Source: a virus
Strand: one strand, 5' to 3'
IMG/VR virus record: IMGVR_UViG_3300025133_000189
Location: 1 to 47,500 of that record
DNA length: 47,500 nucleotides
Shown here: positions 1 to 47,500 of the stretch, piece by piece
Numbering within the stretch: position 1 is the stretch's first letter
How the letters are laid out: every line of letters starts with the position of its first letter
Notes under the pieces: model-generated
Seen by the model: the letters and a program-made list of their open reading frames with translations, nothing else
What the model was told of the DNA's origin: nothing
Databases searched by the model: none
Position numbers and translations under genes: made by a program

Positions 1-375
1 AATAAAGAAAAAATAGCGGAACAAACTCGCCAATACACGAAAGGTCTGCCTGCTGGTATATACAGAATAACAAATACAGAAACTGGTGTTGTTTATATTG
101 GCTGTTCTACTCAACTCCCTACAAGGTGGAATCAACACAAGCGACATCTCAAAAAAAATAAGCACCGCAACGGGCTTCTTCAAAAAGCATATAATGAGTA
201 TGGATTAGAAGGATTAAAGTTTGAGGTGATAAAAGAATATCCAGCCTACACTCCATTTGAAGTTTTGGAGAGAGAAGAAACAAAACTTATTTTAGAGCAC
301 AAGATAAAAGGCATTCCAATGTATAACTTGTCTATAAAAATAAACAGCATTGACGAAAACCATTTGACATTGTAA
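1..375 (+). CDS. GIY-YIG endonuclease, 5' truncated by window edge
   Basis: The reading frame is open from base 1 to the TAA at 373, so only the C-terminal 124 residues are visible. The GIY-YIG core is clear: a GIYRI strand, then VVYIG about ten residues later, a conserved Arg in the following helix (PTRW), and a downstream Glu-rich helix (LEREETKLI). These phage nucleases are usually free-standing homing endonucleases that nick or cut DNA and spread themselves. Its position next to a tRNA cluster fits, since homing nucleases often sit in such intergenic regions. Full length and specificity cannot be judged. Confidence 0.85.
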   Translation, partial: NKEKIAEQTRQYTKGLPAGIYRITNTETGVVYIGCSTQLPTRWNQHKRHLKKNKHRNGLLQKAYNEYGLEGLKFEVIKEYPAYTPFEVLEREETKLILEHKIKGIPMYNLSIKINSIDENHLTL

Positions 376-401
376 AAAGAATAAAATAGAATGTAGACAA
401 T

Positions 402-479
402 GGATCGGTAACTCAGTTGGAAGAGTAGCGCGGACTCTTAATCCGTTTGTCGTGGGTTCGAACCCCACCCGATTCACCA
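402..479 (+). tRNA. tRNA-Lys (CTT)
   Basis: A cloverleaf can be drawn: 7-bp acceptor GGATCGG/CCGATTC, D arm ACTC/GAGT, anticodon stem GCGGA/TCCGT with loop CTCTTAA (anticodon CTT), and T arm GTGGG/CCCAC around TTCGAAC. CCA is encoded at 477-479. There seem to be two extra bases between the D arm and the anticodon stem, so folding may be slightly non-standard. It is the only one of the four tRNAs here with an encoded CCA. Confidence 0.85.
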
Positions 480-519
480 AGCGTTTAAGCTAAGCGCTTT
501 TAACAAGGAGGAAAAAAAC

Positions 520-645
520 ATGGCTTATATTGTAATTAGCGCATCAGTCTTTACAGTCTTTATGCTGGTAAGAAGGATGCTAAGAGAAAACGAAAGAGAG
601 CAACGCACTCTAGAGACTTTCAACAAAAGGATGGGGAGAGGATAG
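520..645 (+). CDS. small single-pass membrane protein
   Basis: A 41-residue frame begins with ATG behind a strong AAGGAGG ribosome binding site. Residues 3-17 are hydrophobic and could span the membrane, followed by a strongly charged tail rich in Arg and Glu. It lies between two tRNA genes. The ribosome site and membrane-plus-charged-tail pattern support a real gene, but no family is recognised. Confidence 0.55.
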   Translation: MAYIVISASVFTVFMLVRRMLRENEREQRTLETFNKRMGRG

Positions 646-652
646 CTGTAAT

Positions 653-725
653 GGGCTTGTAGCTCAGTTGGTAGAGCAGGCGGCTCATAACCGCTCGGTC
701 GGGGGTTCGAGTCCCTCCAAGCCCA
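653..725 (+). tRNA. tRNA-Met (CAT)
   Basis: Acceptor GGGCTTG pairs with CAAGCCC. The D arm is GCTC/GAGC, the anticodon stem GGCGG/CCGCT holds loop CTCATAA, and the T loop is TTCGAGT. The anticodon is CAT. It could be elongator Met, or Ile if the cytidine is modified to lysidine. CCA is not encoded. Confidence 0.93.
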
Positions 726-728
726 TAT

Positions 729-800
729 TCCGCAGTAGCTCAATGGTAGAGCATCCGGCTGTTAACCGGAGGGCTGTAGGTTCGAGTCCTACCTGCGGAG
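729..800 (+). tRNA. tRNA-Asn (GTT)
   Basis: Acceptor TCCGCAG/CTGCGGA, D arm GCTC/GAGC, anticodon stem TCCGG/CCGGA with loop CTGTTAA (anticodon GTT), and T loop TTCGAGT. It starts 3 nt after the Met tRNA, so the two are probably processed from one transcript. CCA is not encoded. Confidence 0.93.
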
Positions 801-805
801 CTTAT

Positions 806-879
806 GCCCCCTTAGCTCATTTGGATAGAGCATCGGTTTTCTAAACCGAGGGTGGCAGGTTCGAATCCTGCAGGGGGTA
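806..879 (+). tRNA. tRNA-Arg (TCT)
   Basis: Acceptor GCCCCCT/AGGGGGT, D arm GCTC/GAGC, anticodon stem TCGGT/ACCGA with loop TTTCTAA (anticodon TCT), and T loop TTCGAAT. It reads AGA, a common codon in this AT-rich sequence. CCA is not encoded. Confidence 0.93.
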
Positions 880-901
880 CTTATGAAAAGGAGAAGGTTA
901 A

Positions 902-1327
902 ATGAAGAATAAAGATGAAAAATATTGGAAAAAGCTTTGGAGGAACGTAAACATGTCGGCTGAAACTGGTTCCGCTGGCATGCGAGTTGAAAACAATCCC
1001 AAAAAGACAAACCCCATTGTAGTGGCACGAAAAAAAGGTAATCAATCCACCAAGCGTCACAAAATAACGATCACAATTGAGGATTTAAAGGAGCTTTGGA
1101 GAATACAAAATGGCAAGTGCTTTTGGTTAAATATTCCAATGAGTTTGGAGGACTTGTTTGTCTCACATTCCCCATTTGCACCTTCGGTAGATAGACTGGA
1201 TAATAATCGAGGTTATCACCGCGATAACATTGTTTTAACAACTCGTTTCGCCAACAAGGGCAGGGGGGCGTATAATGGTGAAGACTTTGCTGAACGATTG
1301 AGTGGGCTTCTCTCTGAGAGAGGATAG
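902..1327 (+). CDS. HNH-like endonuclease
   Basis: The product is 141 residues. It starts at ATG behind a GGAGAAGG ribosome site. The second half carries the pattern of small phage HNH/recombination-endonuclease-like proteins: NGKCFW (first Cys of the ββα-metal fold), then SVDRLDNNRGYHRDNIVL, where DR and the His-x-x-Asn stretch match the metal-binding part, then FANKGRG. The N-terminal 55 residues are basic and probably bind DNA. Family knowledge suggests a free-standing homing nuclease; position beside tRNAs and a GIY-YIG gene agrees. Confidence 0.7.
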   Translation: MKNKDEKYWKKLWRNVNMSAETGSAGMRVENNPKKTNPIVVARKKGNQSTKRHKITITIEDLKELWRIQNGKCFWLNIPMSLEDLFVSHSPFAPSVDRLDNNRGYHRDNIVLTTRFANKGRGAYNGEDFAERLSGLLSERG

Positions 1328-1331
1328 TGAA

Positions 1332-1673
1332 TTGAAAATTGCAATTGGCATAGCTTTTTTTATAGTTGGGAATATATTGGCATGGTTTCAATTCAACTCC
1401 CAGTTCGTTTGGGAATGGTGGAAAGATAAATCTATTTTATCTAATTTCATTTTTGCTATTCCAATGGGTTTGTGTTTCTGGTATGCTATTAAATATATAG
1501 TAGAAGATACTGGCGAATTGTGGACTTCAAAACTTATTGGTTTTGGAGTTTCTAATGTGATCTTCGCGATATTGACATATCTCTTGTTGAAGGAGAGTAT
1601 GTTTACTACTAAAACTCTTATTTGCCTTGCACTGTCTGTTGTGATTGTATCGATACAGGTGCTGTGGAAGTAA
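1332..1673 (+). CDS. small multi-pass membrane protein
   Basis: I start at TTG 1332, just after a GAGAGAGGA ribosome site, giving MKIAIGIAF at the N-terminus; a GTG 30 nt upstream is possible but lies inside the nuclease gene. The 113-residue product has about four hydrophobic segments and an amphipathic stretch with NSQFVWEWWKDK near residue 22. Small proteins with this WFQxNSQFxWEWW pattern recur in marine phages as I recall, without known function. Confidence 0.65.
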   Translation: MKIAIGIAFFIVGNILAWFQFNSQFVWEWWKDKSILSNFIFAIPMGLCFWYAIKYIVEDTGELWTSKLIGFGVSNVIFAILTYLLLKESMFTTKTLICLALSVVIVSIQVLWK

Positions 1674-1681
1674 TTCTTATG

Positions 1682-1711
1682 TTGACAAACTTAAATAAAA
1701 TGTATTATAAT
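1682..1711 (+). promoter_or_regulatory. sigma-70-like promoter for the helicase/RNR operon
   Basis: TTGACA at 1682-1687 and TATAAT at 1706-1711 are separated by 18 bp. A CGGAGG ribosome site follows. Both boxes match the bacterial housekeeping consensus. Confidence 0.8.
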
Positions 1712-1731
1712 ACAAAGAATCGGAGGGTGCT

Positions 1732-3099
1732 TTGAATTATAGCGAGAAAGAAGATTTTTCCTTATTTGGAAAAACGTTTCAAGAAAATATGTGTCAATTG
1801 ATTCTTTATGATCGTCAATATGCAGATCAAATGAAAGAAATACTAGACATTAACTTCTTAGAACTGACATATTTAAGAATTTTTGTAAGGAAAGTTTTTG
1901 AGTATAAAGAAAAGTATGATGTACACCCATCAGCAAACATTATGACAACGATATTGCGCACTGAGCTAGAGTCAGAGAACGAATTGGCAAAGAAACAAGT
2001 GCGAGATTTCTTTGCAAGAATGATAAAGACTCAAGTGCAAGATACTGATTTTATTAAGGGAACGTCAATCGATTTCTGCAGAAAGCAGGTACTTAAAGAA
2101 GCAATAATAAAATCTGTACCTTTGTTGAAAAATTCTTCTTTTGAAAAAGTACAGAAACTAATTAATGATGCCATGTTATTGGGGACAACCAATGATTGTG
2201 GATATGACTATATTAAAGACTTTGAACAAAGATTTTTGATTAAAGCTAGAAACCCAGTATCAACTGGTTGGGACATTATTGATCGGTGTATAAAAGGTGG
2301 ACATGGACGTGGAGAGCTTGGAGTGGTTATTGCTCCAACGGGCGCAGGTAAATCAATGGCGTTAGTACATTTAGGCGCAGAAGCAATTAAAGCTGGAAAT
2401 ACAGTAATACACATTACTTTAGAACTATTAGACACAGCAACAGCTGTTAGGTATGATAGTTGTTTAACTGGTTACCCTTTGCAAAATATAATTGATTATA
2501 AAGATGAAGTATTTGAACACATTCAAACATTGGATGGGAGCTTAATTGTTAAAGAGTATCCAACAAAATCTGCGTCAACAAACACTATAAAAGCCTATTT
2601 AAATAAGCTTAAACATTCTGGTATTGATGTTGATATGATTATTGTTGATTATGCAGATTTGTTGCGAGCAACGAGAGTTACTAATGAAAAAAGACATGAT
2701 TTAGAATCGATCTATGAAGAGCTTCGTGGTATTGCACAAGAATTTGAGTGCCCTTTGTGGACTGCATCGCAAACAAACAGAACTGGACTCAATGCAGATG
2801 TGGTTACAATGGAGTCAATATCAGAAGCTTTTAATAAGTGCTTTGTTGCTGATTTTATAGTTTCTCTGGCACGCACGAAGGAAGACAAACAAGCAAACAC
2901 TGGTAGGCTATATATTGCAAAAAATAGAAATGGTCCGGACGGCTTAGTGTATGATATTTTTATGGACGCGAGTAAAGTAGAGATTAAAATTTTACCTCAA
3001 TCGACAAACATACAGGGAGCTAAGGCTACTATTGCAAAAAAGCAAGAACAAAGTTTGAAAGAAAAATATAAGAATTTTAGAAAACAAAAAGGTAATTAA
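1732..3099 (+). CDS. dnaB: DnaB-like replicative helicase
   Basis: 455 residues, close to T4 gp41 length. It starts at TTG behind CGGAGG. The C-terminal half is a RecA-type DnaB motor: Walker A APTGAGKS at about residues 201-208, a switch Glu in ITLELL, Walker B MIIVDYADLL near 302-311, the sensor-like ASQTNRTG, and a C-terminal LYIAKNRNGP arginine-finger region. The N-terminal 150 residues are helical and unlike the classic DnaB N-domain, as in phage versions. It unwinds duplex DNA at the fork, here presumably with the DnaE-type polymerase encoded downstream. It is followed after 2 nt by the reductase gene. Confidence 0.92.
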   Translation: MNYSEKEDFSLFGKTFQENMCQLILYDRQYADQMKEILDINFLELTYLRIFVRKVFEYKEKYDVHPSANIMTTILRTELESENELAKKQVRDFFARMIKTQVQDTDFIKGTSIDFCRKQVLKEAIIKSVPLLKNSSFEKVQKLINDAMLLGTTNDCGYDYIKDFEQRFLIKARNPVSTGWDIIDRCIKGGHGRGELGVVIAPTGAGKSMALVHLGAEAIKAGNTVIHITLELLDTATAVRYDSCLTGYPLQNIIDYKDEVFEHIQTLDGSLIVKEYPTKSASTNTIKAYLNKLKHSGIDVDMIIVDYADLLRATRVTNEKRHDLESIYEELRGIAQEFECPLWTASQTNRTGLNADVVTMESISEAFNKCFVADFIVSLARTKEDKQANTGRLYIAKNRNGPDGLVYDIFMDASKVEIKILPQSTNIQGAKATIAKKQEQSLKEKYKNFRKQKGN

Positions 3100-3101
3100 A
3101 G

Positions 3102-5525
3102 ATGAATAATTCAGGTGCGCGTCAAGCGACGTATGAATATTTTAATGAAGATGAGTTGGCTACGAATGTTTTTTTGACTAAATATGCTCTTAAAAATAAT
3201 GAGGGAGAGGTAGTTGAAAAAACACCCGACGACATGCACAGGCGTATCGCACGAGAATTTGCACGGATGGAGAGCAAGCATGGGGGAAAAAATAAATTAT
3301 CTGAAGAAGTCATATACAGTCTTTTAAAAGATTTTAAACATATCGTCCCACAGGGATCCCCAATGATGGGTATTGGTAATGATTATGTTAATGTGTCATT
3401 ATCAAATTGCGTTGTTGTTGAATCACCAGCCGACAACATGTCTTCGATCATTGATGCTGGAAAGGATCTCGCCAACCTCTTTAAAAGACGTTGCGGTGTT
3501 GGCTTAGACTTATCCAATCTTCGTCCTGAAAATACGCCGGTAAATAATTCTGCCGGCACGACAACCGGTGCTTGGTCTTTTGCAGACTTTTATTCTTATG
3601 TATGTAGAATGGTTGGACAAAATGGACGACGCGGTGCTTTAATGATCACCATGGATGTACGACATCCCGATATAGATAAGTTCATTGAAATGAAGCACGA
3701 TTTGGCAAAGGTTACTGGAGCGAATGTTTCTGTAAAAATTACTGATGATTTTATGCGCGCAGTCGGACTTGGCACGAGTTTTGCTTTAAGGTGGCCAATT
3801 GATGATCCTAGTTGTGATTACAAAGTGGGAAGGATTGTTGAGGCGCGAGATATTTGGAAACTGATTGTCGAGTCAGCAACTAAGACTGCAGAGCCGGGAA
3901 TATTAATGTGGGATAATATAATAAACTATCTACCCGCAGAGTCTTATGCAGAAGATGGATTTAAAACTATTTCAACAAACCCGTGCGCAGAAATTCCTTT
4001 GTCTGCATATGATAGTTGCCGATTGATATCTATTAATTTAAAGAATTTTGTTAAAGATAGATTTACGAAAAAAGCAAATTTTGATTTTGAACACTTTAAG
4101 ACTGTTGTAAGGGCGGGCATGCGCTTGTCAGATGATTTGGTGGAGCTTGAAATGGAAAAGCTCGAAAAAATTATTTCAGCAGCCGACACACCAGATGAAA
4201 AAGAACTATGGAACAATTTAAGGGATGCGTGTGAAAATGGACGACGCACTGGCTTGGGCACACACGGATTAGCCGATGCAATTGCTAATTTGAATTTAGC
4301 TTATGATTCAGATAAGGCATTGAAGGTGATTGATAGAATTTACGAAACATTAAAGATTGCCGCTTACGAAGAGAGTGTTGAAATGGCTAAGGAGCGCGGC
4401 TCATTCCCAATTTTTGACTGGGAAAAGGAAAAAGACAATCTCTTTATAAAAAGCTTGCCAGAGGATCTTCAAAAGAAGATAGCTAAATTTGGGCGCAGGA
4501 ATATTTCTATTTTGACAAATGCGCCAACTGGCTCTGTTTCAATCATGTCGCAAACCAGCTCTGGGCTAGAGCCGGTATTTCGCAATTCATACACAAGAAG
4601 GAGAAAGCTGAGCCACAACGAACAGGAACAGACAGCTGATTTTGTTGATGATTTGGGAGATAGGTGGACTGAGTACCAAGTGTTTCACCACAATGTACAA
4701 GAATGGCTGGCTATGTTCAAGTCTGAACAAATACCAGACTTTTTTATAACCAGCGATCAAATTAATTGGGAGAAGAGGATAGAGATTCAAGCTACGATTC
4801 AAAAACATATTGATCACGCGATCAGTTCAACTATTAATTTGCCTAAAGACACAGAGGTGGCAACTGTTGCTGATTTGTATTTTAAGGGGTGGAAACTTGG
4901 GTTAAAGGGTATTACAGTATATGTTGATGGTTCTAGAACTGGAGTATTAGTTACCAATAAAGAGACTAAAGACACCTTTCCACAGAACGGCTCCCCTAAA
5001 CGTCCAAAAGAATTAGATTGTGATATACACCACACAACAATCAAAGGAGAGAGGTGGACAATTCTTGTTGGATTATATGACGATAAGCCATATGAAGTAA
5101 TGGGAGGGTTATCAAATCTTGTTGAAATTCCTAAAAGTTTTACTACAGGTAGGTTAACTAAGCATCATTTTAAAACTAAGACAAATCGTTATGATTTAAA
5201 ATTTGGACACAATGGTGACGAAGTAATGATTAAAGATATTGTAAAGGTATTTGACAATCCAAACAACTCAGCGTTTACTAGAATGATATCACTCAGTTTA
5301 CGACATGGCGCACCTCCACGATTATTAGTGGAACAGTTATTGAAAGATAAAGATCATGATATGTTTAGTTATGCACGGTGCATTGCAAGGATCCTTAAAA
5401 ACTATATTAAAAATGGTGAAGAGGCATACTCTGATAAAGCCTGCACTGAGTGCGGCGAAGAGTCTTTGACATATCAAGATGGTTGTGTAACGTGCATTGG
5501 GTGTGGTTATGCAAAGTGTGGTTGA
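3102..5525 (+). CDS. nrdJ: adenosylcobalamin-dependent (class II) ribonucleotide reductase
   Basis: 807 residues. It reduces ribonucleotides to deoxyribonucleotides for phage DNA synthesis. Family signatures in order: SNCVVVES (first active Cys, about residue 103), RRCGVGLDLSNLRP (about 130), GRRGALMITMDVRHPDID, NPCAEIPL (thiyl-radical Cys near 294), NAPTGSVSIM (about 472), YVDGSRTGVL, and a Cys-rich C-terminus (CTECG, CIGCGYAKCG) that passes reducing equivalents. The TGSVSIM and DGSRTGVL forms plus the Cys-rich tail point to class II; no small (NrdB) subunit is seen here. The thioredoxin- and glutaredoxin-like genes downstream could supply electrons. Confidence 0.92.
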   Translation: MNNSGARQATYEYFNEDELATNVFLTKYALKNNEGEVVEKTPDDMHRRIAREFARMESKHGGKNKLSEEVIYSLLKDFKHIVPQGSPMMGIGNDYVNVSLSNCVVVESPADNMSSIIDAGKDLANLFKRRCGVGLDLSNLRPENTPVNNSAGTTTGAWSFADFYSYVCRMVGQNGRRGALMITMDVRHPDIDKFIEMKHDLAKVTGANVSVKITDDFMRAVGLGTSFALRWPIDDPSCDYKVGRIVEARDIWKLIVESATKTAEPGILMWDNIINYLPAESYAEDGFKTISTNPCAEIPLSAYDSCRLISINLKNFVKDRFTKKANFDFEHFKTVVRAGMRLSDDLVELEMEKLEKIISAADTPDEKELWNNLRDACENGRRTGLGTHGLADAIANLNLAYDSDKALKVIDRIYETLKIAAYEESVEMAKERGSFPIFDWEKEKDNLFIKSLPEDLQKKIAKFGRRNISILTNAPTGSVSIMSQTSSGLEPVFRNSYTRRRKLSHNEQEQTADFVDDLGDRWTEYQVFHHNVQEWLAMFKSEQIPDFFITSDQINWEKRIEIQATIQKHIDHAISSTINLPKDTEVATVADLYFKGWKLGLKGITVYVDGSRTGVLVTNKETKDTFPQNGSPKRPKELDCDIHHTTIKGERWTILVGLYDDKPYEVMGGLSNLVEIPKSFTTGRLTKHHFKTKTNRYDLKFGHNGDEVMIKDIVKVFDNPNNSAFTRMISLSLRHGAPPRLLVEQLLKDKDHDMFSYARCIARILKNYIKNGEEAYSDKACTECGEESLTYQDGCVTCIGCGYAKCG

Positions 5526-5550
5526 CATTAGAAAAAATATTTAGTATTAT
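5522..5550 (+). promoter_or_regulatory. sigma-70-like promoter
   Basis: TTGACA 5522-5527 and TATTAT 5545-5550 with a 17-bp spacer. It overlaps the last codons of the reductase gene and serves the small protein and GroES-like genes that follow. Confidence 0.75.
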
Positions 5551-5579
5551 AGAACATGGACAAAATAAGGAGAATATAA

Positions 5580-5840
5580 ATGTCTGATGATAAAACAAAA
5601 GAAAATTATGTAATTAATTATCTGAAATCTGTTGTAACTTTGGAAGCTGCAATAGAACCATATAAGGAACAAAAGAAAGATTTGCGCAAGGAGTACATTG
5701 ACAATAGCTGGCTTTCTAGAGATGAAATCTGGGCTGCAACCCGCGCCTTGAGGTTTTACCAAAAAGATGCAAACATGGACAATCTGCAGACAATGTACGA
5801 TCTCGTTGAAAAACAGTTTGGGGCAAAGGATGAGTTTTAA
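5580..5840 (+). CDS. small helical protein of unknown function
   Basis: 86 residues behind an AAGGAG ribosome site. The middle is a charged helix (YKEQKKDLRKEYIDNSWLSRDEIWAATRA split by WLS), which recalls the short coiled-coil pattern of GapR/DUF2312-type DNA-binding proteins, but I cannot confirm that. The gene overlaps the GroES-like gene by 11 nt, so the two are probably translated together. Confidence 0.6.
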   Translation: MSDDKTKENYVINYLKSVVTLEAAIEPYKEQKKDLRKEYIDNSWLSRDEIWAATRALRFYQKDANMDNLQTMYDLVEKQFGAKDEF

Positions 5841-6114
5841 ACCTCTAAATCGTCATATACTGTTAGAACCCATACAGGCGAATTCAAGCGAAGATAATGG
5901 TTCTACAATTTTAGTACCTGACGATTACAAGCCGAAAAGTAGTCCACATGGGCTTTATAAAGTGTTGGCTGCAGCTGATGATTGTGTTGGGAGCAACCTT
6001 GCTTATCGACAGGTTATAGTACAGGACAATATGGTTGAACAGATAGAAATAAAGGGCGAAACATACTATTTAGTTTTAGAAAACTACGTGTTAATGTGTG
6101 GGAGTCTTTGTTAA
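5830..6114 (+). CDS. groES: GroES-like co-chaperonin
   Basis: 94 residues from ATG 5830, inside the end of the previous gene. Co-chaperonin features: PLNRHILLEPI at the N-terminus (first β-strand of the GroES barrel), a polar stretch SSEDNGSTILVPDDY at the mobile-loop place, GLYKVLA, VIVQDNMVEQIEIKG, and the closing YYLVLENYVLM strand. GroES caps GroEL; phage versions such as T4 gp31 adapt the chaperonin to fold capsid protein. The same window carries a GroEL gene at 24931, so the phage may bring its own pair. Moderate divergence from bacterial GroES is visible, mainly in the middle. Confidence 0.85.
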   Translation: MSFKPLNRHILLEPIQANSSEDNGSTILVPDDYKPKSSPHGLYKVLAAADDCVGSNLAYRQVIVQDNMVEQIEIKGETYYLVLENYVLMCGSLC

Positions 6115-6130
6115 AAAGGAGAAATAATTT

Positions 6131-6808
6131 ATGTCACTAACGAAGAAGAATATAGCCTCAATTGTAGAGAGCGCTAATCGAAGTTTGCTTGAAACTTCTT
6201 ATAATAGGGTTAGACACCATATTGAACAAGGCAGTGCATTTGCTATTATCACCTCTGATCGACACGAGAGAAGTGGCAAAGAAAATAGATCAATATATCA
6301 GGAAATGAAACAGAATTTTAAAAACGCTGGTTTCCCATTCACTGAATTGAGGGGTGGCTTTAAAGAGACAGAAGAGACGATTACAGATCCTGAAACGGGT
6401 GAAACAAGACAAGTTGCCTTAGAAGAGCCAATTCAAGTTATGGAAAATTCTATTTTAGTGACAACACACCTTAGAGGGGATGTGAAGATAGAAACAACAG
6501 GTGCAGAACTATTAAAGTTCGCAGCACAGATGGCTCAAGAATATAGTCAGGAAGCTTTTATTTTTGGTGAACCTGTCACCAATGCGTCTGGGCAGCAATT
6601 TCAATATATTCGCGCATACGATCAGGCTGGGAACGTGGTTGATGAGCCCTGGGCTGGTCCATGGACTTCTGTTGCAACTGTGGAAAAGGATGAGGATTTT
6701 TGGTCGAGAGTAAAGGGAAAATATTTCCAACTCAGAGAAAAGAAAACTTCTCAACCTCGTTCTTGGATAGAAGCCTTTAAGAAAAGCCGTTCAGGCAAGA
6801 CTTGGTAA
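6131..6808 (+). CDS. DUF3293-like protein
   Basis: 225 residues behind AAAGGAG. Features: AFAIITSDRHERSGKENRSIYQ near residue 36, TELRGGFKE near 72, and EEPIQVMENSILV followed by a QEYSQEAFIFGE helix. This order (a TS/TA-D motif, an Asn-containing helix, a G-G-x-x-E turn, and a C-terminal aF/Y helix) recalls DUF3293, common in phages and bacteria with no firm function. It overlaps the next gene by TAATG. Confidence 0.5.
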   Translation: MSLTKKNIASIVESANRSLLETSYNRVRHHIEQGSAFAIITSDRHERSGKENRSIYQEMKQNFKNAGFPFTELRGGFKETEETITDPETGETRQVALEEPIQVMENSILVTTHLRGDVKIETTGAELLKFAAQMAQEYSQEAFIFGEPVTNASGQQFQYIRAYDQAGNVVDEPWAGPWTSVATVEKDEDFWSRVKGKYFQLREKKTSQPRSWIEAFKKSRSGKTW

Positions 6809-7338
6809 TGAAGAAGCTTTTTGAAAATTTTAAAAAGTTTTTAACTGAAGCAGCGTTAGCAGACTATAATAACAATGGTACAATGACGCTCTATCACTAT
6901 GCAAAAAGCAAAGACAATGTATTAATTTTAGACCCTAAATACTTTTTGTCAGGTAGAAATACTTTTACTAGAAATGATTTTCAAGCCTCTGGTTTGCCGA
7001 GGGTTTTTTTCTATGTAAACTTGGATCACGCCGAAGACATCGTTAAGCAAAGTCGAACGTTGTATACCGCTGTTGTTAATGTTGATAAAGTATATGATAT
7101 TACTAAAGATCCCGCCGGTTTAAAGAAAGAAGCTCGCAATTGGCCAACAAACATTTACGGTGAACCAATTAAAACCGCGCCATCCTCGCTTAATATGGAC
7201 TTATTGCTTAGGGGCATCGCTGAAAATTATTCAGGTGCTTTTTATGAAACAAGCGGGATGGATGTGGTCGTTTGGTTTGAACCAATCGAAGTTTATGAAA
7301 TGAGTGATGTTGATATACATATACAGATTACACAATAA
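6808..7338 (+). CDS. protein with MKKLFENFKKFLTE leader; possible ADP-ribosyltransferase-like fold
   Basis: 176 residues; ATG 6808 overlaps the previous stop (TAATG). Residues 1-14 form an amphipathic helix ending in FLTE followed by Ala, much like the T4 capsid-targeting sequence MKTYQEFIAE plus Ala of internal head proteins. The body has TLYHYAKSKDN near residue 25, then LPRVFFYVNLDHAEDIV near 65, which loosely recalls the H-Y pattern of ADP-ribosyltransferase-like domains. If both readings hold, this would be an injected enzyme similar in concept to T4 Alt, but the fold call is weak. A paralogous leader opens the gene at 47345. Confidence 0.5.
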   Translation: MKKLFENFKKFLTEAALADYNNNGTMTLYHYAKSKDNVLILDPKYFLSGRNTFTRNDFQASGLPRVFFYVNLDHAEDIVKQSRTLYTAVVNVDKVYDITKDPAGLKKEARNWPTNIYGEPIKTAPSSLNMDLLLRGIAENYSGAFYETSGMDVVVWFEPIEVYEMSDVDIHIQITQ

Positions 7339-7347
7339 AGGAGAACA

Positions 7348-7623
7348 ATGAAAATCGGTGATTTAGTTTGGAACTGTCATAATAGTTCGGTACGTTTTGG
7401 TACAATTAAAAACAAGAGAAAAGAAAAGAAATGGGCGTATTTTACTGTCAGTTGGCATGCGGACGAAGCCCACAAACAAGACATAAAATGGCGTAAAAAG
7501 CTTTCGGGCATCGATCTTGATTTAAAAGAGTATCGCGGTGATATGTTAAGGAGTATTGAATCAGATCGTTTGATACGAGTTTTAGAAGAACATGCAGGCG
7601 AGAGAGAGGAGAATAATAAATGA
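7348..7623 (+). CDS. VGDLV-type small β-barrel-like protein (stand-alone)
   Basis: 91 residues behind AAGGAG. It begins MKIGDLVWNCH and continues with a G-x-I-K strand and a YFTVSWHAD strand, the pattern shared by the many MKVGDLV proteins of this window: a short SH3/KOW-like barrel starting with the motif V/I-G-D-L-V. It is longer than the array members and lacks their LEVISESR end. Function unknown. Confidence 0.6.
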   Translation: MKIGDLVWNCHNSSVRFGTIKNKRKEKKWAYFTVSWHADEAHKQDIKWRKKLSGIDLDLKEYRGDMLRSIESDRLIRVLEEHAGEREENNK

Positions 7624-8279
7624 GTGTATTAATTTTAGCTACTGTTGGCGTAATGCTAACGGGAAACTTTTTTTTTGAAGTACCAGATAAATATGAAGAT
7701 GTCTATGAACAGGCAGTTAATAATTGCCACAATCGTAGTCCAGAACAAATTGATTTAAGTATTGTTAGAAAGCTTATTCACATAGAAAATAATTTTTTTA
7801 GCGTTCATGATATTCCTGAAGAACTTAGGGGAATGTTGTTGGCTGCAGCTTGCAACGAAAGTGGTTACGATCCTGAAGCTCGCGGAGATTGGAGGACGAG
7901 GGATGGACGCAGAGTCCCAATGGCGCGTGGCATTGTGCAGATGTGGCCTTGGTGGGAAAGTGCATATAATATTGATAGGAACAATTATGAACAGTCTGCA
8001 ACAGCCTGGCTGCAACATATTGCAACTTTAAAAGCCAAAAATGAAAGATATAATCGCTGCCCTTCAACCTTCTCTATCGTGAGACGGTGGATCGCGGCTT
8101 GGGTTCAAACAACCCGTGGAAGAGTCAATAGGCAAAATCGCTATCGATGCTATCAAACACCTTCTCACTATCGTGTATTACGTCGGTGGCAAGAGGACAT
8201 TGAGAAACTTAAGACAATGAACAAGTGTACCATTGAGATAGAAATACACGGCATTAAAATATTTGATGTGCCTTGCTAA
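7620..8279 (+). CDS. transglycosylase-like cell-wall enzyme with N-terminal membrane segment
   Basis: 219 residues, starting in an ATGA overlap with the previous gene. Residues 2-18 are hydrophobic and may be a signal or anchor. The core LAAACNESGYDPEARGDW carries the catalytic-type Glu (E80) of SLT/lysozyme-like folds, followed by ARGIVQMWPWWE (the G-x-x-Q-x motif) and an Asn/Gln-rich NNYEQSATAWL helix. Family knowledge: such enzymes cleave the glycan strands of peptidoglycan, in virion entry or host lysis. The C-terminal 60 residues are basic and unassigned. Confidence 0.75.
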   Translation: MSVLILATVGVMLTGNFFFEVPDKYEDVYEQAVNNCHNRSPEQIDLSIVRKLIHIENNFFSVHDIPEELRGMLLAAACNESGYDPEARGDWRTRDGRRVPMARGIVQMWPWWESAYNIDRNNYEQSATAWLQHIATLKAKNERYNRCPSTFSIVRRWIAAWVQTTRGRVNRQNRYRCYQTPSHYRVLRRWQEDIEKLKTMNKCTIEIEIHGIKIFDVPC

Positions 8280-9112
8280 GTAGACACGAATATTTTTTTG
8301 ACACTTTGGTGATAGGACACAATTTAAGTGCCCTGCTTTATTCTTTTATCAACACCGCACCTCTTTTAATAAATAAAATGCAAAAACCACATAGATTTTC
8401 TGTGCAAGAGGTACCTTTTTTGGATACAAATTCTGAATTGGAGGCGTGGGATCGGCTAGCGTTACTTTTATCTCTTTCTGGTTCGCTACCCCTATCAGAT
8501 AAATTAGAATCAGTTCGTTTAGGTGACGGTATCGTTAAGGTTTATACCAAGAATTCTAGAATGATTAAAATAAAGTTTAATAAAATAATCATTTTTAATG
8601 ATGAAAACATCCATGGGCTACCAATAAGTGAAAAAGAGTGCGATGAGTATACTGTTTTAGATTGGATTTATGCTCGTTCATGCGATAAACATGATTTAGA
8701 ATTAATAGAAACTAACGAGAGTTTTGTTAATAGAATAAGATTCTACAAATCAGAAAGAGCAGCAAATGCAAAAGTGAAAGATATGGTTGCTTTTTCTTTC
8801 TTAAAAAAGGAACAGTTGTCAGATCCAAACTTTTCAGATACTTTCGCTTGGCTTAAGATAAGAAACATCTTACAAGAAAAAGGTATAAGAGGTTCCTGCA
8901 ACGGACACAGTACTAAAAATCCTGAAAAAAAAATATATTTTGCTTTAAAATTAGAAACCTATCAAAGGCAGGTTTTTAAAAATTGTATGGACTTATATTC
9001 AAATACAGAGAACATAGATTTTCGTTATGACAAACCAGATGACTTATTATCTGATTGTGTGCTTACGAATGAATACAGTATTAAATTATTAAATATGTTG
9101 GCACAAAAATGA
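8273..9112 (+). CDS. protein with N-terminal Rossmann-like segment, unknown
   Basis: 279 residues from TTG 8273, overlapping the previous stop by 7 nt; a later start would remove the conserved-looking FDTLVIGHNLSALLYS. That stretch resembles the first βαβ turn of nucleotide-binding proteins (G-x-N-L-S-A), followed by PLLINKMQKPHRF. The rest has no motif I can name. It overlaps the next gene by 4 nt (ATGA), so the two may act together. Confidence 0.55.
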   Translation: MLSRHEYFFDTLVIGHNLSALLYSFINTAPLLINKMQKPHRFSVQEVPFLDTNSELEAWDRLALLLSLSGSLPLSDKLESVRLGDGIVKVYTKNSRMIKIKFNKIIIFNDENIHGLPISEKECDEYTVLDWIYARSCDKHDLELIETNESFVNRIRFYKSERAANAKVKDMVAFSFLKKEQLSDPNFSDTFAWLKIRNILQEKGIRGSCNGHSTKNPEKKIYFALKLETYQRQVFKNCMDLYSNTENIDFRYDKPDDLLSDCVLTNEYSIKLLNMLAQK

Positions 9113-9996
9113 TTGAAACAGGAAACCAAAGTCCAACATCTTTTCATCTTGCAGGGATAGTTCCTGTTGCTGGACAGTCATTGGATTATAGTTTTCCATG
9201 GCACGATTGTATGCAACCAATATCTAAAAATTATTTAGCTGTTGAACGTGCAGTTTTAGAGTGTGCATATGCGGGCTGTGAAACAATATGGGTAGTTTGC
9301 CATGGTGACATGCAGCCGCTCATTAGATATAGGCTGGGGGATTGGGTACACGATCCAATAAACGCATTTAATGTATTTGCCAAGCATCCGAGTGATGAAC
9401 AAAAGCCCATACAAATATACTACGTACCAATCCACCCAAAGGATCGCGATAAACGAGACTGTTTAAGCTGGAGTGTACTCTATGGCGCGCTTACAAGCTA
9501 TAATTTGAGCTTGACAATTAGTAAGTGGCTCATTCCAGATAAATATTATGTTGCTTTTCCCTATGGAATATACCCACCTGACATTGTGAAGGCACAAAGA
9601 AAAAACATCTCAAGCAAAAACCCATTCTTTATAACATCTCCGGAGGGCTTAACGGTGAAAGATGGCGAGTATTTGGGATTTACATTTGATGCTGAAGATT
9701 TTAAACACTGTAGAAGGGAATTAAGAGCAAAAAGTACAGGTGAAAAAGAGAGTTGGACGGACACCGAACGGATGCCTTTAGAAAAAAGATGGTCTGCAAG
9801 ATATTTTTCAGTCAAGGATGTATTTATGTACGTTAATGAGGACAATTCCAATAAGCTAGAAGTATCATGGTATTATGATATTTCTAGCTGGGATAAACTT
9901 CGTTCTTATCTGGGTTCAGAACATGAAGTATTTAGACCAAATAAAACAATTTTTAGCTACCATGAATCAGATCACATTGGAGTAGATAATGGATGA
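9109..9996 (+). CDS. nucleotidyl/glycosyltransferase-like protein
   Basis: 295 residues. The opening HLAGIVPVAGQSLDYSF, then VERAVLECAYAGCETIWVVC (residues about 46-65), matches the layout of GT-A fold nucleotidyltransferases, which begin with a P-x-A-G-x strand-turn and then a helix and I-W-V-V strand. A central SWSVLYGALTSY could line the sugar/nucleotide site. The C-terminal third is Trp/Tyr-rich and unassigned. Possible roles include DNA base or virion sugar modification; this is inference only. Confidence 0.5.
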   Translation: MIETGNQSPTSFHLAGIVPVAGQSLDYSFPWHDCMQPISKNYLAVERAVLECAYAGCETIWVVCHGDMQPLIRYRLGDWVHDPINAFNVFAKHPSDEQKPIQIYYVPIHPKDRDKRDCLSWSVLYGALTSYNLSLTISKWLIPDKYYVAFPYGIYPPDIVKAQRKNISSKNPFFITSPEGLTVKDGEYLGFTFDAEDFKHCRRELRAKSTGEKESWTDTERMPLEKRWSARYFSVKDVFMYVNEDNSNKLEVSWYYDISSWDKLRSYLGSEHEVFRPNKTIFSYHESDHIGVDNG

Positions 9997-10138
9997 TATA
10001 ACTGAAGAAGATATATACGAATTTTTAGTGGAATTGGAGTATTTTGCACATCACCACTTAGAAGATGAAAACATAAAAGCAATACTTATGGAAATTATAT
10101 CTAGTTTTAAAGAAAAGTGTGAACTAAGCAACATTTGA
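9989..10138 (+). CDS. small acidic protein
   Basis: 49 residues; the ATG lies within the end of the previous gene (8-nt overlap). It is acidic and mainly helical (MDDITEEDIYEFLVELE, three consecutive His near residue 21). No family recognised. It ends 2 nt before the promoter of the polymerase gene. Confidence 0.5.
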   Translation: MDDITEEDIYEFLVELEYFAHHHLEDENIKAILMEIISSFKEKCELSNI

Positions 10139-10140
10139 GC

Positions 10141-10169
10141 TTGACATAATAAGGTAGTTTAGTTAATAT
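10141..10169 (+). promoter_or_regulatory. sigma-70-like promoter giving an apparently leaderless dnaE mRNA
   Basis: TTGACA 10141-10146, 17-bp spacer, TAATAT 10164-10169. The dnaE ATG begins only 6 nt after the -10 box, where transcription would start, and no ribosome binding site precedes it. Confidence 0.7.
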
Positions 10170-10175
10170 AACACC

Positions 10176-13100
10176 ATGAACAAATCAAATATACCTTTCG
10201 TTGGATTACATGCACATTCTGGCATGGGAAGTCCTTTCGATGGCTTGGGCTACCCTGCGGAACATATGGAGTACGCACTCCAAAATGGTTCTGATGCGCT
10301 AGCCTTGACGGATCATGGGAACATGAACGGTTTAGCATATCAAGTACAACACGCCAAACAAATGCAGGCAGACGGAAAAAGTTTTAAACCCATTTTTGGT
10401 GTTGAGGCGTATTTTCTTCCAAGTTTAAATGAATGGGCGGAAGAATATAATAAGGCTAAAGAAGACAAGAAAAGGAAGAAGACACTCGACAAATCTCAAT
10501 CTGGTACAACTATTGAGGACGAGGCTTCTAAACAGGAAGTAAAAAACATCTTGAATCGAAGGCGCCATTTAATTCTTCTTGCTCAGAATCAGATTGGTTT
10601 GAATAATATTTACAAGCTGATATCAAAATCATTTTCAGCAGAGAATTTTTATCGTTATCCAAGAATGGACTATTCACTCCTTAAAGAACACAGTGACGGG
10701 GTTATTGCTACATCTGCATGCCTGGGCGGTGTCTATGCTGGTAATTATTGGGAGAATAAAGATAGTGGCGAGGAAGCAATCATCAGCGCAATGCGAACCA
10801 CTACACAACAAATGTTGGATATCTTTGGAGATCGATGGTATGGCGAGCTTCAATGGAATAATATACCAGAACAGCATGAGTTGAATAAACATATTTTGCA
10901 AATTCAAAAAGAGTTTGGCATTAGTTTGATATCTACCGCCGATAGTCACTACCCAAACCCTGATGCTTGGAAAGATAGGGAACTATATAGGCGACTTGGC
11001 TGGCTTGGTAAGGGTGGTTTACCATCTTATATGACAGGAGAACTTCCGGCTGGCGTGGATCAAATTGGTTATGAATTATATCCTAAAAATGGCGATCAGA
11101 TGTGGGAAGCATATAAAACATATTCAGAGCAGTGCGGAGTTAGTTATGATGATGACTTAGTTCGCCAATCTATGGAAGAAACTTATCATATTGCTCATGA
11201 GCGCATTGAAGAATTTTTTCCTGACAATACAGTGAGACTTCCAGGTTTTGTTGTGCCGGCGGGACATACTGCCACCAGCACTCTCACACAAGCTTGTTTA
11301 GATGGTCTTAGAGCGCTAGAACACCATAAGAGTGAAGAATATATCATGAGGCTTAAAGAGGAGCTTCAAACCATTCATGACAGAGGATTTAGTAAATACT
11401 TTTTGACAATGAATGCAATTGCTGATAAAGCAAATAATATACAGTTAACTGGTCCAGGACGCGGATCTGCTGCAGGTTCGCTTGTTGCCTATGTTCTTGG
11501 CATTACTCAAGTAAATCCGATTAAATATAATCTCTTGTTCTCTCGCTTTCTGCGTAGAGATGCTAAAGATTATCCCGATATTGATTATGATGTTTCTGAT
11601 CCTATGGAGCTGAAGGAATTATTAATTGAAGAGTGGGGGCGAAACACTGTAGTCCCCATTACTAATTTTAATACCTTGCAGCTTCGTTCCTTGATTAAGG
11701 ACATCTCAAAACTTTATAAAGTGCCCTATATGGAAGTGAATGCAGCTACTTCAGTAATGTTAAAAGAAGCCACGCCAGTTGCGAAAAGAATAAGGGGCAT
11801 TAAGGCTGGAGTTTATACTCCAACGTTTGAAGAAGTTAAAGAATATTCGGATTCTTTAAAAATATTTCTGCAAAAATATCCCGATGTTGCAGAACACATC
11901 GATGTTTTATATGGACAAGTGCGTTCTGTGTCGCGACATGCAGGAGGAATTGTGGTTGGCGAAAACCTAAATCATCACATGCCTCTGATCAATAGCGGAG
12001 GCGTGCGACAGACACCTTGGTCTGAGGGGCAGAACGTTAGACATCTCGAACCCATGGGTTTTATTAAGTTTGATATTTTGGGCTTGTCTACTTTAAAAAT
12101 GATTGAGTGTGCCATTACGCACATCCTGAAGAGACATCACAATGTAGAAGAGCCGACGTTTGAAGAAGTACAAGATTATTATAAAACGTACCTACATCCG
12201 GACAAGATAAATTTTGATGACAGACAGGTATATGAAAATATATTCCATAAAGGAAGGTGGGCTGGAATATTTCAGTTTACAGAGGCTGGCTCGCAGGGCT
12301 TTTGTACGCAAGCTAAGCCAAACAACATCATTAACATTGCAGCTATTACTGCTATTTATCGCCCAGGTCCGCTAAGTGCAGATGTGCACAAATATTATGT
12401 TAAAGCTAAGGACAACCCTAATCAAATTGATTATGGTAGCAACATTGTTAAAGAAATTACACAAGAAACTTACGGTTTTCTTATTTTTCAAGAGCAAATT
12501 GCACTGTTGGCACATAGATTGGGTAAAGACATTAGTTTGGATGATGGCAATAAACTTCGCAAGCTGCTCACAAAGAAAGGTACAGGAGAAGTAGAAACAC
12601 AAAAAACTAAACTAAAATTTAAGTTTGCTGCAGGTTGTGTAGAGAAAGGTTTGTCCGAAGAGTGGGCAGACAGAATGTGGCAAAAGTTTGAATTCTTTTC
12701 AGGCTATGGATTTAACAAATCACATGCAATTTCTTATTCGATCCTTTCTTATCAATGCGCTTGGCTGTTTAACTATTATCCAGCAGAGTGGATTGCTGCC
12801 TTTCTAGACAAAGAGCCTGAGACTAGAAAGGAAAAAGCTATTAATTTAGCGAAGAAGTTTGGTTTTAAGGTGCAGCCTGTAGACATTAATAAGTCTGGTG
12901 TTGTTTGGGAGATCTCTGAGAGTGGAGACAAGCTAGTTCAACCATTAACCTCTTTGAAGGGTATGGGCGATAAAGCTATTGAGCAGGTTATTAAGAACAG
13001 ACCATTCAATACCATAGAGGAACTATTATTCAACGATAATATTATCTATTCTAAATTGAATAAGAAGGCTCTTGATGTCCTAGCAAGAAGCGGAGCGCTG

Positions 13101-13601
13101 AATAATTTAGTCGATGAAAGGTTTTCAGGACTCAAACATTTTTGGTCTGCTGCTGTTGTGGATAAACCAAAGAACAGGAAAAAGTTTAATGACAATATTG
13201 AACTTTATGAGCCGGAAGGGGAATTCACCAAAGAAGAAAAGATAGAAAACGTGGTATCTTTAACTGGAATATTCCCAATGCAACTGGTATTAAATAAAGA
13301 AATGGCAAGACAACTTGAAGAAGAAATAGTCCCAGCACTCGGTAATTGGGACAATGATTTAGGGGTTGCTTGGTTCATTCCAAGAGAAATTATCTCTAAA
13401 AAAACAAAACATGGTAAGGTATATTGGTTGGTGAAAGTGACGGACTCAACATCAACAATGAACACAATTAAATGCTGGGGTGTCGATCCAGAAAAAGATG
13501 TGGTGCGCGTTAATCGCCTGTATAAAAGTAGATTAGACTACAATGAAAAGTGGGGATTTAGCACGAGATCGATTAGATACAATTTTAAACTATTGGGGTG
13601 A
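10176..13601 (+). CDS. dnaE: DNA polymerase III alpha subunit (DnaE-type)
   Basis: 1141 residues, the usual DnaE size. PHP domain first: GLHAHSGMGSPFDG, LALTDHGNMNG, FGVEAYFLP and a later TADSHY, so metal-binding His/Asp residues look present and proofreading by PHP is possible. Then the Pol III core: GPGRGSAAGSLVAYVLG, the active-site PDIDYD (Asp468, Asp470), a third Asp at FIKFDILGL (Asp633), and AIYRPGPL, KKGTGE and FNKSHAISYS. The C-terminal part has a helix-hairpin-helix (LKGMGDKAIEQVI). It copies the phage genome, probably with the DnaB-like helicase. The start must be here because the PHP strand begins at residue 7. Confidence 0.95.
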   Translation: MNKSNIPFVGLHAHSGMGSPFDGLGYPAEHMEYALQNGSDALALTDHGNMNGLAYQVQHAKQMQADGKSFKPIFGVEAYFLPSLNEWAEEYNKAKEDKKRKKTLDKSQSGTTIEDEASKQEVKNILNRRRHLILLAQNQIGLNNIYKLISKSFSAENFYRYPRMDYSLLKEHSDGVIATSACLGGVYAGNYWENKDSGEEAIISAMRTTTQQMLDIFGDRWYGELQWNNIPEQHELNKHILQIQKEFGISLISTADSHYPNPDAWKDRELYRRLGWLGKGGLPSYMTGELPAGVDQIGYELYPKNGDQMWEAYKTYSEQCGVSYDDDLVRQSMEETYHIAHERIEEFFPDNTVRLPGFVVPAGHTATSTLTQACLDGLRALEHHKSEEYIMRLKEELQTIHDRGFSKYFLTMNAIADKANNIQLTGPGRGSAAGSLVAYVLGITQVNPIKYNLLFSRFLRRDAKDYPDIDYDVSDPMELKELLIEEWGRNTVVPITNFNTLQLRSLIKDISKLYKVPYMEVNAATSVMLKEATPVAKRIRGIKAGVYTPTFEEVKEYSDSLKIFLQKYPDVAEHIDVLYGQVRSVSRHAGGIVVGENLNHHMPLINSGGVRQTPWSEGQNVRHLEPMGFIKFDILGLSTLKMIECAITHILKRHHNVEEPTFEEVQDYYKTYLHPDKINFDDRQVYENIFHKGRWAGIFQFTEAGSQGFCTQAKPNNIINIAAITAIYRPGPLSADVHKYYVKAKDNPNQIDYGSNIVKEITQETYGFLIFQEQIALLAHRLGKDISLDDGNKLRKLLTKKGTGEVETQKTKLKFKFAAGCVEKGLSEEWADRMWQKFEFFSGYGFNKSHAISYSILSYQCAWLFNYYPAEWIAAFLDKEPETRKEKAINLAKKFGFKVQPVDINKSGVVWEISESGDKLVQPLTSLKGMGDKAIEQVIKNRPFNTIEELLFNDNIIYSKLNKKALDVLARSGALNNLVDERFSGLKHFWSAAVVDKPKNRKKFNDNIELYEPEGEFTKEEKIENVVSLTGIFPMQLVLNKEMARQLEEEIVPALGNWDNDLGVAWFIPREIISKKTKHGKVYWLVKVTDSTSTMNTIKCWGVDPEKDVVRVNRLYKSRLDYNEKWGFSTRSIRYNFKLLG

Positions 13602-13603
13602 AA

Positions 13604-14074
13604 ATGAATTTGAAAGTATATAAGCTTAGGCTAGATGCTAAACTACCTAAGCGGGCATATGAATGTGATGCAGGGATGGACTTGTTTTATTGCCCTAACG
13701 GTGAAAAGGAAAAAGTATTAGAAATTGAAGGGCTGCCCATATGCCCAAGAGCATCTGAGCTTATTCCCACTGGTATTAAGGTTGAAGTACCATATGGGTA
13801 CATGCTAGAAATAAAGAATAAGTCTGGGATAGCCTACAAGCGTCAACTGCTGGTAGGGGCGTGTGTAGTTGATCCTGGTTACAATGGAGAGGTATATATT
13901 AATTTGCACAACGTGGGAATGCGAACACAATATATCCAACCAGGGGATAAAATAGCACAGGCAGTATTAATTCCCATCATACATTGCGGCGTGGAAGAAA
14001 TCATCGACGGTGATCAACTCAATCACGCCACACTGCGCGGTACCGGTGGTTTTGGCTCAACAGGAGATAAATAA
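13604..14074 (+). CDS. dut: deoxyuridine triphosphatase (dUTPase)
   Basis: 156 residues. It hydrolyses dUTP to dUMP, keeping uracil out of DNA and feeding dTMP synthesis. All five trimeric dUTPase motifs are visible: AGMDL (1), KSGIAYK (2), GACVVDPGYNGEV (3, catalytic Asp), GDKIAQ (4) and RGTGGFGSTG (5, closing the active site). I chose ATG 13604 because GGGG at the end of dnaE provides a ribosome site; a GTG 6 nt earlier is also possible. It follows directly after dnaE. Confidence 0.95.
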   Translation: MNLKVYKLRLDAKLPKRAYECDAGMDLFYCPNGEKEKVLEIEGLPICPRASELIPTGIKVEVPYGYMLEIKNKSGIAYKRQLLVGACVVDPGYNGEVYINLHNVGMRTQYIQPGDKIAQAVLIPIIHCGVEEIIDGDQLNHATLRGTGGFGSTGDK

Positions 14075-14553
14075 TGAATAAAACTACATTAAATACTTTG
14101 TTTAGCTCTGAGATAGATAGTTGGTCCACTCCAATTGATTTTTTCAATAGATTGGATCAGAAATATGGATTCACTTTAGATCCATGTGCGTCTGTAACAA
14201 GTGCTAAATGTGATTACTATTTTACAGAGCAGGATAATGGACTGATCCAAGATTGGGGAGGGAATACTGTTTTCATGAATCCTCCATATGGACGAAAAAT
14301 ATCTAAGTGGGTTCAAAAGGCTTATGAGGAGTCTAGAAAATTTAACACAAAGGTAGTGTGTTTGTTACCAGCCAGAACAGATACGAGGTGGTGGCATGAG
14401 TATTGTATGAGGGCTGATGAAATATACTTTATCAAAGGGCGTTTAAAGTTTGGCGATTCCGTAAATTCCGCACCATTCCCTTCAGCTGTTGTTGTTTTTG
14501 CTGATGAGTTTAAACCTAAGCTCCACACAATGCAAAGCAAAGGCGAGGGATAA
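14074..14553 (+). CDS. dam: phage DNA N6-adenine methyltransferase
   Basis: 159 residues; its ATG overlaps the dut stop. The pattern of the phage N-6-adenine-methyltransferase family (Pfam Dam) is clear: WSTPIDFFNRLDQKYGFTLDPCAS, then VFMNPPYGRKISKWVQKA with the catalytic NPPY (about residue 70), LLPARTDTRWWHEY, and IYFIKGRLKFGD. It transfers a methyl group from SAM to adenine in DNA, often protecting phage DNA from host restriction. The recognition site cannot be deduced. Confidence 0.9.
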   Translation: MNKTTLNTLFSSEIDSWSTPIDFFNRLDQKYGFTLDPCASVTSAKCDYYFTEQDNGLIQDWGGNTVFMNPPYGRKISKWVQKAYEESRKFNTKVVCLLPARTDTRWWHEYCMRADEIYFIKGRLKFGDSVNSAPFPSAVVVFADEFKPKLHTMQSKGEG

Positions 14554-14900
14554 TGGAATTAGAAAATTTAACTGTTACTAATTTTGCTTTAAAAGTACTC
14601 GGCAATTCGACACCGTGCGTTATAAAGTTTTATAAAAATACATGCTTTCAGTGCATTACTCTGAAGCCGATAGTTTTAAAATTAGCTAAGAAATACGAAG
14701 GGCAACTAAGGTTTTTTCTCGTACATGACGGAAAAGATAATGCTGAGTTAGGAAGATTATTTAAAATAGATGGAGTACCATCCATTTTTCTTTTTGACAG
14801 TGAAGCCTACACTGAAATACCATACCCAGAATATGGGTTCAACGAAAAATATTTAGATGAAAAATTTACAACTTATTTGCAAGAACAAGAAGGAGGGTAA
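14553..14900 (+). CDS. thioredoxin-like protein
   Basis: 115 residues, start overlapping the previous stop. A thioredoxin fold is shown by VIKFYKNTCFQCITLKP (active site CFQC, Cys31 and Cys34, instead of the usual CGPC), a central FFLVHDG strand, and the cis-Pro GVPSIFLF. It reduces disulfides and could serve the class II ribonucleotide reductase. The Phe-Gln pair in the active site will shift its redox potential relative to CGPC. Confidence 0.85.
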   Translation: MELENLTVTNFALKVLGNSTPCVIKFYKNTCFQCITLKPIVLKLAKKYEGQLRFFLVHDGKDNAELGRLFKIDGVPSIFLFDSEAYTEIPYPEYGFNEKYLDEKFTTYLQEQEGG

Positions 14901-15188
14901 ATGTCTTCATTAGAAAGAAAAATTAAAAGGAAAAATGCTCAAAAACAAAAGAAGGAAGCAGAACAAGCCATGGCAACCAAGGTTGCTCTTTTTGGACTGA
15001 TCTCAGATCATTGCATGACATGTGATAAGCCTTTTGATAAAGAAGATAAACAAATGGTTATGTCTTGGAATGTTGTTGTCTACCAAGAAAAAGAAAAAGT
15101 TAATTTATACTGTCCTGAATGTTGGGATAGCGCAAACAAAGTTCTAGAAGAGTTTAGAGAGCGCTTGGAGGAAAAACATGGGGGATGA
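14901..15188 (+). CDS. small zinc-ribbon-like protein
   Basis: 95 residues behind AGGAGGG. A basic, Lys-rich N-terminal helix (residues 1-25) is followed by DHCMTCDKPFDK and, about 40 residues on, LYCPECWDSA: two CxxC knuckles that likely bind one zinc. The C-terminus is a charged helix. Unknown function; the basic arm and zinc site suggest nucleic acid or protein binding. Confidence 0.6.
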   Translation: MSSLERKIKRKNAQKQKKEAEQAMATKVALFGLISDHCMTCDKPFDKEDKQMVMSWNVVVYQEKEKVNLYCPECWDSANKVLEEFRERLEEKHGG

Positions 15189-15480
15189 CATTAAACGCTC
15201 CAGCAAATACGAAATATTAGCAGCCGAAATAGGTAAACTTACCGAAGAAAAAAATAAAGCATATGGTAATTCTTTTGCAAAAGCATCTGCTATTTTGAAG
15301 GTGCTTTATCCAAATGGTATTTCACCAGATTCATATGATGATGCCCTTGCTATCACAAGAATTATTGATAAGCTGTTTAGATTAGCAACCAGAAAAAATG
15401 CTTTTGGTGAAAGTCCTTGGAAAGATATTTGCGGCTATGCTTTACTTGGAATGGCAAACGACGAAGAGGTTTATGAATGA
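15178..15480 (+). CDS. DUF1599/nucleotide-modification-associated-like protein
   Basis: 100 residues, overlapping the previous gene by 11 nt. The pattern EKNKAYGNSFAKASAIL, then ITRIIDKLFRLATRK and ESPWKDICGYALLG is that of short phage helical proteins near MazG/DUF1599, which are found beside nucleotide metabolism genes. Here the next gene is a purine-pathway dehydrogenase, which fits. Catalysis is not shown. Confidence 0.55.
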   Translation: MGDDIKRSSKYEILAAEIGKLTEEKNKAYGNSFAKASAILKVLYPNGISPDSYDDALAITRIIDKLFRLATRKNAFGESPWKDICGYALLGMANDEEVYE

Positions 15481-16517
15481 AACAAGCTCTAACTTATGAT
15501 GATGTGTTGTTGGTGCCGCAGTATTCCGATATTAAAAGCAGAAAGGAAGTAAATATTGCAGCCGAGCTAGATGATAAAAGAGTGTTGCAACTACCAATTA
15601 TCTCGTCTCCAATGGATACGGTTACTGAAAGTGAAATGGCTTACACTATGTTACAGCATGGTGGTTTGGGTGTCATTCATCGCTATAATACTATCCTAGA
15701 GCAAGCTGGGCTGGTAAATGAAGTGTTTAATTCAGCTATGAGTGATTTAAGGATGAGTACACAGGAGATTAACATTGCAGCCGCAGTGGGGGTTAGTGGG
15801 GATTACATACGGAGGGCAGCGGCTTTGTGGGAAAACGGTGCCAACATTATATGTGTAGACGTCGCCCATGGACATCATACGCTCATGAGGGACGCGCTTT
15901 ATAAATTAAGAATGGAATTGAGTGATGATATCCACATTATGGCAGGAAATATTGCAACTTTAAAAGGGTTTAATGACTTGGCAGATTGGGGCGCAGACAG
16001 CGTACGATGTAACATTGGTGGAGGTTCCATATGTTCTACAAGAGTGCAAACAGGGCATGGCGTGCCAGGGCTTCAAACAATTATGGATTGCGCTAGCAGT
16101 GATCGGGATGCCAAAATTATTGCTGATGGCGGTATTAGAACTAGTGGTGATGCTGTCAAGGCATTGGCTGCTGGTGCTGATTTTGTTATGCTTGGTTCTA
16201 TGCTTGCCGGGACTGAAGAATCGCCGGGAGAAAAAATATTTACTCTTGGTGGTGTTAAAAAAAGATATCGTGGTATGGCTAGTAAAGATGCTCAAATGGA
16301 TTGGAGAGGGAACTATAGTTCCAATGAAGGTGTGAGCACTCTAATTGATTTTAAGGGAACTGTTGATTTGATACTTAATGATTTATGTAATGGCATTAAA
16401 TCTGGTTTGTCTTATTCTGGTGCTAGAACTATTCAAGAATTGCAAATAAAATCAGAGTGGATTGTTCAAACAAATGCTGGCTTGAGAGAAAGCCACACAC
16501 ATATTTTAGGTAAGTGA
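15477..16517 (+). CDS. IMP dehydrogenase / GMP reductase family, without CBS domains
   Basis: 346 residues. A TIM-barrel enzyme of purine metabolism: IMP dehydrogenase makes XMP from IMP; GMP reductase does IMP from GMP. N-terminus [27 protein letters not shown] and LGVIHR are IMPDH-like. The catalytic loop [18 protein letters not shown] holds Cys186; [29 protein letters not shown] is the phosphate-binding part. The length matches GMP reductase or a CBS-deleted IMPDH (bacterial GuaB is about 490). The flap region RGMASKDAQ and [14 protein letters not shown] are intermediate. I lean to IMPDH because of the N-terminal half. Confidence 0.88.
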
Positions 16518-16834
16518 TGAAAGTACAAATAAAAAAGATTTGTTTCGAAAGTAATGATAAGATGCATGCCGATTTAAAAATAAAACTGCACTACGATGAT
16601 TTAAAGATCAAAGAATTTTTTAATCACGTTGTTCAGGCTTACATCGATGAAAACCCTCATATCGTTAATTTCATCGATGCACTTAAGGAAGAAAAAAATA
16701 TATCTAAGAGGAAAAAGACATTGACAAAGAAAATGCGTAACAACCAAAGAGAAATAAAAGAAAAATTTGCTCTTAAACCGGGCGAAATAGAAAATATATT
16801 TGACATTTTGGAAAAGGAGTACCCAGAACTATGA
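16517..16834 (+). CDS. small protein, possible ribbon-helix-helix regulator
   Basis: 105 residues, starting in a TGATGA overlap with the previous stop. The first 45 residues (a basic strand, then DLKIKEFFNHVVQAYIDENP) resemble the strand-helix-helix layout of small DNA-binding regulators. The rest is a charged helix (KRKKTLTKKMRNNQREIKEKF). It precedes, with 4-nt overlap, a sigma-region-4-like gene, so a regulatory role is plausible. Confidence 0.5.
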   Translation: MKVQIKKICFESNDKMHADLKIKLHYDDLKIKEFFNHVVQAYIDENPHIVNFIDALKEEKNISKRKKTLTKKMRNNQREIKEKFALKPGEIENIFDILEKEYPEL

Positions 16835-17070
16835 ACGACTGTGCTAAAAAATGTATGAAAAATAAGGTTAATTGTGAAATAAAAGCCTGCAGGCTTTGGA
16901 TCGATTATAAAGAAGATTTGAATTGTGCTAATGTTTCTATTAGTAAATGTAAGCAGCTTACGCTTAGTGAAGTTGCAGAAAGGCTTAATGTAAGCATTGT
17001 TCGCATAAAGCAGATTCAAGATGCTGCTTTGAGTAAAATACAAAAAAAAAGTCTTTTAAAATTACGTTAG
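16831..17070 (+). CDS. sigma-70 region-4-like HTH protein with Cys cluster
   Basis: 79 residues. The C-terminal half LTLSEVAERLNVSIVRIKQIQDAALSKIQ closely follows the helix-turn-helix of sigma region 4, including the VxxIQDxALxKI end that contacts the -35 box. The N-terminal half has six cysteines (Cys4, 8, 15, 20, 32, 39), probably a metal site. A tiny region-4-only protein could act like T4 gp55-type or anti-/co-sigma factors and turn transcription to late genes. It lies just before the acidic repeat protein. Confidence 0.65.
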   Translation: MNDCAKKCMKNKVNCEIKACRLWIDYKEDLNCANVSISKCKQLTLSEVAERLNVSIVRIKQIQDAALSKIQKKSLLKLR

Positions 17071-17073
17071 ACT

Positions 17074-17082
17074 ATTTATGAT
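17074..17082 (+). promoter_or_regulatory. ACTATTTAT motif, possible late-promoter element
   Basis: ACTATTTAT sits between two genes 36 nt before the ATG of the acidic repeat protein. The same nine bases occur at 42573-42581 before the first MKLTK-leader gene, again 26 nt before its ATG, and relate to the AACTAATTA motifs at other leader genes. Confidence 0.35.
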
Positions 17083-17117
17083 AGCTTTATTGCCATTATT
17101 GTAAAGGAGTAGACAAT

Positions 17118-17765
17118 ATGAAAGATCGATTGAAAGAAAGTGTTATTAAGCGTTTCATGACACTAGCAGGCACGGCGCCCTTAAGTAATACTTTTTTAAA
17201 GGAAGGTGGTTATGCTTTCGCTCGCGACGATGAAGATGAAGAGCTTGAAGATGAGCTAGCCCCTGAAGGTGAGCTTGGTGGCGCTGAAGAACTCGGCGGC
17301 GCTGAAGAGCTTGGTGGCGAAGAAGAGCTTGCTCCTGAAGAGCCGGCTGGTTTAGAGGACGAACTTGGTGGCGACGAGGGTGCTGAAGAAGATCTCCGAG
17401 ATATTCTTGCTAAGGAGATCGAAGACATGCTTGGACGACTTGAGGATCAGGGCGTGATTGAAATTACCGGCGAGGCTGGTGGTGGCGAAGAAGAGCTTGG
17501 TGGCGAAGAAGAGCTTGGTGGCGAAGAAGAGCTTGGTGGCGAAGAAGAGCTTGGTGGCGAAGAAGAGCTTGGTGGCGAAGAAGAGCTTGCTCCTGAAGAA
17601 GAAGAAGAAATAGAAGCAGCACTCCAAGAGGCTAACATTGATTATATTGATGACGGCGCGCTAGCTAACAAACTACTTAAAAGAGTTGCTAAACGCCTTT
17701 ATAAAGAAAATAAAATAGATCGCTTAGCAACGCGAATCACAAATAGACTATCTAGAAAGAGATAA
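17118..17765 (+). CDS. acidic repeat protein, possible prohead core/scaffold component
   Basis: 215 residues behind AAAGGAG. The N-terminal 30 residues are a basic helix then LSNTFLKE followed by Gly-Gly, a candidate prohead-protease site (L-x-E before a small residue). Residues 34-80 and about 120-170 are very acidic, built on Glu-Glu-Leu-Gly-Gly repeats; the C-terminal 45 residues are basic (Arg/Lys rich). An acidic middle with basic ends is seen in phage scaffold/core proteins, but this is inference. No catalytic motif is present. Confidence 0.5.
   Translation: MKDRLKESVIKRFMTLAGTAPLSNTFLKEGGYAFARDDEDEELEDELAPEGELGGAEELGGAEELGGEEELAPEEPAGLEDELGGDEGAEEDLRDILAKEIEDMLGRLEDQGVIEITGEAGGGEEELGGEEELGGEEELGGEEELGGEEELGGEEELAPEEEEEIEAALQEANIDYIDDGALANKLLKRVAKRLYKENKIDRLATRITNRLSRKR
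17481..17588 (+). repeat. six perfect 18-bp tandem repeats
   Basis: GGTGGCGAAGAAGAGCTT is repeated six times with no mismatch, encoding GGEEEL each time. A seventh identical copy stands alone at 17313-17330 in the same gene. Perfect identity at the DNA level implies recent expansion. Confidence 0.95.
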
Positions 17766-17774
17766 GAGTCATCG

Positions 17775-18146
17775 ATGTATGAACTATTGTGGTTTCTAGG
17801 TGGGGCGTTTCTTTATAAAACGTTCTCTAAATTATTGAGCCTCGCACACTCGGTGTTGTTTTTTGAAAAAGCACATACACAATCTTTAAAAATTCTTGGC
17901 ATGGTTACTGAAGATTTAATTTTTATCCGTGCTCTAAAATACACCGACTTACACAAAACGGGTATTGACGTGGAGCAAATCAAAAAATATAAAACACTTG
18001 ACGATCACGTGCTAGCGCAGTGGAAAATCTCAACTTTAAATCGATTGAACAGTGCTGTCCCTGATCCTCTTAAAGGCAGGTACGCACATGAGTCTTGGGA
18101 CGCGGCTTTGAGGAGTTTAGATGAAGTTTTCAAAAAAGAAAAGTAA
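17775..18146 (+). CDS. hypothetical membrane-anchored protein
   Basis: 123 residues. Residues 4-30 are hydrophobic (one or two short segments) and the rest is a soluble helical part with no known motif. Its end overlaps the ClpP-like gene by 26 nt, which suggests shared translation. Confidence 0.55.
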   Translation: MYELLWFLGGAFLYKTFSKLLSLAHSVLFFEKAHTQSLKILGMVTEDLIFIRALKYTDLHKTGIDVEQIKKYKTLDDHVLAQWKISTLNRLNSAVPDPLKGRYAHESWDAALRSLDEVFKKEK

Positions 18147-18789
18147 ACAAAATAAAATTTTATTAGAAGAGGTTGATGGTAACCAACAGCCCTTTGTGAT
18201 TTTGGACGATAGTGTGGCTACGTCACGCCCCAGGATAATAAGCTTATATAATGACATAAAAGATGAAACAGCAGAAGATGTGGTACTTTCTCTTATGCTC
18301 ATGAAAGAATTGGATAAAGAAGCGATATATGAAGATGAAAATAATCCTGAGTCGGAAATTATTGGATATTATCACAAACCAATTGATCTCTTAATATCAT
18401 CATGGGGTGGAGAAGCCTTAAATATGTTTGCTATATACGATACCATGCGTATGGTTCGTGATGAGTGTGAAATTCATACACTTGGCATGGGTAAGGTTAT
18501 GTCCGCTGGTGTTCTTTTGTTGGCAGCTGGCACAAAAGGTAAAAGACGGATTGGCGCAAATTGCAGAATTATGCTTCATAGTGTTGTCGGGGGACAACAT
18601 GGTTCTTTGCACAATCTAGAAAATGAAATAGCTGAAACTAGATGGATCCAACAGCAACACATAGAAGCGCTGATTGCAGAAACCTCGATGACATCTAGAC
18701 AATTGAAAAGGCTTTTAAATAAGAAGGTTAACATATACTTAAACGCCAAAGAAGCTGTGAAATACGGAATTGCAGATGAAATAATTTAA
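18121..18789 (+). CDS. clpP: ClpP-like serine protease
   Basis: 222 residues. ClpP-fold features in order: LLISSWGGEALNMFAIYD (substrate-binding strand), GKVMSAGVLLLAAG with nucleophile Ser128, RIMLHSVVGG with His153 (25 residues later, the same spacing as E. coli Ser97-His122), and YLNAKEAVKYGIADEII at the end. The catalytic Asp of E. coli (DRFLSA) aligns with Asn204 here (NIYLNA). A phage ClpP may act in capsid maturation or protein turnover. ATG 18121 lies inside the previous gene with no strong ribosome site. Confidence 0.88.
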   Translation: MKFSKKKSKQNKILLEEVDGNQQPFVILDDSVATSRPRIISLYNDIKDETAEDVVLSLMLMKELDKEAIYEDENNPESEIIGYYHKPIDLLISSWGGEALNMFAIYDTMRMVRDECEIHTLGMGKVMSAGVLLLAAGTKGKRRIGANCRIMLHSVVGGQHGSLHNLENEIAETRWIQQQHIEALIAETSMTSRQLKRLLNKKVNIYLNAKEAVKYGIADEII

Positions 18790-18796
18790 CTTGTTA

Positions 18797-18824
18797 TTGA
18801 CTTTATAAAAAAATGAAGTATACT
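18797..18824 (+). promoter_or_regulatory. sigma-70-like promoter
   Basis: TTGACT 18797-18802 and TATACT 18819-18824, spacer 16 bp, just after the clpP stop and 30 nt before the zinc-knuckle gene, whose ribosome site is GGAGGG. Confidence 0.7.
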
Positions 18825-18853
18825 TAGTGTTGTATTCTTTGGAGGGATAAAAC

Positions 18854-19258
18854 ATGCATGCAAGAGCTTGGCAATTGCCTAGTGATTCTGAGAAAAAAGT
18901 AAACTACCGATTACAAATGAACAATGTGCACAAGAAGTCTCAAAAAAATATTGATCACCTTATGGAAGACTGGCATTGTTTTGCTTGGGGGACATATGCA
19001 AATAGTAAGACGCTTATGTTCGTCTATGATAAGAGTTTCCCTAGCAAATACGCATGGCTTAAGTGGGCTAGCGCTTTTCCCTATCAACTGTCTGAATGTG
19101 CCGAGAGAACAAATCGTCTTAAAATTTTGAGCACAGGTAAAGACGAGGTAAAACAAGAAAAGAAAGCAAGAAAATGTTCATATTGTAGTTGCGAAGGGCA
19201 CAACAAAGCTAGCTGCGGTGATCGGAAGAAGGATAAAAGAAAAAGGAATCAAGTATGA
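18854..19258 (+). CDS. zinc-knuckle (CCHC) protein
   Basis: 134 residues. The C-terminal basic tail holds one CCHC knuckle: Cys108, Cys111, His116, Cys121 (spacing C-2-C-4-H-4-C), as in retroviral Gag and RNA-binding proteins. The N-terminal 90 residues contain FAWGTYANSKTLMFVYD and are not recognised. It probably binds single-stranded nucleic acid. A protein with two such knuckles is encoded at 34984. Its last base pairs overlap the glutamine synthetase start. Confidence 0.7.
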   Translation: MHARAWQLPSDSEKKVNYRLQMNNVHKKSQKNIDHLMEDWHCFAWGTYANSKTLMFVYDKSFPSKYAWLKWASAFPYQLSECAERTNRLKILSTGKDEVKQEKKARKCSYCSCEGHNKASCGDRKKDKRKRNQV

Positions 19259-20298
19259 AACGTAAAGTAGAATATATTTGGATTGATGGTACAAAGCCAA
19301 CTCCTCAGTTGCGATCTAAAACAAACATTTTGAATATAGAAGAAGGAATTCCAATTTGGGGATTCGACGGTTCTAGCACTAATCAAGCAAAAGGATCGAA
19401 CTCTGATTGTGTGTTGAGTCCAGTGTTTATGTGCAAAGATCCAATTCGCGGACGTCCTCATGAATTGGCGCTGTGTGAAGTGCTAAATACAAACATGACT
19501 CCACATGAGTCAAACACAAGAGCAGCTTTATCTAAAGTATATGAAAAACATAAATCTGAAGATGTATGGTTCGGAATGGAGCAGGAATATACTTTTATGA
19601 ATCGAGTGCATGCAGATCAGCCGTTGGGATTCTATAAATCTCGTCTCACTGAAGAATATACAGAAGAAGGTTATCTATCTTTTGTTTCACTTCCGCAAGG
19701 TCCATATTATTGCAGTGTTGGATCTGGATTAGCAATTGGTAGAGATGTTGCAGAAGAACATCTTGATGCTTGTTTAGAAGCAGGATTAACATTATCAGGA
19801 ATTAACGCTGAGGTAATGCCAGGACAATGGGAGTTTCAGGTTGGTCCAGTCGATGCTCTAGAAGTTTCTGATCAATTGTGGATTGCTCGTTGGTTGTTGC
19901 ATAGAATTGCAGAAAAACACAATATTATTGTATCTTTTGATCCAAAACCAGCTGAAGGTGATTGGAATGGCGCAGGGTGTCATACTAACTTCTCAACAAG
20001 AGCAATGAGAGAATCGATACTGCCTTGTTTAGAAGCTGCAACAAAATTAGGAGAAAGGCAAAGACTACATATTGAAAACTACGGCGCAGACATTGAAAAG
20101 AGATTAACTGGTGATCATGAAACATGCTCTTATAAAGAATATAGGTATGGGATATCAGATCGCGGAGCGTCCGTAAGAATTCCTTGGCAAGTTGATCGCG
20201 ATGGCAAAGGCTACATCGAAGATCGTCGTCCAAACGCAAATTGTGATCCTTATTTGGTTACGAGACTAATTATGGAGACAGTGTGCGGAGGGTTTTAA
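19255..20298 (+). CDS. glnII: glutamine synthetase type II (eukaryotic-type)
   Basis: 347 residues, the size of GSII and much shorter than bacterial GSI (about 470). It makes glutamine from glutamate, ammonia and ATP. Family marks: YIWIDGTKP, WGFDGSSTNQAKGSNSD, FGMEQEYTFM (catalytic Glu), YYCSVGSGLAIGRDVAEEHL, VMPGQWEFQVGP (metal-binding Glu), NGAGCHTNFST, RGASVRIPWQVDRDGKGYIEDRRPNANCDPY (ATP and Arg-flap region). The core motifs all look intact, so it is probably active. It is overlapped by 4 nt with the zinc-knuckle gene and followed after 1 nt by the endolysin. Confidence 0.95.
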   Translation: MKRKVEYIWIDGTKPTPQLRSKTNILNIEEGIPIWGFDGSSTNQAKGSNSDCVLSPVFMCKDPIRGRPHELALCEVLNTNMTPHESNTRAALSKVYEKHKSEDVWFGMEQEYTFMNRVHADQPLGFYKSRLTEEYTEEGYLSFVSLPQGPYYCSVGSGLAIGRDVAEEHLDACLEAGLTLSGINAEVMPGQWEFQVGPVDALEVSDQLWIARWLLHRIAEKHNIIVSFDPKPAEGDWNGAGCHTNFSTRAMRESILPCLEAATKLGERQRLHIENYGADIEKRLTGDHETCSYKEYRYGISDRGASVRIPWQVDRDGKGYIEDRRPNANCDPYLVTRLIMETVCGGF

Positions 20299-20299
20299 T

Positions 20300-21211
20300 A
20301 TGGGTTGGTACAAAAATAGATACAATAAGAAGTCGGCTAAGAAATATGGATGGGAACCATCATGGTTTAAAGCCGATGGGTTTGATAACAAACTAACTGA
20401 AAACATAAAGGAATTTCAAGAACGTCATGGATTAAAGCAAGATGGCTTGTGCGGTCCAACGACGTTTCGACGGATTACCTTACAACGTGAAGGCTCGCGT
20501 CAAGTGAATCGACGTCCACTACGAGCGCGCCCAGATACGGGCGATAATCATATCATATGCAATGGAGAGAGGCTAGCCATTGATTGGAAGACGGTTAGCA
20601 TCCATGATGACAAGAACTATGCGTTACCTGATAGTTGCTATCGCAATTATAAACCACACAAAAGAAATGTTAAAATGATTATTACACATTTTGATGTGTG
20701 TTTATCTGCTGCATCATGTAAGAAAGTCTTGCAGAAAAAAGGAATATCAAGTCATTTTTCAATCGATAATGATGGCACCATATATCAAATGGTAGATCCA
20801 CAACATGAAGCATGGCATGCTGGCAAGCGAGCGGTTAACCGCGCCGCCATTGGCATTGATATATCTAATGCATATTATACCAAGTATCAGTCGTGGTACC
20901 GGAGAAAGGGACATGGAAATAGACCTGTACTTAGAGACGTAGAAGTGCATGGTAGAAAATTAAAAGAATGCTTGGGGTTTTACCCAAAACAAATTGAAGC
21001 ATATAAAGTATTAGTTAAAACACTTTGTGAGTACTATGGGATTCCTCTTAAAATGCCAATGGACAGTTCAGGGAAAGTCTTAAGAGCGGTTGATAGAAGT
21101 GTGCTTAGAGGAAAGTTTAACGGAATTGCTAATCATTTTCATGTTACTCGTGGCAAAATAGACACTGCAAATTTAGATTGGGATCAGGTTTTAAGTGATT
21201 TAAATAACTAA
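20300..21211 (+). CDS. N-acetylmuramoyl-L-alanine amidase with peptidoglycan-binding domain
   Basis: 303 residues, a modular endolysin. Residues about 27-55 (LTENIKEFQERHGLKQDGLCGPTTFRRI) are a PG_binding_1 domain. An Amidase_2 domain follows: MIITHFDV (first zinc His), HFSIDNDGTIYQMVDPQHEAWHAG, IGIDISN, and FHVTRGKIDTANLDW at the end (second zinc His and the catalytic Lys/Asp). It cuts the lactyl-amide bond between sugar and peptide of the host wall. No signal peptide is visible, so export would need a holin. Confidence 0.92.
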   Translation: MGWYKNRYNKKSAKKYGWEPSWFKADGFDNKLTENIKEFQERHGLKQDGLCGPTTFRRITLQREGSRQVNRRPLRARPDTGDNHIICNGERLAIDWKTVSIHDDKNYALPDSCYRNYKPHKRNVKMIITHFDVCLSAASCKKVLQKKGISSHFSIDNDGTIYQMVDPQHEAWHAGKRAVNRAAIGIDISNAYYTKYQSWYRRKGHGNRPVLRDVEVHGRKLKECLGFYPKQIEAYKVLVKTLCEYYGIPLKMPMDSSGKVLRAVDRSVLRGKFNGIANHFHVTRGKIDTANLDWDQVLSDLNN

Positions 21212-21222
21212 TTATTAATATG
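21206..21222 (+). promoter_or_regulatory. AACTAATTATTAATATG start-region motif, copy 1
   Basis: A 17-nt sequence that ends in the ATG of the next gene and overlaps the previous stop. Nearly identical copies end in the start codons at 22683 and 47345. No ribosome site is present at any of the three. It may be a late promoter or a leaderless start signal. Confidence 0.5.
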
Positions 21223-22344
21223 ATTATACTTAAAAGCCAACTAAAACAAATCATACGAGAAGAAGTATATAATTTGTTTTTAGAAGAACATAAAGAAAAC
21301 ATAAACCTCCTCTCAGAGGGTTTAATAACTGAGAGAGAATATTGGAAGAGAATTAAGGATTGGGCGAAGAGAAAAGGGATCCCATGGGCGACAGCAGCTG
21401 CCATAGCTGCGGGCTCTTTGGCTGGACCAAAATCTGCCATGGCTGGACCACCTCCAGAGCGTCCTGCACAAGTCCAAGTAATGCAAGTCACGCAAGCTTC
21501 TTTTCTAGATGCTTTTTACAAGGCTTATCCTCAAGCTCAAGATCCAAGTGTGAATTCAAAAGCAAAGAGCGACTTAGCAGCATTAACAGTAGAAGTAAAA
21601 GGAAACATTGCATTAGCGTATTTAAGTGAACAAAGGAAAGAATCTTTTGTAAAATTTATTCAAAGTATGCCCCGCTTTCAAGATCAGACTCGTGAACAGA
21701 TCTTACAGAAATATGACGTACTGAAGCCTGAGATATTAAAAATTATTCAGAGTGTACCAGTTGAAGTTATATACGAGGGTGAGCAAACAGAGAGAATGTA
21801 TCGTTCGTTCACCCCAGGTGCAACGCAAAGCGGCGGGCAGGTAGCTGCAGCCTACGATGAGGAGTCAAATAAGATTGTTGTTAATCCATACGAATATATG
21901 TCTGGTGGGCAGCTAGATAAAACATCATTGGGAAATAGTTTTAGAGAAGAAGTTTATCATGCTATAGATCATAATCTTTCTACTACAATGATACCGATGT
22001 CACGCCTTCAGCATCAAGTGGCTACCGCGCAAGACATCTTTTTATCACAAGAAGCAACGGGACTCTCTCAAGTTCGTTATGACTATTTAACCTCTAATCA
22101 TGAATTTTATGCAAAAATGTTGAGGCTTAAAGATATTGTAGCTGAAAAACACCCAGAACAAATTAATAATGGTAGGATAAATTCAGACTTCCTATTAAAA
22201 CTAATGGACGGTAGAGAGACGTTAGGAGATCCAACTGTAATCGAAGTGCTGCAAGTGCTTGATCCTTCAAAGATTGACAAGGTGTCAAAATATTTTGACA
22301 TGGTTGCCAAAGCAGGGACACAAAAAACTTCACAAGTTGCTTGA
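21220..22344 (+). CDS. leader-bearing protein, peptidase-like C-terminal half
   Basis: 374 residues. The first 16 residues (MIILKSQLKQIIREEV) match the leader family found at 42607-46774, with candidate L-x-E sites near residues 21-23 and 31-33. A hydrophobic stretch at about 53-66 (ATAAAIAAGSLAGP) and a Pro-rich linker follow. The C-terminal half has SFREEVYHAIDHNL near residue 245 and a later SNHEFYAKMLRLKD, resembling zinc-peptidase helices but with Glu where the first His of HExxH would be. Function uncertain; could be an injected head protein. Confidence 0.5.
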   Translation: MIILKSQLKQIIREEVYNLFLEEHKENINLLSEGLITEREYWKRIKDWAKRKGIPWATAAAIAAGSLAGPKSAMAGPPPERPAQVQVMQVTQASFLDAFYKAYPQAQDPSVNSKAKSDLAALTVEVKGNIALAYLSEQRKESFVKFIQSMPRFQDQTREQILQKYDVLKPEILKIIQSVPVEVIYEGEQTERMYRSFTPGATQSGGQVAAAYDEESNKIVVNPYEYMSGGQLDKTSLGNSFREEVYHAIDHNLSTTMIPMSRLQHQVATAQDIFLSQEATGLSQVRYDYLTSNHEFYAKMLRLKDIVAEKHPEQINNGRINSDFLLKLMDGRETLGDPTVIEVLQVLDPSKIDKVSKYFDMVAKAGTQKTSQVA

Positions 22345-22403
22345 TCTAAAAGAATACATATGTTATATTAAATGTAGCTAAAAAAACTCACAGGAGGAGT
22401 TAG

Positions 22404-22661
22404 ATGAGAAAATTTTTGAGTACATTGTTTGTTTGTGGCACCTTTGTGTTGGCTGCACAAGCAGATTCACCGAGGAATAACACAAATGCAAAGTCTAGAT
22501 TTTATGACTTTGGTGCACAAGTTATTGATGGGGAAATTAAACGCCCTACAGCAACTTTCGTGAATGGCAGAGAAAGAGCAAGATTTAATCGATTGCTTCG
22601 TCTTAAAAGATCTTTCCTTCCCAGCCTTTACAATACTTCAAAAGAAAGGGTTTTTAAGTAA
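22404..22661 (+). CDS. small secreted protein, paralog of the one at 28507
   Basis: 85 residues behind AGGAGG. A signal peptide is likely (basic MRKF, hydrophobic core to about residue 20, then AQA). The mature part reads NAKSRFYDFGAQVIDGEI, RERARFNRLLRLKRSFLP and SKERVFK. The product at 28507 keeps nearly every one of these positions. The export signal in a phage points to a periplasmic or membrane-side role during infection. No known domain. Confidence 0.7.
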   Translation: MRKFLSTLFVCGTFVLAAQADSPRNNTNAKSRFYDFGAQVIDGEIKRPTATFVNGRERARFNRLLRLKRSFLPSLYNTSKERVFK

Positions 22662-22666
22662 ACCAA

Positions 22667-22685
22667 TGAACTAATTATTAACATG
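22667..22685 (+). promoter_or_regulatory. AACTAATTATTAACATG start-region motif, copy 2
   Basis: Bases 22669-22685 match the motif at 21206-21222 in 16 of 17 positions (C for T before ATG). It ends in the ATG at 22683. No ribosome binding site is seen upstream. Confidence 0.5.
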
Positions 22686-24884
22686 AATAAACTAGATAAG
22701 TTGGTAGAAAACTATTTTATAAAGAGAAAAAATAGATTATCAGCCGACATGCTTTTCAAACTCATTGAAGAAGAGATTAATCTTTTTGAAGAGAAGATTG
22801 CTGGGCTGGAGATAAAGACAAACAAATCACCAGCCAATAGCGGTGATGTCGCTGAAGGTATTTTTATATTGGGTTTGTTGTCTGCTATGAAAAATGGCGC
22901 GTCGGAACCAAATGATATTCGTGGCATGATTAACCAGTATAGACACGACGTGAAGGACAGCACCTTAAGAGTAAATATTGATTACACCGGCACCGGAGGC
23001 GCAGATCCAACTGGCGCTGGCAAGAAGGGCAAGAGTATGCCATTCGGGTATTATTTTGATGAGGGTGTACCAATTAAGGTACAAATGATTATTAAACTAC
23101 ACCCTCACTCAATGGCAGCGCTGTTTATACCTCTAGATAAAGAATTACCCATGAAAATTGATGATCTTGCCAATGAACACATTCCGATATTAGATGAATT
23201 GCGTAAAGTTGTTTCTGGGAACAACAGGGATTGGGAAGAATTATTTAATATTATCATGAATAAAAAGATACCAACCGCTGAAAGACAAAAAGCTTTAGAT
23301 AACTTAAGAAATAAAAAACACGAAGCTCAAAAAAGAGAAACAGGTACTCGTATTGCCGGGGCTGCTGCTTTCTGGAATAAGAGGGGGGCTGGACACCGTG
23401 GTTATATAGATTTTGCTAATGAGGTGCTAAATCAAATAGATCCAAACACAGGAAAAACTCTTCAGGAAGTTGGAGCGATGATCAATATTGTAGCTGATGG
23501 TGTGAGTGAGAACCTAACAACCACTGCCGATGCTTATATTAAAATTGGCGATATGAGCACTGGAGCTATGTTATTTAGTTATTCGCTTAAGAGCGGAAGC
23601 GATCAGATTGCGCAATATGGTAGTCCATTTGGCAAGACACAGTGGAAAAAAAGTGGCGACGAAAAGGCACTGAGTGGTGGCGGGGTAGAGAGAATCTTTG
23701 TAAGATTTGCTTTGCCTGACTCTGCGATGCCAAGTGAGGCAAAGGCATGGTTTGGTGTACGCCCAAAACCAACCTTTCCAGAATTTACAAGTGCTTTTAT
23801 AAAAAGGTATGTGGATAAAACAGGAGCTAGCGAAGAAGAAGCTTGGAACCAATGGGTTAAAATCCACGGCTTTGATATCAAACCCGCCTCTCTTGCAATA
23901 CACAAAGATAAGACCTATAAAGCTGATTCAAGTGCCGTGAAAGAATTTGTTGAAATGTGGAATAAGGTGAGCGAAGCGTTAGTTGGTGCATGGAATGATA
24001 AGTTCAATGACGCTGACTCTGAGGAATATGAAGTTATATTAATTAGTGGTTTAGCCATCATGATAACCAAAACTATTGAAGAGCAAGACATGGAATACGT
24101 AAATATAGGTAAAGACGCAAAAAGTACATTGCGCGCATTTCCAAGCTTGATGCCCAATTATGTTAAACATTTTAGTTTTGAAGCCAAAGAGGGTGCCGGT
24201 AATGTTCTCAGTCTGCCAAGTGACGCTAAAACTTTAAAAAAGGAACTAACCACTGGCTACGCTGCAATTCAGCCGCAGGTTAATATTAGAGACGTTAATA
24301 AGATTACTAGAGAAAACTTGGATAAAAGCGGCTTTGTAATTAAAATTGATGAAATCAAGAAAAATCTTTCTCGCAGTCCTGACTATTTTGAAAACATTTT
24401 AGACATGGATAGCTCCATGGGAACTATGTTTGCTGTAAATCCAGAACTTGAAGAGAAATATTTAGCGCTTAGGGGCGAATATTCTAAAAACAGTGATAGA
24501 ACAATTAAGAAAAATGCCACTAAATTAGCATATAAAGAAATGCTGGCTGGCGCAAATCTTAAGGATCTTGTAAAATTGTTAGATGATCATATTTTAGATA
24601 TGGTTATTCATAAATTGAACGATGCAATGCCAGTGCGTGGACAAACAGTATTTTTACTTCGTTTACGCCCACGCTATAGGCACGGGGAAGTTCGTACATA
24701 TCTACAAAAAGAAGCCAAAAAGGCCGGCGACGGCTTGGGCGCTATTATGAGGTTTGTCAAATATGCTAAGTGGCTTAAATATGAAGCGGCAGAAGAGGTA
24801 CTAGCAGAGATTGAAAACATTATAGCAGCAAGTGCAGCAGCAATCAAAGCAGCTGAAGAAGCTTTAGTCCCAGAAAAGACTTAA
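22683..24884 (+). CDS. large protein of unknown function, possible nuclease-like core
   Basis: 733 residues. The N-terminus is a charged helix (LSADMLFKLIEEEINLFEE) somewhat like the leader families. Residues about 55-62 (SGDVAEGIF) and about 285-310 (ADAYIKIGD, then FSYSLKSGSDQIAQYG) resemble the E...D...SLK arrangement of restriction-endonuclease-like folds. The C-terminus is Ala/Glu-rich and helical. The leader-like start and the 22669 motif put it with the proposed internal-protein group. I cannot name a family. Confidence 0.5.
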   Translation: MNKLDKLVENYFIKRKNRLSADMLFKLIEEEINLFEEKIAGLEIKTNKSPANSGDVAEGIFILGLLSAMKNGASEPNDIRGMINQYRHDVKDSTLRVNIDYTGTGGADPTGAGKKGKSMPFGYYFDEGVPIKVQMIIKLHPHSMAALFIPLDKELPMKIDDLANEHIPILDELRKVVSGNNRDWEELFNIIMNKKIPTAERQKALDNLRNKKHEAQKRETGTRIAGAAAFWNKRGAGHRGYIDFANEVLNQIDPNTGKTLQEVGAMINIVADGVSENLTTTADAYIKIGDMSTGAMLFSYSLKSGSDQIAQYGSPFGKTQWKKSGDEKALSGGGVERIFVRFALPDSAMPSEAKAWFGVRPKPTFPEFTSAFIKRYVDKTGASEEEAWNQWVKIHGFDIKPASLAIHKDKTYKADSSAVKEFVEMWNKVSEALVGAWNDKFNDADSEEYEVILISGLAIMITKTIEEQDMEYVNIGKDAKSTLRAFPSLMPNYVKHFSFEAKEGAGNVLSLPSDAKTLKKELTTGYAAIQPQVNIRDVNKITRENLDKSGFVIKIDEIKKNLSRSPDYFENILDMDSSMGTMFAVNPELEEKYLALRGEYSKNSDRTIKKNATKLAYKEMLAGANLKDLVKLLDDHILDMVIHKLNDAMPVRGQTVFLLRLRPRYRHGEVRTYLQKEAKKAGDGLGAIMRFVKYAKWLKYEAAEEVLAEIENIIAASAAAIKAAEEALVPEKT

Positions 24885-24909
24885 CATTCAAATAAATCTA
24901 AGATATACT
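24881..24909 (+). promoter_or_regulatory. sigma-70-like promoter for groEL
   Basis: TTAACA 24881-24886, 17-bp spacer, TATACT 24904-24909, then an AGAGGTG ribosome site before the groEL ATG. Confidence 0.6.
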
Positions 24910-24930
24910 TAAACAAAATGAGAGGTGTAA

Positions 24931-26499
24931 ATGTCACGTAAGTATGAGTCTGGTTCCAATTTACAACAAAAGATATTAAAAGGCATTGATGTTCTAGCAG
25001 ATAACGTTGCTTCAACATTAGGTCCACGTGGTAGAAATGTTATTCTATTTCAGAAGAGCGATGAACCAATCATCACAAAGGATGGAGTTACTGTTGCTAA
25101 GTTTGTTGAACTTGACGATCCATTCGAAAATGCTGGAGTACAAGTATTGAAGCAGGCAGCTTCACAAACCAATTCTGAGGCTGGGGATGGTACAACAACT
25201 ACCACCGTATTAGCCCGTGCGATACTCAAGGAGGCTCAGAAACATCTCGCAGCAGGAGCAGCCCCAATTGAGCTTAAACGTGGCATAGACAAAGCCGTAG
25301 AGGCTGTTGTAAATACATTAAAAAGTGTTGCAACTCCTATAAGTTCAGAAGAGGATATAACACACATTGCAACCATTTCTTCTAATGGAGATACTACAAT
25401 TGGAAAGCTTATTGGGCGTGCTGTAGACTTAGCTGGCAAGGATGGTTCCATCACAATTGAAGAGGCACGCTCCATCGAGACTAGCTTGGAGGTTGAAGAA
25501 GGGTTCCGCTTTGATTCTGGATATTTAGCTTCAGCTTTTATTACAGATGAGAAGAGGGGTGTTGTAAAGTATGAAGATCCTTTGGTATTAGTTACTGACG
25601 AGAAGATTGATTCTGTTGATGAATTAATGCCTGTGCTTGAAATTGTTGCTCGTGAGGCTCGTCCGTTTATTCTTGTTGCCAGTGAGGTGGAGGGGCAAGC
25701 CTTGGCTGCGCTTATCATGAATACAGTTAGGGGAACGTTAAGAGTTGCAGCAGTGAAGGCACCTAGATATGGCGAAGAACGAAGGAACATATTAAAGGAT
25801 TTAGCTTTATCTATCGATGCTACATTTGTATCTAGAGAAAACAATATTCGTTTAAGGGAAGTAAAATTAAAAGACTTAGGGCGTGTATCAACTTTTGAAA
25901 GTACTAAAAACTTTACTACAATTGTTGGGGGTGAAGGTTCGCTAGATGAAGTAGAAAGAAAGATCGATCAATTGAAAGTTGAAATAACTAACACAGATGA
26001 TATACATGAGTGTGAAAGGATACAAGAAAGAATTACTAGATTAGCTAGTGGTGTAGCAATTATTCGTGTTGGCGCTGCGACAGAGGTAGAGATGGTTGAA
26101 AAAAAGCATCGGGTTGAAGATGCTTTAGAGGCAGTTAGATCTGCGCAGCAAGAAGGAATCGTCCCAGGCGGCGGTATCGCCTTAATTAGAGCTGTGACTG
26201 ACTTAGAAGTAGAGGTAGAGAACAATGATCAAAGACTAGGAGTAGAAATAGTTTTTGAAGCTGTTAAAGAGCCCTTAAGACAGATGGCATTTAATGCTGG
26301 TAAGTCTCCAGATATTCTCATATCTTTAGTGGAAAAAGCTAAGTTTTCGCATGGAATTAATTTTTCAACAGGGAAGTTGGTTGATATGTTAGATGCCGGA
26401 ATTATTGATCCTGTTAAGGTTGTTCGATGTGCATTACAAAATGCCGCATCAGTTGCTTCAACATTAATAACTGCAAATCATGCAATTGTTGTTGTTTAA
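24931..26499 (+). CDS. groEL: GroEL-type chaperonin
   Basis: 522 residues (bacterial GroEL about 545). It forms a ring that folds proteins with ATP and a GroES lid. Marks: VASTLGPRGRNVILFQ, TKDGVTVAKFVELDDPFENAGVQVLKQAASQTNSEAGDGTTTTTVLA (ATP site, catalytic Asp), VEEGFRFDSGYLASAFITD, IRVGAATEVEMVEKKHRVEDALEAVRSAQQEGIVPGGG. The C-terminus ends AIVVV and lacks the Gly-Gly-Met tail of most bacterial GroELs. The apical domain has the normal size. A GroES-like gene at 5830 could be its partner. Confidence 0.97.
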   Translation: MSRKYESGSNLQQKILKGIDVLADNVASTLGPRGRNVILFQKSDEPIITKDGVTVAKFVELDDPFENAGVQVLKQAASQTNSEAGDGTTTTTVLARAILKEAQKHLAAGAAPIELKRGIDKAVEAVVNTLKSVATPISSEEDITHIATISSNGDTTIGKLIGRAVDLAGKDGSITIEEARSIETSLEVEEGFRFDSGYLASAFITDEKRGVVKYEDPLVLVTDEKIDSVDELMPVLEIVAREARPFILVASEVEGQALAALIMNTVRGTLRVAAVKAPRYGEERRNILKDLALSIDATFVSRENNIRLREVKLKDLGRVSTFESTKNFTTIVGGEGSLDEVERKIDQLKVEITNTDDIHECERIQERITRLASGVAIIRVGAATEVEMVEKKHRVEDALEAVRSAQQEGIVPGGGIALIRAVTDLEVEVENNDQRLGVEIVFEAVKEPLRQMAFNAGKSPDILISLVEKAKFSHGINFSTGKLVDMLDAGIIDPVKVVRCALQNAASVASTLITANHAIVVV

Positions 26500-26527
26500 T
26501 ACTACTTATTAATACGGGAGATATCTC

Positions 26528-26818
26528 ATGACAGATTGTACGGTAGAAACTAAAGTAGAGAATGCAATTGCCTTAGCAGAAATAAATGGGAAGTTTGATC
26601 AAATGATGGATAAAATAGAAACAGTTAAAGAAAAACAAGATGAAATGGCTGCGGATATTACTCAAATCAAAGAAGCCGTGTACAATCCCGATTCTGGACT
26701 ATACGCCAGGCTTCGTGAGCTTGAAGGTTGGAAAGAGACTTCCTCTCGACTAATATGGCTCATCATAACAAGCGTAGTTGGTTTAACTGTAGCCACAGTA
26801 TATAAAACCTTATTATAA
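26528..26818 (+). CDS. XhlA/holin-associated-like coiled-coil membrane protein
   Basis: 96 residues behind GGGAG. A heptad-rich coiled coil (residues about 10-55) leads to LYARLRELEGWKETSSR and one C-terminal transmembrane segment (IWLIITSVVGLTVATVY). This layout is that of hemolysin XhlA and small phage proteins that work with holins. Together with the amidase it could take part in lysis, though the genes are 5 kb apart. Confidence 0.6.
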   Translation: MTDCTVETKVENAIALAEINGKFDQMMDKIETVKEKQDEMAADITQIKEAVYNPDSGLYARLRELEGWKETSSRLIWLIITSVVGLTVATVYKTLL

Positions 26819-26821
26819 CCC

Positions 26822-26849
26822 TTGACAAAAAATGATTATAATCTATACT
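26822..26849 (+). promoter_or_regulatory. sigma-70-like promoter
   Basis: TTGACA 26822-26827 and TATACT 26844-26849, spacer 16 bp. A TAGGAGG ribosome site follows. A TATAAT 9 bp after the -35 box is too close to serve. Confidence 0.7.
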
Positions 26850-26873
26850 ATACTAGGAGGTTAATATTATATT

Positions 26874-27173
26874 ATGAGAGTGAACATATCGTATTCGATA
26901 GATTTAGAAGCCGTACCAGATACGGTGAGCGATTTAATATTGAAGGCTAAGAGTGATCACGCTCAGTTATCGCAAAAGCTTGGTGACATTTTGACATGTT
27001 TAGAGTCACACGACGCACATAATGCCACGCTACATCTTGACGACGTTAGAAAAGGGTTGTTTAAGATTGATGCTAGGTTGTTAGATTGTGGTACAATTTT
27101 AGAAGGATATCAAAAAACTTTAGTCGGCATTAAATCAGCCCAGCACGACGGAGGTGTTGATGCGTCCGAGTAA
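26874..27173 (+). CDS. hypothetical protein
   Basis: 99 residues. N-terminal strand VNISYSIDLEAVP, then two helices (DTVSDLILKAK; HAQLSQKLGDILTCLE) and a charged end. The opening pattern is common in phage proteins of unknown role. It ends inside the next gene (14-nt overlap). Confidence 0.6.
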   Translation: MRVNISYSIDLEAVPDTVSDLILKAKSDHAQLSQKLGDILTCLESHDAHNATLHLDDVRKGLFKIDARLLDCGTILEGYQKTLVGIKSAQHDGGVDASE

Positions 27174-27420
27174 AGGAGATTTAGTATACGTCCCATCGCA
27201 TGTTAACATGTACAAATTTTACTTTTCTGAGCAGGCAAGCTATTTGAGTTCGTATGATCCGGCGCAATATGGCAATTTTGATCAGTACGTTACATTAAAC
27301 TCACCTAAGACGCTTTTACTCACTGAAAATAAACTTTTATTTAAAAAGTATTATAAAGTTTGGTATGATGGAGGCGAGTGGTATGTATTACACTCCGATG
27401 TTAAACAGGGAGGAAATTAA
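27160..27420 (+). CDS. VGDLV-like small protein
   Basis: 86 residues from ATG 27160, 5 nt after GGAGG; a GTG and a TTG just upstream are less likely. It starts MRPSKGDLVYVPSHV and later has LLFKKYYKVWYDGGEWYVLHSDV, i.e. the K-G-D-L-V opening and the K-V-W strand of the MKVGDLV family. It lacks the array junction sequence. Confidence 0.6.
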   Translation: MRPSKGDLVYVPSHVNMYKFYFSEQASYLSSYDPAQYGNFDQYVTLNSPKTLLLTENKLLFKKYYKVWYDGGEWYVLHSDVKQGGN

Positions 27421-27717
27421 ATGGTAAAACTGTTTGAAGTGGCAAGTATTGGAGGGGCGAGCGACAAATCTTATAATCTTAGAGAGATTTACATTAACCC
27501 AGCACATGTCATTTGTGTGAGAGCAGACACAAAATATAAGACACTTCTTAATGAAGGCAGACTGCCTGCTGATTTAGATAGAAGACAAGAGTTTTCTAAG
27601 ATTAGTTTACTTAAAGGATCAACTGGGTTGGAAATCGTTGTGGTTGGCAACACGAAAATGATCATGGAAAAGCTTAGTGTAGCGAGTGACGGAGGAAGAA
27701 ATGTTCTCAGAGGGTAA
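27421..27717 (+). CDS. hypothetical protein
   Basis: 98 residues directly after the previous stop, behind GGGAGG. It has LREIYINPAHVICVRAD near residue 21 and GLEIVVVGNTKMIMEKL near 70, a compact α/β protein. Its end overlaps the glutaredoxin gene by 17 nt. No family recognised. Confidence 0.6.
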   Translation: MVKLFEVASIGGASDKSYNLREIYINPAHVICVRADTKYKTLLNEGRLPADLDRRQEFSKISLLKGSTGLEIVVVGNTKMIMEKLSVASDGGRNVLRG

Positions 27718-27982
27718 TACTTTTCATGTGTACTCCAAAACAGATTGTCCGTATTGTGATAAAGTGGTGGAAATACTAAGAGAAAAGAAAAGAGAATTTA
27801 CAGTAACAGTTATGGATAACGCTCCCACGCGACTGGATGAACTTAAAACAGCGTATGAGTGGGAAACTGTTCCAATAGTAATAGCATGTGCTCCCCGAGG
27901 AGATAAATATTTTATTGGAGGGTATACCGATTTGGTAACTGCCATGGAACAATATGAGCAAGAACAACCAAAAGAAGAATGA
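27701..27982 (+). CDS. grx: glutaredoxin
   Basis: 93 residues from ATG 27701, directly behind GGAGGAAG. The fold is clear: TFHVYSKTDCPYCDKVVEILRE with the CPYC active site at residues 15-18, then WETVPIVIA (cis-Pro) and FIGGYTDLVTAM (glutathione-binding turn). It reduces disulfides with glutathione and could serve ribonucleotide reductase. Confidence 0.93.
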   Translation: MFSEGNTFHVYSKTDCPYCDKVVEILREKKREFTVTVMDNAPTRLDELKTAYEWETVPIVIACAPRGDKYFIGGYTDLVTAMEQYEQEQPKEE

Positions 27983-28316
27983 TGCTTTATATTTCCTACC
28001 AGAAGAGAAATATTTCAGTTATCTCTTATCAATCGAAGAAGACAGAATTGCAATAAAAAATTTATTGGAATCTCATTTTAATAAAAGCAGCACCTTGAGT
28101 GAAGAGATATTTTCGGTGTTGTGTGAGTGTTATGGGGCGTTGTTTCATTTAGAAGCAACGCTTTTTGCAGAAGAAGCTATAGTGTCGTATGATAAAGAGA
28201 ATAAAGGATATTTGTTGGATTCAGGATGTGCTGCAAGAGCAGTGATTTTCTTGGAAGTGGTAAACTTGAGTAAGAAGGATTTGCACCAATACAACATTTC
28301 AATATTGAGGCATTAA
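27954..28316 (+). CDS. hypothetical protein
   Basis: 120 residues, overlapping the glutaredoxin by 29 nt. Mostly helical with several Cys (VLCECYGALFHLEATLF). No motif recognised. It ends the operon; the 190 nt after it contains only a possible tiny membrane peptide. Confidence 0.55.
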   Translation: MSKNNQKKNDALYFLPEEKYFSYLLSIEEDRIAIKNLLESHFNKSSTLSEEIFSVLCECYGALFHLEATLFAEEAIVSYDKENKGYLLDSGCAARAVIFLEVVNLSKKDLHQYNISILRH

Positions 28317-28404
28317 ACTATACAAAACAAGAATAAAATACAATAAAGAAAATTAATTTTACATTGTACAGTCTATATAATTTTTAACCTAAGTTAAGGA
28401 TTGT

Positions 28405-28491
28405 ATGTCAAAAAATTATATTTCTTTGATCGGCTATGTTATTGCTGCTGATATATTTATTTGTTATTGCATTGCTCTTTTGTGTGTGTAG
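28405..28491 (+). CDS. tiny membrane peptide (possible)
   Basis: A 28-residue frame starts at ATG after TAAGGA. Nearly all residues from 6 on are hydrophobic (ISLIGYVIAADIFICYCIALLCV), one membrane span. It lies in an AT-rich gap with no other gene. Real expression is uncertain. Confidence 0.35.
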   Translation: MSKNYISLIGYVIAADIFICYCIALLCV

Positions 28492-28506
28492 CGGCTAGTT
28501 ATTTAT

Positions 28507-28758
28507 GTGAAGCCTGTATCAATCATATTTTTGTTGCTGTTCTTACCTTCTCTTGCCATTGCAACCCCTCCAAAAAATAACAATGCACGTTCAAAATTTT
28601 ATGATTTCTCTGAGCAAGTGATCGACGGGCAAATTAGAAAGCCTTCAGTCACATTTTCAAACGCTAGAGATCGAGCAAGGTTTGAGAGGTTATTGAGGTT
28701 AAAGAAAAGTTTCTTACCGGACTTGTTTGCAACAAGTAGAGAGAGAGTTTTTAAATAA
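28507..28758 (+). CDS. small secreted protein, paralog of the one at 22404
   Basis: 83 residues from GTG. A signal peptide (IIFLLLFLPSLAIATP) precedes a mature part that matches the 22404 product: ARSKFYDFSEQVIDGQI, RDRARFERLLRLKKSFLP, TSRERVFK. Only the signal peptides differ strongly. Two copies with the same mature part suggest a dosage or pairing role at the envelope. No known domain. Confidence 0.7.
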   Translation: MKPVSIIFLLLFLPSLAIATPPKNNNARSKFYDFSEQVIDGQIRKPSVTFSNARDRARFERLLRLKKSFLPDLFATSRERVFK

Positions 28759-28817
28759 ATCTTGTTTTTTTTGTACAAAAAGTCTTTTTTTCTCATCATT
28801 TAAATATGTATGAATAG

Positions 28818-28839
28818 GGTGTGTAAATGTTTACACACC
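28818..28839 (+). promoter_or_regulatory. 22-bp perfect inverted repeat, candidate operator
   Basis: Ten-base arms GGTGTGTAAA and TTTACACACC flank a TG centre, 23 nt before the PAP2 gene. No run of T follows, so a terminator is unlikely. It could be the site of a dimeric regulator or a small hairpin in the mRNA. Confidence 0.5.
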
Positions 28840-28861
28840 AGCACGAGTTTGTCTCTAATAA

Positions 28862-29494
28862 ATGGGAGGAAGTTGGTTGTCTTTGCGAAACAAGACCAAG
28901 TACTTGTTTTATTATGGTATTTTTCCATATTTTGTCCTATACTTCACCATTCAATACTTCATAAAAAAAAGTGAATTTGATTTTTTAACTAGGATAGACA
29001 CGTTCATTCCATTTGTACCAGAGTTTATTTGGATATATCACACACTTTTCCCAGCGATTATTTTATTAACAGTTTTTATAATACAAAAAAAAACCTTATA
29101 TTGGGATACTTTAACTGCCTATGTTATTGCCATAGGCGTGTTGGCTATATTTTATGTGGCGTTCCCTTCTTTTTACCCTCGTCATGAATTGATGGTGACA
29201 AATTTGTCGGAATGGCTGGTGCATGCAACGTGGCAAATTGATGCTGCACACAACACTTTTCCTTCAAGCCATGTTACATTTTCATGGCTTTTATTTTGTT
29301 TTTTTACCAAGTCATCTTTGGCGGCAAATAAGAAGTGGACAGTTCCATTAGTTTTTACATGGGCATCTATGGTATCTTTCTCAACGTTATTTTTGAAACA
29401 ACACTATTTGCTAGATGTTTTTTCTGGTGTGCTTTTAGCTGTGTTATGCTTCTATTTTGTCTCTTTACTGCCAAACAGAACAGTTGTTATCTAA
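28862..29494 (+). CDS. PAP2-family membrane phosphatase
   Basis: 210 residues, about six membrane spans. PAP2/inositol-phosphorylceramide-synthase-like motifs: NTFPSSHVTFSW (C2, His137) and FLKQHYLLDVFSG (C3, His181 and Asp185). The usual C1 (K-x6-R-P) is weak. It would dephosphorylate lipid or prenyl phosphates in the membrane, e.g. for wall-lipid recycling. ATG 28862 has no clear ribosome site. Confidence 0.75.
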   Translation: MGGSWLSLRNKTKYLFYYGIFPYFVLYFTIQYFIKKSEFDFLTRIDTFIPFVPEFIWIYHTLFPAIILLTVFIIQKKTLYWDTLTAYVIAIGVLAIFYVAFPSFYPRHELMVTNLSEWLVHATWQIDAAHNTFPSSHVTFSWLLFCFFTKSSLAANKKWTVPLVFTWASMVSFSTLFLKQHYLLDVFSGVLLAVLCFYFVSLLPNRTVVI

Positions 29495-30119
29495 TTACTA
29501 TGTGGACCTAACGTTACCAGAAGAAAAGAAGCAAGAAGAGTATTATGCTATAGTACGCAACGTGGTTGGTGAGCGATACCAATCAATCGGTATCAAAGAT
29601 TTATTTATACATGATAATTTGACGGCAGGAAGCTCTGAAATTAAATGTGTTTTGAACTTAAATGCTAAAGAATTAATAATCCACGGCGCAGGAGTTGGTG
29701 TTGTTGACGCCTTGTGTAGTGGCTTAATCGAGTATTTTTCTAGTGACTATATTTCATTGAGGAGTGTTGCATATAACGACTTTTCAATAAAAACAAAACG
29801 CGGCAACGGTATGCAGCAGTTTCAACCTAACATGCCTGTTGAAATCATGTTAACACTAGACAACAATAAAGGTAATTTGTATTTTAAGAAGCAGAGCAAA
29901 TCACTAAATGCAGCGGCAGCATTGGTAGTATGCGCCGCAGTTGAGTTTTTGATCAATTCAGAGTTAGCTGTAAAGATAATTTATGAAGATATTGCACGTG
30001 CAAAAAAAAGAAATAGAGGCGACTTAGTGAGTGAATATACAGCATACCTGATGGATTTGGTTCACATTGTGTCATATGAAAGTGTTTTGAATAAAAGCCA
30101 TGGAGAAGACGATGTTTAA
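29457..30119 (+). CDS. LeuA allosteric-domain-like protein
   Basis: 220 residues if TTG 29457 is used; no ribosome site is visible, so the start could be later (TTG 29484 or GTG 29502). The stretch ELIIHGAGVGVVDALCSGLIEYFSSDYISLRSVAYNDFSIK resembles the dimerisation/allosteric domain of isopropylmalate synthase (G-x-G-x-V-D-A-L then a strand). The following NGNMQQFQP, MPVEIML and NAAAALVVCAAVEFLI fit the second half. There is no catalytic TIM barrel. An orphan regulatory domain may bind a metabolite; inference only. Confidence 0.5.
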   Translation: MSLYCQTEQLLSNYYVDLTLPEEKKQEEYYAIVRNVVGERYQSIGIKDLFIHDNLTAGSSEIKCVLNLNAKELIIHGAGVGVVDALCSGLIEYFSSDYISLRSVAYNDFSIKTKRGNGMQQFQPNMPVEIMLTLDNNKGNLYFKKQSKSLNAAAALVVCAAVEFLINSELAVKIIYEDIARAKKRNRGDLVSEYTAYLMDLVHIVSYESVLNKSHGEDDV

Positions 30120-30384
30120 CAAAGGTAAAAGAATAAAACAAACCAAACTAATTCTCAATTCAGAGGAGGAAAACAAATATTTAGAAGTAGTCATTGCTGA
30201 AGTTAGAAAAATTGGCAATAAGACTGCATTTGTGATTAGTTTTGGTGGAGACAAAACTGGTGTTATAATTGGATTAAAAGAGTGGGACAAGTTTGTTGAT
30301 TTAATACTGAACTTGAATTGGGATCCAGAAGACACATGGGTGCGTCCAATAAAAATGATCAAAAAATCTAGATTTGACAAATAA
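30112..30384 (+). CDS. hypothetical protein
   Basis: 90 residues from ATG 30112, 5 nt after GGAGAAG; ATG 30100 is an alternative. β-rich (LEVVIAEVRK, TAFVISFGGDKTGVIIGLKEWDKFVDLIL). It overlaps the previous gene by 8 nt. Not recognised. Confidence 0.55.
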   Translation: MFNKGKRIKQTKLILNSEEENKYLEVVIAEVRKIGNKTAFVISFGGDKTGVIIGLKEWDKFVDLILNLNWDPEDTWVRPIKMIKKSRFDK

Positions 30385-30402
30385 TACATTGTTTGTTAAT
30401 AT
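30374..30402 (+). promoter_or_regulatory. sigma-70-like promoter, apparently leaderless mRNA
   Basis: TTGACA 30374-30379 (overlapping the previous stop), 17-bp spacer, TAATAT 30397-30402, then ATG only 6 nt on with no ribosome site. Geometry is identical to the dnaE promoter. Confidence 0.65.
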
Positions 30403-30408
30403 TATCTT

Positions 30409-30648
30409 ATGCGTGGTAAAAGCAAACACATTAATGTTGGGGATTTAGTTTCGCGATATTTTGCATTTCCCTCTACAGACGCAATGAGTGTGGGGATTGT
30501 AGTTGAGAAGCTTAGTACATACGTTGTTACTGTTTATTGGTATAAGGTTGACGAATTCTATCACCAAGTTGGTAGATCAGACGAAGCAGTATTAAATCTT
30601 GAAATACTGAGCAGAGCCCCTAAAAAAACTATTGACATAAAAAAATAA
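30409..30648 (+). CDS. VGDLV-type small protein
   Basis: 79 residues. HINVGDLVSRYF, then SVGIVVEKL and YVVTVYWYKVDEF: the barrel pattern of the VGDLV family with an extra N-terminal 8 residues. It sits apart from the arrays and has its own promoter. The promoter for the Hsp20 gene lies inside its last codons. Confidence 0.65.
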   Translation: MRGKSKHINVGDLVSRYFAFPSTDAMSVGIVVEKLSTYVVTVYWYKVDEFYHQVGRSDEAVLNLEILSRAPKKTIDIKK

Positions 30649-30660
30649 CTATAATATAGT
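30632..30660 (+). promoter_or_regulatory. sigma-70-like promoter for hsp20
   Basis: TTGACA 30632-30637 and TATAGT 30655-30660, spacer 17 bp. A long AT-rich leader and AAGGAG follow before ATG 30732. No heat-shock (sigma-32-like) boxes are evident. Confidence 0.7.
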
Positions 30661-30731
30661 TAAAGAAGGATCAATTATTGCCTTTGGGATGTTTGATTCT
30701 GAATTAACTTGCTTAAAAAGGAGAAATAGAT

Positions 30732-31166
30732 ATGAGCACAGCAATTACTACTTATCAGCCGAGCCTTCTCGGGCGAAGCGTACTTAACGGTGTTTTTGAT
30801 AATCTTTTTACAGATTTTCCACGACACTTGCGTCAAACTACACAGGGGTATCCTGTTGTTGACATTTATCGAGATGAAGCTGGAAATACCATGATGGAAT
30901 TTGCTTTGGCTGGATTTGCCAAAGAGGATTTAGATGTGCATATTCAACCTGACAAGCGGAGCATTACGGTTTCCGCAAATTTAAATCAAGAAGGGGGTGG
31001 TACTTCTAACCGGAGGATTGCACGTCGGAATTTTGAGAAGACATATGTTAATTACGATAACAATCTTGATCTGTCTCAAGCAACTGCGGATTTTGAAAAC
31101 GGTTTGTTGACTGTTAAAGTTCCGCAGCGCGCAGAAATGCAGCCTGTAACAGTTAAGATTGAGTAA
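30732..31166 (+). CDS. small heat-shock protein (Hsp20/IbpA family)
   Basis: 144 residues. The α-crystallin domain is seen as YPVVDIYRDEAGNTMMEFALAGFAKEDLDVHIQPDKRSITVSA, RRNFEKTYV and ATADFENGLLTVKVPQ (the G-x-L motif). It holds unfolding proteins in a refoldable state without ATP. Marine phages often carry such a gene. It is a single transcription unit ended by a strong terminator. Confidence 0.95.
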   Translation: MSTAITTYQPSLLGRSVLNGVFDNLFTDFPRHLRQTTQGYPVVDIYRDEAGNTMMEFALAGFAKEDLDVHIQPDKRSITVSANLNQEGGGTSNRRIARRNFEKTYVNYDNNLDLSQATADFENGLLTVKVPQRAEMQPVTVKIE

Positions 31167-31188
31167 TTGTTACTTAAAGTATGAGGAG

Positions 31189-31224
31189 AATGGGCAAGTT
31201 CTTTTAGGATTTGCCCATTTTTTT
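31189..31224 (+). terminator. Rho-independent terminator after hsp20
   Basis: Stem AATGGGCAA/TTGCCCATT (9 bp) with a 13-nt loop, then seven T. It sits 22 nt after the hsp20 stop and before the next promoter. Confidence 0.9.
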
Positions 31225-31225
31225 A

Positions 31226-31254
31226 TTGACTTTTTGAAAAGTATAAGATACAAT
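31226..31254 (+). promoter_or_regulatory. sigma-70-like promoter, leaderless upstream peptide
   Basis: TTGACT 31226-31231, 17-bp spacer, TACAAT 31249-31254; an ATG begins 6 nt later (31261). Confidence 0.7.
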
Positions 31255-31260
31255 ACAACA

Positions 31261-31299
31261 ATGAGAATTATTATATTTTTTTGCTGGGAGAGAGAATGA
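31261..31299 (+). CDS. 12-residue leader peptide (possible)
   Basis: MRIIIFFCWERE, starting at the expected transcription start. Its TGA overlaps the ATG of the next gene (ATGA), and its Glu-Arg-Glu codons contain the GGGAGAGAGA ribosome site for that gene. It could couple translation of the next gene. Confidence 0.35.
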   Translation: MRIIIFFCWERE

Positions 31300-31601
31300 G
31301 AGTACATTATAAACGTGTGGTGTGTCTAGATGGGTTTAGCATGAGCGTACAAGCAAGTGAATTCACTTATTGTTCGCCGCGCATTGACAACGCTGAAAAA
31401 TACATAGCTGTCGAAGTCGGGTACCCTTCCGAAGAGGAGCCTCTCCTTATGGCATGGGCTGAAGACTGGGACAAACCCACTAACACGGTGTATGGTTGGG
31501 TACCAAGTCATGTCGTTGCCACTGTCTGTGCTAAACATGGTGGGATCGTTGAAGGGAATATCCCACCAGGCGTCCCGTATCTGCCGGCACTGGATTCATA
31601 A
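31296..31601 (+). CDS. hypothetical protein
   Basis: 101 residues from ATG 31296 behind GGGAGAGAGA. It has KYIAVEVGYPSEEEPLLMAWAEDWD and GWVPSHVVATVCAKHGG. Patterns of this kind (VEVGYPS) occur in phage proteins of unknown role. Its stop overlaps the first MKVGDLV gene (TAATG). Confidence 0.6.
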   Translation: MRVHYKRVVCLDGFSMSVQASEFTYCSPRIDNAEKYIAVEVGYPSEEEPLLMAWAEDWDKPTNTVYGWVPSHVVATVCAKHGGIVEGNIPPGVPYLPALDS

Positions 31602-31771
31602 TGAAAGTCGGTGATTTAGTAAAAAGACGTTCCACTGGAAAAGTTGATATTGTGGTAGAGATTGTTCTCGGATTGCGTCCCAGCATCGCCACGAACAGGG
31701 TGCGACTAGCTGGAAATCATCAGCAACTAGTCTACGCTTCAAATTATGAGGTTGTCAGTGAAAGTCGGTGA
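31601..31771 (+). CDS. VGDLV cassette, block 1 unit 1
   Basis: 56 residues, MKVGDLVKRRSTGK to YEVVSESR. The pattern (V-G-D-L-V, charged turn, V-D-I-V-V strand, N-R-V-R-L strand, final Y-E-V) suggests a small SH3/KOW-like barrel. Its final codons carry the ribosome site (GAGGTT), start GTG and overlap for the next unit. Function unknown. Confidence 0.7.
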   Translation: MKVGDLVKRRSTGKVDIVVEIVLGLRPSIATNRVRLAGNHQQLVYASNYEVVSESR

Positions 31772-31841
31772 CTTGGTGAGACTATCTGCCAGTGGCAATC
31801 GAATACAATCAAATCGATTAAAGTATGTTTCAAGGCTATAA
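31758..31841 (+). CDS. VGDLV cassette, truncated unit
   Basis: Starts with GTG in a 14-nt overlap with unit 1; only 27 residues (MKVGDLVRLSASGN...VSRL) before a stop. It lacks the second half of the fold and the junction sequence, so it is probably a decayed copy. Confidence 0.5.
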   Translation: MKVGDLVRLSASGNRIQSNRLKYVSRL

Positions 31842-31874
31842 CATATAATTAGCTAATCCCACCTATGTATATAC

Positions 31875-32042
31875 ATGTGTGTGGGAAGCTTAGTAAAATA
31901 CAAGAATACAGGCTCAAGCTATAGAAAAGGATTGGTACTTGAAGTCAAAGGTAAGAAGTGGGTTAAGGTGCTTTGGACTGCTCAAGAAAAACTTGGTGGA
32001 CTTATTTTTCTAGAACATGTTGAAGATTTAGTTTTCATTTAG
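31875..32042 (+). CDS. VGDLV-like cassette with altered ends
   Basis: 55 residues: MCVGSLVKYKNTGSS, GLVLEVKGKKWVKVLWTAQ, FLEHVEDLVFI. The core pattern is kept (V-G-S-L-V with Ser for Asp; W-V-K-V-L-W strand), but there is no LEVISESR end and no junction. No good ribosome site precedes the ATG, so translation is uncertain. Confidence 0.5.
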   Translation: MCVGSLVKYKNTGSSYRKGLVLEVKGKKWVKVLWTAQEKLGGLIFLEHVEDLVFI

Positions 32043-32045
32043 GGC

Positions 32046-32073
32046 TTGACAAATAAAAAAAATATTATATACT
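32046..32073 (+). promoter_or_regulatory. sigma-70-like promoter
   Basis: TTGACA 32046-32051 and TATACT 32068-32073, spacer 16 bp. Confidence 0.75.
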
Positions 32074-32102
32074 TTAGGGGTGGCTTGGAAAAGGAGAACC
32101 CA

Positions 32103-32594
32103 ATGAAAGTCAATGATATTTTGATGAAGAAATGGTGCTTTGGAATGGGACGAAGCAAAGCACGCAACGAGGCTGCTGTAAACTCTAGTGGTGATCTTGT
32201 TACTTATAAAACTTATCCAAAGTATCGCACCATCGTATTCAAGGTGGACGACGCAAAAAAGGTAGGCGACGACTGGCATGTAACTGGAAGGCAATATGCT
32301 TCTCTGCGATCCGCGCCAAAAAAGAAAACAATGGTACTTACAGAGATGTGTGGCTGCTTTTACAGCGCTGGACAAAAGCGTCCGTTTCTGAAGATGCAAG
32401 ATCCCAACACGCCAACCGATTCTGGTTTGCCGCCTGTTGGTAGTCTGATCTCCGTTAACAAGAAACATGCTATTGTGACTGAGGTTGGTAGGAACTGTCT
32501 GACTGTATACGTCAATGGTGCGCTTCAGACGATCGCGTGTAAGCCTGGAACCGTCAAGTGGTTTTCAGACAAGATTTTGAAGAGTGTTGCATAA
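32103..32594 (+). CDS. two-part protein with VGSLI C-terminal domain
   Basis: 163 residues from ATG 32103 behind AAGGAG. The N-terminal part (MKVNDILMKKW, then VTYKTYPKYRTIVFKVDDAKK) is basic. From about residue 118, PPVGSLISVNKKHAIVTEVGRNCLTVYVNG follows the VGDLV-family layout, ending TVKWFSDKIL. A fusion of a VGDLV-like barrel to another domain could explain it. Unknown function. Confidence 0.6.
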   Translation: MKVNDILMKKWCFGMGRSKARNEAAVNSSGDLVTYKTYPKYRTIVFKVDDAKKVGDDWHVTGRQYASLRSAPKKKTMVLTEMCGCFYSAGQKRPFLKMQDPNTPTDSGLPPVGSLISVNKKHAIVTEVGRNCLTVYVNGALQTIACKPGTVKWFSDKILKSVA

Positions 32595-32597
32595 TCC

Positions 32598-32626
32598 TTG
32601 ACAAATAAAAATAAATTAAATATACT
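32598..32626 (+). promoter_or_regulatory. sigma-70-like promoter
   Basis: TTGACA 32598-32603, 17-bp spacer, TATACT 32621-32626; followed by TGGAGG and the hydrolase ATG. Confidence 0.75.
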
Positions 32627-32644
32627 TATTGTGGAGGTTGAGAA

Positions 32645-33103
32645 ATGAAAAAGATTCTTTTTCTTCACGGCTTGGAGTCTAAGCCGGGTGGTACAAAGCC
32701 TACGTTTCTTGAGAGAAATGGATATGAGGTTATACAACCGCTCTTAGACAAGAATGATTTCCAGGGCAGCGTCAACACTGCGAAACGCTACTATGACGAA
32801 ACAAAGCCTGATGTTATTGTCGGTTCAAGCAGAGGTGGTGCAATTGCCATGGCAATTAAAAGTACTGTGAAAAAGATTTTGATCGCTCCAGCGTGGCGAA
32901 AATATGGGGTACTTCACGATTCTGTGGGTGGGAATGATGTTATTTTGCATGCAAAAGAAGACGCAGTGGTGCCCTACGCAGACAGCGTAGAATTATGGTA
33001 TAACACTTTTGCTTTACTTCAAGAAGTCGGCACCGATCATAGAATGCGCGACGAAGAAACACTGTCAACGCTATTGGATTTAATAAAGGAGGGTATCCAA
33101 TGA
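32645..33103 (+). CDS. small α/β-hydrolase, YqiA/UPF0227-like esterase
   Basis: 152 residues. ILFLHGLESKPGG is the oxyanion-hole strand-turn, VIVGSSRGGAIAM the nucleophile elbow (Ser62), ILHAKEDAVVPYADS the Asp region and GTDHRM the catalytic His. The size and layout fit the YqiA group of acyl esterases. Substrate unknown. Single gene behind its own promoter. Confidence 0.85.
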   Translation: MKKILFLHGLESKPGGTKPTFLERNGYEVIQPLLDKNDFQGSVNTAKRYYDETKPDVIVGSSRGGAIAMAIKSTVKKILIAPAWRKYGVLHDSVGGNDVILHAKEDAVVPYADSVELWYNTFALLQEVGTDHRMRDEETLSTLLDLIKEGIQ

Positions 33104-33121
33104 TTATTATTTAATAATAAT
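33103..33121 (+). repeat. 19-nt AT palindrome overlapping the esterase stop
   Basis: ATTATTATT and AATAATAAT flank a single T. It starts in the stop codon of the esterase gene. It may be an operator or simple AT-rich filler. Confidence 0.4.
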
Positions 33122-33129
33122 GTGTTGTG

Positions 33130-33257
33130 TGGGGAGGTTGGGTATTTATAAATTTGACCTTCAATGATGCTCTTGAAGGGGGCAAGTTCGTACTTGCATT
33201 GAAAAGGCATCTGGGAATGTGGCGCGCCGAGGACAGCGGCACCTCCCCATTTTTTTT
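33130..33257 (+). ncRNA. candidate structured RNA closed by an 8-9 bp stem with U-tract
   Basis: GGGGAGGT (33131-33138) can pair with ACCTCCCC (33241-33248), followed by eight T. Inside, four local hairpins can form: CCTTCAA/TTGAAGG (33158-33179), GCAAGT-TCGT-ACTTGC (33182-33197), GCAT/ATGT (33207-33220) and GCCG/CGGC (33226-33240). The whole gives a multi-branched RNA ending in an intrinsic-terminator-like U-tract. The frame through it lacks a ribosome site. No family is recognised and no clear promoter was found. Confidence 0.5.
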
Positions 33258-33285
33258 ATTTTTTTTACGTATTGGAGGGTGTGTG

Positions 33286-33357
33286 ATGACTATCACATGT
33301 AGTTGGTTTGAGTTTTTAGTGCTGGTGATGTTGGCTTACTGCTGTTTTCGCCGCTAA
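33286..33357 (+). CDS. tiny membrane peptide
   Basis: 23 residues from ATG behind GGAGGG: a Cys/Trp N-terminus, then FEFLVLVMLAYCCF and a basic Arg-Arg end. One membrane span with positive tail. It follows the structured RNA and precedes poly-T tracts. Moderate support from the ribosome site. Confidence 0.45.
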   Translation: MTITCSWFEFLVLVMLAYCCFRR

Positions 33358-33429
33358 TTTTTTCATTTTTTTTACGTTATGGGCGCACACGTACATGGTT
33401 TTTTTTACTTTTTTTACTTTTTTTACCTC
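33358..33429 (+). other. poly-T tract region
   Basis: After the tiny gene come runs of 6 to 8 T separated by AC or CA, repeating a unit near CTTTTTTTA. Similar runs lie at 33250-33266. No gene is seen. They could act as multiple termination or bent-DNA signals before the promoter at 33430. Confidence 0.6.
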
Positions 33430-33458
33430 TTGACAAACAAAAAAGAATAAAAGATAAT
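33430..33458 (+). promoter_or_regulatory. sigma-70-like promoter
   Basis: TTGACA 33430-33435, 17-bp spacer, GATAAT 33453-33458; GGAG lies just before the next ATG. Confidence 0.7.
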
Positions 33459-33487
33459 ATTCATAGAACGATTGGGAAGGAGACAAG

Positions 33488-33652
33488 ATGAGCAAACAAC
33501 AACTTTATAAGATTATTCGTTTTTTTCGACAAAGAGAACACGTCAACAGGATCATCAAAAGGAATCTTACGCTCGACGAAGCTCAAGCTCATTGTAGAAA
33601 CCCCTTGACTCAGAAAGAGGGCGAATGGTTTGATGGCTACGAAGCGCAATAA
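33488..33652 (+). CDS. small phage protein with LTLDEAQAHC...WFDGY pattern
   Basis: 54 residues behind AAGGAGA. KIIRFFRQ, RIIKRNLTLDEAQAHCRNP and EWFDGY match a short family I recall from many phages and cyanobacteria, about 50-60 residues, of unknown function. The next gene starts 2 nt after its stop. Confidence 0.65.
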   Translation: MSKQQLYKIIRFFRQREHVNRIIKRNLTLDEAQAHCRNPLTQKEGEWFDGYEAQ

Positions 33653-33653
33653 G

Positions 33654-33827
33654 ATGCAAGTCGGTGACTTGGTAAAAACAACGTGTTTTGGTGCCAAGGG
33701 TGAAGTTGGAGAGGTTGGTATCATTGTCGCTGATCACAAGTTTAATCGTTGTTTTCAAGTCCTGCTCGGAAAAAAAGTTTTTGTCATGAATCAAGATGGC
33801 TTGGAGGTAATCAGTGAAAGTCGGTGA
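33654..33827 (+). CDS. VGDLV cassette, block 1
   Basis: 57 residues: MQVGDLVKTTC, EVGIIVADHKFNRCFQVLLGKKVFVM, DGLEVISESR. ATG 33654 aligns with the starts of the other units; an ATG 21 nt upstream (inside the previous gene) is also in frame. The end TTGGAGGTA codes L-E-V and provides the ribosome site of the next unit. Confidence 0.65.
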   Translation: MQVGDLVKTTCFGAKGEVGEVGIIVADHKFNRCFQVLLGKKVFVMNQDGLEVISESR

Positions 33828-33996
33828 CTTAGTGAGATACAGATATCGAAAACAGGATATTGGAATTATAATCGAAACTATGCTAACGGGAACGGCGATA
33901 GGTGATCCTTCTCTAAAATACAAGGTGATGTGGACGGACACTCACACCGACTGGATGAGAGCATCGGGATTGGAGGTAGTCAGTGAAAGTCGGTGA
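33814..33996 (+). CDS. VGDLV cassette, block 1
   Basis: 60 residues from GTG in a 14-nt overlap with the previous unit. MKVGDLVRYRYRKQ, DIGIIIETM, YKVMWTDTHTDWMRASGLEVVSESR. It shows the full core: G-I-I-I strand, Y-K-V-M-W strand, a Trp, and the L-E-V end. Confidence 0.75.
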   Translation: MKVGDLVRYRYRKQDIGIIIETMLTGTAIGDPSLKYKVMWTDTHTDWMRASGLEVVSESR

Positions 33997-34081
33997 ATTG
34001 TATCGGTGTTCGTTTCGTTCTGGCTCGCACCGCGCTCTCCGAGATGCTGCCATTGACAACTTCAAAACTGAAGGTTGTTAG
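33983..34081 (+). CDS. VGDLV cassette, truncated last unit of block 1
   Basis: 32 residues from GTG in a 14-nt overlap. It opens MKVGELYRCSFRSG and stops early, without the barrel's second half. Probably a broken copy or recombination relic. The repeated promoter R1 begins 20 nt later. Confidence 0.45.
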   Translation: MKVGELYRCSFRSGSHRALRDAAIDNFKTEGC

Positions 34082-34100
34082 CCACATATGGCACCACATG

Positions 34101-34180
34101 AAAAAAAAACTTCAAAAAAACGACATGGGGGGGGTTGACAAAAGCCGATTCGCTCCTATATTTACTAGTGAACGGTTGAG
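34101..34180 (+). promoter_or_regulatory. repeated promoter element R1
   Basis: Shared layout with five other copies: an A-run, ACTTCAAAAAAACGACAT, a G- or C-run, TTGACA (34135-34140), 16-bp spacer, TATATT (34157-34162), then TACTAGTGA and GGTTGAGGA. This copy has the most changes in the spacer. Confidence 0.8.
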
Positions 34181-34190
34181 GAGAAACAAC

Positions 34191-34886
34191 ATGGAATTGG
34201 TAGCAAGGATCGAGAAAGCACTGGCTGATGGCGGCGAGCGTTTGTCTCAGTGGGAGCAGGGTTTCCTTGAAAGCCTCAAAGATCAGGCGAAGCGACGTGG
34301 ACGTTTGAGCCACAAACAGATCGAGATTCTTGGACGAGTCGAGGCACAGAAGTGCAGCGCTGAAGCCCAGGTGCAAGCCGATGCTTGGCACGCATCCTAC
34401 AACGATGAGAAACGAGCCATCGCAGTGACTGCTGCGAAGTACTACATGGCGAACCCGCCTTACTTTGAGGGAATAGCAGGCAAAATTCTCAATGATCCTG
34501 ACTACATCCCAAGCGAGAAGGCATATCGCAAGATGTGCGAGAACAAGTATGTGAAACGAGTGCTGGTTGAGGTGGCGAAGGCTCCCGTGTTTGCTGTTGG
34601 TGACATGGTTGCGCTGCGAAGCGGCAATTTCTCAATGACGGTGCGCCATGACATGCGAGATCTCGCGCGGGCTGTTGACAAGAATCAAGGCGAGATTGCC
34701 TTGCTTGTTCTGTCAGTGAACACGGAGTCGGTGACGTCCGCAGTCAAGGGTGCGAAGGAGTACACCGTCTTGCCCGTTGGCTTGAGTACGACGTTCACTT
34801 TCGAGGAACGGCACCTCAAGAAGCGCAAGAAGTCCAAGAAAACTGCAATGAAACCTAACACTTGTGAAGAGGCTATTCTTTTCTAA
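34191..34886 (+). CDS. hypothetical protein with VGDMV segment
   Basis: 231 residues from ATG 34191 behind GAGGAG. Helical N-terminus: RLSQWEQGFLESLKDQAKRRGRLSHKQIEILGRVEAQ, a pattern I recall in small phage and plasmid proteins of unknown function. Near residue 138 PVFAVGDMVALRSGNF resembles the VGDLV opening. The tail is Lys-rich (KKRKKSKKTA). Higher G+C and Gly/Ala/Arg use than its AT-rich neighbours. Confidence 0.6.
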   Translation: MELVARIEKALADGGERLSQWEQGFLESLKDQAKRRGRLSHKQIEILGRVEAQKCSAEAQVQADAWHASYNDEKRAIAVTAAKYYMANPPYFEGIAGKILNDPDYIPSEKAYRKMCENKYVKRVLVEVAKAPVFAVGDMVALRSGNFSMTVRHDMRDLARAVDKNQGEIALLVLSVNTESVTSAVKGAKEYTVLPVGLSTTFTFEERHLKKRKKSKKTAMKPNTCEEAILF

Positions 34887-34964
34887 AAAAAACTTCAAAA
34901 AAACGACATGGAGGGGGTTGACAAACGCCGAAAAGTTCCTATATTTACTAGTGAGGGGTTGAGG
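34886..34964 (+). promoter_or_regulatory. repeated promoter element R2
   Basis: AACTTCAAAAAAACGACAT, G-run, TTGACA 34918-34923, 16-bp spacer ending AAAGTTCC, TATATT 34940-34945, then TACTAGTGAGGGGTTGAGGA. Drives the two-knuckle gene. Confidence 0.9.
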
Positions 34965-34983
34965 AAAAAGGAGAAAAAACCCA

Positions 34984-35685
34984 ATGTCATGGAACAGAAC
35001 AGTCACTTGCAGCTATTGCTACAAACCTGGACACAACAAAGCTGGATGCGTGAAATTGAAGGATTACATTGCTGCGAATCCCGATAGTTATCGCGCTCGG
35101 CTTGCGGCAAACAAGAAAACGCGAAAGCGCAAGTGCAGCTACTGCGAGCAGACTGGACACAATCGCAAAACATGCGCCCAACTTCGCGAAAATTGCGAGA
35201 TTGCCGGCAAGCGGAACAAGGAATTCCGAGCCGCTTTATTGGAGCATTTCAAAACCCTCGGCATCGGCATCGGCACGTTGGCATGCTGGGGGCGTCATGA
35301 CTTTGCACTGGAGCGAGATCGCGGCATGGTGAATCAGATACAGTGGGAAAGACTCAATGTATGGACTGTCGTTAATCGTGGTTATTATGGATTGCGCTCA
35401 ATTGGTGTCGTCACGTTCCCACGCATGGCATCGCACGGGTTCCAGTCACGTCCGTCCAATTGGTTGGCAGTGCCGGTTTCCGATAACTTTTTCGGAGAGC
35501 CGAATCTTTGTTGCGAATATGGCAAGGGCATCGTCGACAATTCAGAATGGATCCTGAGCGCTTTGACGCCGGAAGACGTAGAAAAGGGTGTCCCGTCGGG
35601 TTGGCTTGAAGGAGACGACAGTGCGCTCGGAGAACACTTCAACAAGGACTCGAACCACCTTTCTCACACGTGGGTGCAGAGGTAA
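34984..35685 (+). CDS. double zinc-knuckle (CCHC) protein
   Basis: 233 residues behind GGAG. Two CCHC knuckles: Cys9/Cys12/His17/Cys22 and Cys51/Cys54/His59/Cys64, joined by a basic linker (ANKKTRKRKC). The knuckles end GHNKAGC and GHNRKTC, nearly the same as the knuckle of the 18854 product (GHNKASC). The C-terminal 150 residues (WGRHDFALERDRGMV, VVNRGYYGLRSIGVV, EWILSALTPEDVEKG) are unassigned. Probable single-stranded DNA or RNA binding. Confidence 0.7.
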   Translation: MSWNRTVTCSYCYKPGHNKAGCVKLKDYIAANPDSYRARLAANKKTRKRKCSYCEQTGHNRKTCAQLRENCEIAGKRNKEFRAALLEHFKTLGIGIGTLACWGRHDFALERDRGMVNQIQWERLNVWTVVNRGYYGLRSIGVVTFPRMASHGFQSRPSNWLAVPVSDNFFGEPNLCCEYGKGIVDNSEWILSALTPEDVEKGVPSGWLEGDDSALGEHFNKDSNHLSHTWVQR

Positions 35686-35713
35686 TTGAAAGGTACCACA
35701 TATGGCAATGGTG

Positions 35714-35792
35714 GAAAAAAACTTCAAAAAAACGACATTCTACCCCTTGACAAACGCCGAAAAGTTCCTATATTTACTAGTGAAGGGTTGAG
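35714..35792 (+). promoter_or_regulatory. repeated promoter element R3
   Basis: ACTTCAAAAAAACGACAT, then CTACCCC, TTGACA 35747-35752, 16-bp spacer, TATATT 35769-35774 and TACTAGTGAAGGGTTGAG. Drives the MoxR-type gene. Confidence 0.9.
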
Positions 35793-35812
35793 AACAAAGG
35801 AGAACAAACCCA

Positions 35813-36892
35813 ATGGCAATTGACTTCAAAAGCTTTCTTGAGTGCGCGCCACTCGTTCTTGCCACCCGCAAGCCTGTCATGATCCGTGGACGTCACGGTG
35901 TTGGCAAGTCGGAGGTGATATATCAGATCGCTGAGCAGATGGGCTTGCCCGTCGTTGAGCGACGGGCATCTCAGATGACTGAGGGGGATCTCCTTGGCAT
36001 GCCTTCGCCTGAACAGATCGAGGTGAATGGCGAGATGGCTTCTCACTTCTGCCCCTTCGCATGGTTCATTCGAGCCTGCACTGAGCCTGTTTTGCTCTTT
36101 CTTGACGAGGTGGATCGAGCCACCCAAGAAGTTCGCCAGGGTATTTTTGAGTTGAACGACTCGCGGAAGCTGGCTGGTTGGACGCTCCACCCTGACACCA
36201 TCGTCGTCGCAGCCGTCAACGGTGGCGATCATGGCGATCAATATCAGGTGAACGAGCTTGATCCCGCCGAGTTGGATCGGTACGTTGTCTTCGACGTCGA
36301 GCCTTCCGTTGAGGACTGGCTCACTTGGGGAAAAACCAAAGTTGACGGACTCATCTGGGACTTCATTAATCAAAACCGGGCTCACCTTGAGCACAACGGG
36401 GACTACGAGCCGAACAAGGTATACCCCAGCCGTCGATCCTGGGATCGGTTGAACAAGTGCTTGGTTGGCGCATCGATGTTGGAGGAGTCCAGTCCGGTGC
36501 TTTTCAACCTTTCGGCTGCATACGTTGGCTTCGAAGCGGCAGTATCCTTCAACGACTTTGTGAAGAACTACGAACGACAAGTGACTGTCGAGGACGTCCT
36601 TGACGAGGGCAAGATCGAGAAGACTGCCGACTTCGACATTAGCGATCACTGCGCTATGATTGAAAAGATGGTAGCGAAAAATACCTTCGACAAAGTGCTG
36701 GCTGAAGCGCAGCTTGTCAATCTGGCTGAGTACTTCGTTTCGCTTCCGAGCGAGGCTGCAATGAAGCTTTGGGAAGCGGTTGGCGCGCCGGATGTCGAGG
36801 AAAACGTTCGCGAATTCCATACCACCGCGACAAACAGCGGAAAGACGGTTGCCAGTCACCTCGTGGAGATTTTCACCGGCAAGGCTTCGTAA
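35813..36892 (+). CDS. MoxR-type AAA+ ATPase
   Basis: 359 residues behind AAGGAG. Walker A GRHGVGKS (residues 26-33), Walker B VLLFLDEVDRA (about 93-103), the sensor NGG, and the arginine-finger region AELDRYVVFDV. MoxR ATPases remodel protein complexes and usually work with a VWA-domain partner encoded next door, as is the case here. It has high G+C and tidy codon use compared with most of the window. Good length for the family with a C-terminal helical lid. Confidence 0.9.
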   Translation: MAIDFKSFLECAPLVLATRKPVMIRGRHGVGKSEVIYQIAEQMGLPVVERRASQMTEGDLLGMPSPEQIEVNGEMASHFCPFAWFIRACTEPVLLFLDEVDRATQEVRQGIFELNDSRKLAGWTLHPDTIVVAAVNGGDHGDQYQVNELDPAELDRYVVFDVEPSVEDWLTWGKTKVDGLIWDFINQNRAHLEHNGDYEPNKVYPSRRSWDRLNKCLVGASMLEESSPVLFNLSAAYVGFEAAVSFNDFVKNYERQVTVEDVLDEGKIEKTADFDISDHCAMIEKMVAKNTFDKVLAEAQLVNLAEYFVSLPSEAAMKLWEAVGAPDVEENVREFHTTATNSGKTVASHLVEIFTGKAS

Positions 36893-36909
36893 TCGTTGAG
36901 TAAAGAAGG

Positions 36910-36992
36910 GGGGCAAAAAAAGTTGAAAAAAACGACATTGCCCCCCTTGACAAACACTGAAAAGTTCCTATATTTACTAGTGAGGGGTTGAG
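36910..36992 (+). promoter_or_regulatory. repeated promoter element R4
   Basis: AGTTGAAAAAAACGACAT, a C-run, TTGACA 36947-36952, 16-bp spacer, TATATT 36969-36974, then TACTAGTGAGGGGTTGAGGA. Drives the metallopeptidase-VWA gene. Confidence 0.9.
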
Positions 36993-37017
36993 GAAAACTT
37001 TGAGCGAGGACAAAAAC

Positions 37018-38289
37018 ATGGACACCGAATTTAACTTGAATATGCACGTGGCACGGCTTCTAATGAAGGAGCCGTTCTTTGCCAGTCTGAGTCGCAACGT
37101 GTCCAAGACTGCCTCGACTGCTATCGCCACCGCTGGTGTGCGTGTCAATCCTGACACCGCCCGTTTCGAGATGATATACAACCCTGGTTTCTTTGCCGGA
37201 TTGTCAGACGTTCAGCGGCTCGGCGTTTTGAAGCATGAATTCTATCACCTGATCTTTGAACACGTTACCAGTCGTCGCCCCGATGGCTCTGGCGAGAAGT
37301 TCAACGAATGGGCACGTGCAAACCCTGCAAGGGCTCGCATGTGGAACTTTGCCACCGATCTCGCGATCAACTCGCACCTTCACGGTGAATTGCCGGCAGG
37401 GTGTCTAATGCCTGGTGAGGGCATGTTCGCTGAGTTTCCCACGGGATTGTCTGCTGAAGCTTACTTCGCGCTGTTGCAGGAGAAACAGGACGAGGGCAAA
37501 GACGAGACAGAGGAGAATGGCGAGGGCAATTGCAAGGGGGAAGGTGAGCCTGGAAACGATCCCGGTGACGGTGAAGGCTCCGGTGGTGGCGACGGACAGT
37601 TCGACAGTCACGAAGGCTGGGGCGACGTCGATGCCACCTCGAATGAGATTGCCAAAGAGCGACTGAAAGAGGTATTGAAGAAGGCAACGGAAGATGCCGC
37701 CAAGGGCAATGGTTGGGGTAGCGTACCCGGTGAAGTTCGAAAGGATATTGCGGCTCGATTGACAACGCATGTGGATTGGAAGAAAGTTTTGCGCTACTTC
37801 GTCAAGACTAGCACCCGTGCCAACAAGCGCTCCACTGTGAAGCGTGTCAACAAGCGATATCGCTACATCCACCCAGGTAAGAAGGTTACTCGCCAGGCTC
37901 GCATTGCGATCAGCATTGATCAGTCTGGCTCTGTTGACGATGCCATGTTGGAGACGTTCTTTTCTGAGTTGAACAAGCTTGCCAAGCTGGCTTCGTTCAC
38001 TGTGATCCCTTTCGACACCAGGGTGGACGACTCGCTTGTCTACGAATGGAAGAAGGGACAGAACCACAAGACTCAGCGCGTCATGTGCGGTGGTACGGAC
38101 TTCAATCCTCCCACTGAATACGTGAACAAGCATGGATTCGACGGACACATCGTCTTGACGGATCTCATGGCACCCAAGCCCAAAGCTTCGAAGTGCCAGC
38201 GCATGTGGATGACTACGAAGTACTACGCGCAGCGTCCCTACTTCAAGACGAACGAACGCATTCTAGCAGTGGATGTGAAAGAGGGCTAA
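37018..38289 (+). CDS. metallopeptidase-VWA protein (DUF2201-like)
   Basis: 423 residues from ATG 37018 (GCGAGGA ribosome site). N-terminal half: VLKHEFYHLIFEHV holds HExxH (His73, Glu74, His77). An acidic Gly/Glu-rich linker follows. C-terminal half is a VWA-like domain: ISIDQSGSVDD is the MIDAS motif (DxSxS), with CGGTDF and LTDLMAP behind it. Paired with the MoxR ATPase it resembles the MoxR-VWA and RavA-ViaA type of partnership. Phages rarely carry such a pair as I know. Confidence 0.85.
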   Translation: MDTEFNLNMHVARLLMKEPFFASLSRNVSKTASTAIATAGVRVNPDTARFEMIYNPGFFAGLSDVQRLGVLKHEFYHLIFEHVTSRRPDGSGEKFNEWARANPARARMWNFATDLAINSHLHGELPAGCLMPGEGMFAEFPTGLSAEAYFALLQEKQDEGKDETEENGEGNCKGEGEPGNDPGDGEGSGGGDGQFDSHEGWGDVDATSNEIAKERLKEVLKKATEDAAKGNGWGSVPGEVRKDIAARLTTHVDWKKVLRYFVKTSTRANKRSTVKRVNKRYRYIHPGKKVTRQARIAISIDQSGSVDDAMLETFFSELNKLAKLASFTVIPFDTRVDDSLVYEWKKGQNHKTQRVMCGGTDFNPPTEYVNKHGFDGHIVLTDLMAPKPKASKCQRMWMTTKYYAQRPYFKTNERILAVDVKEG

Positions 38290-38299
38290 TTAATAATAC

Positions 38300-38324
38300 T
38301 TTGAGCCACATGTTGTGGCTCAAA
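38300..38324 (+). promoter_or_regulatory. 11-bp perfect hairpin between genes
   Basis: TTTGAGCCACA and TGTGGCTCAAA flank a TGT loop. No T-run follows, so it is more likely an mRNA-stability or processing hairpin than a terminator; the next gene's GGAGAG site lies 15 nt downstream. Confidence 0.55.
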
Positions 38325-38352
38325 CTTATCTTTTGAAGGAGAGAGAAAGAAA

Positions 38353-38616
38353 ATGACAACCAACGTGATTGATTTTACTGAGTATTCGAACCGTTCTGCC
38401 ATCGAGGATCTGATCTACGAAGCAGAGGAGAGTGGCGACGACAGCGCTGTTGAGACAGGGCTGGTGCTGCTCGCGATGTATAAAGAGGGTTTCCTCTTTG
38501 TAACCTACGATGAAGAAGGCGAACCCCTGTTCGAACTGAGAGGGGACGTTTCAGAGGAAGATCTTCAGGCGGCAGAAGAAAGCTTCGCCGCCATGGACTA
38601 CGAGGAGATGCTGTAA
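38353..38616 (+). CDS. small acidic protein
   Basis: 87 residues behind AAGGAGAG. Very acidic (SAIEDLIYEAEESGDDSAVE, then EEGEPLFELRGDVSEEDLQAAEE), with a hydrophobic GLVLLAMYKEGFLFV stretch. DNA-mimic proteins have this kind of charge, but no motif is definite. No family known to me. Confidence 0.55.
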   Translation: MTTNVIDFTEYSNRSAIEDLIYEAEESGDDSAVETGLVLLAMYKEGFLFVTYDEEGEPLFELRGDVSEEDLQAAEESFAAMDYEEML

Positions 38617-38617
38617 G

Positions 38618-39157
38618 ATGACGAACACAACAATTGACACCAACGTGACGCTAGACTGCATGCCTGAACAAGTGTTGACAGTTTTGACTGAGAGCGAGCC
38701 GGGTATCACCGCGAACAAAGAGGAGGAGGCGCAGGACAAGCCGGCACCCGTGGATATTCCTGACGAGGATCGACGTCGCATGATTGAGGAGTTTATTGCT
38801 GCTCGCCAAGCACGTGTCGACGCCGGGCTAGAGGAGCCACAGGTGCTTCGTACAACCGTCAAGCCTCTACCAAGCCGCTGGGGCTCGTCCAGACGCTCAG
38901 AAGACAGAAAGGGACGTCCTAGAAAGGTGTTTGATCGTTCTGTGACGATGTTGAAGCTGGGCGACGGTACCTACTGCCGCGCAGGACGCGGACGTCCCAA
39001 GGAAGGGCAGGAGCGCGTCAAGATGACGGTTGCTTGGGACTTCAGGGTGGACTCTGGTGTATCCTATAGGCTTTTGGACTCCAAGGCAGCAGTCAACAAG
39101 CTGGAGCGCATCGAAGACGACAAAGAAACTTCAAAAAAACGACATGAGGGGGGTTGA
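38618..39157 (+). CDS. hypothetical protein with two AT-hook-like motifs
   Basis: 179 residues starting 1 nt after the previous stop. An acidic first third (to about residue 60) is followed by DRKGRPRKVFDRS and AGRGRPKEGQER, each with the G-R-P core of AT-hooks that bind A+T-rich minor groove. This may be a DNA-binding protein. The promoter element R5 begins inside its last 12 codons. Confidence 0.5.
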   Translation: MTNTTIDTNVTLDCMPEQVLTVLTESEPGITANKEEEAQDKPAPVDIPDEDRRRMIEEFIAARQARVDAGLEEPQVLRTTVKPLPSRWGSSRRSEDRKGRPRKVFDRSVTMLKLGDGTYCRAGRGRPKEGQERVKMTVAWDFRVDSGVSYRLLDSKAAVNKLERIEDDKETSKKRHEGG

Positions 39158-39204
39158 CAAACGCCGAAAAGTTCCTATATTTACTAGTGAGGGGTTGAGG
39201 AAGA
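39120..39204 (+). promoter_or_regulatory. repeated promoter element R5
   Basis: AACTTCAAAAAAACGACAT, a G-run, TTGACA 39154-39159, 16-bp spacer, TATATT 39176-39181, then TACTAGTGAGGGGTTGAGGA. Its upstream half lies in the preceding coding sequence (KKRHEGG). Confidence 0.9.
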
Positions 39205-39253
39205 CTCTTCAGAAACGGATCCCGAAAGGGGAACAACACGAGCAAGGACAGAT

Positions 39254-39466
39254 ATGATGAAAGATTGGCAAAAGGACATGGACAAGCTGGCTGCGCGGAC
39301 AACCAAGAACTGGTGGAAGACTGGCAATTGCGCTCGTCCATTGGGCGTCACCGGCAGCTTCAGCTTGGCTCCCAGGGCAGCTGCCGATGATGCAATGTTG
39401 GAAGCAATCGTCACCGAGATGGATGTGGTGCACCCTGTCTTGCCGCTCACAGTGGAGGGCAAATGA
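39254..39466 (+). CDS. hypothetical small protein
   Basis: 70 residues, ATG 39254 (or ATG 39257) after a weak AAGGA site. KDWQKDMDKLAARTTKNWWKTGN, then an Ala-rich AAADDAMLEAIVTEMD. Unknown. Its stop overlaps the next start by ATGA. Confidence 0.5.
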   Translation: MMKDWQKDMDKLAARTTKNWWKTGNCARPLGVTGSFSLAPRAAADDAMLEAIVTEMDVVHPVLPLTVEGK

Positions 39467-39732
39467 GCACCCACGATGTCTATTGTCTTTGTGACGAGTG
39501 CATGGCAGCCAAAGCCGACAAAGACAAAGCGAATTCATCAGTGAAAGTCGGTGATGTTGTGATATTTGTTGACGAGGGCAGGTATTCTAAATGGTTCTGG
39601 GGGAAAGTTGCAAAGGTTGTAGCTATCAACGCAGGATTCTGTCAGGTGCGATGGCTCCAGAAGGTACAATATCACGACTTGTACCCAACAGTTTCTAACT
39701 TTAACGTCGACAGATTCGAGGTATTGAGATGA
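39463..39732 (+). CDS. Cys-rich leader fused to a VGDLV cassette
   Basis: 89 residues from ATG 39463 (ATGA overlap). Residues 1-26 are Cys/Asp/Lys-rich (YCLCDECM), then the array junction codons run straight on: ATCAGTGAAAGTCGGTGATG reads SSVKVGDVV in frame. The barrel continues (SKWFWGKVAKVV, FCQVRW) to FEVLR. A second start at GTG 39541 would give a plain MKVGDVV unit. A likely fusion of a short upstream gene to an array unit. Confidence 0.6.
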   Translation: MSTHDVYCLCDECMAAKADKDKANSSVKVGDVVIFVDEGRYSKWFWGKVAKVVAINAGFCQVRWLQKVQYHDLYPTVSNFNVDRFEVLR

Positions 39733-39917
39733 ACGAATCTTGGTTTCATGTGGGGGAACTGGTACGCCTTGACAGGCGCCGTCTTGTCCGCGGCGGTTCA
39801 ATGCCACTAGTGGTACTGATGGAACGACAGGCTAGCGGCTTGCTTTGGCTAGCGCTGTTCCCTGATGGCGTTGTTTATCAGGTTGGTACAGAATCCTTGA
39901 GCAAGGTTCACCGATGA
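39729..39917 (+). CDS. VGELV-type small protein
   Basis: 62 residues; ATG in the stop region of the previous gene. MNESWFHVGELVRLDRRR, then LVVLMERQASGLLWLALF, GVVYQVG. VGELV with a six-residue extension. No SESR end. It abuts the next unit by ATGA. Confidence 0.55.
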   Translation: MNESWFHVGELVRLDRRRLVRGGSMPLVVLMERQASGLLWLALFPDGVVYQVGTESLSKVHR

Positions 39918-40081
39918 AAGTTGGTGATCTGTTGAGAAAGCGGAGCACTGGCAAGCTGTGCGTATACGCAGAGGAAGTAGAAGAAAAGTACGGCAACGGT
40001 TGGATCAAAGTACTCATCGATGGTAAACTTTCGAAATGGGTTCCAACACAAGACTACGAGGTAGTAAATGAAAGTCGGTGA
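39914..40081 (+). CDS. VGDLV cassette, block 2
   Basis: 55 residues: MKVGDLLRKRSTGKL, GWIKVLIDGKLSKWVPTQDYEVVNESR. Starts at ATG overlapping the previous stop; ends in a 14-nt overlap with the next unit. STGK near residue 11 is shared with the 31601 unit. Confidence 0.75.
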   Translation: MKVGDLLRKRSTGKLCVYAEEVEEKYGNGWIKVLIDGKLSKWVPTQDYEVVNESR

Positions 40082-40238
40082 TTTGGTGAAATATGAAAGC
40101 TTGAACCAGTCCCGTCCGTATATCGGGATCGTTGTTGGTTTTGACAAGGATCGTGATCCGATAATCAGAGATATCAGATCTGGGGTTACAGCTGCCAATT
40201 GGAGAAACAGGGTGGAGGTAATCAGTGCAAGTCGGTGA
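40068..40238 (+). CDS. VGDLV cassette, block 2
   Basis: 56 residues. ATG start in a 14-nt overlap. MKVGDLVKYESLNQSRPYIGIVVGFDKD, then a basic RNRVEVISASR end. The G-I-V-V strand and V-E-V end fit the shared fold. Confidence 0.75.
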   Translation: MKVGDLVKYESLNQSRPYIGIVVGFDKDRDPIIRDIRSGVTAANWRNRVEVISASR

Positions 40239-40395
40239 TTTGGTTCGACACAGAGATAGCCAGTGGAAGGACTGGTATGGTGTTATTGTTCGTCAAATTC
40301 CAGGCACCGATCAGAGACAAGTTGTTTACTGGGCACGAGGAATCTCGTGTTCATACCCGAAACGCCAACTACAGGTGATTAATGAAAGTCGGTGA
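40225..40395 (+). CDS. VGDLV cassette, block 2
   Basis: 56 residues from GTG in a 14-nt overlap. MQVGDLVRHRDSQWKDWYGVIVRQ, RQVVYWARG, LQVINESR. The middle differs from its neighbours almost completely. Confidence 0.75.
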   Translation: MQVGDLVRHRDSQWKDWYGVIVRQIPGTDQRQVVYWARGISCSYPKRQLQVINESR

Positions 40396-40564
40396 TTTAG
40401 TGAAAAAAGTCTTCGGAAGAACGGATCTCTACATGATAGGAATTATTATTGACGCCACCGAAAACCCCGAAGAGGGTTTCCGTCGCAAAGTAACAGTTGC
40501 GACTGAAAAAGGTCACCGCAAGTGGATGACAAATTCCTTGGAGGTAATCAGTGAAAGTCGGTGA
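40382..40564 (+). CDS. VGDLV cassette, block 2
   Basis: 60 residues from ATG, 14-nt overlap. MKVGDLVKKVFGRTD, IGIIIDATENPEEG, RKVTVATEKGHRKWMTNSLEVISESR. Strong example of the core pattern. Confidence 0.8.
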   Translation: MKVGDLVKKVFGRTDLYMIGIIIDATENPEEGFRRKVTVATEKGHRKWMTNSLEVISESR

Positions 40565-40730
40565 TTTGGTTGAAAGGACATACGGAGAAGGGCAACGCCC
40601 AAGAGCACTGTTTATCGGTTGGTACTTGCCAAACATTTACAGCAACGCGGCACTAGTGATATGGCAAGGTGCTAGCAAACCCACACAATTTAACTCGGAA
40701 CACTTAGAGGTAATCAGTGAAAGTCGGTGA
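40551..40730 (+). CDS. VGDLV cassette, block 2
   Basis: 59 residues from GTG, 14-nt overlap. MKVGDLVERTYGEGQRP, ALFIGWYLPN, ALVIWQGASKP, EHLEVISESR. Confidence 0.75.
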   Translation: MKVGDLVERTYGEGQRPRALFIGWYLPNIYSNAALVIWQGASKPTQFNSEHLEVISESR

Positions 40731-40875
40731 TCTGGTATGCATCAAGGGTGAGCGAGAAGTGATGCTAGTAACGGCAGATTTGAGCGATATATCTGATCAA
40801 GTAATGGTACTACGCAACGGTCGTTTTCAATACCTCCGAAAATCGCAATTAGAGGTAATCAGTGAAAGTCGGTGA
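40717..40875 (+). CDS. VGDLV cassette, block 2
   Basis: 52 residues, the shortest complete unit. MKVGDLVCIKGEREVMLVTA, QVMVLRNGRFQYLRKSQLEVISESR. Confidence 0.75.
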   Translation: MKVGDLVCIKGEREVMLVTADLSDISDQVMVLRNGRFQYLRKSQLEVISESR

Positions 40876-41071
40876 TTTGGTAAGAGACAAGTACTGGAGC
40901 GAACAACGCCCGCCACGGACACCACCGATCCTTGGCGTTATAGTTCGTATTCCATCACCGTTAAGGGCAGGCGGCACAACGAAGGATATCGTTGAAGTTT
41001 TAGTATTTGGCGGGACGAAGCTTCGCTCGTTCCTGATGTCGAGTCTGGAGGTTGTCAGTGAAAGTAGGTGA
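40862..41071 (+). CDS. VGDLV cassette, block 2
   Basis: 69 residues; a Pro-rich insertion (RPPRTPPILG) in the first loop and a longer RAGGTTKDIVEV strand. LEVVSESR end with the usual 14-nt overlap to the next unit. Confidence 0.75.
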   Translation: MKVGDLVRDKYWSEQRPPRTPPILGVIVRIPSPLRAGGTTKDIVEVLVFGGTKLRSFLMSSLEVVSESR

Positions 41072-41291
41072 TCTAGTAAGAAGTAGCGATCCCTATTGGA
41101 CTGGCAGGGGTATCATTGTCGAGTATCACGAAGAAAGGTTGGGCGAGGATCTGAATATAAGAGAATATAAGGTGCAATGGTATAGCACCCCGCTATTGTC
41201 GAACAGGTGGTCGACATCCTGGGCAATGGAGAACGGGATCACAGTGATCAGCAGCGCAGAAGAAAACAATTGCGAGGACATAAAAGAATAA
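41058..41291 (+). CDS. VGDLV cassette, last unit of block 2
   Basis: 77 residues from GTG 41058, 14-nt overlap. MKVGDLVRSSDPYWTGRGIIVEYHEER, REYKVQWYSTP, then a different C-terminus (GITVISSAEENNCEDIKE) without a junction, so the array ends here. The longest unit. Confidence 0.7.
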   Translation: MKVGDLVRSSDPYWTGRGIIVEYHEERLGEDLNIREYKVQWYSTPLLSNRWSTSWAMENGITVISSAEENNCEDIKE

Positions 41292-41292
41292 T

Positions 41293-41373
41293 ATGAAAGA
41301 ATGGATAATTGACGGCGTAGGAATAGTATTAATATTCACAGGAGCAATAATTGTGTGGATAGTAACCACATGA
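41293..41373 (+). CDS. tiny membrane peptide
   Basis: 26 residues directly after the array stop: MKEWIIDG then VGIVLIFTGAIIVWIVTT, a single membrane span. No obvious ribosome site except weak AAGAA. Possible. Confidence 0.4.
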   Translation: MKEWIIDGVGIVLIFTGAIIVWIVTT

Positions 41374-41404
41374 AACTAGTTATGATGAATAAAGAGGAGA
41401 AAGA

Positions 41405-41587
41405 ATGTTTGATAAATTGAGTGACATGTACTTGAAGAACCTTATGGAGCGAGCAGCCTACGAGAACAGCCTGTGCTGGAGCTTGGATCAACTTGAAGAA
41501 CCCTGCATTGCTAGCATTAATCTTGCAGCGATGTTATTAGTATTGGACGAGACTTTGCACCGTAGAAGGAAACCATTGGTAAATTGA
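41405..41587 (+). CDS. hypothetical small protein
   Basis: 60 residues behind AGAGGAGA. Helical: MFDKLSDMYLKNLMERAAYENSL, then SINLAAMLLVLDETLHRRRKP. Unknown. Confidence 0.5.
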   Translation: MFDKLSDMYLKNLMERAAYENSLCWSLDQLEEPCIASINLAAMLLVLDETLHRRRKPLVN

Positions 41588-41590
41588 TTG

Positions 41591-41866
41591 ATGGTGGGGT
41601 ATTGTGACAAGAAGTATAATGTTGAGCGATGTGCTGGGGTTATAATGTACGAAGGATTGGGGCTAGGAGTACTGCTATTAAATACATACATTATAGCACT
41701 TTGTCAAGCGTACCAAGTTGGCACACACATAGCATTAGCAAGCAGTATGCCATTCACGCTAGGTGCGAGGGCAATAAAAAAAACACACATCAGGTACGAT
41801 TACCCCTTGACAAACAATAAAAAGTTCCTATATTTACTAGTAGGAGGTAGGACATGTCTTGGATAG
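41591..41866 (+). CDS. doubtful open frame ahead of promoter R6
   Basis: The frame (91 residues from ATG 41591) holds LGLGVLLLNTYIIALCQAYQVG, but its second half runs straight through the promoter element R6 and the start of the next gene, and there is no good ribosome site. It may be coding only in part or not at all. Confidence 0.2.
   Translation: MVGYCDKKYNVERCAGVIMYEGLGLGVLLLNTYIIALCQAYQVGTHIALASSMPFTLGARAIKKTHIRYDYPLTNNKKFLYLLVGGRTCLG
41800..41852 (+). promoter_or_regulatory. repeated promoter element R6 (shortened)
   Basis: TTACCCC, TTGACA 41807-41812, 16-bp spacer ending AAAGTTCC, TATATT 41829-41834, TACTAGT. The upstream ACTTCAAAAAAACGACAT box is replaced by other A-rich sequence, and a GGAGG ribosome site replaces the GGTTGAGGA leader. 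Confidence 0.85.
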
Positions 41867-41949
41867 TAGTGTTGGCGATCGGATTCACTGGCGTACAGAT
41901 TGCAGTAGCTTTGGTTATTGCAGCAATTGCGTTGGTGAAAGGCACGTAG
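41854..41949 (+). CDS. tiny membrane peptide driven by R6
   Basis: 31 residues behind TAGGAGGTAG: MSWIVVLAIGFTGVQIAVALVIAAIALVKGT. One long hydrophobic span with a C-terminal Lys. A strong promoter and ribosome site argue it is expressed. Confidence 0.65.
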   Translation: MSWIVVLAIGFTGVQIAVALVIAAIALVKGT

Positions 41950-41970
41950 GTGCGGCGCAAGAGCACCCGC

Positions 41971-42063
41971 ATGCAATTGCTTTTGGCTGCGTTGTGGATC
42001 CTCTTGTGTTTTTTGTTCGCTCATTACAGCATAAGCTGGATTGGGCTATATTTTAATTACTAA
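41971..42063 (+). CDS. tiny membrane peptide
   Basis: 30 residues: MQLLLAALWILLCFLFAHYSISWIGLYFNY. Hydrophobic throughout. It follows the previous tiny gene by 21 nt; ribosome site weak. Confidence 0.4.
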   Translation: MQLLLAALWILLCFLFAHYSISWIGLYFNY

Positions 42064-42106
42064 TAATTACAGGCAGTTAATTTAACTCTGCCTTATAGGA
42101 GATAGA

Positions 42107-42301
42107 ATGACACGTAAAGATTTTCAGCTGATTGCAGATGTGCTAAGCAAGCACCGCGCGTATACCACCGGACTCGGATCCAACGAGCTTACCAAGCTTG
42201 TCGATGCCATGGCATTGGACTTCGCTCATGCTCTGAAGGATACTAACCCTCGCTTCGACGTCCAGCGCTTTGTCGTGGCATGCGCCAAGGAGAGCAGCTA
42301 A
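42107..42301 (+). CDS. small phage protein, DFQLIADxL...TNPRFDxxRF pattern
   Basis: 64 residues behind AGGAGAT. RKDFQLIADVLSKHRAY, then DTNPRFDVQRFVVACA. This pattern is widespread in phages and plasmids as a short helical protein of unknown function. It closes the module; a 305-nt gap follows. Confidence 0.7.
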   Translation: MTRKDFQLIADVLSKHRAYTTGLGSNELTKLVDAMALDFAHALKDTNPRFDVQRFVVACAKESS

Positions 42302-42314
42302 TGTAATTAATAAC

Positions 42315-42365
42315 AATAGCTAACACAAACTAACGTAATTAACGTTAATAGTTAGCACAAACTAA
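42315..42365 (+). repeat. iteron-like direct repeats around a palindrome
   Basis: AATAGCTAACACAAACTAA (42315-42333) and AATAGTTAGCACAAACTAA (42347-42365), two mismatches, start-to-start 32 bp. Between them lies the palindrome ATTAACGTTAAT (42338-42349). Could be a protein-binding site. Confidence 0.6.
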
Positions 42366-42572
42366 TATAGCTGTCAAGCAAAAAAAGGTACCCCCCCTCC
42401 CCCCCCGTAGGGTATGTCCCAGTACTACTACGCCGCGTCGAGCCCCGACCATATACACGAACGATATCGCGATAAAAATTGCAAATTTGAAAAAAGTGTG
42501 TTAATATGTACAATATGAAAGCCTTAAAAAATGCGCCAAAATATTTTATAAAACTGCAGTTTAATATTAATT

Positions 42573-42581
42573 CAACTATTT
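42573..42581 (+). promoter_or_regulatory. ACTATTTAT motif, possible late-promoter element
   Basis: Identical to 17074-17082 and placed similarly before a gene start, here the first of the leader genes. Confidence 0.35.
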
Positions 42582-42606
42582 ATAGCACATTAGGAGGAGT
42601 TGTTTA

Positions 42607-43059
42607 ATGAAACTAACTAAAACGCAACTTAAGCGCTTAATCAAAGAAGAGCTGCAAGCTATCTTATCAGAAGTCGTCACACCAACATTACCATATGACA
42701 AATCTCCGCTTATAGGCGCAGATGGCAGCTTTGGATCGCGACAGCTGGATATGTTTCGGGATCCGCGAGTAGAAGATATCGATTCATACTCAAAGGAGCG
42801 TTATCAAGCGTGGCTAGATCATGGCTTAAATCCGGAAATAAGTATATACGACGCGATAGAAGGACACGATAAGGCGGCGCAATGGTGGAATGTCAAAATG
42901 CAGGGACGTCGTTTCCCTGATCAGGCTAGCCACGACGAGGCTAAAGCCACATTTATTGCAGACTGGATGAACAAACGCCTTGTTAGTAATGCCGCGCGTC
43001 GCGAAGAAGATGAACGTGCTTATGAAGCCGAAAGGGATCCCTCATATGAAGCTTACTAA
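42607..43059 (+). CDS. MKLTK-leader protein 1 (candidate internal head protein)
   Basis: 150 residues behind AGGAGGAG. Leader MKLTKTQLKRLIKEEL, then QAILSE followed by Val: an I/L-x-E candidate cleavage point at residue 22. The rest (SYSKERYQAWLDHGLNPEISIYDAIEGHDKAAQWWN, basic and acidic helices) has no known motif. Compare the T4 capsid-targeting peptides; that link is inference. Confidence 0.55.
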   Translation: MKLTKTQLKRLIKEELQAILSEVVTPTLPYDKSPLIGADGSFGSRQLDMFRDPRVEDIDSYSKERYQAWLDHGLNPEISIYDAIEGHDKAAQWWNVKMQGRRFPDQASHDEAKATFIADWMNKRLVSNAARREEDERAYEAERDPSYEAY

Positions 43060-43483
43060 ATCACAACTAAAACAACTTATCAAAGAAGAGCTGCAAATTA
43101 TCTTGAATGAATCATTCAAAAGAGAGTGGGAGCGAATGCAAATGGACCAGGGCGCGCCGCATTCGCCGCCTGGGACACAATTGCAATTGGACTACGAGCC
43201 TGAAACAACAGCTTCCCACGACGCCATCGATGCATTTAATTATTACGTTGAATATAAAGATTTACATTATCTGAGGGACGAGGAGAGAGTTATTCAATTT
43301 ATAAAATACCATAGAAAATATTTAAGCGATCTCCCTGCAATTGCTCACCATTATGGTTTGCATAAAGAGGATATCCTCGACGTCATCGGCAATAAGAGGG
43401 GTAGATTTTATGCTGCCGTGGAAGCAGCTTTGGGCGATTACAAGCTTAATTTAGACGAGCCTTTCTTACATCACAAACACTAG
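43046..43483 (+). CDS. MKLTK-leader protein 2
   Basis: 145 residues, start inside the previous gene (14-nt overlap). Leader to IILNE followed by Ser (residue 22). Body: ATASHDAIDAFNYYVEYKDLHYLRDEER then IIGNKRG, helical. Unknown. Confidence 0.55.
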   Translation: MKLTKSQLKQLIKEELQIILNESFKREWERMQMDQGAPHSPPGTQLQLDYEPETTASHDAIDAFNYYVEYKDLHYLRDEERVIQFIKYHRKYLSDLPAIAHHYGLHKEDILDVIGNKRGRFYAAVEAALGDYKLNLDEPFLHHKH

Positions 43484-43547
43484 TTTAAAAAGGAGCCAAC
43501 TAGATGAAATTAACAAAATCACAACTAAAACAACTAATCAAAGAAGA
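43479..43547 (+). repeat. 69-nt direct repeat, copy 1
   Basis: Identical to 43814-43882. It covers the ribosome site and the first 15 codons of the next gene, including CTAGTT and AACTAG arms around AAGGAG. Confidence 0.95.
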
Positions 43548-43797
43548 GCTAGTACAGCTAGTACAGTTAAAAGAAGACGATGGTGGGCGGCAAGAAGCCG
43601 CACAGTGGATCGGCAATTGGGCCGAGGAGAAGAAGGCATGCCTTGCCGGATCGGACGAGGAAACAGCTCAAATTAAGAGGTCCACGGGCGCAATTGGTTT
43701 GGATCCAGCCTTCTTGCAAAAAATTTGGAAGCTAAGTGGCGATCTTAACGATCTGTATAGTCGACTCGCGCAGGCCGCTGCGCAGCGCGCGCAGTAA
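43504..43797 (+). CDS. MKLTK-leader protein 3
   Basis: 97 residues. Leader, then VQLVQLKE followed by Asp (residue 24). Body: RQEAAQWIGNWAEEKKACLAG, LQKIWKLSGDLNDLYSRLAQAAAQ, an Ala/Gln-rich helical protein. Its ribosome site sits in a hairpin loop between CTAGTT and AACTAG. Confidence 0.55.
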   Translation: MKLTKSQLKQLIKEELVQLVQLKEDDGGRQEAAQWIGNWAEEKKACLAGSDEETAQIKRSTGAIGLDPAFLQKIWKLSGDLNDLYSRLAQAAAQRAQ

Positions 43798-43813
43798 TCA
43801 GATATCATTCTTA

Positions 43814-43882
43814 ACTAGTTTAAAAAGGAGCCAACTAGATGAAATTAACAAAATCACAACTAAAACAACTAATCAAAGAAGA
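43814..43882 (+). repeat. 69-nt direct repeat, copy 2
   Basis: Identical to 43479-43547, so a recent duplication or gene conversion between neighbouring leader genes. Confidence 0.95.
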
Positions 43883-44213
43883 ATTGTCTATAATGACAGA
43901 AGGGGGAGGACGTCCTTATGATCCAACAGTGCCTGGAGATTGGCAGCGTCAGCAGGCAATGATATCGGGCGAATACCCTGAACCGCCCGATGATCCGGCA
44001 GCTAGAGTGGCAGCTGCCATTGGCATATCTCTTGACGAACTGACAGCTACTTTAGAAGCAGAAGGTTTAGCAATTGTAACAGCCGAAGAAGCTGCGCCAG
44101 AAATGTCACCCGATCAAGAAGAAGACCTCAAATTAGCCACCAAGCGTGATTATTGGACGCGCGGATCTGAATTACCTGGCCGAGCGGGGCTGCCTCGGGG
44201 CTATGAATCTTAA
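43839..44213 (+). CDS. MKLTK-leader protein 4
   Basis: 124 residues. The first 15 codons are identical to those of the previous gene. The leader is followed by SIMTEG (M-x-E before Gly, residue 21). The body has ARVAAAIGISLDELTATLEAEGLAIV and an acidic TAEEAAPEMSPDQEEDLKLATKRDYW. Unknown. Confidence 0.55.
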   Translation: MKLTKSQLKQLIKEELSIMTEGGGRPYDPTVPGDWQRQQAMISGEYPEPPDDPAARVAAAIGISLDELTATLEAEGLAIVTAEEAAPEMSPDQEEDLKLATKRDYWTRGSELPGRAGLPRGYES

Positions 44214-44226
44214 AGGAGCTAACTAG

Positions 44227-44595
44227 ATGAAACTAACCAAATCCAAACTAAAACAACTTATCAAAGAAGAACTAAACCACATTAAAGAGGGTGATCACCT
44301 TGACCATCGGGGGGACCCATGGATCTCCCCAGAGGATATGGACGAACTTGTGGGTACGAAAGGCGGGCCGAGCGCGTGGGCGAAGGCCGGCGCTGCCAGA
44401 CGCGCCAGAGAGGCCGCTGCCAGAACACCAGAAGTTTCTAAAAAACAAGCCACTGCAAACAAAATTAATCTTATGTACGGCGACTTAAGAGATCTTGAGC
44501 CGATGTTCAAAAAAAACCCAGATATCCGGAAGTCGTATGATAGCGCTTTATCCGCAATTAATGATTTAAATAACAAACTCGCAGGGAGTCGCTAA
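44227..44595 (+). CDS. MKLTK-leader protein 5
   Basis: 122 residues behind AAAGGAG. Leader to NHIKEG (I-x-E before Gly, residue 21). Body: Ala-rich WAKAGAARRAREAAAR, then NKINLMYGDLRDLEP and a helical end. Unknown. Confidence 0.55.
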   Translation: MKLTKSKLKQLIKEELNHIKEGDHLDHRGDPWISPEDMDELVGTKGGPSAWAKAGAARRAREAAARTPEVSKKQATANKINLMYGDLRDLEPMFKKNPDIRKSYDSALSAINDLNNKLAGSR

Positions 44596-44639
44596 TGAAA
44601 CTAACTAAACCAAGAGGCGACGGGGGCCTGGGAACGTAA
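44595..44639 (+). pseudogene. relic of an MKLTK-leader gene
   Basis: ATG overlaps the previous stop; MKLTKPRGDGGLGT then stop (14 residues). The first five codons match the family, after which it is lost. Likely leftover of a deleted copy. Confidence 0.45.
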
Positions 44640-44681
44640 TATTATTTCCTTAATATAATCCTTCCTTAATCTACTTACCAT

Positions 44682-44888
44682 ATGTCAATCCGCTATGATA
44701 TAGGTGATTTGGTTTATCTAGATGACGTTAATATAACAGGTGTAATTATCGATAAAATAGTGTTTGGCAACGAACTGGTTGATGGATTAGTGGATGTAGA
44801 AGTACAATGGACTAATGGTACTAACTATTGGTGCCTGGCAGAGGGATTAACGATCGTCTCAAAGGCTAATGTTAAAAAGAATTTATAA
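44682..44888 (+). CDS. VGDLV-like small protein (stand-alone)
   Basis: 68 residues: YDIGDLVYLDDVNITGVIIDKIVFGN, DVEVQWTNGTNYWCLAEGLTIVSKAN. I-G-D-L-V, G-V-I-I, V-E-V-Q-W and the final L-T-I-V-S keep the family's layout outside the arrays. No ribosome site seen. Confidence 0.6.
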   Translation: MSIRYDIGDLVYLDDVNITGVIIDKIVFGNELVDGLVDVEVQWTNGTNYWCLAEGLTIVSKANVKKNL

Positions 44889-44925
44889 AAAAAATTTTCG
44901 ATACTTAAAATCTTTTGCGCCGCGA

Positions 44926-44954
44926 TTGACTAATTATAACACATATATTAATAT
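44926..44954 (+). promoter_or_regulatory. possible sigma-70-like promoter
   Basis: TTGACT 44926-44931, 17-bp spacer, TAATAT 44949-44954; the same bases also contain a GACTAATTATAA motif. Ambiguous between host-type and late-type signals. Confidence 0.45.
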
Positions 44955-44969
44955 GACAAGGAATTACAC

Positions 44970-45344
44970 ATGAAATTATCTAAATCTAGACTTAAACAAT
45001 TAATCGCAGAAGAACTACAATTTTTAAAAGAATCTCCATGGCTAGATAAGTCATCCCCTGTTAATCGTACTCCAAATTGGGCTGCACCTAAAGAGGGTGA
45101 AAAAGATTGGGGAGGAACAACCGCATCCGGCGGCGTACCGCCGGATGCAGCTGCCCCAACCAAGCGCTTCGAACGTCTTTTTGCGCCAGGCGCTCCAGGC
45201 GATGAGTTTGCCGAAGCCGTTGCTAAAAGTATGATGTTGGATGATCAATTGGTTTTTGATCGAATGAAAACTGCTATAGCTGAAGCGCTAGAAGCATGGT
45301 ACATTGAGCATAGAAGAAAAATTAATAGCGGAGAGCCATACTAA
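44970..45344 (+). CDS. MKLSK-leader protein 6
   Basis: 124 residues behind AAGGAA. MKLSKSRLKQLIAEEL, then QFLKE before Ser (residue 21). A Pro/Gly-rich linker is followed by APGDEFAEAVAKSMMLDDQLVFDRMKTAIAEALEAWY. Unknown. The next gene begins 1 nt after its stop. Confidence 0.55.
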   Translation: MKLSKSRLKQLIAEELQFLKESPWLDKSSPVNRTPNWAAPKEGEKDWGGTTASGGVPPDAAAPTKRFERLFAPGAPGDEFAEAVAKSMMLDDQLVFDRMKTAIAEALEAWYIEHRRKINSGEPY

Positions 45345-45345
45345 T

Positions 45346-45567
45346 ATGAAATTAACCAAATTACAACTTAAAAAACTTATCAAAGAAGAATTAACAACGT
45401 TACAAGAATCAGATGATCTCACCTGGGGGGATGCGCGGCTCCCGACACCAGAGCTTCCACCCGAATTTGATGATATCGAGTTCAGTGAGATTGTATCTGA
45501 TGCTGTTGATAAAATAGGTAGTAGAAAAGTATTAGAAATTGTTAATGGTGTTATCCGTAGGCTCTAG
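45346..45567 (+). CDS. MKLTK-leader protein 7
   Basis: 73 residues. MKLTKLQLKKLIKEEL then TTLQE before Ser (residue 21). A short acidic body and helix (FSEIVSDAVDKIGSRKVLEIVNGVI). Unknown. Confidence 0.55.
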   Translation: MKLTKLQLKKLIKEELTTLQESDDLTWGDARLPTPELPPEFDDIEFSEIVSDAVDKIGSRKVLEIVNGVIRRL

Positions 45568-45580
45568 AGGTTTAAAACCC

Positions 45581-46729
45581 ATGCAATTAACCAAATCTAG
45601 GTTAAAACTCATTATTAAAGAAGAATTAGCTAACTTACTTCGTGAAGCAGCGGCAGGCGAAGGTTCTAGTAGCTGGATAGAAATAAGTTTAGAAGAAAAC
45701 GAGAAGGATAGAGATTATAACACAAGTGTTGGGCGCCGAACGTGGTACGTGTGGGCTACCACGGTTGATTTGTCCACTGGAGAGGAGCTACGCAGAGAAA
45801 AAATTGGCGAGCTTGTTGATAGGGCTGGCGTGCGCGCAGGAGATAGAGATAATCCTGATGATATGGAACCGCAAAAAAGTTTCGAGGCGCGTCAAGCTGC
45901 TTACGGAGTTAACAGGTTTGGTGGATTCACCACTGATGGCGATCTGTTAGTCAATGCAGCCACCACTACAGAAGTGGTAGATGAATTTCAGAAATGGTAC
46001 AAAAGCAGATATGATGAACTTGATCAAGTAAAAAATAAACTATTATTTAATCATAATTTTAATATATTGGATAATGAATATGGTTTTCCAGTAGCTAAAA
46101 AAATAACTCTTAATTTGCCGTTATTACAGCAATATAAAATTACAAAAAGATTAAAAGCTGGCGGATTCGGTACAGCTTTTTTATTAGATAATGATCATGT
46201 GTTAAAGATATTTCAATCTGGCTTAGAAGGCGTTGAAGAGGAATTAGCTACTTATAAAAACTTTCAAGACAAGCAGTTTATGGGTACTGCTGAAATAAAT
46301 GAACCAGCAGTGTATGATTTTGGCATTATACCCAATACAGAATACTGGAATAATTATTATTTTGCAGAAATAGGAAAAGTAATTACCCTCACACAATGGT
46401 ATGAAATGACAGGCAGATCTGCTTTTATACCTAAATTGTGGGCACTAGTGCCATTTAAAGATGAGTTAACTAACTTAAGCTGGAACTATTCAAGACAAAC
46501 CAGTACATCCAATCCACAATTTAAAGAAAGTCTCTTAGATTTATTTCAAGAGTTTGGAAAACGTTTTCAGAATTCCGCTAAGATGACTAAGGAAGAAGTA
46601 AATGCTTATTTTAGAGCTGTATTAAATTTGATACGAGAATATGGATTAGGTAGGGCATATGACGTACATCATCAGAATACTGGTGTCAATATTCAAAATC
46701 CATCTGAATTCGTTATATTTGACTTTTAA
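45581..46729 (+). CDS. MQLTK-leader protein with kinase-like (APH-type) domain
   Basis: 382 residues. Leader MQLTKSRLKLIIKEEL, then ANLLRE before Ala (residue 22). An N-terminal 170-residue region is unassigned. Then a kinase-like fold: glycine loop LKAGGFGTAFLL (191-202), VLKIF with Lys209, DVHHQN with Asp361, His363 and Asn366 (the DxHxxN pattern of aminoglycoside phosphotransferase-like kinases), and the final VIFDF with Asp381 as the metal Asp. If it is packed in the head and injected, it would modify host targets early. The fold reading is by eye. Confidence 0.65.
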   Translation: MQLTKSRLKLIIKEELANLLREAAAGEGSSSWIEISLEENEKDRDYNTSVGRRTWYVWATTVDLSTGEELRREKIGELVDRAGVRAGDRDNPDDMEPQKSFEARQAAYGVNRFGGFTTDGDLLVNAATTTEVVDEFQKWYKSRYDELDQVKNKLLFNHNFNILDNEYGFPVAKKITLNLPLLQQYKITKRLKAGGFGTAFLLDNDHVLKIFQSGLEGVEEELATYKNFQDKQFMGTAEINEPAVYDFGIIPNTEYWNNYYFAEIGKVITLTQWYEMTGRSAFIPKLWALVPFKDELTNLSWNYSRQTSTSNPQFKESLLDLFQEFGKRFQNSAKMTKEEVNAYFRAVLNLIREYGLGRAYDVHHQNTGVNIQNPSEFVIFDF

Positions 46730-46773
46730 TTGATAAGATAACTAATTACAACAATTGCTAAAGGGATAATTAA

Positions 46774-47301
46774 ATGAAATTAACCAAAATAAAACTTAAG
46801 CAGCTTATTAAAGAAGTCAAACAAGAACAAACTCTTAAAGAAAATCAATTTGCTGATACAGCTGAAGAAGAAGCTGAAAAAGTCAACGATCAAACTGGCT
46901 TAAGTCTAATAACAGATCCAGAACATTGGGCACAAGCAGGGGTGCACACTGGCGAGGATCTCGCCAAAACGCTTCTGGCTTCGTCTTATTCGGATTTATA
47001 TAAGAGTATTAATGGAATTCGTCCACGACATATGAATTTTAAAGGTATGTCCGTTGAAGAGTTACAGGCTGCGCTAGATCAACTTGATGAATATGCAGAA
47101 GAACTTCCTGAAGAAGATGAGATACAATACCCTCGCGATGATGAAACTCTTGAAGATGAAGAAACAGATTTAGCCCCACCTGAAGAACCATATGAAGAGT
47201 ATGATGAATTCCCCAAACAAGCTGGAATGAGACATAGGATACGTGAGTACAACCACACCAAACAACTTGTATTAGATGCATTAAAATCTATTATAAAATA
47301 A
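46774..47301 (+). CDS. MKLTK-leader protein 9, acidic
   Basis: 175 residues behind AAAGGGA. MKLTKIKLKQLIKE, then KQEQTLKE before Asn (residue 23). The body is very acidic, with EELPEEDEIQYPRDDETLEDEETD and PPEEPYEEYDEF near its middle, ending in a helix (KQLVLDALKSIIK). Unknown. Confidence 0.55.
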   Translation: MKLTKIKLKQLIKEVKQEQTLKENQFADTAEEEAEKVNDQTGLSLITDPEHWAQAGVHTGEDLAKTLLASSYSDLYKSINGIRPRHMNFKGMSVEELQAALDQLDEYAEELPEEDEIQYPRDDETLEDEETDLAPPEEPYEEYDEFPKQAGMRHRIREYNHTKQLVLDALKSIIK

Positions 47302-47330
47302 AAAAAAATATATTGCTTCTTAATATTAAC

Positions 47331-47347
47331 AACTAATTACTAATATG
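47331..47347 (+). promoter_or_regulatory. AACTAATTACTAATATG start-region motif, copy 3
   Basis: Third copy of the motif at 21206 and 22669; ends in the ATG of the last gene. No ribosome site. Confidence 0.5.
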
Positions 47348-47500
47348 AAACTATTATTTGAAAATTGGCGAAGATATTTATTACTGTCAGAGACGCAAAT
47401 ACTTGTTGAGGGTCGGATTAGCGATACGGCTAGAAAATATCCAGAGTTGGCTAAGAAGCGTGAAGATCTTGACGGTGAGAGTTTATTGGATGTTATTATC
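47345..47500 (+). CDS. MKLLFENW-leader protein, 3' cut by window edge
   Basis: 52 residues are visible. MKLLFENWRRYLLSE before Thr closely follows MKKLFENFKKFLTE of the 6808 product, a second class of charged leader ending L-x-E. The remainder (RISDTARKYPELAKKREDLDGES) is helical. Full length unknown. Confidence 0.6.
   Translation, partial: MKLLFENWRRYLLLSETQILVEGRISDTARKYPELAKKREDLDGESLLDVII

Follow-up and report, generated by a model that had tools for sequence, protein, structure and literature searches.

It has long been asked how phages can exchange individual accessory genes and leave them intact, and several described systems bear on this. The PeSL elements of T4-like phages, described as mobile regulatory cassettes (Arbiol et al., 2010, and Comeau et al., 2014, as summarised in PMC4503421), consist of an intergenic promoter and a stem-loop, and act as short repeated linkers by which single accessory genes in hyperplastic regions are shuffled through homologous recombination. 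In integrons, interchangeable small genes from a shared pool lie in one orientation between repeated boundaries. T4 is reported to amplify, gain and lose accessory genes when short homologies of 2-10 bp recombine (PMC9391042). In the T4-related Campylobacter phages CP21 and CP220, modules of 28-55 kb are separated by repeat regions of 1-2.9 kb, most of them extragenic, and are rearranged at these repeated sequences (PMC4546147). Here we analyze arrays of tiny VGDLV genes in a 47.5 kb stretch of viral DNA (IMG/VR record IMGVR_UViG_3300025133_000189, positions 1-47,500; the window), in which an answer can be read from the sequence itself: the exchange point is so built that every product stays translatable. 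The arrays share with PeSLs the shuffling of genes in a hyperplastic region; they differ in that the linker lies within two overlapping reading frames, has neither an early promoter nor a stem-loop or other conserved hairpin, and supplies a ribosome site, a start and a stop instead. They resemble integrons in all the features named above, but lack an IntI-type tyrosine recombinase (PF00589) and an attC-like folding inverted repeat, their boundaries are coding with no intergenic recombination site, and their carriers are T4-like phages. In place of the long repeats and large modules of CP21/CP220 they have a coding connector of ~25-30 nt and single-gene cassettes of 150-230 nt. The arrays recall T4, in which recombination between short direct repeats alters the content of accessory and counter-defence genes, but whereas the T4 homologies are incidental and case-specific (PMC9391042), the VGDLV connector is standardised over hundreds of genes in many phages. 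In the literature searched, no paper mentions VGDLV in connection with phages, or MKVGDLV.

The initial annotation of the window described ten successive junctions at which neighboring genes overlap by exactly 14 nt. Comparison of open reading frame ends with starts confirmed the overlap at all ten, but the junctions fall into three clusters of one, two and seven rather than a single run. All features described here lie on the plus strand. The first cluster (overlap 31758-31771) joins a 56 aa SH3-like cassette (MKVGDLVKRRS...EVVSESR, 31601..31771) to a truncated cassette remnant of 27 aa (31758..31841), behind which stands a lone VGxLV-type unit assigned by sequence only (MCVGSLVKYKNTG..., 31875..32042). 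The second (overlaps 33814-33827 and 33983-33996) comprises cassettes of 57 aa (33654..33827) and 60 aa (33814..33996) as well as another truncated remnant, of 32 aa (33983..34081). An 81-nt intergenic repeat that holds a sigma-70-like promoter, TTGACA-16-TATATT, is present in five copies, one of which lies upstream of the main array (39122..39202). The array itself includes a VGELV-type unit with 4-nt overlaps on both sides (39729..39917), one of them with the gene at 39463..39732, followed by cassettes of 55 aa (39914..40081), 56 aa (40068..40238), 56 aa (40225..40395), 60 aa (40382..40564), 59 aa (40551..40730), 52 aa (40717..40875) and 69 aa (40862..41071), with 14-nt overlaps at 40068-40081, 40225-40238, 40382-40395, 40551-40564, 40717-40730, 40862-40875 and 41058-41071. 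The final unit (41058..41291; 77 aa from the GTG at 41058) has its own C-terminus without the ESR tail. The exact word GTGAAAGTCGGTGA is found at six of the ten junctions, and allowing up to three mismatches it matches 20 times in the window versus a chance expectation of 3.5 (sd 1.8). No promoter-like site was found at the window junctions, the promoters being located in the separate intergenic repeat.

Each cassette opens with A/GTGAAAGTCGGTGAY (MKVGD) and closes with the codons (G)GAGGTNATC, followed by the start of the next cassette. The connector at 40541..40570 (plus strand) is an example: GAGGTAATCA, with the ribosome site in its E-V-I codons, is followed by GTGAAAGTCGGTGA, which holds both the start and the TGA stop of the upstream frame, and by TTTGGT. 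Because GGT-GAY contains TGA, the upstream frame reads the next start as S/N-E-S-R-stop. That the next start lies inside this tail, as had been noted for the window, was found almost throughout: among 979 ESR-type tails, 977 have the start codon exactly at -14 from the end. What the upstream gene uses as its tail is thus the MKVGD start of the next gene, read in another frame. The ribosome site postulated in the final E-V codons was also borne out, since glutamate is encoded by GAG 410 times and by GAA 9 times ahead of junctions, compared with 1,167 and 1,369 times, respectively, in unit middles, a codon bias that, on sequence grounds, shows these predicted ribosome sites to be real. The GGAGG occupies positions -11 to -7 relative to the start, which is normal initiation spacing, and the starts of 632 downstream units comprise 427 GTG, 204 ATG and one TTG. 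The isoleucine codon ATC accounts for 72% at junctions vs 32% in middles, and conservation of the junction DNA extends past the ribosome site and start (position -2); this additional conservation could represent a signal for some enzyme instead of plain homology. A candidate hairpin was rejected, as its arms are limited to 5 nt (AATCA/TGATT) and show no covariation over 938 junctions. Each cassette thus brings the ribosome site for its follower and the stop for its predecessor, so that every cassette order reads correctly; translation along the array would be coupled.

The suggestion that the units are SH3/KOW-type barrels is supported by confident AlphaFold2 predictions for the 60 aa unit at 40382..40564 (five-strand barrel, pLDDT 91.6) and for the longer 69 aa unit, modelled to check the fold (all-beta barrel, pLDDT 89.8), which are predicted to share the same fold. 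The models resemble small KOW/SH3-like barrels in Foldseek comparisons (best E 0.006, TMq about 0.76), with TM of 0.6-0.8 to NusG/Spt5 KOW, RPS4 KOW, OapB, PetP and NdhS. In contrast to these barrels, the window units belong to no significant Pfam or PHROG family: neither Pfam KOW nor any other curated SH3 family gave a match that passed the cut-off, the best PHROG match had an E of 0.0011, and the nearest PDB sequence match an E of 0.011. Rapid diversification of the barrel surface, as initially envisaged, is not supported, with a pooled pN/pS of 0.19 and a median dN/dS of 0.13 for homologous cassettes; 1.5% of the homologous pairs exceed 1, and no positive selection was found by dN/dS. As judged from these ratios, the unit bodies are shown to evolve under purifying selection and do not have the character of a diversity-generating or hypervariable system. 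With ratios of about 0.13-0.19 the middles are therefore not hypervariable; they differ because the units are old, separate, constrained lineages.

The layout is widespread: our survey comprises 1,825 units in 226 loci from viral contigs, a few MAG contigs and the window, with 1,039 joins of 14 nt, 84 of 4 nt and 115 other overlaps or gaps. The start motif is common to all units and the fold to nearly all. Genomes carry 7-30 units, all on the same strand, and almost no units are common to different genomes, whose DnaE proteins are mostly 59-75% identical to that of the window. The carriers are T4-like phages that have not been cultured and are mostly of marine type; they form a large group. 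The Gp23 major capsid protein scores over the Pfam cut-off in 24 of 24 large carriers, and a UvsX/RecA-type recombinase is likewise present in all 24; the window has no UvsX/RecA, and no Gp23, that part of the genome being absent from it. The DnaE of the window was found in 25 of 25 records, with 59-75% identity among those of 180-205 kb, which assigns carriers and window to the same lineage. A tblastn search of INPHARED with two of the units as queries detected no cultured relatives; a short blastn match in a Kuttervirus runs antisense to annotated genes and was dismissed as chance. Nine matches to MAG contigs occur in unrelated MAGs and are most likely misbinned phage contigs, and we therefore do not claim a host.

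Comparison of these loci bears out the proposal that each unit is a self-contained cassette and that exchange takes place at the junction. Six comparisons of near-identical phages reveal a difference of exactly one unit, the shared flanking DNA being 97-99.7% identical and the direct repeats at the six differences measuring 20, 27, 34, 17, 16 and 18 nt. Unit order differs between L059 and L113, with flanks that are 99.2% identical. Furthermore, 65 pairs of similar units (78-100% core DNA identity) have both neighbors from different clusters, nearly all of these neighbors being at ~0.5 identity; one such pair, in L054 and L167, is 100% identical, and the window cassette at 33654..33827 resembles this unit, whose neighbors there are unrelated. 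Homology breakpoints lie at most 30 nt from a unit start in both sequences in 144 of 170 distinct cases, compared with 32% of array positions within that distance, although breakpoints at gene borders are also expected if selection removes broken genes. The initial annotation had proposed to look for a fixed number and order of units as evidence against cassettes; since both vary between close relatives, that test did not refute the cassette reading, which survives.

We consider it likely that the VGDLV arrays are recombining cassettes of putative early host-interaction genes in an accessory region, shuffled by T4-type recombination. The arrays would sit in the accessory (hyperplastic) region of uncultured T4-like phages, where the phages' own homologous recombination (UvsX/RecA) would act on 16-34 nt of shared connector, tolerating very short homology and requiring no site-specific recombinase. 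As the shared 14-letter ends hold both stop and start, single genes are lost, gained and swapped between phages, and always fit. The small barrel proteins would be non-essential early factors that serve in host takeover or counter-defence, and the phages would share and shuffle them as a common pool. Ordinary tandem duplication, in which one ancestral pair of genes overlapping by 14 nt was copied in place again and again and the copies drifted while the junction was merely inherited without shuffling, would account for the common start motif and the nearly universal fold; moreover, a 4-nt overlap would be just as possible, yet the 14-nt overlap greatly outnumbers it, which suggests one ancestral junction. 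Recent tandem copies are nearly absent, however (2 within-locus pairs of at least 85% DNA identity among the 1,825 units; 5 within-genome pairs of at least 60% amino acid identity among 293 units), and duplication, which the earlier reading had allowed for, is not supported as the main source of units: exchange between phages dominates over it. The gain or loss of one unit and the altered order between near-identical genomes, the 65 similar pairs with unrelated neighbors in other phages and an unrelated gene in cassette form (see below) speak against it as well. Duplication is largely refuted as the main process, and a quite improbable explanation overall, but may underlie the deep origin of the arrays.

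An unrecognised recombinase or homing-type nuclease that cuts the junction and moves cassettes in an integron-like manner would fit the exact cassette boundaries, the added conservation at position -2 and the exchange of cassettes between divergent phages. A search with two Pfam families, however, detected tyrosine recombinases (PF00589) in 0 of 25 carriers vs 14 of 14 control genomes and serine recombinases in 0 of 25 carriers; the junction is neither an inverted repeat nor covarying, the direct repeats at the indels range over 16-34 nt, as homology would give, and UvsX/RecA is constant in the large carriers, which makes such a system unlikely. Assembly with partners is frequent among SH3-like proteins, and small, coupled barrels encoded on the same strand could be subunits of one hetero-oligomeric complex with ratios fixed by coupling; this is very improbable given that unit number and identity vary freely, even between near-identical phages, and that one unit is a membrane protein. 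Extremely improbable, finally, is that the overlap is a programmed frameshift site giving multi-barrel fusion proteins: the next unit is indeed in frame +1 at all junctions, but the GGAGG has the spacing of normal initiation, its distance upstream of the TGA exceeds what the known RF2-type +1 shift allows, and a proper start codon is retained in all downstream units.

The membrane protein belongs to DUF2061 (E 9.5e-8, above the Pfam cut-off) and forms an internal cassette with 14-nt junctions on both sides, which shows that the format is portable to a gene unrelated to the SH3-like units; unrelated genes are seldom found as clean cassettes, with one internal example and several terminal ones. 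Beyond the reading as recombining accessory cassettes, we tentatively suggest a recombinase-free cassette system, in which a universal connector embedded in coding sequence, with ribosome site, start and stop packed into ~25 nt, would have spread over the accessory genomes of a phage group to become a common standard. If true, any small gene, SH3 barrel or not, could be captured, exchanged between phages and expressed at any array position, and the arrays would represent a new mobile gene format distinct from integrons and PeSLs. This model of cassette capture without a recombinase is directly testable, and the connector offers a natural design for stackable genes. The connector also provides a search key to small phage proteins that are uncharacterised and very numerous (1,825 units in the loci sampled), and among which factors of host takeover or counter-defence may well be sought.

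With regard to expression, sigma-70-like promoters number 93 in sense vs 9 in antisense orientation, with 10 expected, and we count this excess towards a probable early expression of the arrays. A fixed position of promoters at array heads was rejected, as they are dense in the region and not tied to heads. In the window, the gene at 39463..39732 (plus strand) is a fusion of a Cys-containing N-terminus with a unit in frame, and its fusion point is the junction-like TCATCAGTGAAAGTCGGTGA (39535-39554), with an in-frame copy of the GTGAAAGTCGGTGA word at 39541.

Ten junctions between successive tiny VGDLV-type genes (units beginning with MKVGD and ending in E-V plus a SESR-type tail) had been named in the window, and the ends and starts of the open reading frames bear out an overlap of exactly 14 nt at all ten. 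The word GTGAAAGTCGGTGA, which most of them were said to carry, recurs letter for letter at six of the ten. The junctions are grouped in three clusters (31601-31841, 33654-34081 and 39914-41291), and only short remnants of reading frames follow junctions 31758 and 33983. Two more units, at 39463 and 39729, precede the main array and join by 4-nt overlaps; GTGAAAGTCGGTGA lies in frame within the longer gene at 39463, an arrangement suggestive of a junction at which a unit became fused to a different gene.

MKVGD is encoded as ATG/GTG-AAA-GTC-GGT-GAY; when one of the two alternative frames is followed, the first stop encountered is the TGA within GGT-GAY, exactly 14 nt past the start. Since the same bases read AGT-GAA-AGT-CGG-TGA (S-E-S-R-stop) in the frame of the upstream gene, the SESR tail is the neighbor's start in another frame and does not constitute a separate protein motif. 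Its first residue is S if the neighbor starts with GTG and N if it starts with ATG. Across 226 loci (viral contigs, a few MAG contigs and the window), a start codon stands exactly at -14 in 977 of 979 ESR-type tails, and GCG takes its place in the two others. The remaining frame gives a 4-nt overlap, seen in 84 cases versus 1,039 of 14 nt, a skew that points to a single connector, either inherited by common descent or spread. The initial annotation also held that the final L-E-V codons double as a ribosome site, in agreement with codon usage: GGAGG occupies -11 to -7 relative to the start, and the E codon is GAG 410 times and GAA nine times in units followed by a junction, compared with 1,167 and 1,369 times in unit middles. 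At the wobble base -2 from the junction, 72% of Ile codons end in C (ATC) versus 32% elsewhere in the 226 loci, an excess that exchange-driven homogenization or, equally, a DNA signal would explain.

Units are gained, lost, replaced and transferred cassette by cassette at this connector. In six cases, the difference between near-identical phages (97-99.7% identity in shared flanks) amounts to exactly one unit, with the junction supplying a direct repeat of 16-34 nt. In the locus pairs L014/L015 and L082/L085, a unit found in one phage only overlaps its right neighbor by 4 nt, and the neighbors are rejoined by 14 nt in the phage without it; the format is thus self-repairing there. Loci L059 and L113 share flanks of 99% identity, yet their common units stand in changed order and others are replaced. 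Both neighbors come from different clusters in 65 unit pairs with core DNA identities of 78-100% (one pair being 100% identical), these neighbors nearly always showing about 0.5 identity, as unrelated sequences would. Of 170 distinct homology breakpoints, 144 are no more than 30 nt away from a unit start in each of the two sequences (102 of 138 in an initial version of the count), a proximity shared by 32% of array positions. Of the proposal that units duplicate or recombine at the junction, exchange is supported but duplication as the main source of units is not: recent copies inside one genome are rare, and the arrays are hence collections of different cassettes, not fresh duplications.

Exchange would proceed by homologous recombination through the phage's own UvsX-type system. 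Homologies of 2-10 bp reportedly suffice for T4 to amplify and delete accessory genes (PMC9391042), so the 16-34 nt connector repeat is ample for recombination; no tyrosine or serine recombinases were found in 25 carrier records (24 large contigs and the window). The carriers pair T4-like Gp23 capsid protein and UvsX/RecA protein, each present in 24 of the 24 large contigs, with a polymerase of the DnaE type (bacterial Pol III alpha). This enzyme spans 1,141 aa in the window (10176-13598) and is present in all 25 records tested; identity to the window's version is 59-75% for the 180-205 kb group and 38-40% for three larger genomes. In G017, a 293 kb carrier contig bearing locus L136, two adjoining genes (176509-180120) both have matches to Gp23 and may encode a capsid protein and a vertex protein. 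One 24-base pattern matched at least 118 stretches in IMG/VR and three further patterns yielded more. No match was found among the cultured phages in INPHARED. Genomes carry 7-30 units, all on one strand (20 fetched regions and the window).

In T4-like phages, the PeSLs are already known as short linkers at which accessory genes are shuffled (PMC4503421). Here, by contrast, the linker is embedded in overlapping reading frames and provides ribosome site, start and stop by itself. We found no linker of this kind, turned into a standard for hundreds of genes, in the papers searched, a partial set and hence weak evidence for its novelty.

Two window units modeled with AlphaFold2 come out as confident all-beta barrels (pLDDT 91.6 and 89.8) with Foldseek matches to KOW domains of ribosomal protein S4, NusG and Spt5 and to OapB, PetP and NdhS (TM 0.6-0.8; best E 0.006), in line with the SH3/KOW/Tudor barrels initially named for comparison; sequence searches with the units gave nothing above cut-off. 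Purifying selection acts on homologous cassettes (pooled pN/pS 0.19, median dN/dS 0.13), which argues that the units are real proteins and speaks against the rapid change of the barrel surface that had been envisaged. Although nearly all cassettes are barrels, the format is portable and not merely a feature of this family, since one internal cassette in L032 and L056 encodes a membrane protein of the DUF2061 family (E 9.5e-8) whose MKVGD start and ESR tail each lie in a 14-nt junction, and some arrays have a non-barrel protein after their last junction, such as a 39-aa membrane peptide (L030) and a Cys-rich protein (L087).

Sense-strand sigma-70-like promoters abound in the array region (93 versus 9 antisense and 10 expected), a sign that host RNA polymerase may express the arrays early. 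In T4-like phages, accessory-region genes that are small, early, non-syntenic and individually constrained typically serve host takeover or counter-defense. By analogy, the chances are about even that the cassette proteins are such factors, of which T4 provides examples (PMC9391042). An 81-nt intergenic repeat, present in five copies (34103-34183, 34886-34966, 35715-35795, 36915-36995 and 39122-39202) and a partial sixth (41803-41848), carries a sigma-70-like promoter (TTGACA-16-TATATT) with G-runs or C-runs on its flanks, the two changing sides. The repeat may be a mobile promoter of the PeSL kind that keeps single accessory genes apart.

Between two VGDLV islands sits a gene pair (35813-38289) for an AAA (MoxR-like) ATPase and, after it, a DUF2201 metallopeptidase/VWA-like protein, and a protein with two CCHC/C2H2-like zinc knuckles (zf-C2H2_10) and a long uncharacterized C-terminal part is encoded at 34984-35682. 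By sequence inspection, the window also holds putative genes for IMP dehydrogenase (15477-16517), a ClpP-like protein (18121-18789), glutamine synthetase (19255-20298) and GroEL (24931-26499). A second gene series at 42607-47301, whose members all start with MKLTKSQLKQLIKEEL and then diverge, appears to be another shared-N-terminus array of this phage.
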